From: Lactobacillus xujianguonis
GTDB taxonomy: Bacteria; Bacillota; Bacilli; Lactobacillales; Lactobacillaceae
Direction of reading: 5' to 3'
DNA length: 64,000 nt
Assembly: GCF_004009905.1 (NCBI RefSeq)
Contig: NZ_ML136878.1
Span: 1-64,000 of the forward strand
Under the pieces are notes generated by a model that worked only from the letters and a program-made list of their open reading frames with translations, made no database searches and had not been told where the DNA came from. Shown here one piece after another: positions 1-64,000 of the stretch. A program made the position numbers and the translations under genes. Position 1 is the first letter of the stretch. Each line of letters opens with the position of its first letter.

Positions 1-65
1 TTAGTAAATGAAGAAATTAAAGCTTTAGTGTCCTTTTCATCATCAATTTGCGGTATACTTTTCAT
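1..65 (-). CDS. 5' end of an unknown gene, runs off the left edge
   Basis: Only the first 21 codons are in the window (MKSIPQIDDEKDTKAL...). The start ATG at 65-63 is preceded on the minus strand by AGGAGA (75-80), a good ribosome binding site with about 9 nt spacing, which is why I call this short piece coding. The visible N-terminus is acidic and shows no signal peptide or membrane segment. No family can be recognised from so few residues. Confidence 0.55.
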   Translation of the reverse strand, partial: MKSIPQIDDEKDTKALISSFT

Positions 66-172
66 TGCGTAAGATCTCCTTTAACTTTGGTTTGGACACT
101 TAAAGTATAACGCAGGAAGATCTTGCGCTTTTATTTTTGGACGAAAAAAGCCAGAAGCCACGCTAAGTTAGC

Positions 173-622
173 ATGATTTCTAGCTTTCAACTTTCAGTTT
201 TTATTTCTGAATACTGCCAAATTTATGACAATAAGCAACATATTTTGCCTTTCACTTCAAAATATCTAAATGGAATGAAAGAAACTACTTTTGTATTATT
301 TGAAAATTCTGCTGGAGTTCAAGATTATATTAATCGTCGTTTTAGTGAAATGGGCATCCAAATTACTAAAACTATTCAAGTCGATTCGGTCATCGACGCG
401 ATCCAAACGGCCATCATTTTAGGACACCAAGGAATGGCTTTAACTAACCAATACATCGCTCAGAAGCTCTTTCCTAACGGCAACTATAACTTATTGAGTT
501 TACCCAAAAATACTCTCAATTTTGATAATGCCATCATGTATGAAAAAGGTGCCAATGAACAGATTATTGAACTAGCTGATTATCTGAAAAAAGCCTTCAC
601 TGAAATGTCCACAAAGAGTTAA
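173..622 (+). pseudogene. LysR-family regulator remnant (effector domain only)
   Basis: The 149-residue open frame reads like the second half of the LysR substrate-binding domain: the pattern around GHQGMALTNQYIA and the following LSLPKN resemble the region that closes the effector cleft. No N-terminal winged helix-turn-helix is present, the frame is closed by stops just upstream of 173, and there is no convincing ribosome binding site. I therefore read it as the tail of a truncated regulator that no longer binds DNA. An intact LysR gene lies at 43064-43963. The product, if made, has no predictable role. Confidence 0.5.
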
Positions 623-691
623 AATGTTTGGCTAATCGAATAATTTATGATAATTTTTATTTAGAAAATAAATTCAAAGGTGGTAATGAGA

Positions 692-928
692 ATGACAGAA
701 AGAACTTTTACTAGAGAAGAATTAGCTAAATTTGACGGCGAAGATGGCCGCGAAGCCTACGTTGCTGTGAATGGTGTTGTTTACGACATGACTGGTAACC
801 CACATGTTAAAGCTAGTGCTCACCACGGCAATTTAGCTGGTCAAGACATCACTGAAGCAATTATGCGCTCTGGTCACGGAGATAAAGTCATGGCCCATCT
901 AAAAGTTGTTGGCAAGTTAGTCGACTAG
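692..928 (+). CDS. Small cytochrome b5-like heme-binding domain protein
   Basis: A 78-residue single-domain protein of the Cyt-b5 family. Residues 1-25 (TFTREELAKFDGEDGREAYV) give the first strand and helix, AVNGVVYDMTG is the typical b5 strand, and GNLAGQDITEAI followed by SGHGDKVM resembles short anaerobe-type b5 proteins, whose heme histidines lie in these two loops; the classical HPGG is absent. It ends in VVGKLVD, the usual b5 close. The longest frame begins with GTG at 680, but AAAGGTGG (675-682) sits 9 nt before ATG 692, so I use 692. It is monocistronic with its own terminator. A link to the nearby heme-dependent nitrate reductase is only inference. Confidence 0.75.
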   Translation: MTERTFTREELAKFDGEDGREAYVAVNGVVYDMTGNPHVKASAHHGNLAGQDITEAIMRSGHGDKVMAHLKVVGKLVD

Positions 929-942
929 TTTTCATTTTCATT

Positions 943-978
943 AAAAAACAGCTCATGAAATTTCATGGGCTGTTTTTT
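943..978 (+). terminator. Rho-independent terminator after the b5 gene
   Basis: AAAACAGCTCATGAAA / TTTCATGGGCTGTTTTTT forms a long stem with almost no loop, followed by a T run, 14 nt after the stop codon. Confidence 0.85.
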
Positions 979-1079
979 GTTGCTTTTCAAAATTATTCGC
1001 TGTTTTTTCTTAAATGTAAATGGAATTATGGCCACATTTGTGTATAATATTGGAAATACCTTAAAGGAGATGACGAATA

Positions 1080-2487
1080 ATGAGAAATATTTTCAAAAAA
1101 GTGCCGGTAAAAAATTACTTACGGGCTGATTCACGCCTAGAGCGAAGCTTGCACGCACGTGATTTAGTAGCCCTAGGCATCGGTGCAGTTATCGGAACGG
1201 GGATTTTCATCTTACCTGGTCATGAAGCTGCGCAACATGCTGGTCCAGCAGTAACAATCGCTTTCTTACTGGCTGCGATTGTGTCTGGGATCGTCGGTAT
1301 GGCTTACGCAGAATTTTCTTCATCCATGCCTGTTGCCGGTTCAGCCTACTCTTTTGGCTCTGCAATTTTTGGAGAAGTGATCGGTTGGACCTTGGGGTGG
1401 GCACTTTTGCTAGAATATTTCTTAGCAGTTTCTGCCGAAGCAACTGGTTTTACATCCTACTTTAACAATAATATTTTAAGTGCGATTGGAATCAATTTAC
1501 CCAAATCTTTACAAGCTGGTCCAATGGAAGGCGGCGTAGTTAACCTTTCGGCGGTCTTAGTCGTTTTAATTGTAGCCTTTATCTTGTATCAAGGCGCTAA
1601 CCTTTCCAAGCATATCGAAGATGCCAATGGTTATCTTGAAAGTTGCGATTATCGTTCTCTTTATCGTGGTTGGCGTTTTTTATATCAAAACTGAAAACTA
1701 CGTGCCTTTCTATCCAAAAGAATTTCACTCAGAGCCTTGGGGATTTGGTGGGATCTCTACCGCTGCAGCAACGGTTTTCTTTGCCTTCATTGTTTTTGAT
1801 GCCTTAGCTTCCAATTCTGCAGAAACAATTAATCCAGGTAAAAACGTCGTTAAAGGTATTCTGGGTACCGTCATTGTTGCCGTTGTGCTGTATGTTGGGT
1901 TTTCATTTGTGTTAACGGGGATGGTTAACTACAAACAGTTAAATGTTGATGACCCTGCAGCTTATGCTTTAAAAGTTATTGGCTTAAATAGTTGGAATAA
2001 ATTGATCACACTAGGAGCTTTAGTCGGAATTTTTACTGCAATGATCACTATGCTTTTAGGTGGTTCTCGCCTGCTGTATGCTTTAGGACGTGATGGTTTA
2101 CTGCCAAAAGCCATGGGCCAAGTTGATCATAAAAAGATGATTCCTGACAATGCCATCATTATTTCAACAATCGTGGCAGCAGTTTTCGCGGGTTTAGTAC
2201 CTTTGATGCAGCTGGCATCCCTGATCAATGCCGGCACCTTACTCGCCTTTGCCTTCATTTCTTTTGGCGTCATTCCATTGCGTAAACGTAAAGACATTCC
2301 AAATGACGGCTTCAAGATGCCACTCTACCCTGTGCTACCGATTATTGCAGGCTTACTCAGTGTGTACTTCATTATTATGTTGCCAATGGAAACTAAGGTA
2401 ATGGTCTCAATCTGGATTGTTGTCGGATGGATTATCTACTTTGCCTTCGGCTTAAAGCATTCTAAACTGCAAAATAATGAAAAATAA
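1080..2487 (+). pseudogene. APC-family amino-acid permease, interrupted by a 1-nt frameshift
   Basis: A cationic/neutral amino-acid permease of the APC superfamily, about 468 residues if the frame is restored. The first part (to about residue 180) holds the consensus start of TM1, GIGAVIGTGIFILPG, and several membrane segments. The second part starts inside MVILKVAIIVLF and carries the remaining segments, with AETINPGKN and GGSRLLYALGRDG typical of the family. The frames join at 1615-1625, where GATGCCAATGG has one base too many: GATGCAATGG would read DAMVILKV. A strong ribosome binding site (AAAGGAG, 1063-1069) precedes the ATG. The rest is well conserved, so the lesion is recent or a sequencing error. 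Substrate cannot be told. Confidence 0.8.
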
Positions 2488-2495
2488 AGGATTTA

Positions 2496-2537
2496 AAAAA
2501 TGTGATATCTACAACTTGCTGTAGATATCACATTTTT
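2496..2537. terminator. Bidirectional terminator between permease and odc
   Basis: AAAAATGTGATATCTACA - 6 nt loop - TGTAGATATCACATTTTT is an 18-bp perfect hairpin with A and T runs on the two sides. It lies between the converging permease (+) and ornithine decarboxylase (-) genes and can serve both. Confidence 0.9.
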
Positions 2538-2540
2538 CAT

Positions 2541-4625
2541 TTATTTCAAAACTTCTGCGACAATCTTTCCGTCCTGTTCATAAACTCCTTGTACTTCTGG
2601 ATCAAATCCAGGGAATTTCTTAGCCGCATCTAACAATACTTGAAAATACTTAACATCCAATTGATGCCATTTCTCCCCTGGCGCTACTACGAAAACACCT
2701 GGTGGGTAAGGCAATGCCCCTTCTAATGCAATTTCACCTGGTAAATTAGAAAGTTCAACAAGTTTGCTATTGTTTTCATTAAACTCTCTATCTGCTGCAC
2801 TTGGTTGTAAGGAATAGTTCTGAAAATCAGACTTGATAAACAAATCACGCTCTAATTTAAAGATATCATTCTCTTGATAATAATGATGAATTTCTTGACA
2901 CAACTGATATAAAGTATAATTTTGATAACGCTTCGGAAATTCAGCGACTAATTGAGGCATAATTTCGCTTAGTTTTCTTCTTTGTAAATACGCATCTTCA
3001 AAGTCCATTAAGGCATCAAATAAGGTCTGCATATCTACCTTACTCTCCCCTGGAGTAATTAAATACAGCGTTGAATAAATATCAGATTTCTCTGGAATAA
3101 TTTGTTTTTCATGTAAGTATGTTTCCATTACTACTCCAGGAATACCTTCCTGATCATATTTTTCTGTTTCTAAATTGATCCCAGGATTGAGAATCGTTAG
3201 TTTTAACGGATCAAGCATGACTTCACCTTGACCAATTTTAGCAAAGCCATGCCAATTTTGTTGTGGTGTTAATCGCCAGGCTGCAGAAGAGTGCGCTAAT
3301 TTTTCAGTAGGAATGTCTTCCCATTTTACGCCATTAACCATTGCTGGGACAAATGGCCTAAATAATTTGCTCTTTGCAAGTAACTTTTTTCTAAAATTAA
3401 TTCCAAGCTTAACCGTCTCATCCCACCATGAACAACTGGCTGCTGAATTGGCCATTTTTGCATTGACTGCCAAAGATGAATAAACTGGATAAGAATAACT
3501 AGTAGTGACATATTTTAAATATGCATGGTTAAAGTGCTTATGGTCTACATAACGCTTTTGTCCTTTAAGATGGCTATCTTTCTTCAAGATTTGTGATGCC
3601 TGAGCAACACCAGCTTGTTGTTTGTGAACTGATTCTGTAACCAAAATGCCTGGATCTTCTGGTCCATATTCTTGCTGCAACGGTGATAAGTCACGTAAGA
3701 CATCAACAAATTGTTCATAACCGCCCCAGGCACAATCAAGCAAAATATAATCACAAAGCTTACCTAACTTTTTGATAATGTATTTAGCATCATAGAAAAC
3801 ACCGTCATAAGTTTCTTGCTGTAAAACTGCCATTCTGAAAGGTCTCTTAGCTTTAACCTTTGCAGGATCGATTTTGGCAATCTCTGCCCGAATCTTGTCT
3901 TCGTCTAAATCATTAGCAATTAAAGGACCGATTAAACCATCAGCATTGCGATCAGTTGGTAAGTAAACTGGCTTAGCCCCAGTCATTACTAATGCACTAT
4001 TGTATAAACTCTTATGGTTATTTCGATCAAATAAGACTAGATCTCCTTCGCGCAAAACCGCGGTGGCACAAATTGTATTCGCGCTGGTTGTCCCATTTGT
4101 ACAAAAATATACTTTATCAGCATGGTATGCTTTGGCCGCTTCCTCTTCAGCTTTGAGTGGCTGACCTTCATGGCCCATCGTATCGCCAAGCTCAAAGACA
4201 CTATCGGAAATGTCAGCCCTAAAATAATTCTTTCCAAAGAACTGTCGCATTACTGCTCCAGCGGGATGTCGATCAAAGAAGTGTCCATTATGATGGCCTG
4301 GTGTACTCAGAATTAAATCATCCTGATCAGCAAAATTTGTTAGATCCAATAAGAATTGTGGTACTACTTCTTGTTCATACTTCTTAGCAGTTTGATCAAT
4401 TACTCTTGCCATATTCTTTGCAGGATCAAATTCAATTAGCGGTAAATTTAATTTCAATTCATCGGCAAAAACCCTTTGCATCCCCTTACCGCGACTATCA
4501 TCTTTTTTAACCACAACAGCTGCCAAATAAGCACCGTTTAAGTTTTCGCTTAATTCACAATGTGGCCAGTTCTTAGGCAAATAAGGTAATAACTCCTTAC
4601 GCGCTGCAATTTTCAAATAATGCAT
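2541..4625 (-). CDS. Ornithine decarboxylase (PLP-dependent, fold type I)
   Basis: A 694-residue Orn/Lys/Arg decarboxylase of the large inducible bacterial class. Order: N-terminal wing domain (about 1-105), PLP-binding major domain (about 106-410) and C-terminal domain. Landmarks are STPGHHNGHFFDRHPAG, LFDRNNHKSLYNSAL, the PLP lysine in SVHKQQAG (about residue 334) and EGALPYPPGVFVVAPGEKW near the end. These closely match the ornithine decarboxylase of Lactobacillus 30a, hence the ornithine call; lysine or arginine is less likely. Reaction: ornithine to putrescine plus CO2, consuming a cytoplasmic proton. It diverges from an APC antiporter at 4848, the usual decarboxylase/antiporter pairing for acid resistance and putrescine export. 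The wing domain is slightly shorter than in the 30a enzyme. Confidence 0.9.
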   Translation of the reverse strand: MHYLKIAARKELLPYLPKNWPHCELSENLNGAYLAAVVVKKDDSRGKGMQRVFADELKLNLPLIEFDPAKNMARVIDQTAKKYEQEVVPQFLLDLTNFADQDDLILSTPGHHNGHFFDRHPAGAVMRQFFGKNYFRADISDSVFELGDTMGHEGQPLKAEEEAAKAYHADKVYFCTNGTTSANTICATAVLREGDLVLFDRNNHKSLYNSALVMTGAKPVYLPTDRNADGLIGPLIANDLDEDKIRAEIAKIDPAKVKAKRPFRMAVLQQETYDGVFYDAKYIIKKLGKLCDYILLDCAWGGYEQFVDVLRDLSPLQQEYGPEDPGILVTESVHKQQAGVAQASQILKKDSHLKGQKRYVDHKHFNHAYLKYVTTSYSYPVYSSLAVNAKMANSAASCSWWDETVKLGINFRKKLLAKSKLFRPFVPAMVNGVKWEDIPTEKLAHSSAAWRLTPQQNWHGFAKIGQGEVMLDPLKLTILNPGINLETEKYDQEGIPGVVMETYLHEKQIIPEKSDIYSTLYLITPGESKVDMQTLFDALMDFEDAYLQRRKLSEIMPQLVAEFPKRYQNYTLYQLCQEIHHYYQENDIFKLERDLFIKSDFQNYSLQPSAADREFNENNSKLVELSNLPGEIALEGALPYPPGVFVVAPGEKWHQLDVKYFQVLLDAAKKFPGFDPEVQGVYEQDGKIVAEVLK

Positions 4626-4847
4626 GATTCTTTTCCTCTTTGTTTTTCACTGTCATTCTCTATACAATTTTAGCAAAATACTTAAAAAGAATAGAAAAAT
4701 TTTAAAAATTATTCTAAAATACAGATATTACTTTTATTTTACAAGAGGATAGATGTGCAATTAATCAGAGAATTTCTTAAACATCAAAATAAACCCCCAT
4801 GTTTTTGGTAAAAAACAACAACGATAAAAAAGGGGAGATAATATTTT
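4626..4847. promoter_or_regulatory. Divergent odc/antiporter promoter region
   Basis: A 222-nt AT-rich region between two divergent starts. The 14-mer CTATACAATTTTAG at 4660-4673 also occurs exactly at 41983-41996; read on the minus strand it ends in TTGTATAG, which could act as the odc -10. AAGGGGAGAT (4830-4839) is the antiporter ribosome binding site. A run AACCCCCATGTTTTTGG (4792-4808) has no assigned role. No operator is recognised. Confidence 0.4.
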
Positions 4848-6299
4848 ATGGTTGAAGAAAATAATAAGAAAAATTATATGGGTTGGGTCACCCTAACAAT
4901 GTTTGTCTACTTGACAGTCATCAGTTTTGAAGACCCATTTTATCCATACCAAGAATACGGTTTATTCGTTCTGGTATTATGGATTTTCATGCTACTTTTT
5001 TACCAGTTACCTTATACCTTGATTTCAACACAGTTGGGAATGGCTTATAACGGTGAAGAAGAAGGTGGATTGTCATCCTGGATTCGGCGCGGAACGGGTA
5101 GTGATCTTTTAGGTTACGCGACTGGATGGATGTACTGGGCGCAAACAATTCCATACCTAATTGACTGTGCTAGTTCAGTTGTTGTATCAGTATCATGGGT
5201 AATTTTAGGTAATAGATCTTTAGGACAGCATATGTCGTCCTTCACTTTTAGTTTGATTACCTTTGCAATTATCTTAGTTTTCATCATCTTTGAAAACGTG
5301 GTTAAAGACGCACTAGATGCCACTTCTCTATGGGGTGGTATTGCCATGGTTGTCATGGTTCTTGTCTTTTTTGTAATGATTATTTGGTCATTAACTCACG
5401 GCGGACATATTGCAACAAAATTAACTTGGTCTAACATCAAGCCTCACTTAAGCCTGCACTACTTCTCATCTGCAAGTATGTTGATCTTTGCTATGTCAGG
5501 TGCTGAATTAGCCGCTCCGTATATTTCTAGGTTGAAGCACCCTAAGCGCGACTTTCCTAAGACAATGTGGCTATTATTCATTGTTACAGCAATGATGGTT
5601 ATCCTTGAAACTTTAGGTTTAGCTGTTTTATTTGATGCAAAACACATTCCTAATGACTTTAAGATGAACGGTGATTACTACGCCTTTCAATTACTTGGTC
5701 AAGAAGCTGGCATGGGTAACAGCTTAATGTTAGCTTATTCCATTGTATGTCTTGTAACTTTATTAGCCGAAATTGCAGCCCTTATCGATGCTGCCAGTCG
5801 TTTCCTTGCTTCTGACACAACTGCACAATACATGCCAAGCTGGTTACTTAAGAAGACTAAGACTGGTCGACCATTAAACAGTTATATCTTTACTGCTGGA
5901 ACCACTTTAATCTTGATCTTATTGGGTGGTACCTTACCAGAAATTAATGACTTCGTTAACTGGTTACTTAATTTAAATACCATCGTTTCACCTTATAAGA
6001 CTTCAGTTGTCTTTTTAGCCTTTTTACTTCTTCGCTATAAACGTAAGAGTTTTGGCGAGAACGAATATGTTTTCATTCGAAATCGAAAAGGTGCATTAGC
6101 TGTTGGCTGGTGGTGCTTCCTGTTGACTTTCACCTGTGCTACGATGGCCTTTTTACCACAAAACGGTCAATTCGGTAGTGATAAATGGTTTAAACAATTA
6201 TGGATGAATATCGTAGTAGTCTTGTTCCTATTCGGTACTGGATTTATCTTGCCATTACTACGTAAACTTGAATTAAAACGCAAGAAAAATAAGGAATAA
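4848..6299 (+). CDS. APC-family amino-acid antiporter, probable ornithine/putrescine exchanger
   Basis: A 483-residue integral membrane protein with 12 predicted segments, resembling the glutamate:GABA-antiporter branch of the APC superfamily (TM1 starts at about residue 12; SMLIFAMSGAELAAPYISRLKHPKRDFPKTMW is the family loop around TM6). It diverges from the ornithine decarboxylase gene, and a 5-nt gap links it to the SMR gene downstream. Start: ATG 4848 after AAGGGGAG. Known decarboxylase/antiporter pairs import the amino acid and export the amine, so ornithine/putrescine exchange is a reasonable inference. The sequence alone does not exclude another substrate such as glutamate/GABA. Confidence 0.75.
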   Translation: MVEENNKKNYMGWVTLTMFVYLTVISFEDPFYPYQEYGLFVLVLWIFMLLFYQLPYTLISTQLGMAYNGEEEGGLSSWIRRGTGSDLLGYATGWMYWAQTIPYLIDCASSVVVSVSWVILGNRSLGQHMSSFTFSLITFAIILVFIIFENVVKDALDATSLWGGIAMVVMVLVFFVMIIWSLTHGGHIATKLTWSNIKPHLSLHYFSSASMLIFAMSGAELAAPYISRLKHPKRDFPKTMWLLFIVTAMMVILETLGLAVLFDAKHIPNDFKMNGDYYAFQLLGQEAGMGNSLMLAYSIVCLVTLLAEIAALIDAASRFLASDTTAQYMPSWLLKKTKTGRPLNSYIFTAGTTLILILLGGTLPEINDFVNWLLNLNTIVSPYKTSVVFLAFLLLRYKRKSFGENEYVFIRNRKGALAVGWWCFLLTFTCATMAFLPQNGQFGSDKWFKQLWMNIVVVLFLFGTGFILPLLRKLELKRKKNKE

Positions 6300-6304
6300 A
6301 ACAT

Positions 6305-6622
6305 ATGGGATATCTACAATTAGCTGGCGCAATTATTTTCGAAATCATTGCCACCAACTTGCTCAAAGCCTCAAATGGCTTTACCAAAATACAATTTACC
6401 CTTGGCACCATCATTGCCTACATCATCTGTTACTACTTGTTCTCATTATCATTGAGAACAATCAAACTCAGCCTTGCCTACGCCATCTGGTGCGGCCTAG
6501 GAATTGTTGCGACCGCGATTGTTTCTTATCTGTTATGGCACGAACACATTAGTTTAATGGAAATCTTTGGCTTTGCGTTAATTATTGCTGGCGTGGTCAT
6601 CAGTAATTTAGCTGCCAAATAA
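6305..6622 (+). CDS. SMR-family small multidrug/cation efflux protein (EmrE/Qac type)
   Basis: 105 residues forming four membrane helices. The essential membrane glutamate lies in TM1 (GAIIFEIIATNLLKAS, about residue 13), and LAYAIWCGLGIVAT in TM3 is the EmrE/Qac-type signature rather than the guanidinium-exporter type. It acts as a proton-coupled dimer exporting cationic compounds. It begins 5 nt after the antiporter stop and is followed by a terminator, so it is the last gene of that operon. Paired SMR proteins such as MdtIJ export spermidine, so a role in polyamine export is conceivable here, but only one SMR gene is present. Confidence 0.85.
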   Translation: MGYLQLAGAIIFEIIATNLLKASNGFTKIQFTLGTIIAYIICYYLFSLSLRTIKLSLAYAIWCGLGIVATAIVSYLLWHEHISLMEIFGFALIIAGVVISNLAAK

Positions 6623-6650
6623 GCCTGGAAAAAATCCAGGCTTATTTTTT
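6621..6650. terminator. Terminator between SMR gene and DUF438 gene
   Basis: AAGCCTGGA - 5 nt loop - TCCAGGCTT followed by ATTTTTT. It overlaps the end of the SMR stop codon and lies before the converging DUF438 gene. Confidence 0.88.
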
Positions 6651-6661
6651 GCTATTTTTGA

Positions 6662-7879
6662 TTAAATTGTACGCTTTTCGTTAGTCCAACTTCTAATCTC
6701 AGTAACGTCTTGGGCTACTTCTAAACAGCCTAAGTACTTACCTTCTGGATTACGAACGGCAAAGTATTGTAAGTAAAGGTAGCGACCCATGTGCTTAGGC
6801 TCAAACCAGAATTCATACTTATCACGCTTGCCTTCATGTAGCTCTTTAAAAATCCCCTTCACCTTATCAACGCTACCAGCAACGTGGCAAGAAAAGACAT
6901 CATTACCTAAAGCATTTTTAGAATGCGGATAAATAGCTGCGCCACCGCCAAAAAAGGCCACCTTGTCATTTTCATCAACAAAGGTTAATGCAAATGGTAA
7001 TAAATCAATGATCGCCTGTAATTGCTCAAGGTTTAATTTACCTTCTTTAAAGTTAATGGCTAAGCTGCTTAAACTAGCCAACTCAATTGGTGATTTTTCC
7101 AGGTGTGGCAGGTCTTTTTCAGCTGGCTTCCAGTTCATTGGTGGCTGAATCAAGGTGTAACCAATTTGCTTTTCTTCTTCTTTGACATTAAGCCAGTCCT
7201 GCGCATTCGCCACTTCCGTAATCATTGGCAACATAATTGATTCTTCTTTAAAAATCATTTCGAGCACTTCATGACAGGCCGACTTAACGGCTTCAGCTAA
7301 TTTAGCCTTATCTGGTTGTTCTGCAGCGGCTAATTGATTAGCTTGTCCAATCAATTTACGAATCTTGTCATCAACACCCCACATGACCTTTGGTGGAGCA
7401 GTAATCCCATATTTGGTCATTAAGGGAAAAATTGAAGTTTCTTTACGGGCATAGTGATAATGAATTTTAGCTAAATCTTTCAAAGCTTGACGAATTTTCG
7501 TTAAAGCAGCGTCATCTCCATCCTCGTACTTAGCTAAATTTGGCAATAAATAGTCATTAATCAAGGACTTTAAGACAAAATTTTCTTGCTTCAAAGTGTG
7601 AACCGGGTGACCGGGAGTTTCATAATCAGGAGATTCATCAACCGGTAAAATACTCCCCTTAAATACTTCAGCGTGGACATTACATAAATATTGAATTTGC
7701 CGCGGATCAAGACCACTTGCAATTAATTGTCTTTCAGCAGAAGTAATTTCAGATACATCGACTTTGTCAAAGCGTTCTTTAAACATTTTTTTAGCAGTTT
7801 CAAAATCACCGCCTTTTTGGATATAGTGCAATACTTCCAAAATTTGATCTTGTCTGCTTTTATTTTCTTTACTATCCAT
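6662..7879 (-). CDS. DUF438 / hemerythrin-like / PAS protein
   Basis: A 405-residue cytoplasmic protein with three parts. Residues about 5-75 match DUF438 (KMFKERFDKVDVSEITSAERQLI). Residues about 85-235 are a hemerythrin HHE helical bundle with likely di-iron ligands in PGHPVHTLKQE, KIHYHYARKETSIFP and CHEVLEMIFKEESIMLP. Residues about 290-400 form a PAS domain (PFALTFVDENDKVAFFG... YLGCLEVAQDVTEI). Such proteins are linked to NO or oxygen sensing and Fe-S repair, but the exact function is not established. The frame is open from 7891, yet GGAGAAAAAG lies just before ATG 7879, so I use 7879. It directly follows the DUF59/DUF1858 gene and is probably co-transcribed with it. At the edge of a nar cluster, a role in nitrite/NO stress is likely. 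Confidence 0.8.
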   Translation of the reverse strand: MDSKENKSRQDQILEVLHYIQKGGDFETAKKMFKERFDKVDVSEITSAERQLIASGLDPRQIQYLCNVHAEVFKGSILPVDESPDYETPGHPVHTLKQENFVLKSLINDYLLPNLAKYEDGDDAALTKIRQALKDLAKIHYHYARKETSIFPLMTKYGITAPPKVMWGVDDKIRKLIGQANQLAAAEQPDKAKLAEAVKSACHEVLEMIFKEESIMLPMITEVANAQDWLNVKEEEKQIGYTLIQPPMNWKPAEKDLPHLEKSPIELASLSSLAINFKEGKLNLEQLQAIIDLLPFALTFVDENDKVAFFGGGAAIYPHSKNALGNDVFSCHVAGSVDKVKGIFKELHEGKRDKYEFWFEPKHMGRYLYLQYFAVRNPEGKYLGCLEVAQDVTEIRSWTNEKRTI

Positions 7880-7890
7880 CTTTTTCTCCA

Positions 7891-8463
7891 TTATTTTTCA
7901 ATTACTTGATAGCCCTTAGCTTCAAAAGCGGCTTTAACCTTTTCTTTATCAACGCCCATTACTTTGGCTCCCATGGAAATGGTCATTACTCGGCCAATGG
8001 TTTTAAGCAGGCCTGGTTCTTTAATCTTGGTAAAGCCACAATCAGCCATAATCTCGACAAAGTCGGGGTAACGCTTAGCTAATTTAATAATTGGTTCTGA
8101 GAAGTTGATGACCTTTTGCGTATCATCTGCAGTCGAATCATTAGCTACCTTCTTTGCCGCTAATTCTGCTTTACCTGCCTCATTAATCTTATCTGGTGAC
8201 CAAACCGGATACCAAACTAAGTTGATGTCACATTCTTTAATGCCGTTAACACTAGTTACTGCCTGCTTAATTTCTTTTTCTAAATCTTTGGGTAACGCGC
8301 TACCTGCTACAGGCAAGGTCATGGTGATTGTTGCTGTTTCATCCTGAACGGCTACTTGATAAATTAAACCTAAATCAACTAAATTAATACCAATCTCAGG
8401 TTCCAATACTTGTTTTAGAGCAGCGGTAATTTTTTCTTTGTTTGTTAGTTTTTTGTCTGTCAT
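7891..8463 (-). CDS. DUF59 (MIP18/SufT-like) fused to DUF1858
   Basis: 190 residues. Residues about 8-95 are a MIP18/DUF59 domain (EPEIGINLVDLGLIY, then NLVWYPVWSPDK), a family used in Fe-S cluster assembly. Residues about 115-188 are a DUF1858 domain (FSEPIIKLAKRYPDFVEIMADCGF ... GVDKEKVKAAFEAKGYQVI). The cysteine that most DUF59 proteins carry in TTPGCP is missing: the loop reads TLPVAGSALP. The paralogue at 29835-30152 has the cysteine and the same NLVWYP-WS-DK tail. The stop is adjacent to the DUF438 gene, so the two form an operon. Role in Fe-S maturation or NO response is inferred. Confidence 0.75.
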   Translation of the reverse strand: MTDKKLTNKEKITAALKQVLEPEIGINLVDLGLIYQVAVQDETATITMTLPVAGSALPKDLEKEIKQAVTSVNGIKECDINLVWYPVWSPDKINEAGKAELAAKKVANDSTADDTQKVINFSEPIIKLAKRYPDFVEIMADCGFTKIKEPGLLKTIGRVMTISMGAKVMGVDKEKVKAAFEAKGYQVIEK

Positions 8464-8533
8464 TTTTTGTACCTATTCTTCTATAAATTTATTGTACTAT
8501 AAGTCTTTTAAGATTATTCAAATTAACAACTAC

Positions 8534-9583
8534 CTATTTTTTAGGCACATAGCCAGCTAAGATTTGCTTAGCTTGTTGTTTAGTTAAGCGATAATGGTAA
8601 TACTTTTGATAAAAGTCACGCGTTTTTTCGACCATATCTAACTGCGTAAACTGAGCTGGATGTAGTAACTTAGCAGCCCATAATACTTGCAAAGCTTCTT
8701 CTGTACTATAACGATCCCAAGGGAAGGTTCCTTGCGGATTACCGTAAACTTTTCCTTCTTCAGCTGCCGTTGTCTTTTGCAATAAAGGATCATGTTTAAC
8801 TAGTCGGCGCGCGTTAGCAGTAGTGGTTTGACCAATAATGATCACCTGCGGATTTTGCTTAACAATTTCTTCTGGATTAACTTGGACCATATTGCCGCGA
8901 GCCTTAATCGCATTTTTTCCACCAGCAAACTTAATCCATTCATTGATAATGGTTTCTTGCCCATCAACTTGCTTTAAATTTGTCGCATCCGTGATATGAA
9001 GTACCCGAACTCGTTTCTGGTTGGCAACCCGTTTTTGCACATAAGACAAATTATGAGCTAATTCCTGGTTATATCTTTTAGCGACAGTTTGATATTTTTT
9101 ACCTAAAATTTTGGCCGTCAAATTGACTGATTTTTTTAAACCAGGAAAATCAGTAAACATGGCATTCACGGTCGGAATTTTAGCTTGACGCAATTGCTTA
9201 ACTTGTCCAGGATTCGCGGCAATCGCTACATCTGGCTTAGTTTTTAAAATTTCTTCAATCTGCAAATCTTGCCCAACAAACGGCGCCTTAACTTTGGCAA
9301 TTTGCGGATCAACCTTTCTAAACCAGCCTTGTTTTTGAATCATTGGCGTAGTCGTTACTAATTTCTGTTGACCACCTAATAACAAAACGATTTGATTATT
9401 GGCATGCCACAAATCTGCTACGCGCTTCACTTGCTTGGGAATTTTAACCTTCGTGCGAGTCATATCAACTACTGTTCTAGTGTTTTTAGCAGTTGCACTA
9501 TTTTTCCCACAAGCAGTCAACATTACCAGTAAAGTAAGCACTAATGTCAACGCGAAAAAGTTTGATTTCTTCTTTAATTTCAT
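8534..9583 (-). CDS. FecB-type ABC-transporter substrate-binding lipoprotein
   Basis: 349 residues with a lipoprotein signal peptide: Lys-rich start, hydrophobic core and lipobox LTAC (Cys about residue 25). The rest is a type III periplasmic-binding-protein fold (PF01497 family) used for iron-siderophore, heme, cobalamin and, in MolABC systems, molybdate. Features: VADLWHANNQIVLLLGG, the inter-lobe helix, and NPEEIVKQNPQVIIIG. No permease or ATPase lies next to it; the matching FecCD permease and ATPase are at 27995-29756, at the far end of the nar island. It ends an operon with two unknown genes (9587-10991). Because a nitrate reductase needs molybdate and no ModABC is seen, molybdate import is an attractive inference; iron or heme remain possible. 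Confidence 0.8.
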   Translation of the reverse strand: MKLKKKSNFFALTLVLTLLVMLTACGKNSATAKNTRTVVDMTRTKVKIPKQVKRVADLWHANNQIVLLLGGQQKLVTTTPMIQKQGWFRKVDPQIAKVKAPFVGQDLQIEEILKTKPDVAIAANPGQVKQLRQAKIPTVNAMFTDFPGLKKSVNLTAKILGKKYQTVAKRYNQELAHNLSYVQKRVANQKRVRVLHITDATNLKQVDGQETIINEWIKFAGGKNAIKARGNMVQVNPEEIVKQNPQVIIIGQTTTANARRLVKHDPLLQKTTAAEEGKVYGNPQGTFPWDRYSTEEALQVLWAAKLLHPAQFTQLDMVEKTRDFYQKYYHYRLTKQQAKQILAGYVPKK

Positions 9584-9586
9584 CCC

Positions 9587-10018
9587 TTATACCATTTTCT
9601 TCCAGATATTTTCATCAAAATAGCCTAATTTATTACTTTCCCAAGTTTTGAGATAGGCAATTAATTCAATTGCGGCTGACGGACTGACTGCATTAATCGC
9701 ATTTAACCCAGTCCCAATTGGCACCAGCTCACTCATGGCTGTAATATCATTGCCATTTTCGATTTCTACTTGTGAACAGAAAATAGACCAATGCCCTAGA
9801 ATATTAGGCGCAAAGACAAAGAAAACGTTATAATCATCTGACAAATAAGCTGGTAAAGCCCAGGCCACATCATCAATTGGTTCAGGATAAAGATTCCCTT
9901 GTAAAGCAAATTGCTTAATATTTAAGGCTGTTGGCTGTGTTTTGAGCAGAAAGACGGTATTTTCAAAATCTGGCCGACCCATTTTCATCTCTGGGGTAAT
10001 AATATCTTGTAAACGCAT
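9587..10018 (-). CDS. Unknown 143-residue protein in the nar island
   Basis: I do not recognise the family. The protein is acidic and soluble with no signal peptide or membrane segment; the middle (YNVFFVFAPNILGHWSIFCSQVEI) is a run of beta strands, followed by Gly/Ala/Ile-rich helices and a Trp-rich end. Start: ATG 10018 after AGGTGA. It is tightly packed, 7 nt after the upstream unknown gene and 3 nt before the binding-protein gene, so it is translated in the same operon. Its position suggests a role tied to nitrate respiration or to the ABC importer, but no function can be assigned. Confidence 0.7.
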   Translation of the reverse strand: MRLQDIITPEMKMGRPDFENTVFLLKTQPTALNIKQFALQGNLYPEPIDDVAWALPAYLSDDYNVFFVFAPNILGHWSIFCSQVEIENGNDITAMSELVPIGTGLNAINAVSPSAAIELIAYLKTWESNKLGYFDENIWKKMV

Positions 10019-10025
10019 CTTTCAC

Positions 10026-10991
10026 CTAAATAAAATTCTTCCTATAAAAATCATACTTTTGATGAATATCCTTGAGTGGTGCATCCATCACGTGTTCTTT
10101 TCCTTGAGTATCAACTTTAAAGTTAGTCATAATAATCCGATTAAATTGCATTCTGAGTAACGGATTTTTCTTAAAAAGAGCTTCCAAGTCGGTTGACATG
10201 ATTTGTAAATGATCACAGTATTTTGGCACTAAAAGTTTCTCTAGTTGGCTAAAACTATCAGCTAAAACTTCAGAGTAAGCGTGGTCAGCATACTTCAATT
10301 CATTTTTTTCAAACAGATCATAATATTCTAAATCCGTTAATCCCTTACGGTTCTTGATATTATGTTGTTCATCGTATTGGTGAGTCAAATAAGCATCCCA
10401 ATCACGGTAAGCGTAAGTGGTCATCTGCAAAACTAACTTCTTGCCTGGCTTTTTGATATTTTCAGGTACCATTTTCCCCTGCGGATCAATTAAGTAAGGT
10501 CGCACCAAAAATTCTGCAACTAAATAATAGTAAGTTCCAGGAATTAATTCTCGATCATGATTATCCTCATATAACTTACCTTCACCGGGCAATTGCTTCA
10601 GTTTATTAATCGACAATCTAGTCTGATCAATCGCATAGATAATATCTTCTACCTCTTGATCAATTTCTTCTCGTGCCGAGATCACTTGCAAGACATGAGT
10701 AAATAATCGCGACAAATTATTCTTTTCTTTTAACTGATTCTCGTAAAAGCCACCTTGCCGTTGATATTTACGGGTTTCGCGTTCCATTTGTTCTTCCAAA
10801 GCTGTTGTCATCCGTTCAACTTTTACTGGAAGAACTGGCTTATCAAAGGATTCTTGGGCGACTTGGCGAACTGCTTCGCGCAAAATAGGTCGCATTTCAA
10901 TAAAGTCAGGATAGTCAAAAACATTTTGAAATTGTTGTTCTTCAAATTGTTTGCGAATTTTTTGATTTAAATCAAAGTTAAATTGCGTCAT
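10026..10991 (-). CDS. Unknown 321-residue protein, first gene of the FecB-type operon
   Basis: Not recognised. It is soluble, highly charged and mostly helical; residues about 60-130 (ALEEQMERETRKYQRQGG ... REEIDQEVEDIIYAID) look like long helices or a coiled coil. One cysteine (KYCDHLQ) and several histidines are present, but no metal motif stands out. Start: ATG 10991 after GAAAGGAC. It heads the operon 10991-8534 with a second unknown protein and the FecB-type lipoprotein. The palindrome at 11048-11061, shared with other promoters of the nar island, lies 57 nt upstream of its start, so it is probably co-regulated with the nitrate genes. Confidence 0.7.
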   Translation of the reverse strand: MTQFNFDLNQKIRKQFEEQQFQNVFDYPDFIEMRPILREAVRQVAQESFDKPVLPVKVERMTTALEEQMERETRKYQRQGGFYENQLKEKNNLSRLFTHVLQVISAREEIDQEVEDIIYAIDQTRLSINKLKQLPGEGKLYEDNHDRELIPGTYYYLVAEFLVRPYLIDPQGKMVPENIKKPGKKLVLQMTTYAYRDWDAYLTHQYDEQHNIKNRKGLTDLEYYDLFEKNELKYADHAYSEVLADSFSQLEKLLVPKYCDHLQIMSTDLEALFKKNPLLRMQFNRIIMTNFKVDTQGKEHVMDAPLKDIHQKYDFYRKNFI

Positions 10992-11047
10992 AAATTTAGT
11001 CCTTTCTTCCAGTCTATATTTTAGAAAACAAAAAACCTGACGGATAT

Positions 11048-11061
11048 TAGGAAATTAACTA
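11048..11061 (-). promoter_or_regulatory. Candidate nar-island operator (site D)
   Basis: TAGGAAATTAACTA matches the 14-bp palindrome found at three other promoters of the island (consensus TAGGRAWTTAMCTA). It is 57 nt upstream of the unknown gene starting at 10991, a suitable position for an activator of the 10991-8534 operon. Confidence 0.55.
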
Positions 11062-11070
11062 ATTTATTGC

Positions 11071-11105
11071 AAAAAAACAGCTTTGGAAAATTCCAAAGCT
11101 ATTTT
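11071..11105 (-). terminator. Terminator of narGHJI
   Basis: On the minus strand AGCTTTGGAA - TT - TTCCAAAGCT is followed by GTTTTTTT. It lies 14 nt beyond the narI stop codon and ends the nar operon. Confidence 0.88.
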
Positions 11106-11118
11106 TATGAGAGGAGTT

Positions 11119-11814
11119 TTATTTAGTGTAGGCAATCCGCCGGCGGTAAACAATGAATCTCCGGAAAATGTATTGCCATGGCAAAGTTAAAGCGTGAACC
11201 AATCTGGTGTATGGGAAATAGCCGAAAATGGCAAATCCGCAACAAACGTGAATCTTATAGATTAATGGTACATTCTTCATCAGTTGCCATTGTGGGTGAA
11301 GAGTAAATAAACTTCTTACCCACGGACCAATTGTTAAGCGATAATTATAATCAACAAATCCGCCGTAAATGGTACAACACATCCCTAAGGTAATAGTAAT
11401 TAATAAGGCCCAATCAATAATAATGTCATTGATTGACGAAGTCTTAAATACCCGCGCAACGGTCATGCGGCGATAAGTCAAGATGGCAATCCCGATCCAA
11501 GCCAGACTACCAGCAGGAATTCCCATCATTAAGGAACCAAACATGTGGTACATCTTTTCGGTAATGCCAAAATATGAGGTCCATTCCATTGGAACCAGCA
11601 TCCCTAAACAGTGACCAAAGAAGGCCAAGATAATTCCTACGTGAAAAAGCGTACTACCGATAATCAATAATTTCTTTTCAAAGATTTCACTCGATTTAGC
11701 TGTAATTGACGCGTGGAAATATTTAAAGCGGACAAAATTACCTACGATAAAGGACAATAACATTAAATATGGGTAATAAACCCAAAGCAAGATCGACCAA
11801 CTATCACTATGCAT
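11119..11814 (-). CDS. narI: Respiratory nitrate reductase gamma subunit (cytochrome b)
   Basis: 231-residue membrane subunit that oxidises menaquinol and passes electrons through two b hemes to NarH. Five membrane segments. The heme-ligating histidines sit where expected: LFHVGIILAFFGHCLGM in the second segment (equivalents of His56 and His66 of E. coli NarI) and IHVCCGFAIFGYFPYTRLVHALT near the end (equivalents of His187 and His205). The frame is open from 11853, but GGAGGCGAGG precedes ATG 11814, which overlaps the narJ stop by 8 nt, so 11814 is the likely start. Last gene of narGHJI. It requires heme; lactobacilli usually take this up from outside. Confidence 0.93.
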   Translation of the reverse strand: MHSDSWSILLWVYYPYLMLLSFIVGNFVRFKYFHASITAKSSEIFEKKLLIIGSTLFHVGIILAFFGHCLGMLVPMEWTSYFGITEKMYHMFGSLMMGIPAGSLAWIGIAILTYRRMTVARVFKTSSINDIIIDWALLITITLGMCCTIYGGFVDYNYRLTIGPWVRSLFTLHPQWQLMKNVPLIYKIHVCCGFAIFGYFPYTRLVHALTLPWQYIFRRFIVYRRRIAYTK

Positions 11815-12385
11815 CAATCCTCGCCTCCGTTTCAATACATGATCTGATAACATTCCGAATTTGCCGGATCAGCTTCATATAAGGATCATCAGCATCTGGA
11901 ACCGCATTTTTTAATAAAGTGTAGGTTCCATCTTCAATTACGCCGAGAGCCAAATTTAAATCATTCTTACGCTCATCATTCATAAAATCAGCATAAGCAA
12001 AGAATTCTAGCATCATTGGTAGATAATCTGCCAATTCGCTACTCGTTTCCGAAATGCCAAACATTTCATATAACATTTTTAGCTTGGCAATAATGGTCCC
12101 CCGTTCACGTGAATCAGTCATCTTGTAATAAGACATATACAAGGTATAGCGCCGATTCATTTCAAACAAGTTGGCGTAATGACTTTGCTGCTGCAAAAAA
12201 CTTTGTTTAGCCAATAAATCAAATTGGGTAAGAATTGCTTCTTTAAGATCTTTTTCTAAAGCTGGATTATTTGCAATTAATTGTCGCACTTCAGGGGTAA
12301 AAGTTTGCTCATCAGGATAATCAATGATTCTGGAGAGCGTCACAAATACATCGTACAACTGATTAATCCGTTCAAAATTAATCAC
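11807..12385 (-). CDS. narJ: Nitrate reductase assembly chaperone
   Basis: Private chaperone that holds NarGH for molybdenum-cofactor insertion before docking on NarI. The 192-residue, mostly helical TorD/NarJ-type fold is supported by LSRIIDYPDEQTF near the start and MLEFFAYADF in the middle. The frame is open to 12415, but ATGGAGGAATTTGGC gives a GGAGG ribosome binding site 8 nt before GTG 12385, so I place the start there. That GTG overlaps the last codons of narH, and the end overlaps narI; the four nar genes are translationally coupled. Confidence 0.88.
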   Translation of the reverse strand: MINFERINQLYDVFVTLSRIIDYPDEQTFTPEVRQLIANNPALEKDLKEAILTQFDLLAKQSFLQQQSHYANLFEMNRRYTLYMSYYKMTDSRERGTIIAKLKMLYEMFGISETSSELADYLPMMLEFFAYADFMNDERKNDLNLALGVIEDGTYTLLKNAVPDADDPYMKLIRQIRNVIRSCIETEARIDA

Positions 12386-13937
12386 GCCAAATTCCTCCAT
12401 AGAAACTTTCAGCATAAATCTGGTTCGTTGATTCGCCAGCCTCAGCCTTCTTAAAGATACTTGAGTGTTGTGGTGCTAAAGCACAGCCTTCACATTCATC
12501 GTACCCTAAGCCGCCCTGTTCAGCTTGAGCATCTTCGAGTTGAGCCTTGTTGCTTTGCGGAATAACAAAACGATCTTCATATTTAGCAATGGCTAACAAG
12601 CGATAAAGTGAAGTGGCAGTTTGTTCAGTTAAGCCCACTCTTTCTAATTTGCTGGTATCAAAGTCCTTACCACTAGTCTTAGCCCGCATGTAAAGCCGCA
12701 TCATTGCTAATTTATAAAGGGCTTTCTTAATTACTGGCACATTACCACCGGTTAACAAGTTAGCTAAGTATTCCACAGGCACCCGCATTTGATCAATTCC
12801 AGGGAAAATCATCTCAGGATTCTTAATAGAATCACGTCCTTCAAAATATGACATGACTGGTGATAGTGGTGGAATGTACCAAACCATTGGCATTGTCCGG
12901 TATTCCGGATGCAGTGGAAAGGCAATTTGATCCTTAACCGCCATCCGATAAATTGGTGACTTCTGGGCAGCGGCAATCATTTCTTCAGAAATACCGTCAG
13001 CCAAAGCTTGTTTAACAATTTCTGGATCATTAGGATCAAGGAATAATTCTCTTTGTGCTTCATAAAGCTTAGTTTCATCAGGAGTTGATGCTGCTTCTTC
13101 TACTCTGTCAGCATCATAAAGCAAGGCACCAATATATCTAATCCGGCCAACACAAGTTTCAGCACAGACAGTTGGTTGTCCTTCTTCAATTCTTGGATAA
13201 CAGAAAGTACATTTTTCTGCCTTATGCGTCTTCCAGTTGAAGTAAACCTTCTTATAAGGGCATCCCGTCATACAGAAACGCCAACCCCGACATCTTTCTT
13301 GGTCAACTAAGACAATCCCATCCTCATCACGTTTATACATCGCACCTGAAGGACAAGAAGCCACACATGGTGCATTTAAACAATGTTCACAAAGACGAGG
13401 CAAGTACATCATAAAGGCTTGTTCAAAGTTCTTCTTAATGTCAGACTCGATCTTTTGTATGTTAGGGTCTTGCTCAACATATTCTGTTGACCCAGCTAAG
13501 TCATCATCCCAGTTAGGACCAGTTTTTAATTCCATGTCTTCACCGGTAATTTGGGACTTAGGAAGAGCTACTGGTTGGTGCTTACGCTCTGGACCAAACA
13601 AAGTCTTATAGTCATAAGTCCAGGGCTCATAATAGTCATCCATTTCAGGCATATCATTATTGTAAAAGATCTTACCTAAGGCAACCTTATTTAACTTACC
13701 ACCAGCTCTTAAAGTTAACTTTCCTTTGCTGTTGAGCTTCCAACCACCATGATATTGATCTTCATCTTCCCAGCGCTTAGGGTAACCAACACCTGGCTTG
13801 GTCTCAACATTGTTAAACCACATATATTCAGCACCTGGACGATTAGTCCAAGTATTTTTGCAAGTTACGGAACAGGTATGACACCCGATACACTTATCAA
13901 GGTTTAAGACCATTTCGATTTGGGCTTTAATCTTCAC
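12378..13937 (-). CDS. narH: Respiratory nitrate reductase beta subunit (iron-sulfur)
   Basis: 519-residue electron-transfer subunit with one [3Fe-4S] and three [4Fe-4S] clusters. Cysteine groups: CIGCHTCSVTCKNTW (residues 16-30), CEHCLNAPCVASCPSG, CRGWRFCMTGCPYKK (Trp in place of the second Cys marks the 3Fe-4S site, as in E. coli NarH) and CTFCYPRI ... CAETCVGR. All expected ligands are present, so it should be functional. It starts with GTG 13937, inside the end of narG (11-nt overlap), after AAGGTGA. Partner of NarG on the cytoplasmic face of the membrane. Confidence 0.95.
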   Translation of the reverse strand: MKIKAQIEMVLNLDKCIGCHTCSVTCKNTWTNRPGAEYMWFNNVETKPGVGYPKRWEDEDQYHGGWKLNSKGKLTLRAGGKLNKVALGKIFYNNDMPEMDDYYEPWTYDYKTLFGPERKHQPVALPKSQITGEDMELKTGPNWDDDLAGSTEYVEQDPNIQKIESDIKKNFEQAFMMYLPRLCEHCLNAPCVASCPSGAMYKRDEDGIVLVDQERCRGWRFCMTGCPYKKVYFNWKTHKAEKCTFCYPRIEEGQPTVCAETCVGRIRYIGALLYDADRVEEAASTPDETKLYEAQRELFLDPNDPEIVKQALADGISEEMIAAAQKSPIYRMAVKDQIAFPLHPEYRTMPMVWYIPPLSPVMSYFEGRDSIKNPEMIFPGIDQMRVPVEYLANLLTGGNVPVIKKALYKLAMMRLYMRAKTSGKDFDTSKLERVGLTEQTATSLYRLLAIAKYEDRFVIPQSNKAQLEDAQAEQGGLGYDECEGCALAPQHSSIFKKAEAGESTNQIYAESFYGGIWRD

Positions 13938-16900
13938 TCCAAGTCACCTTCTTCAATTTTCTAACATTGGCATAAAGGTCACGCTGATTTCCAGTTGGAC
14001 CATAATAGTTCCAGCCATAACATAATTGCCCATAACCCCCAACCATGTGAGTTGGTTTAACGTGAATTTGCGTTGGAGCATTGTGAGATCCACCGCGATT
14101 CCCCGTAATTGTTGATAATGGTTCATAAATTTCATTATCTTGGGCATGGTACATGTACAAACTACCTTCTGGCATCCGGTGAGAAACAACTGCTCTAGCA
14201 GTTACTACCCCGTTACGGTTATAAAGTTCAATCCAATCATTATCTTTCACATCAATCTTAGCTGCATCTTGTGGACTCATCCAAACTGTTGGGCCACCTC
14301 TAAAGAGGGTTAACATTTCCAAGTTGTCGTAATACATGGTGTGGATATTCCACTTACCGTGTGGCGTCATGTACCGCAGAGTTACTTCTTTATCAGCTGG
14401 TTGAACGTCGACATCTTGTGGTGCCAAAACTTGTGGTGGTAAGGATGGCTTAAAGGTGGCTAGTCCTTCACCAAAGTCCAAGAAGATTTCATGATCAACA
14501 TAGTACTGCTGACGTCCAGTCAAAGTAACCCAAGGTATTTTTCTTTCAACATTTAAGGAGAATGGTGAATAACGATCCCCACCGTGTTTGGCAGAAGTCC
14601 CAATTGGCGTTGGATAAGCTTCTTGTGGTTGAGCGGTAATCTTCTGGAAGGTCATCCAGTCATCTGCATGACCGCGTCCAATGTCTTCTAACTTCTCACC
14701 GGTAACTGTTTCCTTCTTCTTCCAAGCTCGATCACATAAGCGACCATTAGAAGCAGTTGACATATGTAAGATAGCTTCACAGACATTAACGTCTTCATCC
14801 AATTTTGGTAAACCGGCATCATAACCTTCATCAAAGGTGCCTAAGCTGTCCTTTAATTCATCATAAGCATCTTGAACTTCATAGCCATAGTTGTTAACCA
14901 TATTTGGTCCTAAGGCGATAAAGCGATCATATAAGTGGTGATAGTCACGTTCAACTAAAGATAAACTTGGCATCGTCTTACCTGGAATTGGTTCAACTTC
15001 ACCCTTCTTCCAGTCACGAATTTCACCACCTACTTGGCCAATTTCACCTGGCGTGCCGTGACCTAAAGGCCGTGTCTTTAAGTCATAAACTTTTTCAGGT
15101 AAGTATTTCTTTGCCATTTCAGAGAAAGTCTTGGCTAACAACTTAAATTGTTGCCAGTCACTCTTTGATTCCCACATTGGACTAATTGCTTTATTAAATG
15201 GGTGAATGAACGGGTGCATATCCGTTGAAGATAAATCTTCTTTTTCATACCAAGTAGCTGCTGGCAAAACAACATCAGAATACATCGCAGTTGAAACCAT
15301 TCTGAAGTCCATATCAACCACTAAGTCGAGCTTACCGGTAGTTTCTTCGTCATGCCAAATCATGTCTTCTGGCTTTAAACGAGCATTCGGCTTAGCTAGC
15401 AGTCCATTTTCAGCTCCTAGTAAGTGCTTCATAAAGTATTCCGCTCCCTTACCAGAAGAAGCAAATAAGTTAGACCGCCATAAGAAGAAGTTCTTTGGTT
15501 GGTTGATTTTGGCATCAGGATCTTCTGCCGCAAATTGCAGAGTTCCCTTCTTTAATTCATCAACTACTTTAGCTGAAATTTCCTTAATGTCCTTAGTACC
15601 ATAATCTTTCACAAAGGATAAAGAACTACGGTTAAATTGTGGATATGAAGGTAGCCACCCTAAGCGAATCGCCATTTGAACGTAGTCGGCATTATGCAAA
15701 TATTGGTGACTGCTACCATAAACAGGTGAGTACTGCTTTTGGTTATCCATTTCTTCATAACGCCATTGATCAGTGGCAAAGTAATACCAAGTCGTACCTT
15801 GCTGTTGGCGAGCACCACCTTTAACCCAATCATTAGCAAAGGTGATGTTAGCCCATCCTTCTTGCGGACGCAATTTTTCTTGACCAACATAGTGAGCCCA
15901 GCCGCCACCTTGTACACCAACACAGCCACAAAGCATTAACAGGTTAATAATTGTCCGATAGTTCATGTCAGCATTGTACCAGTGGTTGACCCCACCACCC
16001 ATGATGACCATACACTTACCGCCGGTGTCTAAGGCATTTTGAGCAAATTCACGGGCGATTTGGGTAACTAATTTGGCTTTCACGCCAGTATACTGTTCTT
16101 GCCAAGCAGGAGTAAATGCAGAACTAGCATCATTTTCATCTTTAGCAGCCAGATCGTCATTGTCATGACGCTTAATCCCATATTGAGCCAAAAGCAAGTC
16201 ATAGGCAGTAGTAACATAGTGTTCACTACCATCCGCATAGGTGATTTTTCTTACTGGCAAATGCCGGGCTACAACACTGTTACCTTCATTTGAAAAGGCC
16301 GGAAAATCCACAACTACTTCTTCAGTTGGTGCATCTTGATCTAGGACACTCATGGCAGGATCAATGTCATGACCAGCTTCGTCTTTTAGTTCAATATTCC
16401 ATTTTTGACTTGGATCATATTTTTGACCAACGGTTCCGTTAGGAACAACAAAATTGTGTTGTTTTTGATCATAGACAATGGTCTTCCATTCGCCATTCTT
16501 TTCTCCTGCACCCTTAAGATCAGTTATTCTGACATAGTGCCCTGAAGTTAAATGACCATCATTAGCCTTACTCTTAACTAACTCAATGATGAATGGTAAG
16601 TCAGTGTATTGCTTAGAATAATTAATAAATTGTTGTTCATGGCGCTTTTGATAGAACTCATTCAAAATGACATAAGTCATCCCTTGAGCTACAGCTGAGT
16701 CAGTTCCCGGTTCTGGTGCAAGCCAGTCATCAGCAAACTTAACATTTTCAGCATAATCCGGACTAACGGCGACGATTTTAGATCCTTTATAACGAACTTC
16801 AGTCATAAAGTGCGCATCAGGTGTCCGCGTCAATGGAATATTAGACCCCCACATAATGATGTAGGAAGAATTGTACCAATCAGCTGATTCTGGGACATCA

Positions 16901-17592
16901 GTCTGTTCACCCCAAACTTGTGGGGATGCTGGCGGTAAGTCCGCATACCAGTCATAGAAGGATAACTCTTCCCCACCAAGTAAAGCAATAAAGCGGGCCC
17001 CAGCACTAAAGGACATCATTGACATCGCTGGAATTGGGGTAAAGCCGGCAATTCGATCAGGACCATACTTTTTAATGGTATAAATCAGTGAAGCAGAAAT
17101 TAATTCTAGTGCTTCTTGGCGGTGTACCCGAATCATGCCACCATGTCCACGGACTGACTTATATTCCTTTTCCTTAGCTGGATCTTCAACAATACTTGCC
17201 CAAGCATCAACTGGATTATCAAATTGCTTTTTAGCTTCAGTCCATAGTTTCCACAAACGTCCGCGAATATAAGGATATTTGATTCTGACTGGGCTATATT
17301 CATACCAAGAAAAACTGGCACCACGCGGGCAACCACGAGGCTCATAGCCAGGAATATTAGCACCGCAAGATGGATAATCCGTTGCCTGGTGTTCCCAAGT
17401 GATAATGCCTTGCTTAACATAAACATTCCAACTACATGAACCAGTACAGTTAACTCCGTGGGTAGTTCTAACTACTTTATCATGGGCCCAACGTTGGCGA
17501 TAAAGTTTTTCCCAGCGGCGACTTTTCTCTTCAAGTTGAGTAAAAGTCCCATTAAATTTTTCTACTTTATGAAAGAAACGCGACTTAAACAC
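13927..17592 (-). CDS. narG: Respiratory nitrate reductase alpha subunit (Mo-bisMGD)
   Basis: 1221-residue catalytic subunit reducing nitrate to nitrite at a Mo-bis-MGD centre, on the cytoplasmic face, fed by menaquinol through NarHI. The FS0 cluster motif is HGVNCTGSCSW (His ligand plus Cys, residues about 46-56) with CGANIPGYEPRGCPRG following; the molybdenum-ligating Asp is in GEQTDVPESADWYNSS. The length is close to E. coli NarG (1247). Start is GTG 17592 with AGGGGGAG 6 nt before it; a nearby ATG (17594) is out of frame. First gene of narGHJI, divergent from moeB. No lesion is visible. Confidence 0.96.
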   Translation of the reverse strand: MFKSRFFHKVEKFNGTFTQLEEKSRRWEKLYRQRWAHDKVVRTTHGVNCTGSCSWNVYVKQGIITWEHQATDYPSCGANIPGYEPRGCPRGASFSWYEYSPVRIKYPYIRGRLWKLWTEAKKQFDNPVDAWASIVEDPAKEKEYKSVRGHGGMIRVHRQEALELISASLIYTIKKYGPDRIAGFTPIPAMSMMSFSAGARFIALLGGEELSFYDWYADLPPASPQVWGEQTDVPESADWYNSSYIIMWGSNIPLTRTPDAHFMTEVRYKGSKIVAVSPDYAENVKFADDWLAPEPGTDSAVAQGMTYVILNEFYQKRHEQQFINYSKQYTDLPFIIELVKSKANDGHLTSGHYVRITDLKGAGEKNGEWKTIVYDQKQHNFVVPNGTVGQKYDPSQKWNIELKDEAGHDIDPAMSVLDQDAPTEEVVVDFPAFSNEGNSVVARHLPVRKITYADGSEHYVTTAYDLLLAQYGIKRHDNDDLAAKDENDASSAFTPAWQEQYTGVKAKLVTQIAREFAQNALDTGGKCMVIMGGGVNHWYNADMNYRTIINLLMLCGCVGVQGGGWAHYVGQEKLRPQEGWANITFANDWVKGGARQQQGTTWYYFATDQWRYEEMDNQKQYSPVYGSSHQYLHNADYVQMAIRLGWLPSYPQFNRSSLSFVKDYGTKDIKEISAKVVDELKKGTLQFAAEDPDAKINQPKNFFLWRSNLFASSGKGAEYFMKHLLGAENGLLAKPNARLKPEDMIWHDEETTGKLDLVVDMDFRMVSTAMYSDVVLPAATWYEKEDLSSTDMHPFIHPFNKAISPMWESKSDWQQFKLLAKTFSEMAKKYLPEKVYDLKTRPLGHGTPGEIGQVGGEIRDWKKGEVEPIPGKTMPSLSLVERDYHHLYDRFIALGPNMVNNYGYEVQDAYDELKDSLGTFDEGYDAGLPKLDEDVNVCEAILHMSTASNGRLCDRAWKKKETVTGEKLEDIGRGHADDWMTFQKITAQPQEAYPTPIGTSAKHGGDRYSPFSLNVERKIPWVTLTGRQQYYVDHEIFLDFGEGLATFKPSLPPQVLAPQDVDVQPADKEVTLRYMTPHGKWNIHTMYYDNLEMLTLFRGGPTVWMSPQDAAKIDVKDNDWIELYNRNGVVTARAVVSHRMPEGSLYMYHAQDNEIYEPLSTITGNRGGSHNAPTQIHVKPTHMVGGYGQLCYGWNYYGPTGNQRDLYANVRKLKKVTWSED

Positions 17593-17730
17593 ATTCGTCT
17601 CCCCCTAATCTAAAACATTCAGTAATTTTGCCTACAGCAAAGTAAGCCATTTCCCTAATATCAAGATTAGCACCGGAATTGTTATACTACGACTAGGGAA
17701 TTACCTATATTTTTGACAAAGAGGTGAAAA
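17593..17730. promoter_or_regulatory. Divergent narG/moeB control region
   Basis: 138 nt between the two operons. It holds the full palindrome at 17694-17707 and a half match, TTTCCCTAATA at 17650-17660 (TATTAGGGAAA towards narG), about 60 nt upstream of the narG start. TATACT (17683-17688) or TATATT (17706-17711) could be a moeB -10; TTGATA (minus strand, 17664-17659) could be a narG -35 with a poor -10, as expected for an activator-dependent promoter. Confidence 0.5.
17694..17707 (+). promoter_or_regulatory. Candidate nar-island operator (site A)
   Basis: TAGGGAATTACCTA is a near-perfect palindrome (one mismatched pair). It differs at one base from the site at 29754 and at two from the site at 27920. 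It lies between the divergent narGHJI and moeB operons. Confidence 0.6.
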
Positions 17731-18483
17731 ATTATTAATCGTTACGATCGACAAATTAGAGTCAAACAAATTGGCACGCCAGGTCAGAAGAGACTCGCCC
17801 AAGCAACTATCATGATCATTGGTTGTGGCGGTTTAGGGAGTAATGTAGCTAATCAATTAACTCGTTCAGGAGTAAAGAAGTTAATCATTGTTGATCCTGA
17901 CTATGTAACTTTAACTAACATTCACCGCCAAAACTTATTCACCGAAAAAGATGCCGAAGACAAAACTTTGAAAGTTGTAGCCGCTAAAAGACAATTAAAC
18001 TTAATCAATTCAGAAGTCGAAATTACTACAATTGCCAAACCGGTAACAGCTGAATTAATTCATCAACAGCAATTTGATCTGTTAATTGATTGTCTCGACA
18101 ACTACAGTACTAGAAAATTAATTAATGATTGTGCTTTAGCAGATAATTTTACTTATATTTTTGGCTCTTGTGCTGAAACTTTTGGCAACGCGATGGCGAT
18201 TTCACCTCGCCGGCATCCCTGCCTAAATTGTGTTTTTACCAATCTCACTAATTTAGCCAAAAACGATGGTAAGATCTTTGGTAACAATGCGCCATTGGTC
18301 AATTTAGTTGCTTCACTACAAGTTTCTTTAGCCATGCATTATCTAATTGACAAAGAAAGTTTAAATTTTGATCAACTAATTACTGTTGACAATTGGCAAC
18401 TAGCTTTTAACAAAATAAAGGTTCCCAAAAATAGAACTTGTCCGAGTTGTCAAAAATATCAAATTAATAAAGAAGAAAAATGA
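17731..18483 (+). CDS. moeB: Molybdopterin-synthase adenylyltransferase (MoeB/ThiF family)
   Basis: 250 residues. It activates the C-terminal Gly-Gly of MoaD by adenylation. The ATP site is IGCGGLGSN, the acceptor region follows at VDPDYVTLTNIHRQN, and four cysteines for zinc are in CLNC and CPSC. The N-terminal RYDRQIRVKQIG is the family's conserved beginning and lies upstream of the first ATG (17812), so translation must start earlier. The only candidates after the in-frame stop (TGA 17725) are ATT 17731 and ATT 17734, with GAGGTG at 17721-17726. An ATT start is rare but fits the spacing. It heads moeB-moaB-moeA-mobB-mobA; its stop overlaps moaB. Confidence 0.88.
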   Translation: MINRYDRQIRVKQIGTPGQKRLAQATIMIIGCGGLGSNVANQLTRSGVKKLIIVDPDYVTLTNIHRQNLFTEKDAEDKTLKVVAAKRQLNLINSEVEITTIAKPVTAELIHQQQFDLLIDCLDNYSTRKLINDCALADNFTYIFGSCAETFGNAMAISPRRHPCLNCVFTNLTNLAKNDGKIFGNNAPLVNLVASLQVSLAMHYLIDKESLNFDQLITVDNWQLAFNKIKVPKNRTCPSCQKYQINKEEK

Positions 18484-18977
18484 CAAAAGTAGCAATTTTA
18501 ACGGCTAGTGATAGTCGTAATTTAGAAAGTGATCAATCAGGTCAATTAATTGAAAAATTGTTTAAAGCTGAAGGTGCTGAAATTTTAACTAGAAAAGTTG
18601 TCAAAGATGATCTAGCAGCCTTGCAGCAAGCTTATTTAACTGAAGAAATGCTACATCCAGATCTAATTATCGTTAACGGCGGAACTGGGATTGCGCTAAA
18701 AGATTGTACAATTCAAGCAATCTCTCCTCTATTACAAGTGGAAGTTGCTGGCTTTGGGGAAGCTTTTCGTCAAATCTCTTTTGATGAAATTGGCACCCGC
18801 GCTTTAGCTTCCAATGCGCTTTGCGGCTTCAACTATTATAATCAGTTGACTTACTGCATCCCTGGCTCAACTAATGCTTGTCAAACTGCTTTAAGCAAAT
18901 TAATCTTACCTGAATATGAACATTTATTATTTGAACGTAGTAATTTAAGAAAGGATCTTCATCACCATGCTCACTAA
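18480..18977 (+). CDS. moaB: Molybdopterin adenylyltransferase-type protein (MoaB/MogA)
   Basis: 165 residues. The enzyme adenylates molybdopterin before molybdate insertion by MoeA. Signature: NGGTGIALKDCTIQAISPL (MPT-binding loop), then EVAGFGEAFRQISFDEIGTRA and PGSTNACQTAL. The length and FDEIGTRA are typical of MoaB. The ATG at 18480 overlaps the moeB stop (ATGA), so the genes are coupled. The last residues, HHHAH, overlap the moeA start. Confidence 0.92.
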   Translation: MTKVAILTASDSRNLESDQSGQLIEKLFKAEGAEILTRKVVKDDLAALQQAYLTEEMLHPDLIIVNGGTGIALKDCTIQAISPLLQVEVAGFGEAFRQISFDEIGTRALASNALCGFNYYNQLTYCIPGSTNACQTALSKLILPEYEHLLFERSNLRKDLHHHAH

Positions 18978-20181
18978 AAGAACGCCTATCAGTGTTAAAG
19001 AAGCACAAAGAAAAATTAACGAAATACCACTTAACTTAATGACGGAAACTATTCCAGTAGCTGAGGCTAATCACCGCGTTTTAGCAGAAGTCGCTAAAGC
19101 TAAATATGACTATCCTCACTTTCGCCGAGCTGCAATGGATGGTTATGCCATTCTAGCAGATGACGATCATGATTTTCCTCATCGTTTCAAAGTAGTTGGT
19201 GACGTGCAAGCTGGGGCTGTTTATGATCGTGATCTAAAGCCAGGCGAAACTGTCAGAATCATGACGGGTGCCTGCGTACCTGATAATGCCAGCAAGGTAA
19301 TCCGGATTGAAAAGACTAGTGATAATACCGACACGAGTGTCATGATTAACGAAAGTGAAACTCATAGCAATATTACCGAAATTGGGGCCGACTTTAAGCA
19401 AGGGCAAACTGTTATGGCAGCCCATCAAGAGATTAATCCTGGTGGACTAGCTGTTTTAACTGCCTTTGGGATCACTGAAGTGACAGTTTACCGCAAGCCT
19501 ACTGTGGCCATTATTGCGACAGGGACTGAACTATTAACTCCAGGTGAAGCCATTGCTAAAGGTAAAATTTTTAACAGTAATGGGATTATGCTTAAGAACT
19601 TAGTTGAAGAAACTGGTGGCAGTGTAAAAATGATCAAGCAACTGCCAGATGAAGAAAAACTAATTAAGACTACTTTAAATGAAGCCATTACTAACTACGA
19701 TATTGTAATTACTGACGGTGGTGTTTCCGTTGGTGACTATGATTACATCGGTGACATTGCCCGGGATACCGATCAATTATTGTTTAATAAAGTTAAACAA
19801 AGACCCGGTAGCGTAACTACCGCCTTTATCAAAGATCATTCCTTAGTCATGGCTTTATCTGGTAATCCAGGTGCCTGTTATACTGGTTTTTATTTATACG
19901 TTGAGCCATTAATCAGACGCTACTCTAATTTGCCAAGCCGAATTCAAAAAGTAACAGGTATTTTAGCTGCACCTTACCGTAAAACTAATGAATTTGATCG
20001 CTACTTACGGTGCACCTTCGAAAAGAAGGACGGCAAATATTATGTTTATCCAAATGGGATCAATCGCTCAGGTTCATTAGCCAATTTACAAACCACTACC
20101 TGCTTAGGAGTCATCCCTAGTTCAACAGAGCCTATTAAAGTGAACTCGGAGGTAGAAACATGGCTATTACCCTTCAAATAA
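18967..20181 (+). CDS. moeA: Molybdopterin molybdenumtransferase
   Basis: 404 residues. It inserts molybdate into adenylated molybdopterin. Four-domain MoeA architecture: an N-terminal region with HFRRAAMDGYAI, a domain with VRIMTGACVPDNA, the MPT-binding domain with IATGTELL ... IFNSNGIML ... TDGGVSVGDYD and KVKQRPG, and a C-terminal beta domain (about 330-404). The start overlaps moaB by 11 nt and the end overlaps mobB, all in one operon with moeB. Confidence 0.95.
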   Translation: MLTKRTPISVKEAQRKINEIPLNLMTETIPVAEANHRVLAEVAKAKYDYPHFRRAAMDGYAILADDDHDFPHRFKVVGDVQAGAVYDRDLKPGETVRIMTGACVPDNASKVIRIEKTSDNTDTSVMINESETHSNITEIGADFKQGQTVMAAHQEINPGGLAVLTAFGITEVTVYRKPTVAIIATGTELLTPGEAIAKGKIFNSNGIMLKNLVEETGGSVKMIKQLPDEEKLIKTTLNEAITNYDIVITDGGVSVGDYDYIGDIARDTDQLLFNKVKQRPGSVTTAFIKDHSLVMALSGNPGACYTGFYLYVEPLIRRYSNLPSRIQKVTGILAAPYRKTNEFDRYLRCTFEKKDGKYYVYPNGINRSGSLANLQTTTCLGVIPSSTEPIKVNSEVETWLLPFK

Positions 20182-20642
20182 TTGGTCATAAAAAAAGCGG
20201 TAAAACCTTAATTACCGAGGCTTTGATTAAGGCCTTGACCGCTAAAAAAATCCAAGTTGCAGCCATTAAACACGATGCTCACGTCGGGCAAATGGATGTA
20301 CCTGGAACTGACAGTGAACGCTTTTTTGAAGCTGGAGCTGGCAGTGTGATTTTAGAATCACAGCATGGCTTTTTCTTACATCAAAGATCCGTCCCCACCC
20401 TGCAAGAAGAAGTGGAGCGTTTAAAAGATTATGATGTCATTCTAATTGAAGGGCACCACGGCGAAAATTTTCCTAAAGTGATCCTTTTAAAGGAAGGCGA
20501 AACTAAAGCCAATTGGTCTCAAAGTGAAGCAGTAATTGCCTTTGCCTCCTTAACGGCTAATCCTGCAGCGAATATTTGTGGACAAGAAGAAATAGTGGCT
20601 AAATTAATCAATTATCTAAAAGAAGAGCTAAGAAAATGTTAA
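20160..20642 (+). CDS. mobB: Molybdopterin-guanine dinucleotide biosynthesis adaptor
   Basis: 160 residues, P-loop GTPase that assists MobA in making the MGD cofactor needed by NarG. Walker A is GHKKSGKTLI (residues about 8-17); IKHDAH and DSERFFEAGA follow, and LIEGHH is the conserved switch-like motif. Overlaps moeA by 22 nt and mobA by 7 nt, showing translational coupling. Confidence 0.92.
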   Translation: MAITLQIIGHKKSGKTLITEALIKALTAKKIQVAAIKHDAHVGQMDVPGTDSERFFEAGAGSVILESQHGFFLHQRSVPTLQEEVERLKDYDVILIEGHHGENFPKVILLKEGETKANWSQSEAVIAFASLTANPAANICGQEEIVAKLINYLKEELRKC

Positions 20643-21184
20643 CTGGATTAGTCTTAGCAGGAGGTCAATCGCGCCGTTTCGGGACCGATAAAGCTTTGTT
20701 TACTATGCCGGGGCAAAAATTAACTAATGTCGAACTGACCGTTAATCGTTTACAGCTGGTTTGCGACCAAGTTTTAGTTGTTACTAATCCCTATAACCAA
20801 ATCTCCATTCAAGAATTAGTAGCCAACGAAAAAGTTTTGGTAACTGCAGACTTAATTCCTTATCAAGGACAAGGTCCACTAGCCGGGTTAATGACAGCTC
20901 AAGAATATGGTGTTAAGGATTTAATTATCAATGCCTGTGACTATCCTTTTTTAAAGGTAGACGCAATTAAGTTTTTAAAAAATCATCCAAATTCTTATTT
21001 GACAACTGCAACTGCTGCGCACTACACTCTATGTCATCTAACACTGAGAAATAATCGATTAGAAAACTATTTTTCAGCCGGTAATCGAGCGTTAGGACCT
21101 TTTCTTCAAGATGTTTGCCACTGCCAGCCTCTTAACTATCAAGGGACCGAGCGTGAATTAAAAAATTGTAATTATCAGGAGTAA
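20636..21184 (+). CDS. mobA: Molybdenum cofactor guanylyltransferase
   Basis: 182 residues. It transfers GMP from GTP to molybdopterin, forming MGD. The nucleotidyltransferase loop LVLAGGQSRRFGTDKAL (residues 5-21) is complete, with GQGPLAGLMTA and NACDYPFLK (metal-binding Asp) further on. Slightly shorter than typical MobA (about 190-200) but the core is intact. Last recognised Moco gene of the operon. Confidence 0.92.
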   Translation: MLTGLVLAGGQSRRFGTDKALFTMPGQKLTNVELTVNRLQLVCDQVLVVTNPYNQISIQELVANEKVLVTADLIPYQGQGPLAGLMTAQEYGVKDLIINACDYPFLKVDAIKFLKNHPNSYLTTATAAHYTLCHLTLRNNRLENYFSAGNRALGPFLQDVCHCQPLNYQGTERELKNCNYQE

Positions 21185-21188
21185 AAAC

Positions 21189-21452
21189 ATGAAAAAAATG
21201 TCAGACATGACCGAAGCTGATTTTCAAAAATTATTAGCTTTAGTCTTAAACGATTTAGCCATTCGCCGAACACTATTAGAAAATCGCGAAAGTGAAGTTA
21301 ATGAAGAACTACGCTCACTAGAAAAAGATCGCGAATTAGAAGAACTAGATAATCAAGTCCAAGCCGTTCAAGCTGATTATGATCATTACAAAGAATTTGT
21401 TGATCCCAAATTTGCTTTAGATTTGGATAAATATTATCGTGGAATAAAATAA
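21189..21452 (+). CDS. Small unknown coiled-coil protein at the end of the Moco operon
   Basis: 87 residues, not recognised. Strongly charged, with Glu/Asp/Arg-rich helices (ENRESEVNEELRSLEKDRELEELD) predicted to form a coiled coil, and no cysteine. It starts at ATG 21189 after CAGGAG, 4 nt beyond mobA, so it belongs to the moeB-mobA transcript. A structural or adaptor role in the nitrate or Moco system is only a guess. Confidence 0.75.
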   Translation: MKKMSDMTEADFQKLLALVLNDLAIRRTLLENRESEVNEELRSLEKDRELEELDNQVQAVQADYDHYKEFVDPKFALDLDKYYRGIK

Positions 21453-21462
21453 AAGCTATAAT

Positions 21463-21492
21463 TTGAATTAAAATTAAGTCATAGACTATAAT
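21463..21492 (+). promoter_or_regulatory. nreA promoter
   Basis: TTGAAT (21463-21468), 18-nt spacer, TATAAT (21487-21492), 14 nt before the nreA start. It suggests nreABC has its own constitutive promoter besides read-through from the moeB operon. No nar-island palindrome is seen here. Confidence 0.55.
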
Positions 21493-21506
21493 AACTAGGT
21501 AGAATT

Positions 21507-21944
21507 ATGAATATTAATCAACCAAACACTAAGAGCGATTATCAAACTTTAACCAATACAATTTACCAAAATACTGACTATGACTTTGTAGCTGTTGCTC
21601 TTCAAGAAGCCACTACCCCACATTTAACGCGCTGGGTTTATGCTTCAGGTAATCAAGATGAAAGTTTTAGAAGGATCGTTTTACGTAAAGGAATCGGGAT
21701 TGCTGGCTTAGTCATGCAAACCAATAAGCCTTTCTGGCATAATAATATCCTTGAATTAGATTATAGCGATCGGCTATATACACCTATTGCGCGCGTTGAG
21801 AAACTACTAGAAGTTGCGGCAATTCCGATCACTGATCCCTTTCTTAAGATTGCCATTGGCGTTTTACTTGTTGGCTACCGCTCACATGAGCATCAAGTCT
21901 CAGAAAAAGATGTTAGCAAGTTGTCCCAATTCCTAAATGATTAG
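21507..21944 (+). CDS. nreA: Nitrate sensor NreA (GAF domain)
   Basis: 145 residues forming a single GAF domain, as in staphylococcal NreA, which binds nitrate and releases inhibition of the NreB kinase. Supporting features: RKGIGIAGLVMQTNKPFWHNN and VAAIPITDPFLKIAIGVLLVGYR. Start ATG 21507 after AGGTAG. Followed after 8 nt by nreB and then nreC, the known nreABC order. Cytoplasmic. Confidence 0.88.
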   Translation: MNINQPNTKSDYQTLTNTIYQNTDYDFVAVALQEATTPHLTRWVYASGNQDESFRRIVLRKGIGIAGLVMQTNKPFWHNNILELDYSDRLYTPIARVEKLLEVAAIPITDPFLKIAIGVLLVGYRSHEHQVSEKDVSKLSQFLND

Positions 21945-21952
21945 GAAAGTAG

Positions 21953-22990
21953 GTGTCAACTTTTTTGTTAGCAAAAGATAATTGGCTTAATACCTTTTTT
22001 GACCAGGCAGCTGATGCCATTATGATTTTTAAAGATGATCAATTGGTTCTAGCTAATCGTACTGCTCAAAACTTACAACGTGATTTTAACTTGGACTTAA
22101 ACTATTTATTAGAACTCGTTCAAAGTGAAATTGATCGTCAAAATACCGATTTTAACAATTGCAATAACTGTGAGATTCTGAAAAAGATGTCTAAAATTAG
22201 TATTCCACTAACTTTGGATCAGGATTCTACTCATCCATTAGAGTTCTCATTGATTTATTCAGTGATCGATGCTGACAACAATGTCTACTCCTTAGTTTTA
22301 AAGAGTCATGATGCCCTTAAACGTGTTGATCAAGTTGAACTCCAAAAACAGTTAACTCAATATGTTAACCAAGCACACGAAGATGAGCGGAAGCGAATCT
22401 CGCAGGATTTACATGATAGCATTGCTCAAGGAATTTATTCAGCGATTCGCGGTTTACGCCGACTTGAAGATGATAATTTACCTGACAGTGAACGACAATA
22501 TTTGAATTCAATGGTTGAAGCCCAACTAGATGATACTTTGCATGAAGTTAAGACCATGGCCTTAGATATTCGGCCAACAGTCCTTGATTCTTTCGGCTTA
22601 TCAGCTGCTATTCGCGCTTTAGTGAAACGCTCCATTGAGAATACTGGGATTGAGATTGACTTTATTGATCATGCTCAAACCGATCACTTACCTAAAAAGA
22701 TGCAAAATGTACTTTACCGGGTTACCCAAGAATCCATCAATAATGCCCTTAAACATGCCAACCCTAATGAAATATCAATTGTTTTGGTTTCTCATGATCA
22801 CTTCATCAAGCTAGAAGTTATTGATGATGGTGTCGGCTTTGACTACCATGCCGGTCAATTTAACGGGCATTCTCTTGGATTAATGAACATGGATGAACGC
22901 GTCCGGGCGCTCAACGGTTTCTTTAATATTGAATCTGCTCCAGGAAAAGGCACGACCGTTAGTGTTAAATTTCCTATCAAAAACAAATAG
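21953..22990 (+). CDS. nreB: Oxygen-sensing histidine kinase NreB
   Basis: About 345 residues, soluble. An N-terminal PAS-like sensor (about 10-125), a HisKA_3 dimerisation helix with the phosphorylated His in ERKRISQDLHDSIAQ, and an HATPase domain ending VIDDGVGF ... GHSLGLMNMDERV. Staphylococcus NreB holds an oxygen-labile [4Fe-4S] cluster on four Cys (C59-x2-C62-x11-C74-x2-C77). Here only the second pair is present (NNCNNCEI, Cys70 and Cys73); the positions of the first pair are Leu55 and Ser58, and no other Cys exists in the protein. The start is GTG 21953, or TTG 21965, which has better spacing to AGGTG. Confidence 0.85.
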   Translation: MSTFLLAKDNWLNTFFDQAADAIMIFKDDQLVLANRTAQNLQRDFNLDLNYLLELVQSEIDRQNTDFNNCNNCEILKKMSKISIPLTLDQDSTHPLEFSLIYSVIDADNNVYSLVLKSHDALKRVDQVELQKQLTQYVNQAHEDERKRISQDLHDSIAQGIYSAIRGLRRLEDDNLPDSERQYLNSMVEAQLDDTLHEVKTMALDIRPTVLDSFGLSAAIRALVKRSIENTGIEIDFIDHAQTDHLPKKMQNVLYRVTQESINNALKHANPNEISIVLVSHDHFIKLEVIDDGVGFDYHAGQFNGHSLGLMNMDERVRALNGFFNIESAPGKGTTVSVKFPIKNK

Positions 22991-23002
22991 AGGTAATAAA
23001 AG

Positions 23003-23659
23003 ATGTATAATGTTTTGATCGCTGATGATCATGCCTTTATCCGCTCGGGAATTGCTAGTTTAATTGAAAAACAACCACAATTCAAAGTGGTTGATCAAAC
23101 TTCCAATGGAACTGATACTTACCTACGAGTCGAGCAAGGCGATATCGATATTTTAATTATGGATTTATCCATGCCACCTGGTGAAAGTGGTCTAATCACA
23201 ACGCAAAGAATTCACCATAAATTTCCAAAGGTAAAAATTATTATCCTGTCCATGCATGAGGAACAAGAATATATCAATAATGCCATGCATAATGGTGCTT
23301 TATCTTATATTTTTAAAAGCTCACCTGACTCAGAATTACTGAATGCCTTAAAACATGTCGTTTTGAATCAAAGTTATGTTGATAGCAACATTATTTTGAC
23401 TAAATCTGACATTAACGAGATTAATTCTGCAGCCGGAATTGATGATAATTTAAAAGGTTTTAATGATTTATCAAAACGTGAACAAGAAGTCTTACCTTTT
23501 GTAGCCTTGGGTTATTCTAATAAAGAAATTGCGGCTAAATTATATATTTCTACTAAGACTGTTGAAGCTCATAAAGCCCACATTGTACAAAAGTTAGGCC
23601 TTCATAGTCACGCAGATTTAGTTAGGTATGCAATTCACCATCATTTAATTGATATTTAA
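23003..23659 (+). CDS. nreC: Response regulator NreC (NarL/FixJ family)
   Basis: 218 residues. Receiver domain (1-120) with ADDH, the phosphoacceptor Asp in ILIMDLSMP and the conserved Lys in YIFKSS; LuxR-type DNA-binding domain (about 150-215) with LSKREQEVLPFVALGYSNKEIA and STKTVEAHKAHI. Partner of NreB. Expected to activate the nar genes when phosphorylated; the palindrome shared by four promoters of the island is a candidate target. Start ATG 23003 after GAGGTAA; followed by a terminator. Confidence 0.92.
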   Translation: MYNVLIADDHAFIRSGIASLIEKQPQFKVVDQTSNGTDTYLRVEQGDIDILIMDLSMPPGESGLITTQRIHHKFPKVKIIILSMHEEQEYINNAMHNGALSYIFKSSPDSELLNALKHVVLNQSYVDSNIILTKSDINEINSAAGIDDNLKGFNDLSKREQEVLPFVALGYSNKEIAAKLYISTKTVEAHKAHIVQKLGLHSHADLVRYAIHHHLIDI

Positions 23660-23660
23660 A

Positions 23661-23696
23661 AGTGAATGGAAAGAATGTTTTTCCATTCGCTTTTTT
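23661..23696 (+). terminator. Terminator after nreC
   Basis: AGTGAATGGAAA - loop - TTTCCATTCGCTTTTTT, one G-T pair, directly after the nreC stop. Confidence 0.85.
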
Positions 23697-23770
23697 AGTG
23701 TTAACCCCAATATTTCTAAACTAATTTAATTGCTATAATCAAGCTAAGACTAATATTGGAGGTCAAAAAA

Positions 23771-24043
23771 ATGGCAACAAATCTCCCTTTAAATGATGAA
23801 TTAAAAGGCATTTTAAGTGATATTGCCCGCAAAAAATTTACTAATAGTCGGCAAATAAATCCACAATCAAATTTATTTCAAACAACTAAATTTGCCATTG
23901 AGCATGATTACGTTAAAGACGCCATTGTTGATGAAGACTTTAACTCAACCTTGGCAATGATGAATTTAACTAACGCCAGCTTAACCAAGAAGGGCCAATT
24001 AAAATTAGCAGAATTGACTGAATTGGAAGAAGGAACCGACTAA
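23771..24043 (+). CDS. Unknown 90-residue protein, first of a three-gene nar-island operon
   Basis: Not recognised with confidence. The C-terminal half (NLTNASLTKKGQLKLAEL) looks like a winged-helix wing and last helix of the YjcQ kind, so DNA binding is possible. The frame is open from TTG 23756, but TTGGAGG is the ribosome binding site for ATG 23771. TATAAT at 23734-23739 could be the -10. The stop overlaps the next start by 1 nt, so 23771-25922 is a single operon placed right after nreC. Confidence 0.7.
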   Translation: MATNLPLNDELKGILSDIARKKFTNSRQINPQSNLFQTTKFAIEHDYVKDAIVDEDFNSTLAMMNLTNASLTKKGQLKLAELTELEEGTD

Positions 24044-25023
24044 TGGATGCACAAGATCGTTTAAATCGCAGTTATCAAAATTCAGCGATTTATACTTCTG
24101 GCTTTTATGCTGATCCAGAAGATGAACTAAATACTCATACCAAATTATTTGATAGTTTAAAATCATTAACCATGAATCAACACGGAGATACCCAATTTTC
24201 TTTACAAATCATGACTACTAACAGTGAAATCAACGTGATGCCACTAGGCTTAGTCGACTTAAATGATTTAAAAGAATACGAAGATCGACAACGGGCTAAA
24301 TATGGTCTTAATTACAACAAAGAAGATATTCCTCTGTTAGTCCAATTTTCACCACATACTGAACATGGACAAGTCGTGAAAAAAATTATTGGGACCACCC
24401 AAGATCTATTCGGTAACTTCAACGAGGCTTTCCCTAAAATTTGGCATACAATTCGTGATTTTCTCAAGGAAAACCAAAAGATTTTAACTGAAATCGAAGC
24501 TGATTTAATTGCGGATAGCCACGATGTGAAAAAAGAATATTTTACCAATTTTTCTAAAATGTCAGCTGATCAGCGAAAAGAAGCTTTAGGTTTTGCTTTA
24601 GACGAAAAAGAAATTGCTCAATTTGCGACCTATATGGCAGATATGCATGAAGTACAAGCAATTGTTCTTTCAGCAGCCTCTTTTTCAACTAATGAATTAC
24701 TAGGGAAAAATTTGTTTGCAGACATCATGAATGACAATGTTCGGCGGTCGACTTTATTTTGGGTACTAGATAATACTTTTTACGAAATCTTTTATTATTT
24801 CTACCAAAAGTACGCGACTGACCATGAGAAAATGCAAAAATACTTACGACATCATAAAGATACTTGGATCGTTAATATGCGTAATGATGCCTTTCATCGT
24901 GCCCAAGAGCAATTAACTAATCCGAAAAATCAAATTGACTTTAATCATTACTTTACTGACATTTTTATTCCGGTTGCCCAACAATTAGCCACTGAAATTA
25001 CTAATTTTAAGGATCAAAAATGA
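24043..25023 (+). CDS. Unknown 326-residue protein in the nar island
   Basis: Not recognised. Soluble, with an N-terminal mixed part (about 1-110, FSLQIMTTNSEINVMPLGLVDL, likely beta-rich) and a mostly helical C-terminal part rich in aromatic residues (FWVLDNTFYEIFYYFYQKYATDHEKM). It contains no cysteine, so Fe-S binding is unlikely; several His occur in HHKD and DAFHRAQ. Starts at ATG 24043 on the stop of the 90-residue gene and overlaps the next gene by 4 nt. Its strict coupling suggests a complex with the 300-residue protein. Confidence 0.7.
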   Translation: MDAQDRLNRSYQNSAIYTSGFYADPEDELNTHTKLFDSLKSLTMNQHGDTQFSLQIMTTNSEINVMPLGLVDLNDLKEYEDRQRAKYGLNYNKEDIPLLVQFSPHTEHGQVVKKIIGTTQDLFGNFNEAFPKIWHTIRDFLKENQKILTEIEADLIADSHDVKKEYFTNFSKMSADQRKEALGFALDEKEIAQFATYMADMHEVQAIVLSAASFSTNELLGKNLFADIMNDNVRRSTLFWVLDNTFYEIFYYFYQKYATDHEKMQKYLRHHKDTWIVNMRNDAFHRAQEQLTNPKNQIDFNHYFTDIFIPVAQQLATEITNFKDQK

Positions 25024-25922
25024 TGAACTTGAAGGTAAATGAACAATTATCAGAAGGCTTTTTAACACTAATTGGACAGTTTCCACCGATAATTCGTGAA
25101 ATGCTTGATCTTGATTCAAATCAAGATGAACGCAATTTTCGCCTACTACTTTTCCAAACAGTATCGAGTGCTAAAGTTAGTGAATTCACGATGGACCAAG
25201 TCCAAGCAGCAAGTCTTGTCGAATTTTTAGCCCTAGCGGTTAATTTAAATCCGCCTTTCTTTAATCCTAGTCAAAATTCTCCAGCTGATTTAGCCCGGAT
25301 GAAAGCAGGTTCTTTTGCTGCTAATTATCTAATGAACCGCTACTTAAACGGCTTGGACAAGGCTGGTTTTGATAGTAGATTAATTGATGAATTAAGTACT
25401 GATGCGGGTGACTTAATGATTGCTCAAATTCAGCGCCTACAATTTAACTATAATGACCATTTTAAAGTAGCCAATTATTTAAATGATTTAAAAAATCGGA
25501 CTGGTCTTTTAGCCAATATTTTAGGCAAAGAAGCGGCCGCAAAAATTACTAAGTCAGAAGAAACAATTTCTTTAATCGGCGAAATTACCAAAAATTTAGC
25601 CGTTGCTCATCATATTAGTCATGAAAATGACCAAATTAACTCTGACTCATTTTTAAAGAAACAAATTATTGTTGGTAATTCTCCTTTGGCTTTACTATTT
25701 GCGCGTGAAGAAAATCCTGATTGGTTTCAAAATTTCTTCCATCAAACACATAAACCAAGCGAAGAACAATTCCAACAAGCCTTTAGTTTAACGCGAGCAG
25801 AAATCAAGCAAGCTGAAGAAATGGGACAAGAATTAATCAGTCAAGCACTGTTAGATATCACGGTACTACCCAGTGAAGCTCAACCAGCCTTAACTGATTT
25901 AGCAAAGTCCATGAAAAAATAG
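25020..25922 (+). CDS. Unknown 300-residue helical protein in the nar island
   Basis: Not recognised. Almost entirely helical, soluble, without cysteine. Residues about 1-75 (LTLIGQFPPIIREMLDLD ... FTMDQVQAASLVEFLAL) and a long central bundle are visible; a PSEAQPALTDLAKSMKK tail ends it. The ATGATG start at 25020 overlaps the previous stop. Ends at a strong terminator, closing the operon. It may work with the 326-residue protein; membership in nitrate metabolism rests on location only. Confidence 0.7.
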   Translation: MMNLKVNEQLSEGFLTLIGQFPPIIREMLDLDSNQDERNFRLLLFQTVSSAKVSEFTMDQVQAASLVEFLALAVNLNPPFFNPSQNSPADLARMKAGSFAANYLMNRYLNGLDKAGFDSRLIDELSTDAGDLMIAQIQRLQFNYNDHFKVANYLNDLKNRTGLLANILGKEAAAKITKSEETISLIGEITKNLAVAHHISHENDQINSDSFLKKQIIVGNSPLALLFAREENPDWFQNFFHQTHKPSEEQFQQAFSLTRAEIKQAEEMGQELISQALLDITVLPSEAQPALTDLAKSMKK

Positions 25923-25947
25923 GATCTTTTCAAGATCCTATTTTTTT
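25914..25947. terminator. Bidirectional terminator between unknown operon and narK
   Basis: AAAAAATAGGATCTT - TT - CAAGATCCTATTTTTTT, a near-perfect hairpin at the end of the gene, before the converging narK. Confidence 0.9.
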
Positions 25948-25966
25948 GCTTTATTTTGATAATCTT

Positions 25967-27157
25967 TTATTTAACAATATGAACTGCATCGTGAATGAAG
26001 TGCTTCCACAAAGCAAATAAACAGATAATGGCAGTCAGTACTAATAAGGCAATTCCTAATTCATAGCTACCGGTCCACTCTTTGATCCAACCAATCACTA
26101 ATGGTGGGAAGAAACCACCTAGACCACCCATGGCTCCAACAAAGCCCGTAACTGCACCAGTATTACCGCTTGAAACAAACGGAACCATCTTAAAGATAAC
26201 TCCGTTACCGATCCCAGCTGCAAGACCAACTAAGACAATTCCAGCAATAAACAATGCTTCATTCTTAAAGCTGAGCATAATGACAATTGCAAAGACAATA
26301 ATTGCGCTAAAAGTCCATAAAAGTAAAGTCATTGGTCGCTTCTTATCAGCCCAATAACCACCAATAGGCCGAATTAAAGTACATAGCCCCGCAAATAAAG
26401 CTGAATATAAACCAGCAGTCACTTGACTATAACCAAAAAGTCCGGTTAAAAACATTGGCGTTAAGTTGGTGAAAGCAACAAATAAACCAAAAGTTAAAAA
26501 GTAGAATAATGACAAATACCAAGTTGAACTTTCTTTAGTAACCGAAAGTGCGCCTTTAAGGGTTTTAGTTTTATCTACAGGCATTTCCTTACAGAAAATA
26601 GCAAATAAAATCCCTAAAACAACAGTTAATCCAATTAAGAAATAATAAACAGCGTCAAAGCCATATGATTTTGAAATATATGGCAAAGTCATGGCAGCTA
26701 CTGCATTACCCATGTTACCCATGGAAACAATTCCTAAAGCTAACCCTTGCTGTTTCTTGGGGAACCAAACAGAAGCATAAGAAACCCCTACCGCAAATGA
26801 GGTTCCGGCCATCCCGACTAATAAAGCCGCAAATAAGAGCATCCCAAAAGAATGAACATGTGGAATCATAAATAATGGAATTAAAATAAAGGCCATTAAA
26901 ATTAAGTAAACCTTCTTACCACCATACTTATCAGATAGAATTCCCACTGGAATCCGCATGATTGATCCCAATAAAACAGGTGTTGCTAATAATAGAGTTC
27001 GATTAGCAACACTTAAATGAAACATTTGTCCCACTTGTGTCGCCAACGGTGCAAAGTTAGACCATGACATAAAGCACGCTATCATTGCCACCGTTGATAA
27101 AGTTAAGGCCAAATAGGCATCTTTACGACTACCATATCCTTGTGTTTGTTCAGTCAT
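25967..27157 (-). CDS. narK: Nitrate/nitrite transporter (MFS)
   Basis: 396 residues, 12 membrane segments, major facilitator fold. Imports nitrate and/or exports nitrite. The nitrate-porter signatures are present: GMAGTSFAVGVSYASVWFP in TM5 and GLAAGIGNGVIFKMVPF in TM10-11. Start ATG 27157 after AGGAGGGG. It lies 42 nt after moaD and is probably co-transcribed with moaE-moaD from the divergent promoter at 27872-27994. Confidence 0.92.
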   Translation of the reverse strand: MTEQTQGYGSRKDAYLALTLSTVAMIACFMSWSNFAPLATQVGQMFHLSVANRTLLLATPVLLGSIMRIPVGILSDKYGGKKVYLILMAFILIPLFMIPHVHSFGMLLFAALLVGMAGTSFAVGVSYASVWFPKKQQGLALGIVSMGNMGNAVAAMTLPYISKSYGFDAVYYFLIGLTVVLGILFAIFCKEMPVDKTKTLKGALSVTKESSTWYLSLFYFLTFGLFVAFTNLTPMFLTGLFGYSQVTAGLYSALFAGLCTLIRPIGGYWADKKRPMTLLLWTFSAIIVFAIVIMLSFKNEALFIAGIVLVGLAAGIGNGVIFKMVPFVSSGNTGAVTGFVGAMGGLGGFFPPLVIGWIKEWTGSYELGIALLVLTAIICLFALWKHFIHDAVHIVK

Positions 27158-27199
27158 AATTTTCCCCTCCTAATATTTTTAATAAACCCTTTTTTTCTT

Positions 27200-27445
27200 T
27201 TATCCACCACTAACAGGCGGAATTAAAGCCAATTCACTATTTTCACTAATTGAAAACTCTGGCTTAGTAATAAACTCTTGATTCAGTGCAATGCGACTTA
27301 ATTCCACGTTTTGCTTAACTTGTGGATCAAGAGCAATAATCTTTTGCTTAACTTCCTGTTCATTGGTTTGTTCAGGTAAATCAACCTCAACCTCTGAACC
27401 TAAATGTTCACCTAAAAAGGCAAAAAGTTTAACTTTAATTTTCAT
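27200..27445 (-). CDS. moaD: Molybdopterin synthase sulfur carrier subunit
   Basis: 81-residue ubiquitin-like protein ending in PPVSGG, the C-terminal Gly-Gly that MoeB adenylates and that carries the sulfur for molybdopterin. The longest frame begins with GTG 27448, but the ATG 27445 directly after is the better start, with GGGG in the end of moaE as ribosome binding site. Downstream of moaE, upstream of narK. Confidence 0.92.
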   Translation of the reverse strand: MKIKVKLFAFLGEHLGSEVEVDLPEQTNEQEVKQKIIALDPQVKQNVELSRIALNQEFITKPEFSISENSELALIPPVSGG

Positions 27446-27448
27446 CAC

Positions 27449-27871
27449 TTATTTACCCCATCTTACTTTGTCGGTGTCATACTCTTTTTTCCAAATTGTG
27501 ACTTCTTTTTTCAAAGTATCAATGACATAGCGGCATCCTTTAAAAGCTTCTGCTCTACGCGGCGTCGCCACTCCGACAAAAACTGCTGTCTCTGAGACAT
27601 CTAAAACCCCTAGCCGATGAGCAACAACGACTCTGCCACCAGCCTGTTCAATCGGCTCAGCCAATTTATTCAATTCTTTTTCTGCCATTTCTTGATAGGC
27701 AGTATATTCGATCTTTTTAGTTTCAATCTCACCAGTCCACTGCCGAACAGTACCCGCAAACATGCAGATGCCGCCGTATTCTGGTGCTAATAATTTTTGA
27801 TATAAAAAATTTATATCAAGTGGATCTTCTGAAATTTTTAAATAATACAACGAAACACCAATCCTATTCAT
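27449..27871 (-). CDS. moaE: Molybdopterin synthase catalytic subunit
   Basis: 140 residues. With MoaD it converts cyclic pyranopterin monophosphate to molybdopterin. Conserved features: MFAGTVRQWTGEIETKKIEYTAY reduced to its core GTVR, then EYTAYQEMAEKEL and VAHRLGVLDVSETAVFVGVATPRRAEAF; catalytic lysines are near the end (DTLKKEVTIWKKE). First gene of moaE-moaD-narK. The palindrome at 27920-27933 lies 49 nt upstream. Confidence 0.93.
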   Translation of the reverse strand: MNRIGVSLYYLKISEDPLDINFLYQKLLAPEYGGICMFAGTVRQWTGEIETKKIEYTAYQEMAEKELNKLAEPIEQAGGRVVVAHRLGVLDVSETAVFVGVATPRRAEAFKGCRYVIDTLKKEVTIWKKEYDTDKVRWGK

Positions 27872-27919
27872 ATACTCTTTATCACTTAAATTATGACAAA
27901 GAAAAAGTTGAAAATGAAT

Positions 27920-27933
27920 TAGTTAAATCCCTA
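27920..27933 (-). promoter_or_regulatory. Candidate nar-island operator (site C)
   Basis: On the minus strand TAGGGATTTAACTA, 13 of 14 identical to the site at 29754. It sits in the 123-nt region between divergent moaE (49 nt away) and the FecCD-type permease (62 nt away), so it could control both. Confidence 0.6.
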
Positions 27934-27994
27934 ATAATAGCAATGTTTTTTCAATGTTATACTTAATAGTAACCTTTTAGAAAAGACTGATTTT

Positions 27995-29005
27995 TTGAAT
28001 TTACGTAGAAAGAAAATACTAGTTTTAACCATTAGCTTGGTAATGATTATTCCGGTTGCCTTACTAGCTCTGACAATTGGACGCTATCAGCTATCAATGA
28101 CGGATGTCTATCAAGCTATCGTTAATCCGCAAACTAATCCTCTAATCACCAACTTAATTTGCAATGTCCGTTTACCCAGAATTCTTGGTGCCATAGTAAT
28201 CGGAGCGGCGTTAAGTATGGCTGGTTTGGTTTTCCAAGATATTTTTGCTAATAATTTAGTGTCACCGGATTTATTAGGTGTTGCTAACGGTGCCGGTGTG
28301 GGTGCTGGATTAGCCATTATTTTAGGTCTTTCATTATGGACTATGCAGTTATGGGCTTTTATCGGAGGAATAATTGCAGTCTGTTTGACACTTTCGATTC
28401 CTTATTTATTAAAAAATAATACCCGCTTAATTCTCTTACTAACAGGCATTGTTGTTTCTGGTTTCATGCAGGCAATTTTTGGCTTAATTAAGTACTTAGC
28501 TGATCCTGATTCACAATTGCAAAGTATTGTTTATTGGCAATTGGGTAGCTTAACCAAGATTGATTTAAAAAATATCACTCTTGTTCTGCCAGTTTTTCTA
28601 CTCACTTTTCTCATTCTTTTAATTCTGCGCTGGCATCTCACTATTTTATCTTTAGGTGACCAAAGTGCGGAAACTAGTGGAATTAATGTTAAAACTGAAC
28701 GTCTGCTATTTATTATTTGTGCCACAATGTTAACTGCTAGTTCTGTATGTTTAGCAGGGACGATCGGCTGGATCGGACTAATCATTCCTCATCTAGCTCG
28801 GCGTTTAATTGGCAGTAATTCACGCTATTCTTTACCAATGGCTGGAATTATTGGCGCTTATTTTCTTTTGATTATTGATACCTTAGCCAGAACTATTTCT
28901 AATGCCGAAATTCCTTTGTCAATTTTGACTGGCTTTATTGGCACTCCGATTTTTATTTATATCTTAGTAAAAAAAGAAGGCAAAAATGGCACTCTTAACA
29001 ACTAA
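27995..29005 (+). CDS. FecCD-type ABC-transporter permease
   Basis: 336 residues, about ten membrane segments, family of BtuC/FhuB/MolB permeases. Features: VRLPRILGAIVIGAALSMAG near the start and GTIGWIGLIIPHLARRLIGSNSR in the ATPase-contact loop. The start is TTG 27995 with only a weak ribosome binding site. Overlaps the ATPase gene by 20 nt. Its binding protein is most likely the lipoprotein at 8534-9583. Substrate is iron-chelate, heme, cobalamin or, as in Haemophilus MolBCA, molybdate; its position beside Moco genes favours molybdate by inference. Confidence 0.85.
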   Translation: MNLRRKKILVLTISLVMIIPVALLALTIGRYQLSMTDVYQAIVNPQTNPLITNLICNVRLPRILGAIVIGAALSMAGLVFQDIFANNLVSPDLLGVANGAGVGAGLAIILGLSLWTMQLWAFIGGIIAVCLTLSIPYLLKNNTRLILLLTGIVVSGFMQAIFGLIKYLADPDSQLQSIVYWQLGSLTKIDLKNITLVLPVFLLTFLILLILRWHLTILSLGDQSAETSGINVKTERLLFIICATMLTASSVCLAGTIGWIGLIIPHLARRLIGSNSRYSLPMAGIIGAYFLLIIDTLARTISNAEIPLSILTGFIGTPIFIYILVKKEGKNGTLNN

Positions 29006-29756
29006 CAATCTCAGCTTTACTTACCAAAAACAAATCGTCCTCAAAAATATTAATCTTTCAATTAATGCCGGTTCAATTTTAACTATTCTCGGACCCAATG
29101 GCGTGGGAAAATCTACTTTACTCTCTTGTTTAGTAGCTCAACTTCCCCTTGCTAAACAGACAATCTACTTAGATGGACAAGACTTAACTAGTTTGAAACA
29201 TTCAGCAATTACTAAAAAGATTGCCTTTATGCCACAAAAATATCAAATCACTAATTCTTTAACCGTCATGGATTTCATTACAACTGCTCGCGTTGCTTAC
29301 TTGAAGTTTTACCAAATTCCCACCAAAAAAGATGAAGCTTTGGCTGCACAAGTACTCAAAAAATTAAATATCTATTCTTTACGCAATTGCTTTGTCAATA
29401 CCTTAAGCGGCGGACAAATGCAATTGGTGGCGCTAGCTAAAGCTTTAGTTCAAGAACCAAAACTATTGATTTTAGATGAACCGTTAGCTGCCCTTGATTT
29501 TGGTTATCAACAATTGATTTTGAAAAAGTTAAAGGACTTAGCTAGCCAAGGGATGGCAATTATGATTACTACCCATACTCCTAATCATGCCCTCTTTCTT
29601 AATGATCAAGTTGGCTTACTCTATCCTGACCATCAATTTCTAATTGGTAACTGTGCAGAAATCATGACCACTGCCAATTTAGAGCAACTCTATCACTGCC
29701 AGCTTAAAGTCTTTACTACTCCTGAGCTAGACTATCCACTTTGTGAATTTTTATAG
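28986..29756 (+). CDS. ABC-transporter ATPase of the FecCD-type importer
   Basis: 256 residues with Walker A GPNGVGKSTLL, Q-loop MPQKYQ, signature LSGGQMQ, Walker B LLILDEP and switch His in TTHTPNH. FecE/BtuD-like. Overlaps the permease by 20 nt, so the two form one transporter. The stop codon TAG at 29754-29756 is the first three bases of palindrome site B, the promoter of the next transcript. Confidence 0.9.
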   Translation: MALLTTNNLSFTYQKQIVLKNINLSINAGSILTILGPNGVGKSTLLSCLVAQLPLAKQTIYLDGQDLTSLKHSAITKKIAFMPQKYQITNSLTVMDFITTARVAYLKFYQIPTKKDEALAAQVLKKLNIYSLRNCFVNTLSGGQMQLVALAKALVQEPKLLILDEPLAALDFGYQQLILKKLKDLASQGMAIMITTHTPNHALFLNDQVGLLYPDHQFLIGNCAEIMTTANLEQLYHCQLKVFTTPELDYPLCEFL

Positions 29757-29767
29757 GGATTTACCTA
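29754..29767 (+). promoter_or_regulatory. Candidate nar-island operator (site B)
   Basis: TAGGGATTTACCTA, 13 of 14 identical to the site in the narG/moeB region. It begins at the ATPase stop codon and lies 68 nt upstream of the DUF59 gene. TAGACT (29791-29796) could be the -10, which would centre the site near -42, an activator position. Confidence 0.6.
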
Positions 29768-29834
29768 ATACTATTTCCTAAGATTCCATCTAGACTTAAA
29801 GTGGATATTGATCATCTTAGGAAGGACGAAAAAA

Positions 29835-30152
29835 ATGGACAACAAAAAAATCGCCAATGACGTCATTGCAGCTTTGGAGGATGTAATCGATCCAGAACTA
29901 GGAATTGATATTGTCAATTTAGGTTTAATTTATGATGTCGATGTTGACGACCAAGGTAAATGCAAAATTAATATGACTTTAACTACCCCTGGTTGTCCTC
30001 TTTCTGACGTTTTAAATCATGATATTGATCAAAAAGCCCGCAGCGTCGACGGTATCAACGATGTCGAGATTAATTTAGTCTGGTATCCAATTTGGTCAAT
30101 GGATAAAATGTCACGCTATGCCAAAATTGCCTTAGGCATTGGAGGCATGTAA
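29835..30152 (+). CDS. DUF59 / MIP18-family Fe-S assembly protein
   Basis: 105 residues. DPELGIDIVNLGLIY and LTTPGCPLSDVL, with the conserved Cys, identify the MIP18 (SufT/PaaD-like) family, used in maturing Fe-S proteins. NarGH needs five clusters, which gives a plausible client. The longest frame begins at 29808, but AAGGACG precedes ATG 29835. The paralogue at 7891-8463 lacks the Cys. Probably co-transcribed with the DMT permease. Confidence 0.85.
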   Translation: MDNKKIANDVIAALEDVIDPELGIDIVNLGLIYDVDVDDQGKCKINMTLTTPGCPLSDVLNHDIDQKARSVDGINDVEINLVWYPIWSMDKMSRYAKIALGIGGM

Positions 30153-30170
30153 CAGAAGGAGTTATACATC

Positions 30171-31058
30171 ATTAATACATCTACTACAAAAAAACGTTAT
30201 TTGGGAGTAGAACTAAATTTAATTTCAATCTTATTTTCTGGTGTAGCGAAAGTTTTAAATAAGTTTTCGTTAGTCAGTTTAAATCCAATTTTAGGTGGCG
30301 TCTTAACATCAGCTTTTGCCAGTTTGTTCACCTTAATTGTGGTTTTAGTTAAATTTAAAAAAGTTGAAATTGTCAAAAATAAGTGGGTTATCTTATTAGG
30401 ATTAACCAATGCTGTGGGAGTTTTACTTCAATACATTGCGTTATCAATACTTAGTCCTGTAACAGTCACCTTAATTGCACGGATTTATCTAGTTTATGTT
30501 TTCCTCTTAGGATTCTTATTCTTAGGTGAAAAGATTTCTGGTTGGGATTACGTTGCAATTATTGCCTGTATTGCGGGATCAATGTTAGTTTCTTCAGGAC
30601 GAGCCGAGTTTGACTCAGCAATCGCAATCGTTTGTGCTTTTATTTACCCATTCATGTATGCCGCAAACAATGTGATTGCCAAATACTTGGTTAAAGATAA
30701 TAATCCATCCGATGTCCTTCTCTTCAACCACGTTGTTTCTGCTGTGCTTTTGTTAGTTTCAGGTTTCTTTATCTCCGGAACCTACAGTAAGATTCCATTC
30801 GAAGGTGTTGCCTTTAACTTTGGTGGGGCCTTCTTTAATGGCTTCTTATCACTCTTACTTTTCTACATTAGTTTAAAATATATTACTGCTGGTAAAGCTA
30901 ATATCGTACGTGCGTTAGGACCATTAGTCGTTATTGTTTATTCTTACTTCTTCTTCCCAATTTCAATCACACCTAAGATTATTTGGGGAGCAGTTTTATT
31001 AATTATTGCAACCGCAATTGTTACTTTTAAGCAAAACAAACAAGAAGCAAGTAAATAA
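30171..31058 (+). CDS. EamA/DMT-family permease, apparent ATT start
   Basis: About 295 residues, ten membrane segments in two EamA halves (GFLFLGEKISGWDYVAIIACIAGSML in the first, YITAGKANIVRALGPLVVIV in the second). DMT permease of unknown substrate. The first standard start is TTG 30201 with no ribosome binding site, but AGAAGGAG (30154-30161) lies 9 nt before ATT 30171 (or ATC 30168), in frame, adding INTSTTKKRY before LGVEL. No ATG, GTG or TTG occurs between the previous stop and 30201. It follows the DUF59 gene by 18 nt and ends the island. Confidence 0.78.
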   Translation: MNTSTTKKRYLGVELNLISILFSGVAKVLNKFSLVSLNPILGGVLTSAFASLFTLIVVLVKFKKVEIVKNKWVILLGLTNAVGVLLQYIALSILSPVTVTLIARIYLVYVFLLGFLFLGEKISGWDYVAIIACIAGSMLVSSGRAEFDSAIAIVCAFIYPFMYAANNVIAKYLVKDNNPSDVLLFNHVVSAVLLLVSGFFISGTYSKIPFEGVAFNFGGAFFNGFLSLLLFYISLKYITAGKANIVRALGPLVVIVYSYFFFPISITPKIIWGAVLLIIATAIVTFKQNKQEASK

Positions 31059-31077
31059 ATTCAATCATAAGAAAAGA

Positions 31078-31129
31078 GCTTGGAAATTTCCAAGCCCACT
31101 TAAAAAGGGATGCAAATGCATCCCTTTTT
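31078..31129 (+). terminator. Two successive hairpins ending the nar island
   Basis: GCTTGGAAATTTCCAAGC (31078-31095) without a T run, then AAAAAGGGATGCA - A - TGCATCCCTTTTT (31102-31129), a strong bidirectional terminator shared with the converging lacM. Confidence 0.88.
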
Positions 31130-31140
31130 GTATTACCCTC

Positions 31141-32094
31141 TTACTTAATAAGAAACGAAAATTCTAAATCTTGATCACTAGCAATATGATATTGGTCTTC
31201 AACATCACTACCCCAGCTATCAATTCCGCCAACACCACGCACAGCGCCAGCAACTACCAAAACTGTCCGCCGAGCTGGTGGCAATTCTTCAATATGAGTC
31301 GCATTCTCTAACTCCTCCGCCGTATATGGCAAACAACTAAAGTTAAATGGCTTCTGATCTTGTTCAACGGTTAATGAAAATGGGGTCCGGTCATGATCGG
31401 CATTGTTTTGCGTATCATCCCGCGTAATTGTTAATTTCTCTGTCGCCATATGCATGCCGTTTTCTTGAGGTACCAAATACCTGGTTACTGGCAAACCTAC
31501 TACATGAAATTCACCTTTTTCAGCCCCTGCCATTCGATCAGGATAAGTTTCACCTGATAGGCCTTGGTAATCAAAACCAGTAGCCAAGGTTGGCATAATC
31601 ATTCTAATTCCGAAGACAGGTAATTCTGGTAAATCAGCATGACCTACATAATGTCCAATCACCTTAATGGTACCTGAAGTTGCCACTTCATAAACGATCT
31701 TCGCTTCAGTTTTCGGAGTGGCTAATACTTGATAAGTAAAAGCCAGCTTAACTTTTTCAGCTGTTTCTTCATTACTAAACTTGTCACTAGCTGGCCCACT
31801 CGGTAATTCTGTAAAGTGATGATCATCGACCGTGACTTGAATCTCTTTACACTTGGTGAACATGTCAGCACCCAGCCAAGTTGCAGCCTTCAAGTTAAAC
31901 CCATTTCCACGGTCATTATCAGTAGTGGCCCGCCAAAAAGTTGGCGTTGGCATCCGGTAAAGCCATTCTTTGCCCTTTTTCTTCAAAGAAATCAAGCCAC
32001 CAAACTTATAACTAAAAATATAGCTAAAATCACTGCCATGTACACCTAATGATTCTGTTCCGTAAACTACTTGCATCTTATTTGTGTAAGCCAT
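31141..32094 (-). CDS. lacM: Beta-galactosidase small subunit
   Basis: 317 residues, equal to the C-terminal domain 5 of LacZ (GH42N-free, GH2 C-terminal part), as in heterodimeric LacLM of lactobacilli. Features: [21 protein letters not shown] near the start (LacZ-type active-site loop) and [10 protein letters not shown]. It forms the active enzyme with LacL, cleaving lactose in the cytoplasm. Start ATG 32094 overlaps the lacL end by 17 nt, with GGAAGTGAGG as ribosome binding site. Confidence 0.93.
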
Positions 32095-33949
32095 AGTAGT
32101 ACCTCACTTCCTGCATTGCTGGCTTTGGCTTACGATCTGCAAATAATAAACCATCACCGGAAAATTCATTGTCAGCTAACCGATCATCAAAGTCGCCACC
32201 ATAGCGCATGACTTCTTGACCAGTAATTTTATCCTTAACTAAAATGGCCTGATCAATGTAATCCCAAATAAAGCCACCTAAGTATTGTGGGTACTTATCA
32301 ATGAGCTCAATGTATGAACCCATGCCACCGTCGGAATTACCCATATCGTGCATATACTCACATTCGACAAATGGCTTAGCTGGATCATGCTTAAGATATT
32401 CTTCAACATCTTTTGGTGGCATGTACATCCGACTTTCAAGATCTGAAATGCGATCGCGTAATTCTAGCACATGGCAAACACCTTCATAGTGCGTCAAACG
32501 GGTATCATCATGTTTCTTATAAAACTCATTCATTTGAGCAATATCTTCACCAGCATAGGATTCATTTCCAAGTGACCAGAATAAAATCGCCGTGTGATTT
32601 TTGAAAGTTTCGTAATTTGTGCGAGCTCGATCAATGACCGCTGCGAGCCATTCTTGATGCGAACCAGGCACGTTGTAATCGGCATTAGCCCAAGTACCAT
32701 GCGTTTCCAAGTTGTTTTCAGCCATCATATAGATACCAGCTTGGTCACACATTCCGTACCAAGGAATTTGATCTGAATAGTGACAAGTCCGCACCGCATT
32801 AATATGATTTGCTTGGAAAATTTGAATATCCTGCTTCATATCATCCATGGTGATAGCTCGACCACGCTTGGCATCCCATTCGTGGCGGTTTACACCGTTA
32901 ATGATCAAGCGCTGACCATTCAAACGGACTACCTTGTTTTCATCAATTTCAATTCTTCTAAAGCCAAATTGATAAGGAATTAATTCGATTAACTGACCGC
33001 TTTCGTCATGGATTTCAATTAATAATTGATATAGATAAGGATCATGATTATCCCACAGATGAATTTGCTTAAACTCTTCATCCTTAAGTTCTAACTTTTT
33101 AGCTAGAGGATACTCACAATCAAGCAGACTCTTGCCTTCTTCATCTTGAACTTTGACACGAACTTTACCTGCCAACTTACCAGTCAATTTCAGCGTAGCA
33201 TTAAAAATGCCGGACTTAAAATCATCGTTGACCAGTGGCTTCAGCGCCAAGTCTTCCAAATGTGTTTCTGGTAATGCTAGCAGGCTAACATTACGGAAAA
33301 TTCCAGAGAAGCGGAACATATCTTGATCTTCTAACCAAGAAGCAGTGCTGTGTTTGAATACTTCGACGGCTAACAGATTATCTTTGTCCTTAATAAAAGG
33401 CGTCAGATCAAATTCTGATGGTGTAAAACTATCTTCGGCATAGCCAACAAAGTGGCCGTTCAGCCACACGTACATGGCCCGCTCTACTCCCTCAAAATAA
33501 AGATGAATTGGTAAGCCGTGCATTTTTTCATCTAAATCAAAATGCTTAAGGTAGCAACCAACCGTATTATCTTTTCCCTGACTAAAAGAACCTTCTTGCT
33601 TGTCATCTGGACGAAGGGCATAAGCAGGACGGCGATAGATCTTTCCTTCCCAAGGATAGCGATCGTTGATGTAATTGTTTTGGGCAAAACCTGTCATCTC
33701 GATTTCACTTGGCACTTCAATTTGAGTGAAATCATTGGTATCAAAGTTCGTGTGATAAAAGCCGGTTGGCCTTTCCATGGGATTTTTGGTAAATTTAAAT
33801 TTCCACTGACCATTCAAGCTTTGTTTCAAACTACTACGTTTATCTTGCCATTCACGATAATTGCGATAAAAGCAATGATCACTATGAGCCGGCAATTGAT
33901 TAACCCGAAAAGTTTCTGGGTCATCCAGCCATTTAATATCTGCTTGCAT
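32078..33949 (-). CDS. lacL: Beta-galactosidase large subunit (GH2)
   Basis: 623 residues. GH2 domains in order: sugar-binding (about 40-210), immunoglobulin-like (215-325) and TIM barrel (330-end). The acid/base Glu is in [14 protein letters not shown] and the nucleophile Glu in [17 protein letters not shown]. Works with LacM. The longest frame starts at 33973, but GAAAGGAAATGT places translation at ATG 33949. A cre box and the -10 TATAAT overlap 32-46 nt upstream, so glucose repression by CcpA is likely. Confidence 0.94.
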
Positions 33950-33979
33950 ACATTTCCTTTCTATTTCCCTCATGCCGCT

Positions 33980-33995
33980 ATTATAGCGCTTACAT
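33980..33995 (-). promoter_or_regulatory. lacLM promoter with overlapping cre box
   Basis: On the minus strand TGTAAGCGCTATAA matches the CcpA consensus TGNNANCGNTNNCA at 13 of 14 informative-plus-N positions, and its end forms the -10 TATAAT (33985-33980). Bound CcpA would block RNA polymerase directly. Confidence 0.65.
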
Positions 33996-34062
33996 ATGAT
34001 GGTAAAAAGGATTTTTTAGTAAAGATTAGTAAATCTTTCGTTTATTACTATCAATTTAAAGC

Positions 34063-34123
34063 TATACAAGTGCTTTATATTCATTCTGTTTGTGCTGAAT
34101 TTTATTATTTGGGCACTTGTATA
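34063..34123. repeat. Inverted repeat between lacL and the adhesin pseudogene
   Basis: TATACAAGTGC (34063-34073) and GCACTTGTATA (34113-34123) are perfect 11-bp inverted arms with a 39-nt gap in the 393-nt non-coding stretch 33974-34366. The right arm runs into TATAAT (34122-34127), a possible -10 for rightward transcription. The rest of the stretch is AT-rich with no gene; two partial copies of AGGCTTGT (34207 and 34248) are present. Confidence 0.5.
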
Positions 34124-34366
34124 TAATTAAAAGCTAATATCGATAAGTGTTATTCTATTATTCAATAATATTAATTATATCCACGTATGTTATTCCAAAC
34201 ATTACAGGCTTGTTTTTCATTTTTCAGCTTGATGTATAGATATTTATAGGCTTGTATAAACAAAAATAACAGAATTTAAAATTACTTTAACTCAATTGCA
34301 GATACTATGATATATGAGAACTGTTATTAAATTAAGTGATGAGTAATTGAAATTAAGGCGAGAGAT

Positions 34367-37300
34367 ATGAAACATAAGAATGATAATTTATTCAATGAGA
34401 AACTATATGGTAAACAAAAATTTGGTTTCAGAAAGTTATCTGTTGGCTTAGCTGCAGTGGCTTTGGGGACTAGCTTTTTAATCAGTAACGGCGAACTAGT
34501 TCATGCTGATGCTGCTAAGAATGGCGATCAAGCTGAAATAGTTCAAGACCAAAAGCAAGGTAATCAAGCAAGTGAACATGGCGTAAATTACCTTTCTTCA
34601 AATAAAGGTGTGTCTGCTGATCAACAAAATAATGATGGTTCAGTTACAACTGAAGATCGTGTTCAATCTTCTGCCGGAGATGCTCATACCAATAAAAAAG
34701 ATACTAATGAATTAGTTAAAGCTAATCAAACTGATAATCAAGAAAATGTTGAACAAGATGTTGCTAAAACTACTACTTTGAAGGTAGAGCGTAATTCTGA
34801 GTCTGGTTCTCTTTTAAAGCAATTTTTTAAAGAGAATAAGGAAGAATCAACTACAACTTATAAATCAACAGTAAGCGTCGATAATAAAAACAATCCAACG
34901 GAAGACATGCAAGCAGGTATCAGTTGGAAAGACATCACGATTAAAGTCGATATTAATAATGCACCTATTGGATTTAATTAACCAATTACTTTCCAAGTCA
35001 CAGCTAAAAATAATGCTGACCATTTAATAACTTCTGATACTATCGATAGCAATGACAGCGAATGGAGTTTCCAGAATATTGGCGATAACACATATATTGC
35101 CACATTTCTTAAATCTAATAAGCAACCTGAAAGTTTTTCCGCAACAATTAGTGTCAGAAGTGACAAAGATATTCAACTGAATACCGACATCCCTATCGAA
35201 ATTAAATTATCATATCCAAATAATCAAAGCAAAACTAAGTCAGCATTCACAGCTAAGTTCACTCCTTATCAAGATCATATAAAGAAAGAAGAAATTCTCA
35301 AAGGCTTTAAACTTGGTGAAACTACTGTAAAAAAAGAAGTTGGTTATAGAAATATCTCAAACACAGATCTACAAGCCAACAATCTTTCCGCAGATGATAC
35401 TACAATTTCTGTCCTTCAATGGGGCATGTATTTTAATTACGGAAATAGAGTACCAAAAATTAAAGATTTAGTAGACACCTATTTCAAAGCAGTTTTTGGA
35501 GGTAATCAAGTCATCTTACCGTCTTCAATCAAAGTTTATGAAGTACCTGATGAATTAGTTCATGATAATGGTAACGATATCCGTCATGGATTGATGACAA
35601 AATTGACCCTAACCATCCAAATAGCAAAACATACTATCAAGAGATCATAACTGCCGCTCATAAAAGAACTCCTTTTGATAAATATTTACGAGATCACACA
35701 TCTCAAGATAAGACTTCGATTGTATTTTCTCAGCCAGGGACAGATAAGCTTTTCACTATCGATAACGACTCTAGTTATTCAAAATATGCGTATTTTATTC
35801 AATTAGATATAGTTTTACCACGCACTGATACTTCTAACGGTATCCCATATAATGTAACCAGTACTTTCTGGGCTGAAGGATCTAAAAAAGCACCAGAAGT
35901 TATTCATTGGAATAATCATGGTACAGGAAGCGGTACTAGTTCTGATGTTCATCATCAATATGCCTACTTAGGTTTTCATGATGATACTAACAACAACTAT
36001 ATTTCTACTAGTGGTAAGAAGGTTAGCCAATTTCTTGATTCTGAAGAAAAGCCGGTGGGAAACCAAGGTAAAGATTACCTTTCTACTCAATATCAGTACA
36101 CCACAAATTTTGACACCAATCATCCTATAAAATTTGAATCTGTAGCAGACATCATCTCTAGCTTGCAAATTCAAGGATATATTTTTGTAGGTGCTACAAA
36201 ATATGGAGATTCAAATCCTATAATCCATAGGAATGATCAAGGTAATGTAAGAGCCGCCGATAGTTCTGAACTTTCTTTTGGTACTTTTGATCAAGACGAA
36301 AATACTGACCAAAACTTTGTTTTACATTTTGTTCATAAAACAACAACAGAAACTCAAGAAACTACTATTAAAGAAATCATTAATTATCAGTATGGCAACG
36401 GACCACATAAAGGTGCAATTCCTCAACACAATTTGCCATCTGGAACTATAACTAATAAGACTATCACCTATACCAGAAGCAGAACCGTCGATAAGGTTAA
36501 TGTCCACAATAATAGTACCCGGTCATCATGGAAATCTACCGATAATAACCGTTCTTCCTTCGATACTATTACTTTACCTAATTCCATGCCTAGCTATGAT
36601 GGTAATCAAGTTGGACTATACAAACTTGATCGGTCAGGAATTACTGTTGTTAAATCTGTAGACAATTCTTCTAAAACCAGCTCTTCCATCCCTTCAATTA
36701 ACAAAAAAGATGATGAAGTTAAAATCAGTGAAATAAATCCTTCTGATTATCAAAGCGACGGCGTAACTACTATATTCACAATCACCGTTCCATATAAACT
36801 TAATGAGAACATCCACGTTCACTACATCGATGAAGAAACTGGTGACGAAATCAATCATGAAAATAATCCGAATGTTGATGATTCACAATTGATCACAGAA
36901 TACACTGGTAAGCCAAACGAAAGAAGAATCAATCTCGCCCCAGCTTCTGTTTAACAATTAACTGATCTTGGCTATGTCTTTGACAGGGATGCTACAGTCA
37001 ATGGTTCAGATAGTCATAAAACTATTGCAGATCTAGCCACTAAGAACTTTAAACCTGATCAAAATGGTAATTCATATGACAGTATGTACCTCACCTTCGA
37101 TAACACCGAAGATCCAGATGACCAAAACTACTACGTTTACCTTTACCACGGCACTAAAGACGGTCAAACTCAAACTAAGCAAATTCAAGAAGTAATTCGC
37201 TATGTTGAAGAAGGTACTAACCATGAGATTGCTCCAGCTCATCAAACTTCAACGATTACTTTCACCAGAACAGAAGAACAAGATGCAGTAACTGGCGATT

Positions 37301-37981
37301 TTATTAAATGGTCAAACTGGAACGCATCAATTAATACCTTTGCAGCAGTCAATAATCCTAAAGTTGCCAACTACACCGTTGATGCCAAGAACGTTAGTCA
37401 AAAGCTTAATGGTTCAACCACATCCTTTGCAACTATCACTGCTGATCAAGTCAACGCTATCAACTTCACCCAAGATATGATCAACAATTTGCCAGAAAAA
37501 GGTGTCGCTCAACTTGAGATCGTGGTTCCTTACACCTCAAACTACCTCACCTTCAAATAACCCTGGCACTCCAACCAATCCACCAACTCCTACTAATCCA
37601 GTAGTTCAACCATCAATTCCAGTTGAACCACTTCCTGATAAACCGGTCATTCCAACAGGCAGGGATAAGCAAAGCTCTCAACCAAAATCAGATATTCCTG
37701 ATTCTTATGTAACTCCTCACTCTAATTTGGTTAATAAGAATGGCAAAAATAATAAAACCAAGAAGACTAATAAAACTTCTAACCATCACTCTAATTCCTA
37801 CACTCCATTTGCAACGCATGAAAACCACAATGATCATCAAGTCCCAGTTCACTCTGGTCAAACAGTATTGCCAGAAACTGGTGAAAAGAAATCCAACTCT
37901 AACCTTGGTATCATTGGTTTAAGTCTTGCTGCAGCTCTTGCTCTCTTTGGCCTTTCAGGTTACAGAAAGCACAACGATTAA
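34367..37981 (+). pseudogene. Large YSIRK/LPxTG surface adhesin, broken by two stops and two frameshifts
   Basis: If restored, about 1200 residues. Order: YSIRK-type signal peptide (YGKQKFGFRKLSVGLAA), low-complexity Asn/Gln/Asp-rich region, a long beta-rich adhesin region, MucBP-like repeats (HVHYIDEETGDEI; also EVIRYVEEGTNHEIAP and KEIINYQYGNGPH of the same kind), a Pro/Thr linker and LPETGEKKS with a membrane anchor. Lesions: TAA at 34979; lost C near 35581 (frame 2 to 1; restored reading DIPSWIDDKIDP); TAA at 36952; extra T near 37536 (restored PYTQTTSPSNNPG). Outside these points the reading is good. Four separate lesions argue for decay rather than phase switching. A mucus/matrix adhesin role is inferred from MucBP. 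Confidence 0.85.
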
Positions 37982-37997
37982 GTTAGTTAGTTTTAAT

Positions 37998-38044
37998 AAA
38001 AAAAAGAGCAAAGATTTTTCTCTTGAAGTTCTTTGCTCTTTTTT
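37998..38044 (+). terminator. Terminator of the adhesin pseudogene
   Basis: AAAGAGCAAAG (38003-38013) pairs with CTTTGCTCTTTTTT (38031-38044), 17 nt loop. Confidence 0.8.
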
Positions 38045-38121
38045 AGCTAGAAATAAAATATTTTTTAGTCATGTAGATATTCAAATATCTCCAAGGCATA
38101 ATAAAGATAGAGGTAAAAAAT

Positions 38122-38343
38122 ATGACGAATAATACTAACCAAGAACTTAACAACGAAAAAATGCTATGCCATATCGACAAGCGCTTTGATGATATTGACG
38201 TTAAGTTCGAACAGATAAATTCTAAATTCGAACAGGTCAACACCTAATTCGAAAAGCAAAAAGTCTGGATGATAACTACAGCCATTTCCATCGCGGCTGC
38301 AAGTTGTACCATTATTGACTTTCTTTTGAAGTTTATTAAATAA
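38122..38343 (+). pseudogene. Small coiled-coil plus membrane-helix protein, interrupted by a stop
   Basis: 73 codons in one frame with a TAA at 38245-38247. Before it: heptad repeats IDKRFDDIDVKFEQINSKFE, a coiled coil. After it: FEKQKVWMITTAISIAAASC and a hydrophobic helix. GAGGTAAAAAAT precedes the ATG. Such small proteins are found in lactobacilli, but the function is unknown to me; some resemble phage-hemolysin (XhlA) type. CAA or GAA to TAA would explain the stop. As it stands only a 41-residue soluble fragment could be made. Confidence 0.6.
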
Positions 38344-38360
38344 ACAATTTTACGCAAAAT

Positions 38361-38405
38361 AAAAAGATATTAATGATTATAAATATAATAATTAATATCT
38401 TTTTT
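38361..38405. terminator. Bidirectional hairpin before the SPFH gene end
   Basis: AAAAAGATATTAAT (38361-38374) pairs with ATTAATATCTTTTT (38391-38405). It lies between the small pseudogene and the converging SPFH gene. Confidence 0.8.
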
Positions 38406-38414
38406 CGTTATCTT

Positions 38415-39290
38415 TTATTCAGCATTGTCGCCGCTTTGATCCCAAACTTTTTTGATGACTGGAACCTTACCTAAATCGGTCATTTCATCCTTACCGACAA
38501 CAATTAAGTTGTTTGGACCTTGAGCTAATTGGTTAAAGCTGTCTAAACTTTGGTTTCTGAAGTAACCTTCACCAGCGTTAGACAAAGCTTCTTGCAACTT
38601 ATTAACTCTGTAGGCATCAGCATCAGCTTGCGTCTTAACCGCTTCAGCTTGGGCTTTAGCAGTAGCCACTAAAGCATCGTTCTTAGCTTTAGTAGTCATT
38701 TCAATTGTCCGTGCTTCACCTTCAGCCTTAGCGATGGCAGCTGTCTTTTCACGGTCAGCAGTTAATTGCTTGTCCATGGCCTTTTGAATTTCAGGACTTG
38801 GAAGCAATTCATCAACGTTAACCCGGACAACACGGATACCATAGATATCGGTTAAATCACCAGTTGCCGTAAACAATTGATCATTGATTTCTTTAGTGGA
38901 ACCAAGAGCAGCATTTAAATCCATCCGTCCAATAATGTCACGCAAGTGACCACGGATTAATTGCACCATTGATTCAACTGAGTCAGTGTTGTTGTAGAAG
39001 TATCTGTATGAATCAGTTACTAGGTAGTTTAAAGTTAAACTAGTAGTAATTTCGGCGTTATCTTTGGTAATAATTGAATATTTAGAAATTTCAAGTGGTT
39101 GCAAGGCCAAAGGAACTTTGCGAATTCTTTGGAAAAGTGGCCAGATAAACACAAAACCAGCTTTAACTGTTTTGGAGTACTTACCCAAAGTTTCTACCAG
39201 ACCTTCATTGTTTTGTGGGACAATGCGGAAACCACATACAACATAAACTAAAATTAAAACAACTAGAATAGCGAAAATAATACCCATCAT
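38415..39290 (-). CDS. SPFH/Band 7 (stomatin-like) membrane protein
   Basis: About 291 residues: one N-terminal membrane helix (MMGIIFAILVVLILVYVVCG), a SPFH domain (about 25-190, RIVPQNNEGLVETLGKYSKT) and a long Ala/Glu/Lys coiled coil (190-240). Stomatin/prohibitin-like proteins form membrane scaffolds and often modulate proteases or membrane fluidity; the specific role is unknown. The longest frame begins at 39308, but GGAGG sits before ATG 39290. It directly follows the RelB-like gene and may share its promoter. Confidence 0.85.
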   Translation of the reverse strand: MMGIIFAILVVLILVYVVCGFRIVPQNNEGLVETLGKYSKTVKAGFVFIWPLFQRIRKVPLALQPLEISKYSIITKDNAEITTSLTLNYLVTDSYRYFYNNTDSVESMVQLIRGHLRDIIGRMDLNAALGSTKEINDQLFTATGDLTDIYGIRVVRVNVDELLPSPEIQKAMDKQLTADREKTAAIAKAEGEARTIEMTTKAKNDALVATAKAQAEAVKTQADADAYRVNKLQEALSNAGEGYFRNQSLDSFNQLAQGPNNLIVVGKDEMTDLGKVPVIKKVWDQSGDNAE

Positions 39291-39307
39291 ATTTCCTCCA
39301 AGGAGCA

Positions 39308-39625
39308 TTACTCCTCTTTCTTTGAATCTTTAGCTTTTTCAGCTTCACTAACTAATCTGCCTAAAGAGATATCTTCATCTGAGTTTAAGCGATTGAGTTT
39401 CTGATTAATATATTCAGTAAACTCATACTTGTTCATCTGATCAAGATTATCCCAGGCATTTGGTATTTCCACTCTGAAGGGAATGCCATTGTGTAAGATA
39501 ATTTGGTCATAAAACATATTAATTGCAGTTGCAGAGTTAAGACCAAGCTTCTTCAGAATCTCTTCTGCTTTTTCCTTCTTTTCTGGACTCATGCGGACAT
39601 AAAGGCCAGATGTTTTTTCAGCCAT
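39308..39625 (-). CDS. RelB/DinJ-family antitoxin-like protein (orphan)
   Basis: 105 residues. The first 55 (VRMSPEKKEKAEEILKKLGLNSATAINMFYDQIILHNGIPF) match the ribbon-helix-helix RelB/DinJ antitoxins. The remaining part is a charged helical tail (about 50 residues). AAAGGAGGG gives a strong ribosome binding site. No RelE/YafQ-type toxin is found on either side; the neighbours are the SPFH gene and a broken DUF2207 gene. It is either an orphan antitoxin or a DNA-binding autoregulator for the SPFH gene. Confidence 0.75.
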   Translation of the reverse strand: MAEKTSGLYVRMSPEKKEKAEEILKKLGLNSATAINMFYDQIILHNGIPFRVEIPNAWDNLDQMNKYEFTEYINQKLNRLNSDEDISLGRLVSEAEKAKDSKKEE

Positions 39626-39655
39626 ATGAATCCCTCCTTTTTGAGCTTATTAATA

Positions 39656-41538
39656 TTATATATCGAATGCATATCGTTTGCGAATACTTTTGTAAAATAT
39701 TTTTTTAAAGGCACCACCTCCGGAATCTCCGCCAGAAAAGCCACCTGAATCCCCTGACTTTGAACTGGAATTGGAACCACTAGAGACATCGATCGCTGCT
39801 TCTCCAGCCCCAAAGCATGACGAGAAGTTTTGAGCAAAGCCACCTTGCCAGGACTGTAATAGGTTGCTGCAAAGTCAAAGCCAGCGCTGTATAACACTTC
39901 TTGACCGAATTCTACCTTTAATTGCTTCAAGACTTTTTTAGCTAAACCAAAGGCAACCGCATAAGGCATAATATCTTCCCACAGGATGATATCGCCAACA
40001 TTTCTCATTCTAAAATGACCAACATCCGCCAGCATTTTCTTAAAACCGCGCACTTGGTTAGTCATCTCCGCACCCTTTTGGGTGTATATGGAAATCCGTT
40101 TTTTAGAAATATAAATCATTAGAATTAGATTTAGTAGAGCTAAGGCTAAAGCTCCAATTAAGAAGCCAATTGGTAATTTGGCAAAGGCAAGACTAAAGAG
40201 AGCCGCTCCGATACTAATCATCACGGCAAAGCCATCAAAGATCTGAAAAAAGAATTTATCATCAAGCATTTTTTATCAAAGTAGCCTTCGCGCTCAGCTC
40301 TGGTTTCTCCAGCATCTAGCCACCTGAGATAGATATCATATAAGTGCCTTGCTTCACTATTATGCTTCAGATCATAGGTAGTAAAACTCTTCCCATCACC
40401 AATTCTTCTGAAGAGATATCCTAGCAATTGCTGGCGATTCAATAATGAACTATCAAGCAAAGTAATCCAATAATAGGTCGTTTTATGGAGTTTACCTTGC
40501 TCAAAGGGCTCGATTTTTAATTTATGCTTGCCCGCCAAATACATTAGATAAGCCGTAAAAGCGGGAAATTTCTTATCATTGGTAGGAAAGGCAAATTCTC
40601 GACCCTTATCTAAAACTAAGGCCATGACTGGATCAACTGCTGGAATTTCATAATTACGCTTTAGTTCAGACTCTTTCTTGGGAAAGGCACCTTTCTTTTT
40701 CTTTCTGATGAGAGCATAAATTCCCCAAATTGAGAAAAAGGCACTAATTCCCCAAGCGAAAAAGGACTTAAATTCCGCAATATGACGTGTACGGTTAGCT
40801 TCGTCGGCCAACTGCTTTTCTTCATCAAGAACATCTTGGCGCCGATAATCAGATGATTCATTTAACTCGGTGACACTTGTTGGAAACAGTGCGTGAACTT
40901 CGATATCCTGGTGGTCTGCCATCTTTTTGTCAGTCAGAACGATTTTTCCTTGGCGTGGCAACACATCAATATAACTATTTAAGTCACCGTGAGCCCATGC
41001 CTTCAGACCTTTAACAGGTTTAGCAAATATTACCTCAGCTTTAACATTGTGCAAGGGGACATCCCAACCGTATCCGATAATTTTAAAATTAAGCTCGGCA
41101 GTATCAGCCCAATTTTTGATCGCATTAGTTAAGATAGCGGTAAACAACCGTCAGTTTGCTGCCATCTTTAATGCGGTGGTAGATTCTGAAATCATAATCT
41201 CCACCACTATAATGTTCTAACTCATAAGTGTTGTTGGCATTACTCTTGCTTTTTTTAATCTGTTGAGTCTTGCCCTTACTAATGATTGCAACTTTAGGTT
41301 GTTCAAGTGTCTGATAATCTTCCAAATCTTGACTATAAAATACACCATGAGCCTTACCATTGAAGCTATAACTAATTCGTCGTTCCATCTGCAAAGAACC
41401 ATTAGACTGCACCTTGGCTTTGACATGAACCGACGTAATATCGTAATCTGGCCCATCAGCTTTGACTGGTTGATTACTAATTATCAGGAAACTAATTAGC
41501 ATCGTACAAAAAGTGATGAGCTTAGTTATTCTTTTCAT
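39656..41538 (-). pseudogene. DUF2207 membrane protein with three frameshifts
   Basis: Restored length about 625 residues. Signal peptide (ITKLITFCTMLISFLIISNQ then VKADG), DUF2207 beta domain (DYDITSVHVKAKVQSNGSL ... GVFYSQD ... TAELNFKIIGYGW), a membrane helix (about residue 245), cytoplasmic domain, two more helices, and a Gly/Ser-rich tail (SGGFSGGDSGGGAF) usual for the family. Frameshifts: near 41135 (restored VVYRYLLTNAIKNW), near 40262 in an A run (restored FDKKMLDDKFFF), and near 39865 (one C lost, restored TYYQSWQGGFAQ). The family is widespread but without an established function. Confidence 0.82.
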
Positions 41539-42247
41539 ACGTATTTTCCTCTGTTATGTATCTTGTTTTCCTAAATATAGCAGAAAATCGTCTCGATGAC
41601 TACTCCTGAAAGGGTTTTAGGCTGTTTTTCATTCAGAAATAGCTAAAAAATCCTGTTTAATTTTGGTAATTGATTATTAGGAAGATGTTTAATCATCTCG
41701 ATGCGCAAAATTGGGGTGCTAAAAGGTATAGGAGTAGGGCATTAAAAAATTGCAAAAAAGGTGGAATCAAAACATTGTTACAACGGGGTTACTAAAGCAT
41801 TTTTGAATTTCTCATTTGCACAAAATTGGGTATAAAAAATTGCAAAAACAAATTGCATTTTTTACTTATTTTTTTGAATCTTTTTGCCAGCTTAAATACC
41901 CCAAAGTATTCACACACTAAAGTAAAGTTTGAGTAAAATTTAAAATGTTATATACAAGCTCTATATTTCATATACATAATTTCTATACAATTTTAGACTA
42001 AAAATTTCGAAGACTTTATTCTTCTATAAAACCATATAGATCATCTATACAATTTATATAGTTTATCTATAATTCTTGATTAAACGAACCATAAATAGCT
42101 TCGCCTTCTATAAAATTATAGATATTGTATATAATTTATCTATACAACCTCTATATTTAACTTTTCTAATTTTCTTTAAAGTAGCTTGCCTAGTCTATCT
42201 GATCCGCTATAATCATAAAGATGATTAAACAGAAGGGAATTTTTTGA
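41539..42247. other. 709-nt non-coding AT-rich stretch
   Basis: No gene found. The left part (41539-41900) has short repeated pieces (CAAAATTGGGGTG and CACAAAATTGGGTA; AAAAAATTGCAAAAA twice, near 41745 and 41847). The right part (41951-42158) holds the TATACAA repeats listed separately. TATAAT at 42210-42215 could be the -10 of the TraX-family gene. Confidence 0.5.
41951..42158. repeat. Cluster of TATACAA repeats
   Basis: TATACAA occurs at 41951, 41984, 42046 and 42141, and inverted (TTGTATA) at 42125. The outer copies extend to TATACAAGCTCTATATTT (41951-41968) and TATACAACCTCTATATTT (42141-42158), 17 of 18 identical, 190 bp apart. The core is shared with the inverted repeat at 34063 and with the odc upstream region (4661). 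Confidence 0.55.
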
Positions 42248-43014
42248 ATGAAATCACGAAATTTTAGTCTTGACGGCAATCAGCTAAAATTAATTGCGGT
42301 TGTCTTCATGATTTTTGACCACATCTACAGCTATCTGCTCCTTGATGTCTTGCCAGCCTGGTGCAGTTTAATTGCTCGCTTTGTGGCGCCTCTATTTGTT
42401 TTTATGCTAGTTGAAGGATTTTTCCATACTTCTAGTCGCAAGCGCCACTTAATTCGAATCATTGAAGCAGCAGCGATTACTTGGATTGGTGAAATCATCA
42501 TCAACTTTGCCTTTCATAATGTCGATCCGCTCACTCATAAGATGACGATTTATTCTTTACTTGAAGGCAATAATATCTTGGTCACCTTAGCAATTTACTT
42601 AGGTATCATGTGGGCCTTGGAATTATTCAGAGAAAATAAAAAACGCTGGTATTATCTTCTACTAGCACTTGTCTTAATGGTCATTAGTTTGATGTTTGAA
42701 GGTAGGCTTTACCTACTGCCAGTTCTATTAATCTTTTACTTCGCCTATCACAAGCCTGCAATTGAATCAATTGGAATTTTCATCTGGTGTCTCTTGCTCT
42801 TCATTAAAGCAGTGATGAACGCCAATAATCCCGGGGTTTCACTTTATTCTAGTCTAACTTTTGATAGTGAATGGATGTGATCAACGTTATACCGTTGATT
42901 TTGCTTTACAATGGACAACGCGGTAAGAAAAGCTGGATCACCAAATACTTCTTCTACATCATCTACCCTGTCCACTTATGGATTTTGATGATTTTACATT
43001 ATATTTTCTTATAA
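42248..43014 (+). pseudogene. TraX-family membrane protein, frameshifted near the end
   Basis: Restored length about 255 residues with 8-9 membrane segments. DGNQLKLIAVVFMIFDHI and the following LIARFVAPLFVFMLVEGFF(H) are typical of the TraX family (PF05857), first named for pilin acetylation on F plasmids but common in Firmicute chromosomes without conjugation. At about 42877 a G is lost (ATGTGATC for ATGGTGATC): the present frame stops at 42878, while the other frame continues VINVIPLILLYNGQRG to the family's C-terminal helix and stops at 43014. The truncated protein may be inactive. Confidence 0.78.
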
Positions 43015-43016
43015 AA

Positions 43017-43056
43017 ATAAGCAGCTACTCTTCTTCTGAGAGTAACTGCTTTTTAA
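43017..43056. terminator. Terminator, copy 1 of a repeated type
   Basis: AAGCAGCTACTCT - TCTTC - TGAGAGTAACTGCTTTTT between converging TraX-family and LysR genes. Nearly identical hairpins occur at 45535-45574 and 49261-49300. Confidence 0.85.
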
Positions 43057-43063
43057 TTTTAAT

Positions 43064-43963
43064 TTAGTCTTTCAAAGTTTGTAATAACTTCTCAATTCTT
43101 CTTTTCTTTGCGGAATCTTTTTGATAAATAGCTTGGATGCTGTAATTTTGATTTTCATTTTTAGTCGCAAGTGGCATAAAGTGAATCTGATTCTCATTCT
43201 TCCAAGTTAAATCAATTAAATCTTTTGGATAATAAGCAAAAGCATCATCTAGTGCAACGATCATCTGCATTTGTTCAATACTAGAAACTCGTGAAACACG
43301 TAGATCTTGTAAATCTTGCGGCAACGTTTTTAAAAAGCACCGCTTAATATAATTAGAATTTTCCAAACTAAAATACAGAATTGGCTTTTTCTCTAGCTCT
43401 TCATTGGGAAATTTATCTAATTTACTGATCGGATTCAAACGCGACACGCCCATAATCATTTCACTTTCAAACATGGTCATATTAGTCAAATTGTTAGCTA
43501 AAAAATTCTGTGAACCATAATCTAGAATATAGGCAAAATCAAGCAATCCTAAAGAAACGTTGGAAATCAGATTTTCAATACTCTGCTCTGAAACTACAAA
43601 ATGATGCCGTTCTTCCTTCTGATAAAATGCAAAAAGTTGTTGCTTTAACAAACTACCTTCAAATGGGGAAAAGTATCCCACTTTGACTTCAGTGTATTTT
43701 TCTTTTTGCTGATACTTTAGTGAATTCACTTCAACATCGAAACTATGAAGCATATCCTTAACCTTAAGATAAAACTCTTCTCCTTGCTTGGTAACATTGA
43801 TTCTATTTTTTCCTCGAATAAATAAAGAAAAGCCTAATTCATTTTCCAACTTAAACATATTTTGAGAAACAGCTCTTTGGGAAATATATTCCTTAGCTGC
43901 TGCTTTTTGAAAACTTCCTGATTCCACTACGTTGACAAAAGTTCTTAGTTTTGAAAAGTCCAT
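43064..43963 (-). CDS. LysR-family transcriptional regulator
   Basis: 299 residues. N-terminal winged helix-turn-helix (MDFSKLRTFVNVVESGSFQKAA ... ISQRAVSQNMFKLENELGF, residues 1-60) and a LysR effector domain (about 90-295). It diverges from the fumarate-reductase-like flavoprotein gene at 44073 with 109 nt between the starts, the usual arrangement of a LysR regulator and its target. Effector unknown. Confidence 0.88.
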   Translation of the reverse strand: MDFSKLRTFVNVVESGSFQKAAAKEYISQRAVSQNMFKLENELGFSLFIRGKNRINVTKQGEEFYLKVKDMLHSFDVEVNSLKYQQKEKYTEVKVGYFSPFEGSLLKQQLFAFYQKEERHHFVVSEQSIENLISNVSLGLLDFAYILDYGSQNFLANNLTNMTMFESEMIMGVSRLNPISKLDKFPNEELEKKPILYFSLENSNYIKRCFLKTLPQDLQDLRVSRVSSIEQMQMIVALDDAFAYYPKDLIDLTWKNENQIHFMPLATKNENQNYSIQAIYQKDSAKKRRIEKLLQTLKD

Positions 43964-44028
43964 TTACCCGAATCTCCTACTTCTACTGTTAAACTATTTA
44001 CTCACTCCAATTATAACTACACTCTCCT

Positions 44029-44055
44029 TATAATAAAAGTATGAAAGCGATTAAC
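44029..44055 (+). promoter_or_regulatory. Flavoprotein promoter with cre-like box
   Basis: TATAAT (44029-44034) is followed by TGAAAGCGATTAAC (44042-44055), which fits TGNNANCGNTNNCA except for the last two bases. The position just after the -10 would allow repression. Weaker than the boxes at 33981 and 60907. Confidence 0.4.
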
Positions 44056-44072
44056 AAAGGAGTATAACAATA

Positions 44073-45527
44073 ATGATTGCTAAAAATAAAAACTATGATG
44101 TTGTCGTTGTTGGTTCGGGTGCAGCTGGTCAAGCTGCCGCATTAACTGCTCGCGAAAATGGTGCAAGTGTTTTAATGCTTGAAAAAGGACGCCACACTGG
44201 TGGTTCCGCAAATTACAGTGAAGGACTTTTCGCTGTTAACTCATATTTACAACAAGAAAAAGGTATCAATGTTTCTGGAACTGATGTCTTAAAAGAAGAA
44301 GTAGAATATTCAAAATATAAAGCTGATTCACGAATTTGGCGTGATTATGTGGATTCAAGCGCCGAAAACGTTAAATGGCTCCATGATGAAGGCGTTGAAT
44401 ACGAAGGTGTTCAAGCTATGGGTGCTGGTGAAGCTACCTGGCACATCTACAAAGGCTTTGGGGATGCAGTCATGCACAAAGCTTTACAACCTAAATTTGA
44501 AAAACTAGGTGGTGAACTACTTACTTCAACCTCTGCAGTAGATTTAAAAGTTAATGATGATCATACTAAAATCGTAACCATCAAAGATGAAGCTACTGGT
44601 GAAACTGAAGATATCACTGCTAAAGTGGTTATCTTAGCTGCCGGTGGTTACTTGAACAATGAAAAAATGATGGCTGAAGAAACTAACTACGACTTATCTC
44701 GTTTAATTCCAGTTTCTTCTGGTAAGGGGACTGGAGACGGCTTACGTTTAGGTTGGAGTGTTGGTGCTCGCAAATACTCAACTGGCATGGCAATGCTCTT
44801 TGGTGGATATTTAAAGGATCCTAACGAACCATCTTTCAAGATGATGGGCAGCCAAATGAACGCCGCTGCTGGTCAACAACCATTATTATGGATTAACGAA
44901 AATGGTGAACGTTTTGTTGATGAATCGGTAATTTACAACTTCTCTATGGCTGGTAATGCTTTATACACTCAAAATGAAGTTTATAGCATTCTCGACACTA
45001 AAGTTATCAAGAAGATGGCAAAAGACGGCAACTTTATGGGCCTCGGTGTTTATGTTAAGCGTGGTCAAAAGATGGATAAGCTGCAAGCTGAAATTGACCA
45101 AGCGGTTGCCGATAAGAAACCATTTATTTTCAAAGCAGATTCAATTGAGGAACTTGCTGAAAAGATGGGCTTACCAAAAGACAAATTAGTCAAGACTATT
45201 AAGACATATAATGATTTTGCCAAAAGCGGTGAAGATCAGGAATTTGGTAAAGATCCAGAATACTTACAAGCCGTTGAAGAAGGTCCATTTTATGGCTTTA
45301 AGTTGAATATCGGTGCTTTCTGTACAATGGGTGGTTTAAAAGTTACTCCTGAAAACGAAGTCGAAGACAACGATGGGAAGGTTATTCCTGGTTTATATGC
45401 AGCCGGAAATGATGCTTCAGGTTTAACTGGAGATACTTATGGTCCAAACATGCCTGGTACCTGTGCTGGCTATGCATTCTACTCAGGTAGAAACGCTGCT
45501 CAACATGCACAAAAATATTTGAAATAA
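44073..45527 (+). CDS. Fumarate-reductase-like FAD flavoprotein
   Basis: 484 residues. FAD-binding Rossmann motif VVVGSGAAGQAAALTARENGA with LEKGRHTGGSANYSEG, and the C-terminal FAD loop GLYAAGNDASGLTGDTYGPNMPGTCAGYAFYSGRNAA. It belongs to the FrdA/Fcc3/urocanate-reductase superfamily but has neither the heme nor the FMN-binding domain, and no signal peptide or membrane segment, so the electron donor must be another protein or free flavin. Possible substrates are fumarate, urocanate or another unsaturated acid. Start ATG 44073 after AAAGGAG. Divergent from the LysR regulator. Confidence 0.82.
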   Translation: MIAKNKNYDVVVVGSGAAGQAAALTARENGASVLMLEKGRHTGGSANYSEGLFAVNSYLQQEKGINVSGTDVLKEEVEYSKYKADSRIWRDYVDSSAENVKWLHDEGVEYEGVQAMGAGEATWHIYKGFGDAVMHKALQPKFEKLGGELLTSTSAVDLKVNDDHTKIVTIKDEATGETEDITAKVVILAAGGYLNNEKMMAEETNYDLSRLIPVSSGKGTGDGLRLGWSVGARKYSTGMAMLFGGYLKDPNEPSFKMMGSQMNAAAGQQPLLWINENGERFVDESVIYNFSMAGNALYTQNEVYSILDTKVIKKMAKDGNFMGLGVYVKRGQKMDKLQAEIDQAVADKKPFIFKADSIEELAEKMGLPKDKLVKTIKTYNDFAKSGEDQEFGKDPEYLQAVEEGPFYGFKLNIGAFCTMGGLKVTPENEVEDNDGKVIPGLYAAGNDASGLTGDTYGPNMPGTCAGYAFYSGRNAAQHAQKYLK

Positions 45528-45534
45528 ATCCAGC

Positions 45535-45574
45535 AAAAAAAGCAGCTACTCTTCTGAGAGTAGCTGCTTTTTGA
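45535..45574. terminator. Terminator, copy 2 of a repeated type
   Basis: GCAGCTACTCT - TCTG - AGAGTAGCTGC with A and T runs; perfect arms. It serves the converging flavoprotein and symporter genes. Confidence 0.88.
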
Positions 45575-45619
45575 TTATACAATTCAACCTTTTAAAGTTT
45601 AAAGGGTTGTTTTAAATAT

Positions 45620-47002
45620 TTATACCACCTTTTCTTTTTTGTTAAACAATCTCCCTATCAACATTACGATTAAAGGAGTAAAAATAGCAATATAGGTATC
45701 ATTTATTCCAAAAGGATCACCTAGTAAATACCAAACAGTTGTCAAAATCGTAGTCCCAATTAAAGCAATATTAGCTACTGTAGTATTTCTAAAGGATGGT
45801 AAATAGAAGGCTAATACAGCAACAATAGCAATTGATACTCTTAAGGCTTTAGCAAAGAATGATAATGCCAAAATATTTGGCGACATGAACATGAAAATTA
45901 ATGGTAAGAAGCCAACTATTACTGAAATTATCTTAGTTACCTTTAACTGTGTATGTTCTTCTGGCTTCCAATGTGGTACATAGAAGTCATCGACAACTAA
46001 TGCAACGATCGCTAACGAACAAGCACTTACACCAATAAACACACTAGCCAAAAGACCAATAGCTGTTATTGAAGCTAAGGCCACGTTCATATGTCCTAAG
46101 AAAACAGGCAAAGCATAGAGTGGATTAATATGTGGGAACAACATTTTTGCATAAACACCAATCAAGCCCAAGCCGATGCCAAAAGGTATTACTAAAAATG
46201 CTGCCCAGAATGACGCTTTTTGAGCGTCTTTAGCAGATGGAGTTGAAGCAATCGCTTGTGCGATAAATTGTGTAGAAAAAATGGCACCAGTTGAAGTCAA
46301 AATCCAACCAATAATCGTTCCCCAACCTACTTTACCAGTGATGCTATAGTAATAACTTGGTAACTTAATCATTTCACCACTAGCATTGTGAGAAAGTACT
46401 AATGCTACAGCAAGAACAATTAATACTGCGCAATACTTAAAAAATGTATGAATCATGGTAGTTTTAGCTACACTCTTCATCCCACCAATACTGAAATAAA
46501 TAGTACTTACCACTGCAATAATTATCATTGAAATTGGTAGATTAGTCCCTAATATTTCATGCAACACGCTTGCTCCACTGAAATAAGTATTTAAGTTAAG
46601 CATCAACATTGCGTAGATCATAATTAAAGAAACTATTATTTGAGTCGAACGGCCATACTTTTGCTTTACAGCTCCAGAAATCGTAAAACTGCCAGTTTTG
46701 TATAATCTTTTAACAAAGAACATCCCATACAAAAAGAAACCAATAGCTGCAGCAAACACAGACCAAGCAGCTGCAAAGCCACTTGTATAGGCTCTTTGAG
46801 CAGTTCCTATTACCGCCATAATACCGTTATAGTTAGAAAATAGCATAACCGCTACTACGAAGTATGGTATTCCCTTCCCACCTTGCATGAAATCGGAATT
46901 TGAATGTCCACTCCATTTGTAACTTAAATAAGACGTTATCACAATATAAATGACTACAACTGCCAAAATAATTATTGACATTTTAGGATTCATAATAGAC
47001 AT
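45620..47002 (-). CDS. Sodium:solute symporter (SSS family)
   Basis: 460 residues, about 13 membrane segments. GGKGIPYFVVAVMLFSNYNG (first segments) and ISIGGMKSVAKTTMIHTFFKY are typical of SSS transporters. Downstream of the aldolase gene 47085-48044 in the same direction, but a hairpin lies between them, so partial read-through is expected. In other bacteria SSS carriers pair with DapA-type aldolases for sialic acid or related 2-keto acids; the substrate here is unknown. Confidence 0.85.
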   Translation of the reverse strand: MSIMNPKMSIIILAVVVIYIVITSYLSYKWSGHSNSDFMQGGKGIPYFVVAVMLFSNYNGIMAVIGTAQRAYTSGFAAAWSVFAAAIGFFLYGMFFVKRLYKTGSFTISGAVKQKYGRSTQIIVSLIMIYAMLMLNLNTYFSGASVLHEILGTNLPISMIIIAVVSTIYFSIGGMKSVAKTTMIHTFFKYCAVLIVLAVALVLSHNASGEMIKLPSYYYSITGKVGWGTIIGWILTSTGAIFSTQFIAQAIASTPSAKDAQKASFWAAFLVIPFGIGLGLIGVYAKMLFPHINPLYALPVFLGHMNVALASITAIGLLASVFIGVSACSLAIVALVVDDFYVPHWKPEEHTQLKVTKIISVIVGFLPLIFMFMSPNILALSFFAKALRVSIAIVAVLAFYLPSFRNTTVANIALIGTTILTTVWYLLGDPFGINDTYIAIFTPLIVMLIGRLFNKKEKVV

Positions 47003-47021
47003 GGCGTAATCTCCTCTTACT

Positions 47022-47070
47022 AAAAAAGCGTTATTAGAAGTTGTGTTATAACCCTAACAACGCCTTTTTT
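47022..47070 (-). terminator. Hairpin between aldolase and symporter genes
   Basis: On the minus strand GCGTTGTTAG (47063-47054) pairs with CTAATAACGC (47037-47028), one G-T pair, followed by TTTTTTA. It likely limits transcription of the symporter. Confidence 0.75.
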
Positions 47071-47084
47071 ATTTGCTAAACATT

Positions 47085-48044
47085 TTAAAACTTACTCATA
47101 TCAACTTTACTCAATCCACTAGCCTTAACACCTTCAGCAATAGTTTTCTTGCTTTCTTCGGTTAAAGGTAATACTGGCTTACGCATATGAGCATTCTTAA
47201 ATACACCACGGTCAACTAATACTTGCTTTAATCTAGCATGTGCTTCACCTGAAGGTTGACCTCCTCTATAAATTGCTCTTTCTACTGGGAAGATCTTATC
47301 ATCAACATCATGTAATTCTTGGCATGACCCTGTACGATAAGTCTTGAATGCTTTAGAGATTAATTCTGGAATACAACCTGCAAATCCTAAGATAGCACCA
47401 TCCATGCCTGGGAATAATGAATCACAAATAGTTTCATCGTGACAAGTAAGCAAAGCAGTTTCTGGAGTTTCTTTTCTCAAGGTACGTACTTCTTCTTCAT
47501 AAACAGATTGTACACGAGTACCCATCTTAATTCCCTTTACATGAGGGATCTCCTTACACATTTTAATTAAAGTATCTAATGGATAGAATGCTTTAGTAGT
47601 AGCTGGGTAAAGGTGAATAATAATATCAATATCTGCTCCTTCAGCAATATCTTTAACCCATTCAAATGGTGATTTAGGATTCATACCGAATCTTAACCAC
47701 ATATGTGGTGGCATAAGCAAGATAGCATCTGCACCTGCTTCTTTAGCATCTTTAGCAGTTTCAATTGCTTCTCTAGTATTTTCACTACTTACACCTGATA
47801 CAATCGTCATCTTGTCACCGACTTCATCAGCAGCAATTGCAGTGATGCGTTTACGTTCTTCTCTACTCAAAGCAGTGATTTCACCAGTATGACCATTGGT
47901 AACAATTCCTTGAACACCATCATCATAAAAAGTTTCAAGCCAATCTAAGTACTTTCTAAATTCTGGTTCATTAATTGAATCGTCATCGTTCATTGGAACG
48001 GAAATAGCTGGAAAAATAGTTTTAAAATTCTTAACTTTAACCAT
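47085..48044 (-). CDS. Dihydrodipicolinate synthase/N-acetylneuraminate lyase family aldolase
   Basis: 319 residues, class I aldolase TIM barrel. GIVTNGHTGEITALS is the pyruvate-binding loop (GxxGE), the catalytic Tyr is in IIIHLYPATT and the Schiff-base Lys in HVKGIKMGT. The length (about 319 against 295 for DapA) and the linked SSS carrier and LacI regulator point to a catabolic pyruvate aldolase, not lysine synthesis. Substrate unknown. Start ATG 48044, 10 nt after the LacI gene stop; the two form an operon. Confidence 0.85.
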   Translation of the reverse strand: MVKVKNFKTIFPAISVPMNDDDSINEPEFRKYLDWLETFYDDGVQGIVTNGHTGEITALSREERKRITAIAADEVGDKMTIVSGVSSENTREAIETAKDAKEAGADAILLMPPHMWLRFGMNPKSPFEWVKDIAEGADIDIIIHLYPATTKAFYPLDTLIKMCKEIPHVKGIKMGTRVQSVYEEEVRTLRKETPETALLTCHDETICDSLFPGMDGAILGFAGCIPELISKAFKTYRTGSCQELHDVDDKIFPVERAIYRGGQPSGEAHARLKQVLVDRGVFKNAHMRKPVLPLTEESKKTIAEGVKASGLSKVDMSKF

Positions 48045-48054
48045 TTTAAATCTC

Positions 48055-49047
48055 CTAACAAGTCATTCGACTCATAAACTCAGTATTCAATGCTTGATGT
48101 TGAACTGGTAAATCCTCTAAATTTTCAATTCTAGAAATCAACAAACTCAATGACCGCATTGAAATACTTTTAATTGGGAAAATCGTTGCACTAACTTGTG
48201 TTTGCGAAAAACTACTTGCACTACACCCTGCCAAGCTAACTACTTTAACTTTTTCAGGAACTTTATACTTGTTAGCCTTCAGATATTGCATTACACCTAA
48301 AGACTGCACATCATTTGCTACTAAGAGTGCATCTAAAGAAGGACAATCAGTAAATAATTCAGAAGCTAGATCATATCCTGATTTATTATAAGATTTTGGA
48401 TATTCATTCAAACACTTATAAACTGGAGTCATATGAAGTTGCTTAGTAATTTGCTTGTAGGCAAGTAGTTTTTCTTGATAAGATTGATCTTTAGCATAAC
48501 CATTGATCAATCCGATATTTTTAGCTCCATTTTTTCTCAAATTTTCAATTGCAATTTGTATACTTTGTTTATAGTTTACGGAAACACTATCTAAATTTTT
48601 ATTGACATTTCTAAAGATCTGAACAATTGGGACACCACTTATTTGAATGTCTTCCAGTAAATGGTTATTTTCTCCAGTTCCTGCAATCAATATGCCGTCA
48701 ACTAGGCCATACCGCATTCTTTCTAAAAGATCAGCTTCCTTTTCGGCATCATCATCAGAAATTCCAATAATAATTTTGTAATCAATGGCATTCGCATCTT
48801 TTTCTGCATTTTGGACAAAATCCATAAAGATGTTATATTGCAAATTAGGTACTATGATTCCGATTGTTTTGGTCTTACCCCTTTCGATTACCTTACGTAA
48901 AGTTTGAGGATTATAACTCAACTTTTCTGCAGCTTCTAGTATTCTTTTCTTCGTACTAGGATGCACGTAAATTGAATTGTTTAAAGCCCTCGAAACCGTA
49001 CTTTCATTAACATGTGCCAGTTTTGCGATATCTTTTAAAGTTGCCAT
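48055..49047 (-). CDS. LacI-family transcriptional regulator
   Basis: 330 residues. The DNA-binding helix-turn-helix is ATLKDIAKLAHVNESTVSRALN with the hinge helix around residue 50, then a periplasmic-binding-protein-like effector domain (60-330). Directly upstream of the aldolase gene, so it probably controls the aldolase/symporter genes and itself. A palindromic AAGCGCTT site is 68-82 nt upstream of its start. Confidence 0.9.
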   Translation of the reverse strand: MATLKDIAKLAHVNESTVSRALNNSIYVHPSTKKRILEAAEKLSYNPQTLRKVIERGKTKTIGIIVPNLQYNIFMDFVQNAEKDANAIDYKIIIGISDDDAEKEADLLERMRYGLVDGILIAGTGENNHLLEDIQISGVPIVQIFRNVNKNLDSVSVNYKQSIQIAIENLRKNGAKNIGLINGYAKDQSYQEKLLAYKQITKQLHMTPVYKCLNEYPKSYNKSGYDLASELFTDCPSLDALLVANDVQSLGVMQYLKANKYKVPEKVKVVSLAGCSASSFSQTQVSATIFPIKSISMRSLSLLISRIENLEDLPVQHQALNTEFMSRMTC

Positions 49048-49114
49048 TAGATAGTTCCTTTCACGGGAGTATCACCTAAACTATGAGTAAAGAGGTTAGG
49101 AATCATTCCAGTTA

Positions 49115-49129
49115 AGTAAGCGCTTGCAT
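49115..49129 (-). promoter_or_regulatory. cre box or LacI-type operator
   Basis: On the minus strand TGCAAGCGCTTACT fits TGNNANCGNTNNCA at all but the last base. The core AAGCGCTT is palindromic, so it may be bound by CcpA or by the LacI-type regulator encoded downstream. Confidence 0.55.
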
Positions 49130-49260
49130 CTCTTTACGGTTTTAATGATATTCCATACCTGTTCTAATATCCATAAAATTCGGCTTTTCTGCATATTATT
49201 GCAGAAGTTATGCAAAAGTGAAGTAAACTTATGCACATATTCGCTTTAATTTATGCGTTA

Positions 49261-49300
49261 AAAAGCAGCTACTCTTCTTCTGAGAGTAACTGCTTTTTGA
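49261..49300. terminator. Terminator, copy 3 of a repeated type
   Basis: AAAAGCAGCTACTCT - TCTTC - TGAGAGTAACTGCTTTTT. It ends the histidine-kinase operon (minus strand). Confidence 0.85.
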
Positions 49301-49312
49301 TTTAAATTAGAT

Positions 49313-50587
49313 TTACTTCACATTCTTCAAGCTGACCGTGAACATAATGTCTTCGCCCTTATGGCTAACGGAAATCTTACCATGAAAGATTTCAATTAGT
49401 TCACGTGCCATAGCTAACCCAATGCCAAAGCCGTCTTTTTTCGAATTATGTGATTCATCTTCACGGTAAAAACGATCAAAGAAATGAGTATAATCTTCAT
49501 TTTTACCCTTGCGATAAGTATTACTTACCCGCAAAACCACATTTTTGCTCCAGGTGCTTTTAGCTAACTCAACACGTACTTTACCATGTGGATCACAATA
49601 TTTACGAGCATTATCAAGCAGGATGTTAACCACCTCTGCTAAAGAATGCTGCTCTGCGATTACCTTCAAGTCCTTTTGAATGGAAACTTGATAAGTTAGG
49701 TCATTCTTTTTCATAACTGATTTGAAGTCTTGCGCGCCATCTTCCACAATCTTGGAAAAGTCAACTTTACTTAAGGTCAATTCACCTGTCTCACCAGCTC
49801 TTGCTAAAGAAATTAAGCGATTAACCAATTTAGTTAATTTGGCTACTTGTTCTTTATTACTCTGATTCCACTCAGAATCATTACCAAGCATCTCTTCCAT
49901 TTCGGTATTGGCTGAAATGACAGCTAATGGCGTCTTTAATTCATGCCCTGCATTAGTGATAAACTCTTGCTGCTTATGATAAGTATCTTTGATTGGCTTG
50001 ATTGCTTTACCAGATACTAAAATTAACACCAACGAGAAAATTAATAAGGCTAAAATTCCTAAGGCAATCGCCAAACGAAGAATCAACCAAAAACGTTGAT
50101 AAATTAAAGTTTCATTTAAGAAAACGATTAATTTATGTCCCATTGAATCTTTAGAAACTTGATAAGCATAAGTATTCTCGCCTGATTTAATGTTACCACG
50201 CTTATCTTTTCTTGCTAAAACCTTCTTTAAAAAACTATTGATTTCAGAATTTTTCAGCTTATAAACATTATTATCATTGATCATCTTAATTCGCTGATCA
50301 CTACCGACCACAACGGAGAAGTACCGGTACTGATAAACTGCTTCTGGGTTATATTTACCTGCTAAAAAATTGCGGTTAATTGGGTCATTTTGATTTCCGA
50401 AAGCTGGTTGAGCATTATGTGGTGAAAGATGGCCTTCATTTTTAACTAAAGTAGTTAATACCCGATCAACTTCTTTTTGATTTTGAACATAAGACACACC
50501 AACTAAACTGCCAAGAGTAAGGATTAAGACTAAAAATAGCGCACCGATGGCCGCGCCAATAAACTTCCAGCGAAATTTCTGAATCAT
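49313..50587 (-). CDS. Membrane sensor histidine kinase
   Basis: 424 residues: a membrane helix at about 10-32, an extracellular domain (about 35-160), a second helix (165-190), the dimerisation helix with the His box AGHELKTPLAV, and an HATPase domain with N box LLDNARKY, G boxes DGFGIGLAM. Partner of the OmpR-type regulator 8 nt upstream. Signal unknown. Last gene of the relQ-like/regulator/kinase operon. Confidence 0.9.
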   Translation of the reverse strand: MIQKFRWKFIGAAIGALFLVLILTLGSLVGVSYVQNQKEVDRVLTTLVKNEGHLSPHNAQPAFGNQNDPINRNFLAGKYNPEAVYQYRYFSVVVGSDQRIKMINDNNVYKLKNSEINSFLKKVLARKDKRGNIKSGENTYAYQVSKDSMGHKLIVFLNETLIYQRFWLILRLAIALGILALLIFSLVLILVSGKAIKPIKDTYHKQQEFITNAGHELKTPLAVISANTEMEEMLGNDSEWNQSNKEQVAKLTKLVNRLISLARAGETGELTLSKVDFSKIVEDGAQDFKSVMKKNDLTYQVSIQKDLKVIAEQHSLAEVVNILLDNARKYCDPHGKVRVELAKSTWSKNVVLRVSNTYRKGKNEDYTHFFDRFYREDESHNSKKDGFGIGLAMARELIEIFHGKISVSHKGEDIMFTVSLKNVK

Positions 50588-50595
50588 GTTCTCAC

Positions 50596-51261
50596 CTACT
50601 TAGCTAACTGATAACTACCGCCCTTTTCACCTTCAATGTGAACTGAACTTTGAATTGATTGCAATTTTTGGCGCAAATAAGAAACATAAATCCAGACCAC
50701 TTCACTATTAGCATCTTCATCATTTTTCCAAACATGGTTTAGAATCTCTTGCGTTGATAATGCTTTATTTTCATTTAACATGAAATAAGTCATTAATTGT
50801 GTTTCTTGTCGATTTAACCGAATCGAATTGTGACTGTCTAATTCTTGCTCAGCGACCTTGAGTTTAACATCCCCGACCGCTAATTCATCAGGGGTATAGT
50901 CATCTTCACGTCTTTCCATTGAACGCAGACGTGCCAACAATTCTTTTAGAGAAAATGGCTTGGTCAGGTAATCATCAGCACCACTATCTAGGCCAGTTAC
51001 GCGATCATCGACCTCTGCTTTAGCAGTTAACATGATCACGTAGGTCTTGTCACCACTATGTCTAATCTCTTTTAAGGCAGTAATTCCATCCATCACTGGC
51101 ATCATGATATCTAAAATCATGACATCATAAGAATTCTCCTTGGCATGTTCAACAGCTTTTTGACCATTATCAACGGGATCAACCTCATAGCCGGACTTTT
51201 CCATTGCTACGGTCAACACTCTTAATAGTTGTGGTTCATCTTCTGCTACTAAAATCTTCAT
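50596..51261 (-). CDS. OmpR/PhoB-family response regulator
   Basis: 221 residues. Receiver with VAEDEPQ, the phosphoacceptor Asp in VMILDIMMPVMDG and Lys in YLTKPFSLKEL; winged-helix output domain (125-220) with LNRQETQLMTYFM and VWIYVSYLRQKL. It starts 3 nt after the stop of the (p)ppGpp synthetase gene and precedes its kinase. Confidence 0.92.
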   Translation of the reverse strand: MKILVAEDEPQLLRVLTVAMEKSGYEVDPVDNGQKAVEHAKENSYDVMILDIMMPVMDGITALKEIRHSGDKTYVIMLTAKAEVDDRVTGLDSGADDYLTKPFSLKELLARLRSMERREDDYTPDELAVGDVKLKVAEQELDSHNSIRLNRQETQLMTYFMLNENKALSTQEILNHVWKNDEDANSEVVWIYVSYLRQKLQSIQSSVHIEGEKGGSYQLAK

Positions 51262-51264
51262 TCA

Positions 51265-51876
51265 TTAATCCTCTTCCCTAATTAGTTGGCGAATCGTCTG
51301 CATACTAACATCACAAGATGCTAATTCATCAGCGACACGTTTCAATTCTCGTCCAATCATCTCTGGATTTTTGATTTGATGTTTGTACTTCATTTCGTGT
51401 TCCAAACTTGCCCAAGTATCCATCGCAATCGTTCTGAGCTGTACTTCAACAAAGTAGTGTCCTGGAATATTGCCATCAAGATCTTTGTCGGGAACTGTAA
51501 CATCTAAGATCATATGGTAAGAGCGATAACCATTGGGCTTGGCATTAGTAATGTAGTCTTTTTCTTTAACAACACTGACATTATCCCAACTTTTAATTGC
51601 AGCAATGCAAAGATAAATATCATCGATGAAGTTGCAAACAACACGTAAGCCAACACTATCGCGATTTACTCGTAAAGCTGAATGTTCATTTAGCGGCAGG
51701 CCCTTACGTTGACACTTCTCTTCCATGCTCTTTTCACTTTTAACGCGGCCACGTAAGTGCTCATACAATCGTTCATGATGTTGTGCTTCATAATTTTGAT
51801 TAAGTTCTTTAAATTGCCCCATCATTTGAGTCAACAATTTATCCAATGTGGGTGCGTACTCTCCGTAAATATTCAA
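51265..51876 (-). CDS. Small alarmone synthetase (RelQ/YjbM-like)
   Basis: 203 residues containing only the RelA/SpoT synthetase domain: RGRVKSEKSMEEK (pyrophosphate donor site), LRVVCNFIDDIYLC, KPNGYRSYHM and EVQLRTIAMDTWASLEHEMKYK (G-loop and catalytic Glu). No hydrolase or regulatory domain. It makes (p)ppGpp from ATP and GDP/GTP. The frame opens at 51924, but AGAGGGGA lies before TTG 51876 (LNIYGEY), so I take that TTG. It heads an operon with a two-component system. Confidence 0.85.
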   Translation of the reverse strand: MNIYGEYAPTLDKLLTQMMGQFKELNQNYEAQHHERLYEHLRGRVKSEKSMEEKCQRKGLPLNEHSALRVNRDSVGLRVVCNFIDDIYLCIAAIKSWDNVSVVKEKDYITNAKPNGYRSYHMILDVTVPDKDLDGNIPGHYFVEVQLRTIAMDTWASLEHEMKYKHQIKNPEMIGRELKRVADELASCDVSMQTIRQLIREED

Positions 51877-52047
51877 CAAAAATCCCCTCTTTTTGTTAGT
51901 TTGTTGTCCTATGTTAGCAAGCAAATTTGATTTTTCTTTGAAGAAGTATTAAAAATCTGATTTATATTACTTTTCAGTAATTACAATTACGTAATTATGA
52001 TTACTGTAATCGTAATTATCGTAAACATAATTATTATAATTTAATTC

Positions 52048-52077
52048 AAAAAAGAAACTCCATCAAAATGGAGTCTC
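52048..52077 (-). terminator. Terminator of the 304-residue unknown gene
   Basis: On the minus strand GAGACTCCAT - TTTG - ATGGAGTTTC then TTTTTT. Confidence 0.85.
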
Positions 52078-52087
52078 TGAATATATT

Positions 52088-53002
52088 CTATTTTTGGTTA
52101 AACTTTTGCGCTAATGCCTCGAGCGGTGATAATTCCTGCTTATTAGAACCCGAAAACTGCTCATGGAACCAATCTGAAGCTAGTGCCTGCTTGATTTTCG
52201 GTTGAACGTCCTTGTCTAAGCCATATTTTTCTAAAGCCTTAGCCAACTTACTGTTAGAAATATAGCAGTATTCACTATTAGAATTAGCCTTATCTTCTTT
52301 AGCTTGTTTACCGATTTTTACTAGTTCTTCAACCAAGTCATCATGCTTTTTAAGTAATTCAACGCCGGCTTTTTGCAACTGTGCCTGCTTTTCTTTGACC
52401 AGATTTTGTTTCTTTTCTAGCTCAGCTTTTTCTGTTTCATAATCAAGCACATCGTATTTAATATCACTCTCAAAGTCATTACCCTTGTGACATTCAATGG
52501 GTAGTGGCTTTTCTTGTTGGTCTTGCCATTTTACAAAAGCATCCATGAAGTACGGCACCAGTGGTCGACCCATTTTGTCATAGAACTTATAGTTAAGGTT
52601 CATGATCATCCCGATAATCGCAGCGTGTTCTTCAGGAATAGCTTTCGTCTCCCGTTCATTCAAAAGTTGAATCTTAGTTGGATAAGACAATTCATAATCC
52701 TTCTTGTCTTTGTTAATGAAGCCTTTGCTGTACTCTGAAACCCGACCGTTGAACTGGAGCCGATCCCCTTCTTGCAGCAAACCTAAGTCAGCAAAGCCCT
52801 TAGTCAGATTAAGCCACAAATGATCAGCAATTATTTGCGGATGCTCCGGATCATCGACCATGATCAAATTACGAACAACCATCGTTGGACTATATAATTC
52901 TCCACGCATACTATCGTGATAACGTTTGTAGCCATATTTACCAAAGTCAGCCTGAAAAGTGTGCCGATCTTCTGAACCAATTTTTCCTAAAATCTTTCTC
53001 AT
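52088..53002 (-). CDS. Unknown 304-residue protein with a long coiled coil
   Basis: Not recognised. Residues about 40-115 (MVVRNLIMVDDPEHPQII ... EGDRLQFNGRVSEY) could be an OB-fold-like beta barrel, as in nucleic-acid-binding proteins; about 180-235 is a Glu/Lys/Gln-rich coiled coil; the rest is helical. No signal peptide or membrane segment. Start ATG 53002 after GGGGAAAGA. It stands alone between two terminators. A nucleic-acid-linked role is only a guess. Confidence 0.75.
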   Translation of the reverse strand: MRKILGKIGSEDRHTFQADFGKYGYKRYHDSMRGELYSPTMVVRNLIMVDDPEHPQIIADHLWLNLTKGFADLGLLQEGDRLQFNGRVSEYSKGFINKDKKDYELSYPTKIQLLNERETKAIPEEHAAIIGMIMNLNYKFYDKMGRPLVPYFMDAFVKWQDQQEKPLPIECHKGNDFESDIKYDVLDYETEKAELEKKQNLVKEKQAQLQKAGVELLKKHDDLVEELVKIGKQAKEDKANSNSEYCYISNSKLAKALEKYGLDKDVQPKIKQALASDWFHEQFSGSNKQELSPLEALAQKFNQK

Positions 53003-53062
53003 TATCTTTCCCCACTAGTCACTTTCTAATAAATCTATTTTATCGTAATTCGAGGGCAAAGA

Positions 53063-53092
53063 AAAAGGCAGCTCATCAATTCGAACTGCCTT
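53063..53092 (-). terminator. Terminator of the LPxTG protein gene
   Basis: On the minus strand GGCAGTTC - loop - GAGCTGCC then TTTTTC, 8 nt after the stop. Confidence 0.75.
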
Positions 53093-53099
53093 AATTATC

Positions 53100-54863
53100 T
53101 TATTTCTTCTTTTCGTCGCTACCTAAGCCCAGGAAACTCAGGAAGATTGCCAAACCACCTAAAATCGCAAGTTGGATGAAACTATCTTCATTTTCACCGG
53201 TTTGTGGTAAAGTAGCCCGATTAGTCTTCTTGACATTAGCTACTGTCATTGCAGTTGCAGCTTTGCCAGCTGGCTTTGCTGCTTTAACAGGAGCGGCTTG
53301 ACCAACTTTATGTTCCTTAACAGCTTTAGTCTTAGTTGACTGCTTAGAGTTTTGCTTTGCTGCCGTTTTAGCAGGTTGCTGGTCTTGATCGTCAGTACTT
53401 TGCGCCTTAACGGGAGCAGCGTTATCTGGATCCTCAGCTTCAACTGGAGTACTTGGTTGCTCTGGTGTAGCTGGTTCCGGTTCAGGAGTTGGGGTTGGAA
53501 CCGGCTCTGGATCTGGTTGAGGAGTTGGCTGTGGGTGCGGATCTGGATCAGGTGTAGGAGTTGGGTCATGCTTTTCACCATTATCACTGACAATCACCTT
53601 AATCAATGCTTCTCCACTAGTGCCATCTGGATAAACTACCTTAACCAAGCCTTTGGCTGGATCGGTTTCAGTTGTCACCTTGTTTGTGACTGGTTGCGTG
53701 ATCCAATCTACAGCTGTTGAGCCTGCAGGGATGCCATCAATGTATTTAGCTGGATTATTCTTTAAATCAGTTAATGGATCATTCAATTGTACATGCAAAG
53801 TTTGTCCTTGCAAATCAACCACGTGAACGGTGGTCCCGACAGAATCACCAATTTTAGTAGTATAAACAACATCAATCATCCCTGGATATTGACCAGCCTT
53901 ATTCGTGTCAATAATGTGGGCGACATCATTACTCCAGACATGTGTCCCATATTTAATCGCTGCTTCTGAAGTTAACGCTCTAACTGCATCGGCTTCGCTT
54001 AATTTGTGACCCTTATTAACATAAATATCTTTACCATTAATTAATGGCACTGGATATAATTCTTCAAAGATACCACCAACGTTGGATTTCATAAATTTAT
54101 TTGTACCTTCGTCATCGATCTCCATGAAGAAATCATCATCAGCATCATATAAGGTACCATCACTAGCATGAGTCGGGTTAACAACGTAAACTTTAGAAGC
54201 CCATCTACCATCTGCAGAAGTATAAGCTAAGTAGATCTTGTCATACTTCACAATTGTCCTAATTTGCTTCTTAGCGTCTTGTTCATTAGGATTTTCAATG
54301 TAAATGTAGGTATCTTTAGTTAAGCCCAACTTCTTCAATTGTTCTTCAGGCAAATCTTGCCGATTAATCCCTAGAACTTCTTTTGCTAATTTTTGATTTG
54401 GAATTGGAGTAACAGGATTCTTTCCATCATGACGCTTGACCCAATCCTTATTAATGTCCTTTTGAAAATCAGGCAAGTTCTTTTCCGTTTGAACAATGTG
54501 AGCCGCTGTTTCTTGATCAACTGGCTTCTTTTGTTTTTCAAGCTCAGCTTGGTCTGCTTGATTATCAGCCTTAGTAGTATCTTCAGCTTTAACAGCAACT
54601 GGCTTTTCTGAGTCCTGATCAACCCTCTTAGTTGAAGCTACTTCTGCTTGCTTAGAATCCGCAGCTTTCTGCTCTTCTTTTACCGCAGTTTGAGTATTCG
54701 TTTCAACCTTGGTCACTTTAACTTGGTTTGTTTCAGTTTCATCAGCTTTAACTGGTTGATTGCTACTAGTAATAAAAGTCAAGCCTAGCATCACTGAAGC
54801 TAACCCAACCGTCAACTTTCTCAAGCTAAAACGTTGTCTTGAGTTCATTTGATTATTAAACAT
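53100..54863 (-). CDS. YSIRK-type LPxTG cell-wall-anchored surface protein
   Basis: 587 residues. Signal peptide with RFSLRKLTVGLASVMLG (YSIRK type) cut near VKADE; an Ala/Lys/Glu-rich spacer (45-135); a folded region (about 140-280); Rib-like beta domains (about 285-425) with GTHVWSNDVAHI and a VVYPDGTSGEALIKVIV strand pair; a Pro-rich wall-spanning stretch of Asp-Pro and Thr-Pro repeats (about 433-470); a charged segment; then LPQTGENED, a hydrophobic helix and SDEKKK. Sortase A substrate exposed on the cell wall. Intact, unlike the adhesin at 34367. Ligand unknown. Start ATG 54863 after GGAGAGGATC. Confidence 0.88.
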   Translation of the reverse strand: MFNNQMNSRQRFSLRKLTVGLASVMLGLTFITSSNQPVKADETETNQVKVTKVETNTQTAVKEEQKAADSKQAEVASTKRVDQDSEKPVAVKAEDTTKADNQADQAELEKQKKPVDQETAAHIVQTEKNLPDFQKDINKDWVKRHDGKNPVTPIPNQKLAKEVLGINRQDLPEEQLKKLGLTKDTYIYIENPNEQDAKKQIRTIVKYDKIYLAYTSADGRWASKVYVVNPTHASDGTLYDADDDFFMEIDDEGTNKFMKSNVGGIFEELYPVPLINGKDIYVNKGHKLSEADAVRALTSEAAIKYGTHVWSNDVAHIIDTNKAGQYPGMIDVVYTTKIGDSVGTTVHVVDLQGQTLHVQLNDPLTDLKNNPAKYIDGIPAGSTAVDWITQPVTNKVTTETDPAKGLVKVVYPDGTSGEALIKVIVSDNGEKHDPTPTPDPDPHPQPTPQPDPEPVPTPTPEPEPATPEQPSTPVEAEDPDNAAPVKAQSTDDQDQQPAKTAAKQNSKQSTKTKAVKEHKVGQAAPVKAAKPAGKAATAMTVANVKKTNRATLPQTGENEDSFIQLAILGGLAIFLSFLGLGSDEKKK

Positions 54864-55072
54864 AGTGATCCTCTCCGAAAGAAGACTTATTTTCTTTCTA
54901 TACTTATATCATTCTCTGTCTTGTTTTTAATAACAAAATCATCGTCATTAATTTTAACTTAAGCCTTGTATTCATCTATATTACAGGCTCTTTCAAATAA
55001 CATTTAAATAGTGATCTTTTCCTCTATTTTTCGGATATTAGACTCATTATGAAAGTCCTGTAAATGACGGAC

Positions 55073-55103
55073 TAAAAAAGACTTAGGAATAAATCCTAAG
55101 TCT
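55073..55103 (-). terminator. Terminator of the rhamnosidase operon
   Basis: On the minus strand AGACTTAGGA - TTTAT - TCCTAAGTCT followed by TTTTTTAG, 14 nt after the ROK gene stop. Confidence 0.88.
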
Positions 55104-55116
55104 CTCATCAACTATT

Positions 55117-56028
55117 CTAATATTTGTCTTCATGATTAATCTGCAGGAGCAAATTATCTAGAGCGCCGAATAAATTGGCATCATTTTGGAAATGAGCTTT
55201 AACAATTTCTGGTTTCACTAAAGTTTCACCAATCATGGGATTACTCTTATTAACTAAGTGATCATATGCTTCATTAATCCCATTAATTAGAACTGGTTGA
55301 GCACTAATTCCACCGCCAATTGCCACTTTACCGACATCAATTACACTTTGAATATTTAAAATCAAAATTGCAATTTTTAAGCAATACTGCTGGAAAAGTT
55401 TTATCGCTGTAGGATTGCCTGGCTTAATCAGTGAAAAAGCATGCAAACCATCAATCAAATCATCATAATTATCAGCTTGATTAATCTGTTCAACTAGACC
55501 AACCGCTGAATCACTGCCACCAACATTACCAACCATGTCTTTGGCATGTTGATAATCATGGATCATGAAACTCAATTCGCCGGCTTGGTAATGAACTCCG
55601 CGTAAAAGTCGGCCATTGACAATAATTCCGCCACCGACGGCTGTTCCAAGAGTGATGGCAATACAGTTTTGCTCATCTTTTAAACTGCCTAGCCAATTTT
55701 CAGCTAGAACACTGGCCTTACCATCATTGATGACCGCAACAGGCAAACGATATTCACTGCCATAACGCTTAGCAAAATCAATCCCGTCTAAAAATGGTAA
55801 CGAGCCACCAAACCTGATCTTAGTTTCCTCAATTTTTCCTGGAGCACAAAATGCGATTCCTTGAACATCCGAAGCATACTTTTTTACCAATTGATCCATC
55901 TTTTGTAAAAAAGCTTGCTTATCTTGTGCTGTCGGCATTTTTTCTTTACTTAAAATATTACCAGCTTGATCAAGTAAGGCTGACTTTACATTCGTACCAC
56001 CAATATCAATCGCAAGATATTTAGTCAT
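55117..56028 (-). CDS. ROK-family sugar kinase
   Basis: 303 residues. ATP site AIDIGGTNVKSALLD, catalytic Asp in VINDGKASVLAE, LGTAVGGGIIVNGRLLRG and GELSF. The CxCGxxGC zinc motif of many ROK kinases is absent. Phosphorylates a hexose (glucose or mannose type is most common). Last gene of the operon with GH78, MFS and esterase; overlaps the esterase by 8 nt. Probably acts on the sugar freed after rhamnose removal. Confidence 0.85.
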   Translation of the reverse strand: MTKYLAIDIGGTNVKSALLDQAGNILSKEKMPTAQDKQAFLQKMDQLVKKYASDVQGIAFCAPGKIEETKIRFGGSLPFLDGIDFAKRYGSEYRLPVAVINDGKASVLAENWLGSLKDEQNCIAITLGTAVGGGIIVNGRLLRGVHYQAGELSFMIHDYQHAKDMVGNVGGSDSAVGLVEQINQADNYDDLIDGLHAFSLIKPGNPTAIKLFQQYCLKIAILILNIQSVIDVGKVAIGGGISAQPVLINGINEAYDHLVNKSNPMIGETLVKPEIVKAHFQNDANLFGALDNLLLQINHEDKY

Positions 56029-56914
56029 TCTTGCTCATCCCCATTTGCAAAAATTCTCCAATTTGTTTAATTGCCAAATCTGTCTCTGGCATATCAAATA
56101 AAACAAAGACATGGAATAAGTCTTGCCAAACATGCCATTGCACATCAACACCGGCTTTTTCACATAAACTATTTAAAATCGCCGAGCTATCATACTTAAC
56201 TTCTTCACTTCCGCAATTGATTAACAAAGGAGGAAATCCTCGATAATCGCCATAAATTGGTGAAATCAAAGGATCTTTTTTAGCTGGTTCATCAAAATAA
56301 GGTACTGGATCGGTTGCGCCAACTAACATTGGGTCTCTCTCATTGCGTAAGTATTCTGAAGCGGCTGTATTCAGTTGATTAATAACCGGTGAAAAAACAG
56401 CAATGCGATCTGGCAAAATTTGCTGTTCATCTTTTAATTGCAAAGTTAAAGTTAAAGCAAGCGTTGCACCAGCTGATTCACCAAATACTACTACATGATC
56501 ATATTTATCACGCAAATATTTGTAAGCTCGTAAGATGTCGTTTTGGGCATCGGGATGTCGTCCTTCAGGATATTGAGTATAATCACAAGCGAAGACATCC
56601 ATGTCTGCTGCTTTACCTAATTTAACTGCCAGTTTTCTCCGAGAATAAAGCGTCCCAGTTGCATAAGCTCCACCATGCAAAAATAATAGCACTGTCTTTG
56701 TTGGAGTCTGATCTTTACGACCATAAAATTCACCTTTGACGCCATTTTGATCAATGGTTTTCAATTCAATTTCATCTGGCAAATCCCACTTATTGCCTTC
56801 ATCGCCACCTTTTCTAGCAGCTAAGGCAATTTCTGGAGTTAATGGTTTATCTTGATCTGGCTTAATATATTTTCTTGAAAAAGCAATCGCTTCTTGTGCT
56901 TCTTTACTTAGCAT
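56021..56914 (-). CDS. Alpha/beta hydrolase (HSL-type esterase)
   Basis: 297 residues. Oxyanion motif HGGAYATG, nucleophile Ser in GESAGATLAL and the catalytic His in the late DLFHVFVLFD; the acid is in the region CGSEEVKYDSS. Hormone-sensitive-lipase family; cytoplasmic. Within the rhamnosidase operon it may remove acyl groups from plant glycosides or acylated sugars. 11 nt after the MFS gene, overlapping the kinase gene. Confidence 0.87.
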   Translation of the reverse strand: MLSKEAQEAIAFSRKYIKPDQDKPLTPEIALAARKGGDEGNKWDLPDEIELKTIDQNGVKGEFYGRKDQTPTKTVLLFLHGGAYATGTLYSRRKLAVKLGKAADMDVFACDYTQYPEGRHPDAQNDILRAYKYLRDKYDHVVVFGESAGATLALTLTLQLKDEQQILPDRIAVFSPVINQLNTAASEYLRNERDPMLVGATDPVPYFDEPAKKDPLISPIYGDYRGFPPLLINCGSEEVKYDSSAILNSLCEKAGVDVQWHVWQDLFHVFVLFDMPETDLAIKQIGEFLQMGMSKND

Positions 56915-56925
56915 TTATTTTCTCC

Positions 56926-58122
56926 TTATTTCTTTGCTTGATACATTAACTTTTCGTAATTAAATCCAATCACAAGAACAAAGATCAACAATAAAGCAAA
57001 GATGATCGTTCCGCAAACAAAAGTGAAGTGAGAACTAGAATCGTGGAAAATCTTAGCTAAAAGTTGAGCAGTATATGGAGCAAGCAAAGTTCCCACATTA
57101 GCAGTTGTCATTACGACTGAAGTTGAAAATGGTACTTGAGCTGGTGAAGTAAACATTCCGACACAAGACATCGTAGAAACCATGGTCATTGAAACAGCAA
57201 TCCCTACTAAAACAACGCCAACACCACTTAAAACCAGTGATTTAGAAACTGTAAAAATAAAGAACCCAATCAAACCAGCCGCAATTGAAATAGTTAAAGA
57301 GAATCTCTTCCATGCTTGTGGCATTGCCATAAAGATAAAACCACCAGCAGCCATCGCAAAGGACATAATTCCAAGTAAGGTACTTGCACTTTGAGCATTA
57401 CCATAACCTTGTTCAATAACTAATGATGCAAACTTAATTGAAACAAAGGCAAAAGTAGTGTTAAAGAAGAAAATGAAAATTGCTAAAGCCCAAATCTTGC
57501 CATCAACTTTCTTACTTCCTTTGACATCAACATCATCAACATTTCCAGCTTGTTCAATCTTCAAAGTATGAGGAATAAAGGCTGCAAACATTAGTAACAC
57601 TGGCAAAGCAATTGCATTAACCCAGTAAGCTTGATGCCAACCATTGGTTAATAATAATCCTGCAAAGAAAGTCATTAAAAACATGCCCAAGCCTTGGACT
57701 ACACTTGACCAGCCAAGTAATTGCTGTTGCTCCTTACCTTGGTATAAAGCAATAATCAATGATTGAGAATATGAAGCAAGCAATCCAGTACCAACACCGA
57801 TCCCAATTCTTGAGGCAAAAATCAATGGGAAATTGTTAGTAAGTGCTGGAATCACACCAGATACTAAGATGATAATTAACCCTAAGAGGATATCTTTCTT
57901 AATTCCAATCTTATCAGCCACTAAATTACTTAATGGTGTAAAAAGAATAATTCCCAAAGATGAAACAGTCATTGTCAATTCAACTGTTGTTGGATCAACT
58001 GATGGAAATGACTTAATCATTAAAGGAACAGTGGCTGCCGTTGCACCAGCGGAAACAACAAAAATGTTTAATAATAGAATAGACAGTTTAGTCCAAATGT
58101 TATCGACTTTACTCTTACTCAT
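56926..58122 (-). CDS. MFS transporter of the rhamnosidase operon
   Basis: 398 residues, 12 membrane segments. SLGIILFTPLSNLVADKIGIKKDILLG is the family loop 2-3 motif; GIGVGTGLLASYSQSLI follows in TM4-5. Drug:H+/sugar antiporter or symporter group, substrate not determined. The ATG overlaps the GH78 stop by 4 nt. It likely imports the rhamnosyl glycoside or exports a product. Confidence 0.87.
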   Translation of the reverse strand: MSKSKVDNIWTKLSILLLNIFVVSAGATAATVPLMIKSFPSVDPTTVELTMTVSSLGIILFTPLSNLVADKIGIKKDILLGLIIILVSGVIPALTNNFPLIFASRIGIGVGTGLLASYSQSLIIALYQGKEQQQLLGWSSVVQGLGMFLMTFFAGLLLTNGWHQAYWVNAIALPVLLMFAAFIPHTLKIEQAGNVDDVDVKGSKKVDGKIWALAIFIFFFNTTFAFVSIKFASLVIEQGYGNAQSASTLLGIMSFAMAAGGFIFMAMPQAWKRFSLTISIAAGLIGFFIFTVSKSLVLSGVGVVLVGIAVSMTMVSTMSCVGMFTSPAQVPFSTSVVMTTANVGTLLAPYTAQLLAKIFHDSSSHFTFVCGTIIFALLLIFVLVIGFNYEKLMYQAKK

Positions 58123-60881
58123 TTTTCTTCTCCTTGTAATGCGCTCTTTCTAAATAATTGATTTATCTTTTCAATATCTGCTTGAGCAAATGGCTTAAAG
58201 CCAATTCCTCGCATTTCTCGACTTAACTGAAGTAGTGAATATTTTCCAAAATGTTCCATGTTACCAGGCATTGCTAGAAAGCCCCAAAATGGAACTAATT
58301 TACTAAGTTCATCAGTTAACTGTTTTTGATCTTGATATTCATTCAATGGAGTATGGATATCATAGGCCGCAACAATTGGTTCTTTAACTTCTACATCTAA
58401 TTCATAAGAACCACTTGTAAAGGTTGTACTTGCTAATTCTTGTTCAAGTTCTGGTAATTCCAGTTTCAGCTGACTACCATACGAAACTTCAAACTTCAGA
58501 TGAATTTTCTTTTGCGAGATAATTTGCCAAGAAACTTTAACAAGTCCTGTAGGTAAAGCAAGCTGACCACTAATTTTCTTTAACTTAGCTGTCAACATTG
58601 GCTTAAAGATTACATTATTGCCATCTTGTTTTAACCCGAGCAAATCTTCATAAGCCCAAGCCATAACAGCTCCACTTGAATAGTGATTCAACGAATTCAT
58701 CCCGTTTTGAGCTGTATGACCATCTTCATCAACTGAATTCCATCTTTCCCAAATAGTAGTTGCTCCATGTTTAACTTCATAAAGCCAACTTGGAAAATCA
58801 GTGTTTAAGAACAGTCTTAACGCCAAGTTTTCCTGACCATTAGCAGTTAATGCTGGTAAAAGCAATGGTGTTCCGACAAAGCCAGTATTCAAGTGATTTT
58901 GATTAACTTCAATCTTTTCTACTAGTTTTCTAACTAATAGTTCTTTACCATTCTTTGGATATAAACCAAATGTTAAGCACAGAGCTAAACCAGTTTGAGT
59001 ATCAGCAATTGATAAACCATCTTTAGTAAAGAAGTGTTCAATGAAGGCTTGTTTAATTAATTTAGCTAATTGACTGTAGTATTGCTCTTCATGCTTCATC
59101 TTTAAGACATTCGCGGCTTGACTAACCAACTTAGAGGAGTAGTAGTAATAAGCGCTAGCAATTAGATCATCTGGAGTTTTGCCTTTTAGCTTCATAATAT
59201 CTTCGGTATCTAAGGCTAACCAATCTCCTAGTTGATCATCACCAAGCCAAAGGTATTCTTGACCGTGATCAACTGCTCGATCATGAATCCAATCAATCCA
59301 AGACATCATAGCGCCAATATTCTGACGTAATATTGCTTTATCGCCTGTTCGTTTATAAGCAACCCAAGGAATGATTGTCGATACATCGCTCCCAACCGCT
59401 TTACCACCATCTTCAGTATCTACTGCAGGCACGTATAACGGTACAAAACCATTATTTTTACTTTGTTCTACTGCAACATCATAACTATATTTTTTAAAGA
59501 ATTGGTAAGTTGCCATGTTGTAACTAGCAGTTTTCGCAAAAATTGCTGCATCCCCAGTCCAGCCAAGACGTTCGTCTCTTTGCGGACAATCAGTAGGAAT
59601 ATCAACAAAATTAGACTTTTGACCCCATTTCACATTTTCAAATAACCGATTAACCATTGAATTATCAGTTTTAATTTGGCCAGTTTCACGCATTTCTGAA
59701 TAAAGAGCTACCGCTCTAAAATCTGCAGGGCTAATTGCTGTTGAAAAATCACTCAGCTTAACATATCTAAAGCCAAAGTAGGTAAAATGTGGTCGTACCC
59801 ACTTTTCACGTCCATCACTAACATATGTGAATTGTGCCCGAGCTGACCGCAAGTTATCGCGATAAAATTCACCATCTTGCATGATTTCCCCGAATTCGAT
59901 TGATACTTTTTCGCCTTGAGGAACAATATTCTTAAATTCAAGCCAGCCTGCCATATTCTGGCCAAAGTCTAAAACTGTTGATCCACTTGGAGTCTGAATT
60001 ACCTTTTTGACAGGAAATTCTTCATGACGCTTAATCGGTAAACTTTGACGATCAACTAAATGTCTAGTTGGACTAGAAACAATAACTGCCTTTCCCAGAT
60101 CAGTTAAAGGACGATTATCATCTAGGTCTTCCCCATAATAAATTCCTGAATGAGTAACTGGTGAAGTTGAAACTTCCCAGCTGTCATCAGTAGCTAATGC
60201 TACTTGATCATTAATTCGTAATTCAGCTAAAGCTAACAGCTGATCACCATAGTTATTAGCTTGACCACCATGCGTCTTCAAGCCTAACTTACCGCGATAC
60301 CAACCATCAGCTAACATAATGGATAGTTCATGTTCACCATCTTCATGTAAATACTTTGTTACATCATAAGTTTCAAGTTGAAGATCGTAGTTATAATCAG
60401 TAAAACCTGGAGTTAAAAATTCATCCCCTACCTTTTGACCATCAATATAGGCTTCGAATAAACCTAACCCAGTAAGATATAATCGGGCTTGATTAACCTC
60501 TTTAACAGTAAATTTTTGATGAAGAATAATGGAATGCAAATCTTTATGTTGTGTTCCAATCCATTTTCCTTGAAGAGATTGACCCATTTGACCAGTTTCA
60601 AAGTAAGTTGTAGTTGAAGCAACTTCATCATCATCTTTAACGCTCATTTTTACTTCATAACGAGTACGTGGACTTAACTCTAAAGCAAAATCGTAAATTA
60701 AGTTATCTGCCTCTTCCCATGGCTTTCTAATGACTTCATGACCATTAGCAGTAATAGTCAATTGTCTTTGTAATTTACGGGTAACTGGCTGATCTAAAAA
60801 TCCTACCAAATGCAGGTGATTTTCTAGATTAAATCCAATTGGCCGATCCATATGATTAACTTCAATGCGAACTAATTTCAT
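58119..60881 (-). CDS. Alpha-L-rhamnosidase (GH78)
   Basis: 920 residues, no signal peptide, so cytoplasmic. N-terminal Fn3-like domain, a carbohydrate-binding beta domain (about 100-300) and the (alpha/alpha)6 catalytic barrel (about 400-760): FVDIPTDCPQRDERLGWTGDA holds the acid Glu, and GATTIWERWNSVDEDG the second catalytic Glu; then a C-terminal beta domain. It releases L-rhamnose from plant flavonoid or terpene glycosides. First gene of the operon with MFS, esterase and ROK; divergent from an AraC regulator and preceded by a perfect cre box. No rhamnose catabolic genes are in the window. Confidence 0.93.
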   Translation of the reverse strand: MKLVRIEVNHMDRPIGFNLENHLHLVGFLDQPVTRKLQRQLTITANGHEVIRKPWEEADNLIYDFALELSPRTRYEVKMSVKDDDEVASTTTYFETGQMGQSLQGKWIGTQHKDLHSIILHQKFTVKEVNQARLYLTGLGLFEAYIDGQKVGDEFLTPGFTDYNYDLQLETYDVTKYLHEDGEHELSIMLADGWYRGKLGLKTHGGQANNYGDQLLALAELRINDQVALATDDSWEVSTSPVTHSGIYYGEDLDDNRPLTDLGKAVIVSSPTRHLVDRQSLPIKRHEEFPVKKVIQTPSGSTVLDFGQNMAGWLEFKNIVPQGEKVSIEFGEIMQDGEFYRDNLRSARAQFTYVSDGREKWVRPHFTYFGFRYVKLSDFSTAISPADFRAVALYSEMRETGQIKTDNSMVNRLFENVKWGQKSNFVDIPTDCPQRDERLGWTGDAAIFAKTASYNMATYQFFKKYSYDVAVEQSKNNGFVPLYVPAVDTEDGGKAVGSDVSTIIPWVAYKRTGDKAILRQNIGAMMSWIDWIHDRAVDHGQEYLWLGDDQLGDWLALDTEDIMKLKGKTPDDLIASAYYYYSSKLVSQAANVLKMKHEEQYYSQLAKLIKQAFIEHFFTKDGLSIADTQTGLALCLTFGLYPKNGKELLVRKLVEKIEVNQNHLNTGFVGTPLLLPALTANGQENLALRLFLNTDFPSWLYEVKHGATTIWERWNSVDEDGHTAQNGMNSLNHYSSGAVMAWAYEDLLGLKQDGNNVIFKPMLTAKLKKISGQLALPTGLVKVSWQIISQKKIHLKFEVSYGSQLKLELPELEQELASTTFTSGSYELDVEVKEPIVAAYDIHTPLNEYQDQKQLTDELSKLVPFWGFLAMPGNMEHFGKYSLLQLSREMRGIGFKPFAQADIEKINQLFRKSALQGEEK

Positions 60882-60906
60882 TTGGTTCTCCTCCGGTTCA
60901 CTTTTC

Positions 60907-60921
60907 TGTTACCGCTTACAT
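60907..60921 (-). promoter_or_regulatory. cre box of the rhamnosidase operon
   Basis: On the minus strand TGTAAGCGGTAACA matches TGNNANCGNTNNCA completely. It lies 26-40 nt upstream of the GH78 start, between its probable promoter and the gene, so CcpA would repress it in glucose. Confidence 0.72.
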
Positions 60922-61005
60922 TTATTATTATGCTATATTAGAGAGAGTGAGCATTCTTATTTCTGCTCCTTTTTAACAAATTCTGCTATAAAAGAGGAAA
61001 AAATA

Positions 61006-62091
61006 ATGCAACTAGAACAATTACTACAGAAATTTCATGATGGCACTGACCTAAATCTCTATGTCTTTGACCAAGAAAATAAGCTAGTAGAGCAATTTAC
61101 TACTCCACTAGCTCCTAGTTTTAATGCACAAACTCTAACTCAAATTAAGCAAAATAATGAGAAAATTGCACTCTACTTAATGACCAATCATAGTAGTTTA
61201 GGAATTATCAACTACGACAGATTTAAGATTGTCGGATGGAACACTAACTTTACGATCACGGGTAAGGGAAACTATGCCCGAAAGGCGCCATTACTCGGTT
61301 ATCAGCAATTTTCAAGTTTAATTAGTTTATTGTATTTCACGCTCTTTCAAACTTGGCCCGAACTACCTAAAGCACAAAAAATGATCACTACCGGAGCTAA
61401 TATTCCAGTAAAAGAAAACTCTGCCCCTTCTTATGAAGGTTACTTGGCTGAACGAGAATTAATGGATGCGGTTATGAAAGGGAATTTAACACTCTTTAAT
61501 AAACGATTCCGTTCCTTTATCCAACATGGTAATTTTGGTAGTTTTAACCAAAATGAATTACGTAGTGAAAAAGATCTAGCCATTTCAGCTACTACTCTTT
61601 ATACCAGAGCAGCTATTCAAGGTGGCTTACCAGTCTCTGAAGCTTATAATTTAAGTGATCAAATCATCAAACAAATCGAACAAGATTTAACAATTCCCAA
61701 TTATTATGAATACACGCGGTCGATCGGCGAAATCTTTATCAATCATGTTTACCGGACTAAACGCAAGAATTTAACTTCTGTAATCTACAAAGCACAAGAA
61801 TTCATCGTTGCTAATTATGCAAGCATTCACAACGTCGATGAAATTGCTGAGCATTTAAAGATCAGTACCTCTTATTTGCAACACTTATTCAAAAAAGAAA
61901 CAGGTAAATCTTTAATTCAATTTATTAACGAAGAAAAAATCAACCAAGCTAAACATGAGCTGATCTTTTCTAACAAAACAGTTGAAGAAATCGCTTATGA
62001 CTTGGGTTACAGAAATCAAAGTCAATTATCAACAAATTTTAAAAAGTTAACTAAGATGACACCCATTGCTTTTCGCAAGCAATACAAATAG
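61006..62091 (+). CDS. AraC-family transcriptional regulator
   Basis: 361 residues. N-terminal ligand-binding part (about 1-255) without a clear cupin motif, and a C-terminal AraC DNA-binding domain with two helix-turn-helix units: VDEIAEHLKISTSYLQHLFKKETGKS and TVEEIAYDLGYRNQSQLSTNFKKL. The frame is open from 60865, but AAGAGGAAA precedes ATG 61006. Divergent from the rhamnosidase operon, it is its likely activator. Confidence 0.88.
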   Translation: MQLEQLLQKFHDGTDLNLYVFDQENKLVEQFTTPLAPSFNAQTLTQIKQNNEKIALYLMTNHSSLGIINYDRFKIVGWNTNFTITGKGNYARKAPLLGYQQFSSLISLLYFTLFQTWPELPKAQKMITTGANIPVKENSAPSYEGYLAERELMDAVMKGNLTLFNKRFRSFIQHGNFGSFNQNELRSEKDLAISATTLYTRAAIQGGLPVSEAYNLSDQIIKQIEQDLTIPNYYEYTRSIGEIFINHVYRTKRKNLTSVIYKAQEFIVANYASIHNVDEIAEHLKISTSYLQHLFKKETGKSLIQFINEEKINQAKHELIFSNKTVEEIAYDLGYRNQSQLSTNFKKLTKMTPIAFRKQYK

Positions 62092-62108
62092 TTTTTGAAA
62101 GGATAGAA

Positions 62109-62597
62109 ATGAATTCCCAAGAGATACTCGATTTACTTGATAAACACAACATCATTTACCAAAGCTATGATCATCCGGCTGTTTTTACTAGTGAAGAAGC
62201 TGATAAATATGCCAAAAATCAAGATTTTGCCAAGTGTAAAAACCTATTTATCAAAACTCGTAATGGCCAGCAACTTTTCATGATTGTGTTACCAACTAGT
62301 AAGAAACTAGATTGGAAAAAAGCCGTTGAACAATTGCATACTAGTAGCTTAACGATGGCTACTGAAGAGGATTTGGCCGATAAACTGCAAATCACTCCCG
62401 GTTCAGTTTCACCCTTCAATTTACTAAATGATTCGACGAACACGATTCCCTTAGTAATTGATCAAGATGCACTTGTCGAGAATGATTATGTTGGTGTGCA
62501 TCCCAATGACAATACCAAAACAATCAGGATCAGCTGGACTGACTTAACCAGAATCCTCAGTAGTTATGGTCATTTAGTAGAAGATCGACAACTTTAA
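62109..62597 (+). CDS. YbaK/ProX-family aminoacyl-tRNA deacylase
   Basis: 162 residues. Conserved: HPAVFTSEEA, CKNLFIKTRNGQQLFMIVLP (with the catalytic Lys region) and TPGSVSPFNLLND, all typical of prolyl-tRNA editing domain proteins that remove mischarged alanine or cysteine from tRNA(Pro). Freestanding. Start ATG 62109 after AAAGGATAG, 17 nt beyond the AraC gene, so perhaps co-transcribed. Confidence 0.9.
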   Translation: MNSQEILDLLDKHNIIYQSYDHPAVFTSEEADKYAKNQDFAKCKNLFIKTRNGQQLFMIVLPTSKKLDWKKAVEQLHTSSLTMATEEDLADKLQITPGSVSPFNLLNDSTNTIPLVIDQDALVENDYVGVHPNDNTKTIRISWTDLTRILSSYGHLVEDRQL

Positions 62598-62607
62598 CTT
62601 GCATACG

Positions 62608-62653
62608 AAAAAAGACTTAACCTCGTTTTTACACGAAATTAAGTCTTCTTTTT
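62608..62653 (+). terminator. Terminator after the YbaK-family gene
   Basis: AAGACTTAA (62612-62620) pairs with TTAAGTCTT (62639-62647), then CTTTTTT. Confidence 0.85.
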
Positions 62654-62694
62654 TATCAAAATGAATCAAGTTAGACTCATCATTTATTTGATTT

Positions 62695-64000
62695 CTAGCC
62701 TACTCTTTTAATATTTCTCGCTTTAATAAAACTACCGTCTTTAAGTTGATAGAATTTCTTTCCTTTAATCTTTATGATCTTATTTGAGCGTAACAAAATT
62801 CGTTTATTCTTTTTGAGCAAGATACGCTTTCCGTGCTTTTTAATAGCTTTACCTTGTTTACTATAAACAAATGAATTATGAACTAACTTGTAATAGCTAA
62901 TGGTATTAGCAACCTGTACAAATTGTCCTTTAGCTATTTTGTAGAACATTTTTCCTTTAATAGCATACTTTTTGCCATTATCTAAAGCCTTTATTGTATT
63001 TCCTGCTTTCAATACAATTTTATTACCATCTTTATAAACAACGTTCGTTTGTTCATCATAAACATAAGCATTATGAGTCAAAGGAACTTCCAGCACTTTA
63101 TCTTTATTCTCTGAAGAAACGTTTGTTGACTCTGCTTTTGAATCATTAGCCTCATTAATAACATTAATTGAATTATTTTTTGTATCATTTGCACTTGAAA
63201 TTTCAGGTTCAACAATAGGTTCTTCAGGAATAATTTGATTTTCACTTGGAGTTGTTGGTTTTACCGGAGCTGTTGGGTTATCACTTGGAGTTGTCGGTTT
63301 TTCTGGTTGATCTGGTCTTGGAACTTTTGGTAAAACCATAGTGCCATCTTCGTCAACCACTAAAGTACTCAATGGTGCTAAAACAGTTTCTTTACTTAAT
63401 TTCACATTACCATCACTATCAAGCAATTTCTTACCATGTGACAAATCAATATTATCTAAAGAAACGGTATTATTGTTAACGTTAAAGACTATAAGAAGTT
63501 TCTTGCCATCAACGTTATATTCATATTCAAATACACCTTTGATATTTTTATCCTTAGTTTCCCTGCCATAGCTAATAACTTTCGTAACATTCTCATTATC
63601 AATCTTATTAAAATCATTTAAGTGCAAAATTGGTAATTGCTTACGTAATTTAGCTAATTTTTGGAAGTATTCTACGGATGCCTTATTAACTCCAACTCTC
63701 TCCCAGTTAATTTCATTGATATTTACTGGAGAATTGTAAGAATTAGAATTGCCATCCTTAGTTCTCAATGCTTCTTGACCTGAATGGAAGAAAGAAATGC
63801 CTTGTGAGAGCATAATCATTGAATTAGCTAATCTGACTCTCTTAGCAATATTTTCATCAGATTCATTTGGCAATTCACTCTTGATATAATCATACAAAGT
63901 CTTCCCATCATGACAAGCTGCATAGTTAACCATCTGACTTGGAGTAGCATAATTATGTGGTTCCCATGCATCATTATGCAGCCATTTTCCTCTTAAGAAA
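62695..64000 (-). CDS. Type I pullulanase, C-terminal part with SLAP anchor (runs off the right edge)
   Basis: The 434 residues in the window are the end of a GH13 pullulanase: the first residues (FLRGKWLHNDAWEPHNY) and VNYAACHDGKTLYDY, with HDG of the conserved barrel region, then FFHSGQEALRTKDGNSNSYNS and a C-terminal beta domain to about residue 220. After a Pro/Thr/Asn linker come two SLAP-like domains (about 315-434, NSFVYSKQGKAI and similar Lys-rich YVYDEQTNVVYKDGNK repeats) that bind the cell-wall polymer beneath an S-layer. The enzyme cleaves alpha-1,6 bonds in pullulan, glycogen or starch on the cell surface. The ATG at 63933 is internal, not the start. Confidence 0.92.
   Translation of the reverse strand, partial: FLRGKWLHNDAWEPHNYATPSQMVNYAACHDGKTLYDYIKSELPNESDENIAKRVRLANSMIMLSQGISFFHSGQEALRTKDGNSNSYNSPVNINEINWERVGVNKASVEYFQKLAKLRKQLPILHLNDFNKIDNENVTKVISYGRETKDKNIKGVFEYEYNVDGKKLLIVFNVNNNTVSLDNIDLSHGKKLLDSDGNVKLSKETVLAPLSTLVVDEDGTMVLPKVPRPDQPEKPTTPSDNPTAPVKPTTPSENQIIPEEPIVEPEISSANDTKNNSINVINEANDSKAESTNVSSENKDKVLEVPLTHNAYVYDEQTNVVYKDGNKIVLKAGNTIKALDNGKKYAIKGKMFYKIAKGQFVQVANTISYYKLVHNSFVYSKQGKAIKKHGKRILLKKNKRILLRSNKIIKIKGKKFYQLKDGSFIKARNIKRVG

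What the first reader, a model, noticed from the sequence alone, without database searches (positions are those of the whole stretch)
21953..22990. NreB kinase lacks two of the four cluster cysteines
In staphylococcal NreB four Cys bind the oxygen-labile [4Fe-4S] cluster. This protein has only two Cys, both in NNCNNC (70 and 73). The positions of the first CxxC are Leu55 and Ser58. It may therefore bind a different cluster, form one at the dimer interface, or not sense oxygen at all and rely on NreA/nitrate.
Basis: partly seen in the sequence, partly recalled or inferred. Interest (0 to 1): 0.62.

Follow-up and report, generated by a model that had tools for sequence, protein, structure and literature searches.

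The report
Lactobacillus NreB keeps half its cluster site
A bacterial sensor protein annotated as an oxygen sensor has lost half of the cysteines that hold its iron-sulphur cluster; the same loss is seen across its relatives in lactobacilli, where the sensor pair also appears to control genes that build iron-sulphur clusters.

Summary
The 345-residue kinase at 21953-22990 has only Cys70 and Cys73; Leu55 and Ser58 stand at the first CxxC. It is no oddity or error: 59 of 59 full-length Lactobacillaceae homologs have the second CxxC and lack the first; 58 of 72 homologs elsewhere have all four. A kinase-domain tree suggests one origin. In models the lost half-site became helix. Two Limosilactobacillus kinases lost the second CxxC too, and keep NreA.

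New here: a palindrome about 100 bp before the window's narG is conserved in relatives (20 of 26) and is the probable NreC box. In lactobacilli without narG or NreA, nreBC mostly sits beside the suf (Fe-S assembly) operon, with an exact box before sufC in 12 of 13 genomes, against 0 of 48 without NreB even at one mismatch. The window genome's only other copy precedes a SufT-like gene.

Best reading: a redox/Fe-S-supply kinase built on a half site, controlling nar and Fe-S supply. The chemistry at CxxC is unresolved and the "oxygen sensor" label is unproven here.

The parts
21953..22990 (+). nreB: PAS-HisKA_3-HATPase_c sensor kinase, 345 aa, two Cys only
   Evidence: model
22016..22306 (+). PAS core of NreB (residues 22-118)
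   Evidence: order of strands and helices in the AlphaFold model; no Pfam PAS hit
22115..22126 (+). codons 55-58, where the first CxxC stands in staphylococcal NreB; here Leu-Val-Gln-Ser inside a continuous helix 49-67
   Evidence: in the 4-Cys homolog L101 residues 57-81 are a segment with pLDDT under 50
22160..22171 (+). codons 70-73, Cys-Asn-Asn-Cys, the retained half of the cluster site, in the loop after the long helix
   Evidence: 59/59 conserved; pLDDT 61 and 52 for the blocks 61-70 and 71-80
22385..22585 (+). HisKA_3 domain (residues 145-211) with His154, the expected phospho-acceptor
   Evidence: Pfam PF07730 E 7.8e-9; His154 invariant in 51 sequences
21507..21944 (+). nreA: GAF-domain nitrate receptor homolog
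   Evidence: NCBIfam NF038250 E 1.8e-23 but 82.9 bits against a cut-off of 175; matches solved NreA 6izk and 4iuh
23003..23659 (+). nreC: response regulator with LuxR-type DNA-binding domain
   Evidence: Pfam Response_reg and GerE
17694..17707 (.). probable NreC box TAGGGAATTACCTA, about 100 bp upstream of narG
   Evidence: within 300 bp upstream of narG in 20 of 26 relatives
29754..29767 (.). second probable NreC box TAGGGATTTACCTA, begins in the stop codon of the ABC ATPase gene, upstream of the SufT-like gene
   Evidence: only other TAGGGNNNNNCCTA in the genome; sequence printed
29808..30152 (+). SufT-like DUF59 protein (SUF system-associated); ATG at 29835 is the likelier start
   Evidence: NCBIfam TIGR02945 E 7.7e-34, below its cut-off (116 against 143.4 bits)
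13927..17592 (-). narG, catalytic subunit of respiratory nitrate reductase
   Evidence: TIGR01580 1669 bits, over its cut-off

Best explanation
This is the Lactobacillaceae form of the NreB kinase. A four-Cys PAS cluster site lost its first CxxC, most simply once at the base of the family; that stretch became helix, and only the second CxxC (Cys70/Cys73) was kept. Shown here: the clustering of the two-Cys form on the tree, the near-universal retention of the CxxC, the conserved box before narG, and the association of nreBC and that box with suf (and feo). Inferred: that NreC binds the box; that the CxxC is the kinase's own input beside NreA/nitrate; and that this input reports redox state and Fe-S supply, so that NreC~P switches on nitrate reductase together with Fe-S assembly and ferrous iron uptake when cells are anaerobic. 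Most likely chemistry at the CxxC, committed to at about 0.4: a labile Fe-S (or iron) site held by Cys70/Cys73 with the remaining ligands from a second protomer or a small thiol. The confidence below is for the functional claim (CxxC is the retained sensory element and NreBC controls nar plus Fe-S supply), not for that chemistry.
For: 59/59 retention of Cys70/73 and 0/59 of the first pair; kinase-domain-only tree with the two-Cys set as one clade, SH-aLRT 99. NreA-less copies keep the CxxC in 24 of 24. Box within 300 bp upstream of narG in 20 of 26 named loci; of 25 matches in 370 kb, 20 lie in those 7.8 kb. 17 of 22 genomes whose NreB lacks NreA have no narG match; in 13 of the 17 NreB is within 6 kb of sufB, and a 14th (G165) has a sufB fragment on the same short contig. 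Exact box within 300 bp upstream of sufC in 12 of 13 such genomes, up to 1 mismatch in 8 of 28 nar-linked ones, 0 of 48 NreB-less ones; Fisher 7e-12 and 2e-4. In the seven of those loci read in full with an exact box, it lies between sufC and a divergent FeoA-like gene (FeoA by Pfam in L310, L312 and L314, FeoB in L314; the rest by likeness). The palindrome extends into flanks not used in the search. SUF-adjacent kinases have 4-5 PAS Cys in 12 of 14 against 2 in 39 of 40 nar-linked ones, at different positions in different genera around the constant CxxC; the NreC of 13 of those loci has 0-1 Cys. In the window genome both boxes lie in this locus, one before narG and one before a SufT-like gene.
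Against: Two Limosilactobacillus kinases (L220, L225; perhaps one deletion) and one zero-Cys kinase outside the family (L144) lack the CxxC although NreA, NreC and, in the first two, narG with its box remain, so the CxxC is not indispensable. The box is missing within 300 bp of narG in all 5 Loigolactobacillus loci with narG, and 20 of 28 nar-linked genomes have no box within one mismatch before sufC. Genome-wide the pattern is hardly enriched: 72 matches in 36 genomes against 63 for the reversed pattern, so the evidence rests on position. The 13 SUF-linked genomes come from four genera, and 7 of the 12 exact sites were the discovery set, so the tests overstate independence. The window's own genome shows no SufB or NifU_N match, which sits badly with a cluster-based sensor there. 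No experiment known to me links NreC to the box in lactobacilli.
Confidence: 0.55

Rival explanations
1. Dithiol/disulphide switch: no cluster at all; Cys70 and Cys73 are reduced and the kinase active without oxygen, and a disulphide between them in air turns it off.
For: Only two Cys in most nar-linked kinases and no other conserved ligand but Asp21; the CxxC lies in a low-confidence loop. Precedent in related bacteria: FNR-like proteins of Gram-positives often have two Cys instead of four, and Flp of Lactobacillus casei might act without an Fe-S cluster (PMC5039431, passages; the disulphide mechanism itself is recalled). No SufB or NifU_N match in the window genome.
Against: Most SUF-adjacent relatives have four or five PAS cysteines, which a simple disulphide does not need. 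The second CxxC resembles that of the four-Cys homologs in its surroundings.
Confidence: 0.3
2. The CxxC no longer senses anything; NreB is gated by NreA and nitrate alone.
For: L220, L225 and L144 lack the CxxC and all have NreA. NreA keeps the pocket Trp in 35 of 35 aligned lactobacillal rows (pocket residues recalled).
Against: 24 of 59 copies have no NreA and all keep the CxxC. In the homologs counted here, loss of the CxxC is seen only beside NreA, as if one input must remain (three cases, probably two events). Residues 71 and 72 between the two Cys vary freely.
Confidence: 0.15
3. Structural zinc or another fixed metal at the CxxC, no redox role.
For: CxxC pairs commonly bind zinc (general knowledge); a site shared by two protomers is possible.
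Against: Loss of the pair is tolerated in L220/L225 with the rest of the kinase intact; NreB of staphylococci binds an O2-sensitive cluster through its PAS Cys (PMC4601167, passages).
Confidence: 0.1
4. The suf/feo link reflects only that nitrate reductase needs many Fe-S clusters, so genes cluster for supply, with no regulation of suf by NreBC.
For: sufB lies 13-34 kb from nreB in 10 of 35 NreA-bearing cases. Most nar-linked genomes have no close box before sufC.
Against: The links under 6 kb are all in genomes without a narG match, and the sufC box goes with the presence of nreBC.
Confidence: 0.15

Closest known systems
NreB of Staphylococcus carnosus/aureus (NreABC oxygen and nitrate sensing system)
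   Same: PAS-HisKA_3-HATPase kinase, gene order nreA-nreB-nreC, nitrate reductase genes beside it, second CxxC retained, a palindrome before nar.
   Different: First CxxC absent and that stretch helical in the model; about 25% identity to the four-Cys homologs; NreA scores well below the curated cut-off; part of the family stands beside suf.
Two-Cys FNR-like proteins of Gram-positives (Flp of Lactobacillus casei, FlpA of Lactococcus lactis, FlpS of Streptococcus suis)
   Same: Same kind of change in related bacteria: two Cys where the four-Cys relative holds an O2-labile cluster (PMC5039431, passages).
   Different: Transcription factors of the CRP/FNR fold, not PAS kinases (general knowledge).
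NreBC of Bacillus licheniformis MW3
   Same: NreBC homolog described without an NreA component, with a PAS domain outside the known Fe-S and haem PAS groups and another regulon (PMC9918477, passages).
   Different: Regulates sqr/pdo and responds to sulphide; its sequence was not compared here.
Regulators of Fe-S assembly (IscR, SufR; PerR and CysR on sufCDSUB in Streptococcus mutans)
   Same: Act on Fe-S assembly genes (PMC11631912, passages).
   Different: One-component regulators; no two-component system on suf/feo was seen in the listings (20 of 28 papers shown; 12 of 89; 12 of 25).

Membership tests
NreB, staphylococcal oxygen-sensing kinase | Four cluster cysteines, CX2C-X11-CX2C in the PAS domain | tested here: not met
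   two of four in the window and in 59/59 Lactobacillaceae
NreB, staphylococcal oxygen-sensing kinase | O2-labile [4Fe-4S] cluster | not testable with these tools
   needs purified protein
NreB, staphylococcal oxygen-sensing kinase | PAS + HisKA_3 + HATPase_c | tested here: met
   Pfam HisKA_3 and HATPase_c; PAS-like order of strands and helices, and PAS/LOV kinases among the best PDB matches
NreABC system | nreA directly upstream and nreC directly downstream | tested here: met
   (8 bp between nreA and nreB)
NreABC system | NreA at or above the curated family score | tested here: not met
   82.9 against 175 bits; 0 of 397 Lactobacillaceae genomes searched reach it
NreABC system | Control of nar through an NreC palindrome | tested here: inconclusive
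   conserved palindrome before narG, binding not shown
Regulator of SUF-type Fe-S assembly | Probable binding site before suf tied to the regulator's presence | tested here: inconclusive
   met in SUF-linked relatives (12/13 exact) and partly in nar-linked ones (8/28), 0/48 without NreB; the window genome has no sufB match, only a SufT-like target
Regulator of SUF-type Fe-S assembly | Expression of suf changes when the regulator is deleted | not testable with these tools
   no expression data

The most novel reading that the evidence does not exclude
The lactobacillal NreBC is a two-component regulator of Fe-S cluster assembly and ferrous iron uptake whose PAS kinase reads the cell's Fe-S state through a half cluster site: nitrate respiration was the ancestral target, and in lineages without narG and NreA the pair was kept beside the suf operon and rebuilt with new cysteine ligands around the constant CxxC.
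Probability: 0.4. Interest if true: 0.76.

Novelty: new variant of a known kind. Interest (0 to 1): 0.6.

Why it matters
NreBC of lactobacilli is described by analogy as an oxygen-sensing system (for example in strains of Lactiplantibacillus plantarum, PMC8910486, passages), yet the ligand set behind that label is half gone in the family. The case gives a graded natural series (four Cys, rearranged, two, none) on which to test how an Fe-S PAS sensor can lose, keep or rebuild its site. The suf/feo link proposes a regulator for Fe-S assembly in lactobacilli, where a co-expressed group of suf genes and feoB without an assigned regulator has been reported for L. reuteri (PMC10949432, passages), and it can be tested with standard gene deletions in food-grade strains.

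Tried and rejected
Rejected: sequencing error or pseudogene (59/59 relatives share it). Rejected: replacement ligands elsewhere in the PAS domain (no Cys/His/Asp/Glu column at 90% but 70, 73 and, in the nar-linked set, Asp21). Rejected: Cys ligands from NreA (the window's NreA has no Cys). Kept out of the counts: a box 313-332 bp before a SufT-like gene in three Companilactobacillus genomes, because it lies inside the coding sequence of an MFS gene (narK-like by eye). One nar-linked genome (G370) has an exact box before sufC. Many of the other boxes seen lie inside or near genes with no evident link, and the pattern is hardly enriched genome-wide (72 matches against 63 for the reversed pattern in 36 genomes). 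The scan with the recalled staphylococcal form TAGGGN4CCCTA gave 11 matches at up to 2 mismatches against 11.7 expected and is not evidence by itself. A sequence search of solved structures with NreB gave five hits, all within its kinase part (residues 134-343). Literature on oxygen control of nar in lactobacilli: nothing decisive in the listings or in passages of PMC11354895; in PMC10949432 the nitrate reductase group of L. reuteri is put under "anaerobic fermentation" (passages), which is only suggestive. An intersubunit cluster could not be tested, because only single chains are predicted and no coordinates were available to me.

What was dropped before counts: the fragmented NreB of G308 and the 34-35% second hits of G081/G108; three distant kinases without the pattern (L159, L175, L181) from the tree and from the remark on CxxC loss; G165 from the sufC count because its sufC was not on the stretch held. 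For one search I examined 13 of 14 SUF-linked genomes, 28 of 39 nar-linked genomes with sufB, none of the Lentilactobacillus ones, and 48 of 66 NreB-less genomes found to have sufB (8 of 8 of the window genus, 40 of 58). "NreB-less" means no match at E 1e-30. The shuffle control keeps single-base composition only. The pattern was set from narG sites and the window, before the sufC regions were scanned; 7 of its 12 exact sites are the ones first seen.

Full report
OBSERVATION. The open reading frame 21953-22990 (+) gives 345 residues from a GTG start with two cysteines only, Cys70 and Cys73 in NNCNNC; Leu55 and Ser58 stand where the spacing CX2C-X11-CX2C puts the first pair (the staphylococcal numbering C59, C62, C74, C77 is recalled, and loci L101 and L114 show the same numbers). 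Pfam finds HisKA_3 at 145-211 and HATPase_c at 253-343. NreA ends 8 bp upstream and NreC follows. The assembly holds one copy.

IT IS FAMILY-WIDE. Of 397 Lactobacillaceae genomes searched (a sample of the family), 58 have an NreB-like protein at E 1e-30. I aligned 59 full-length copies from 57 of them: Cys70 and Cys73 in 59/59; position 55 is I, V, L or M and position 58 is A, S, T, N or L, never Cys. Named loci with both Cys and without the first pair include Lactiplantibacillus plantarum (L223) and Limosilactobacillus reuteri (L213), among 47 of 49. Of 131 homologs classified, 59 are of this type, 58 have the classical four, 10 from other Lactobacillales have CX8CX2C with further Cys elsewhere, and 4 have none of these patterns. 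A tree from kinase-domain columns only, so independent of the PAS domain, puts the 59 in one clade (SH-aLRT 99), the 58 on one side of another branch (99), and the rearranged ones on the lactobacillal side (quick method, several long branches). The simplest reading is one loss of the first CxxC, with the second kept since.

EXCEPTIONS. Among the 49 named loci, two Limosilactobacillus kinases (L220 intestinipullorum, L225 panis) lack the second CxxC as well, through a deletion. Both have NreA, narG and the narG box. A zero-Cys kinase in another Lactobacillales genome (L144) also has an NreA-like and an NreC-like gene beside it. By contrast all 24 copies without NreA keep the CxxC. The CxxC thus seems dispensable only where NreA remains; the sample is small.

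STRUCTURE. AlphaFold models (single chains) give a PAS-like domain joined to a DesK/VraS-like kinase. In the window protein a continuous helix 49-67 runs through the lost first pair, and the retained CxxC sits in the loop after it (pLDDT 61 and 52 for residues 61-70 and 71-80). In a four-Cys homolog (L101) residues 57-81, which hold all four Cys, have pLDDT below 50 and almost no secondary structure, as expected for a cluster-organised loop predicted without its metal. The change is therefore a remodelling of half the site, not only a loss of two side chains. Distances and dimers could not be examined.

NO SUBSTITUTE LIGANDS IN THE NITRATE-LINKED FORM. In 40 nar-linked kinases the PAS domain has exactly two Cys in 39, and the only other Cys/His/Asp/Glu column conserved at 90% is Asp21. 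The rest of the protein has no Cys in 36 of 40.

THE PALINDROME. TAGG-N6-CCTA occurs twice in the window (17694-17707, about 100 bp upstream of narG; 29754-29767, upstream of a SufT-like gene), where 0.6 is expected by chance. TAGGGNNNNNCCTA occurs in the whole 2.2 Mb genome only at these two places; the reversed control pattern occurs 16 times. In 26 named loci with narG it lies within 300 bp upstream in 20 (94-193 bp); of the six misses one (L189) has it about 400 bp upstream and five are Loigolactobacillus. Genome-wide the pattern TAGGGAWNNNCCTA is hardly more frequent than its reversed control in 36 NreB genomes (72 against 63), so the argument rests on where it lies. NreC of S. carnosus is reported to bind a GC-rich palindrome (PMC5694512, passages), so I take this as the NreC box; binding in lactobacilli is not shown.

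THE SUF/FEO LINK. 24 of 59 copies have no NreA beside them. Of 22 genomes whose NreB lacks NreA, 17 have no narG match at E 0.001. In 13 of those 17 NreB lies 2.5-5.2 kb from sufB, in a fourteenth (G165) a sufB fragment is on the same short contig, and the remaining three are Lentilactobacillus, where nreBC stands next to an XRE-type regulator, in two of the three with a SufT-like gene. In Furfurilactobacillus and g16 the order is sufC-sufD-sufS-sufU-sufB-sufT-XRE-nreB-nreC (one locus, L313, has a further gene before nreB); in g3 and S. malefermentans nreBC faces the operon from the other end. In seven such loci read in full (L310-L316) the only match at up to one mismatch lies between sufC and a divergent FeoA-like gene (Pfam FeoA in L310, L312, L314 and FeoB in L314); in an eighth (L317, S. 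collinoides) there is none. Within 300 bp upstream of sufC the box TAGGGANNNNCCTA is exact in 12 of 13 SUF-linked genomes (the thirteenth, S. collinoides, has two mismatches at a similar distance); in nar-linked genomes it is exact in 1 and within one mismatch in 8 of 28; in NreB-less Lactobacillaceae it is within one mismatch in 0 of 48 (four reach two mismatches). Shuffled upstream regions reach one mismatch in 1.3% and none exactly. Fisher tests give 7e-12 and 2e-4, but the genomes are related, the 12 exact sites represent four genera, and seven of them were the discovery set. The sites extend as palindromes into flanks not used for the search: the four positions next to the core are complementary in 6, 6, 5 and 6 of 6 distinct sites. 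On the tree the main suf-linked group (g3, g16, g25, S. malefermentans and a second S. collinoides copy) is nested inside the nar-linked two-Cys clade, so it looks derived.

NEW CYSTEINES. In the 14 suf-adjacent kinases the PAS domain has 4-5 Cys in 12, 3 in one and 2 in one; beyond 70 and 73 they stand at 34, 40 and 119 (g16), 90 and mostly 119 (Furfurilactobacillus), 76 with or without 98 (g3), or 40, 69 and 76 (S. malefermentans). Their kinase parts have more Cys too (1-5 in 13 of 14), so the gain is not confined to the PAS domain. The NreC of 13 of these loci has 0-1 Cys; among 19 nar-linked NreC checked, all have 0-1 except one over-long reading frame with 3. Different lineages have added different cysteines around the same CxxC, which is what one expects if the CxxC is the constant half of a metal or cluster site.

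WHAT IT MOST LIKELY DOES. NreB passes phosphate to NreC, which acts at the narG box and, in relatives, at the sufC box; the CxxC is a second input beside NreA. I favour a labile Fe-S or iron site completed by a second protomer or a small thiol (about 0.4), with a dithiol/disulphide switch next (about 0.3). For the latter there is a precedent in two-Cys FNR-like proteins (PMC5039431, passages). Against a cluster in the window's own host: it shows no SufB and no NifU_N match, the only one of 57 NreB genomes without SufB; 13 of 21 genomes of its genus sampled lack it. NarG is full-length there and NarH an uninterrupted frame, so some route of Fe-S maturation should exist, or the assembly is incomplete.

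COMPARISON. Domain make-up, gene order and target agree with NreABC of staphylococci; the four-Cys site and the NreA score cut-off do not. I therefore call it a variant of the NreB kinases and not a four-Cys oxygen sensor. Bacillus licheniformis NreBC, described as a sulphide-responsive pair (PMC9918477, passages), shows that NreBC homologs can be re-used. Searches that combined NreB/NreC/NreBC with Lactobacillus, suf or feoB, or suf with two-component systems and lactic acid bacteria, listed no paper on the missing cysteines or on suf control by NreBC; they showed 7 of 7, 20 of 28, 12 of 89 and 12 of 25 papers, and the library holds open-licence papers only.

PAPERS. Seen as passages: PMC9918477, PMC4601167, PMC8139620, PMC8910486, PMC11354895, PMC10949432, PMC5039431, PMC11631912, PMC5694512, PMC3734008. 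PMC4982691 only in search listings. The original NreC and NreABC regulon papers tried were not held; the original NreB and NreA papers were not tried and are known to me from reviews and recall.

Noticed in passing
whole genome G000 (window contig C8): No SufB (TIGR01980) and no NifU_N (PF01592) match in a 99.4% complete assembly that carries narG, whose enzyme needs several Fe-S clusters; 13 of 21 genomes of the genus sampled lack SufB.
   Followed up: partly
6662-7891 (-) and 7891-8463 (-): A DUF438-hemerythrin-PAS_10 protein, a possible further O2 or NO sensor, next to a second SufT-like protein, both near the nitrate genes.
   Followed up: partly
L220 and L225 (Limosilactobacillus intestinipullorum, L. 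panis): NreB with the second CxxC deleted as well, in nar loci with NreA: a natural test of nitrate-only control.
   Followed up: partly
L122-L128, L130, L134, L135 (other Lactobacillales): NreB with C-X8-C-X2-C and further Cys. In the L122/L182 genome there is only a weak narG match, and NreABC stands beside siroheme-type genes recognised by eye.
   Followed up: partly
L144 (order Lactobacillales, G871): NreB with no cysteine at all beside NreA-like and NreC-like genes.
   Followed up: no
23756-25922 (+): Three genes of unknown family after nreC; by eye, counterparts follow nreC in L. caviae (L067, L221) and at least two do in Companilactobacillus (L322). No NCBIfam hits.
   Followed up: no
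L226:5718-6599, L072:5167-6060, L200:8788-9672: An XRE-type regulator of about 295 aa recurs next to the SufT-like gene and nreBC, a second candidate regulator of suf in lactobacilli.
   Followed up: no
window NreA, 21507-21944: The Tyr directly before Pro-Ile of the nitrate pocket in staphylococcal NreA is not at that place in 35 of 35 lactobacillal rows (YTPI 26, SQPI 4, YSPI 2, SCPI 2, YQPI 1; pocket residues recalled).
   Followed up: partly
27995-29756 (+) and 8534-9583 (-): Permease and ATPase of an iron/haem/B12-type ABC transporter, and a binding protein, on either side of the nitrate genes; substrate unknown.
   Followed up: no
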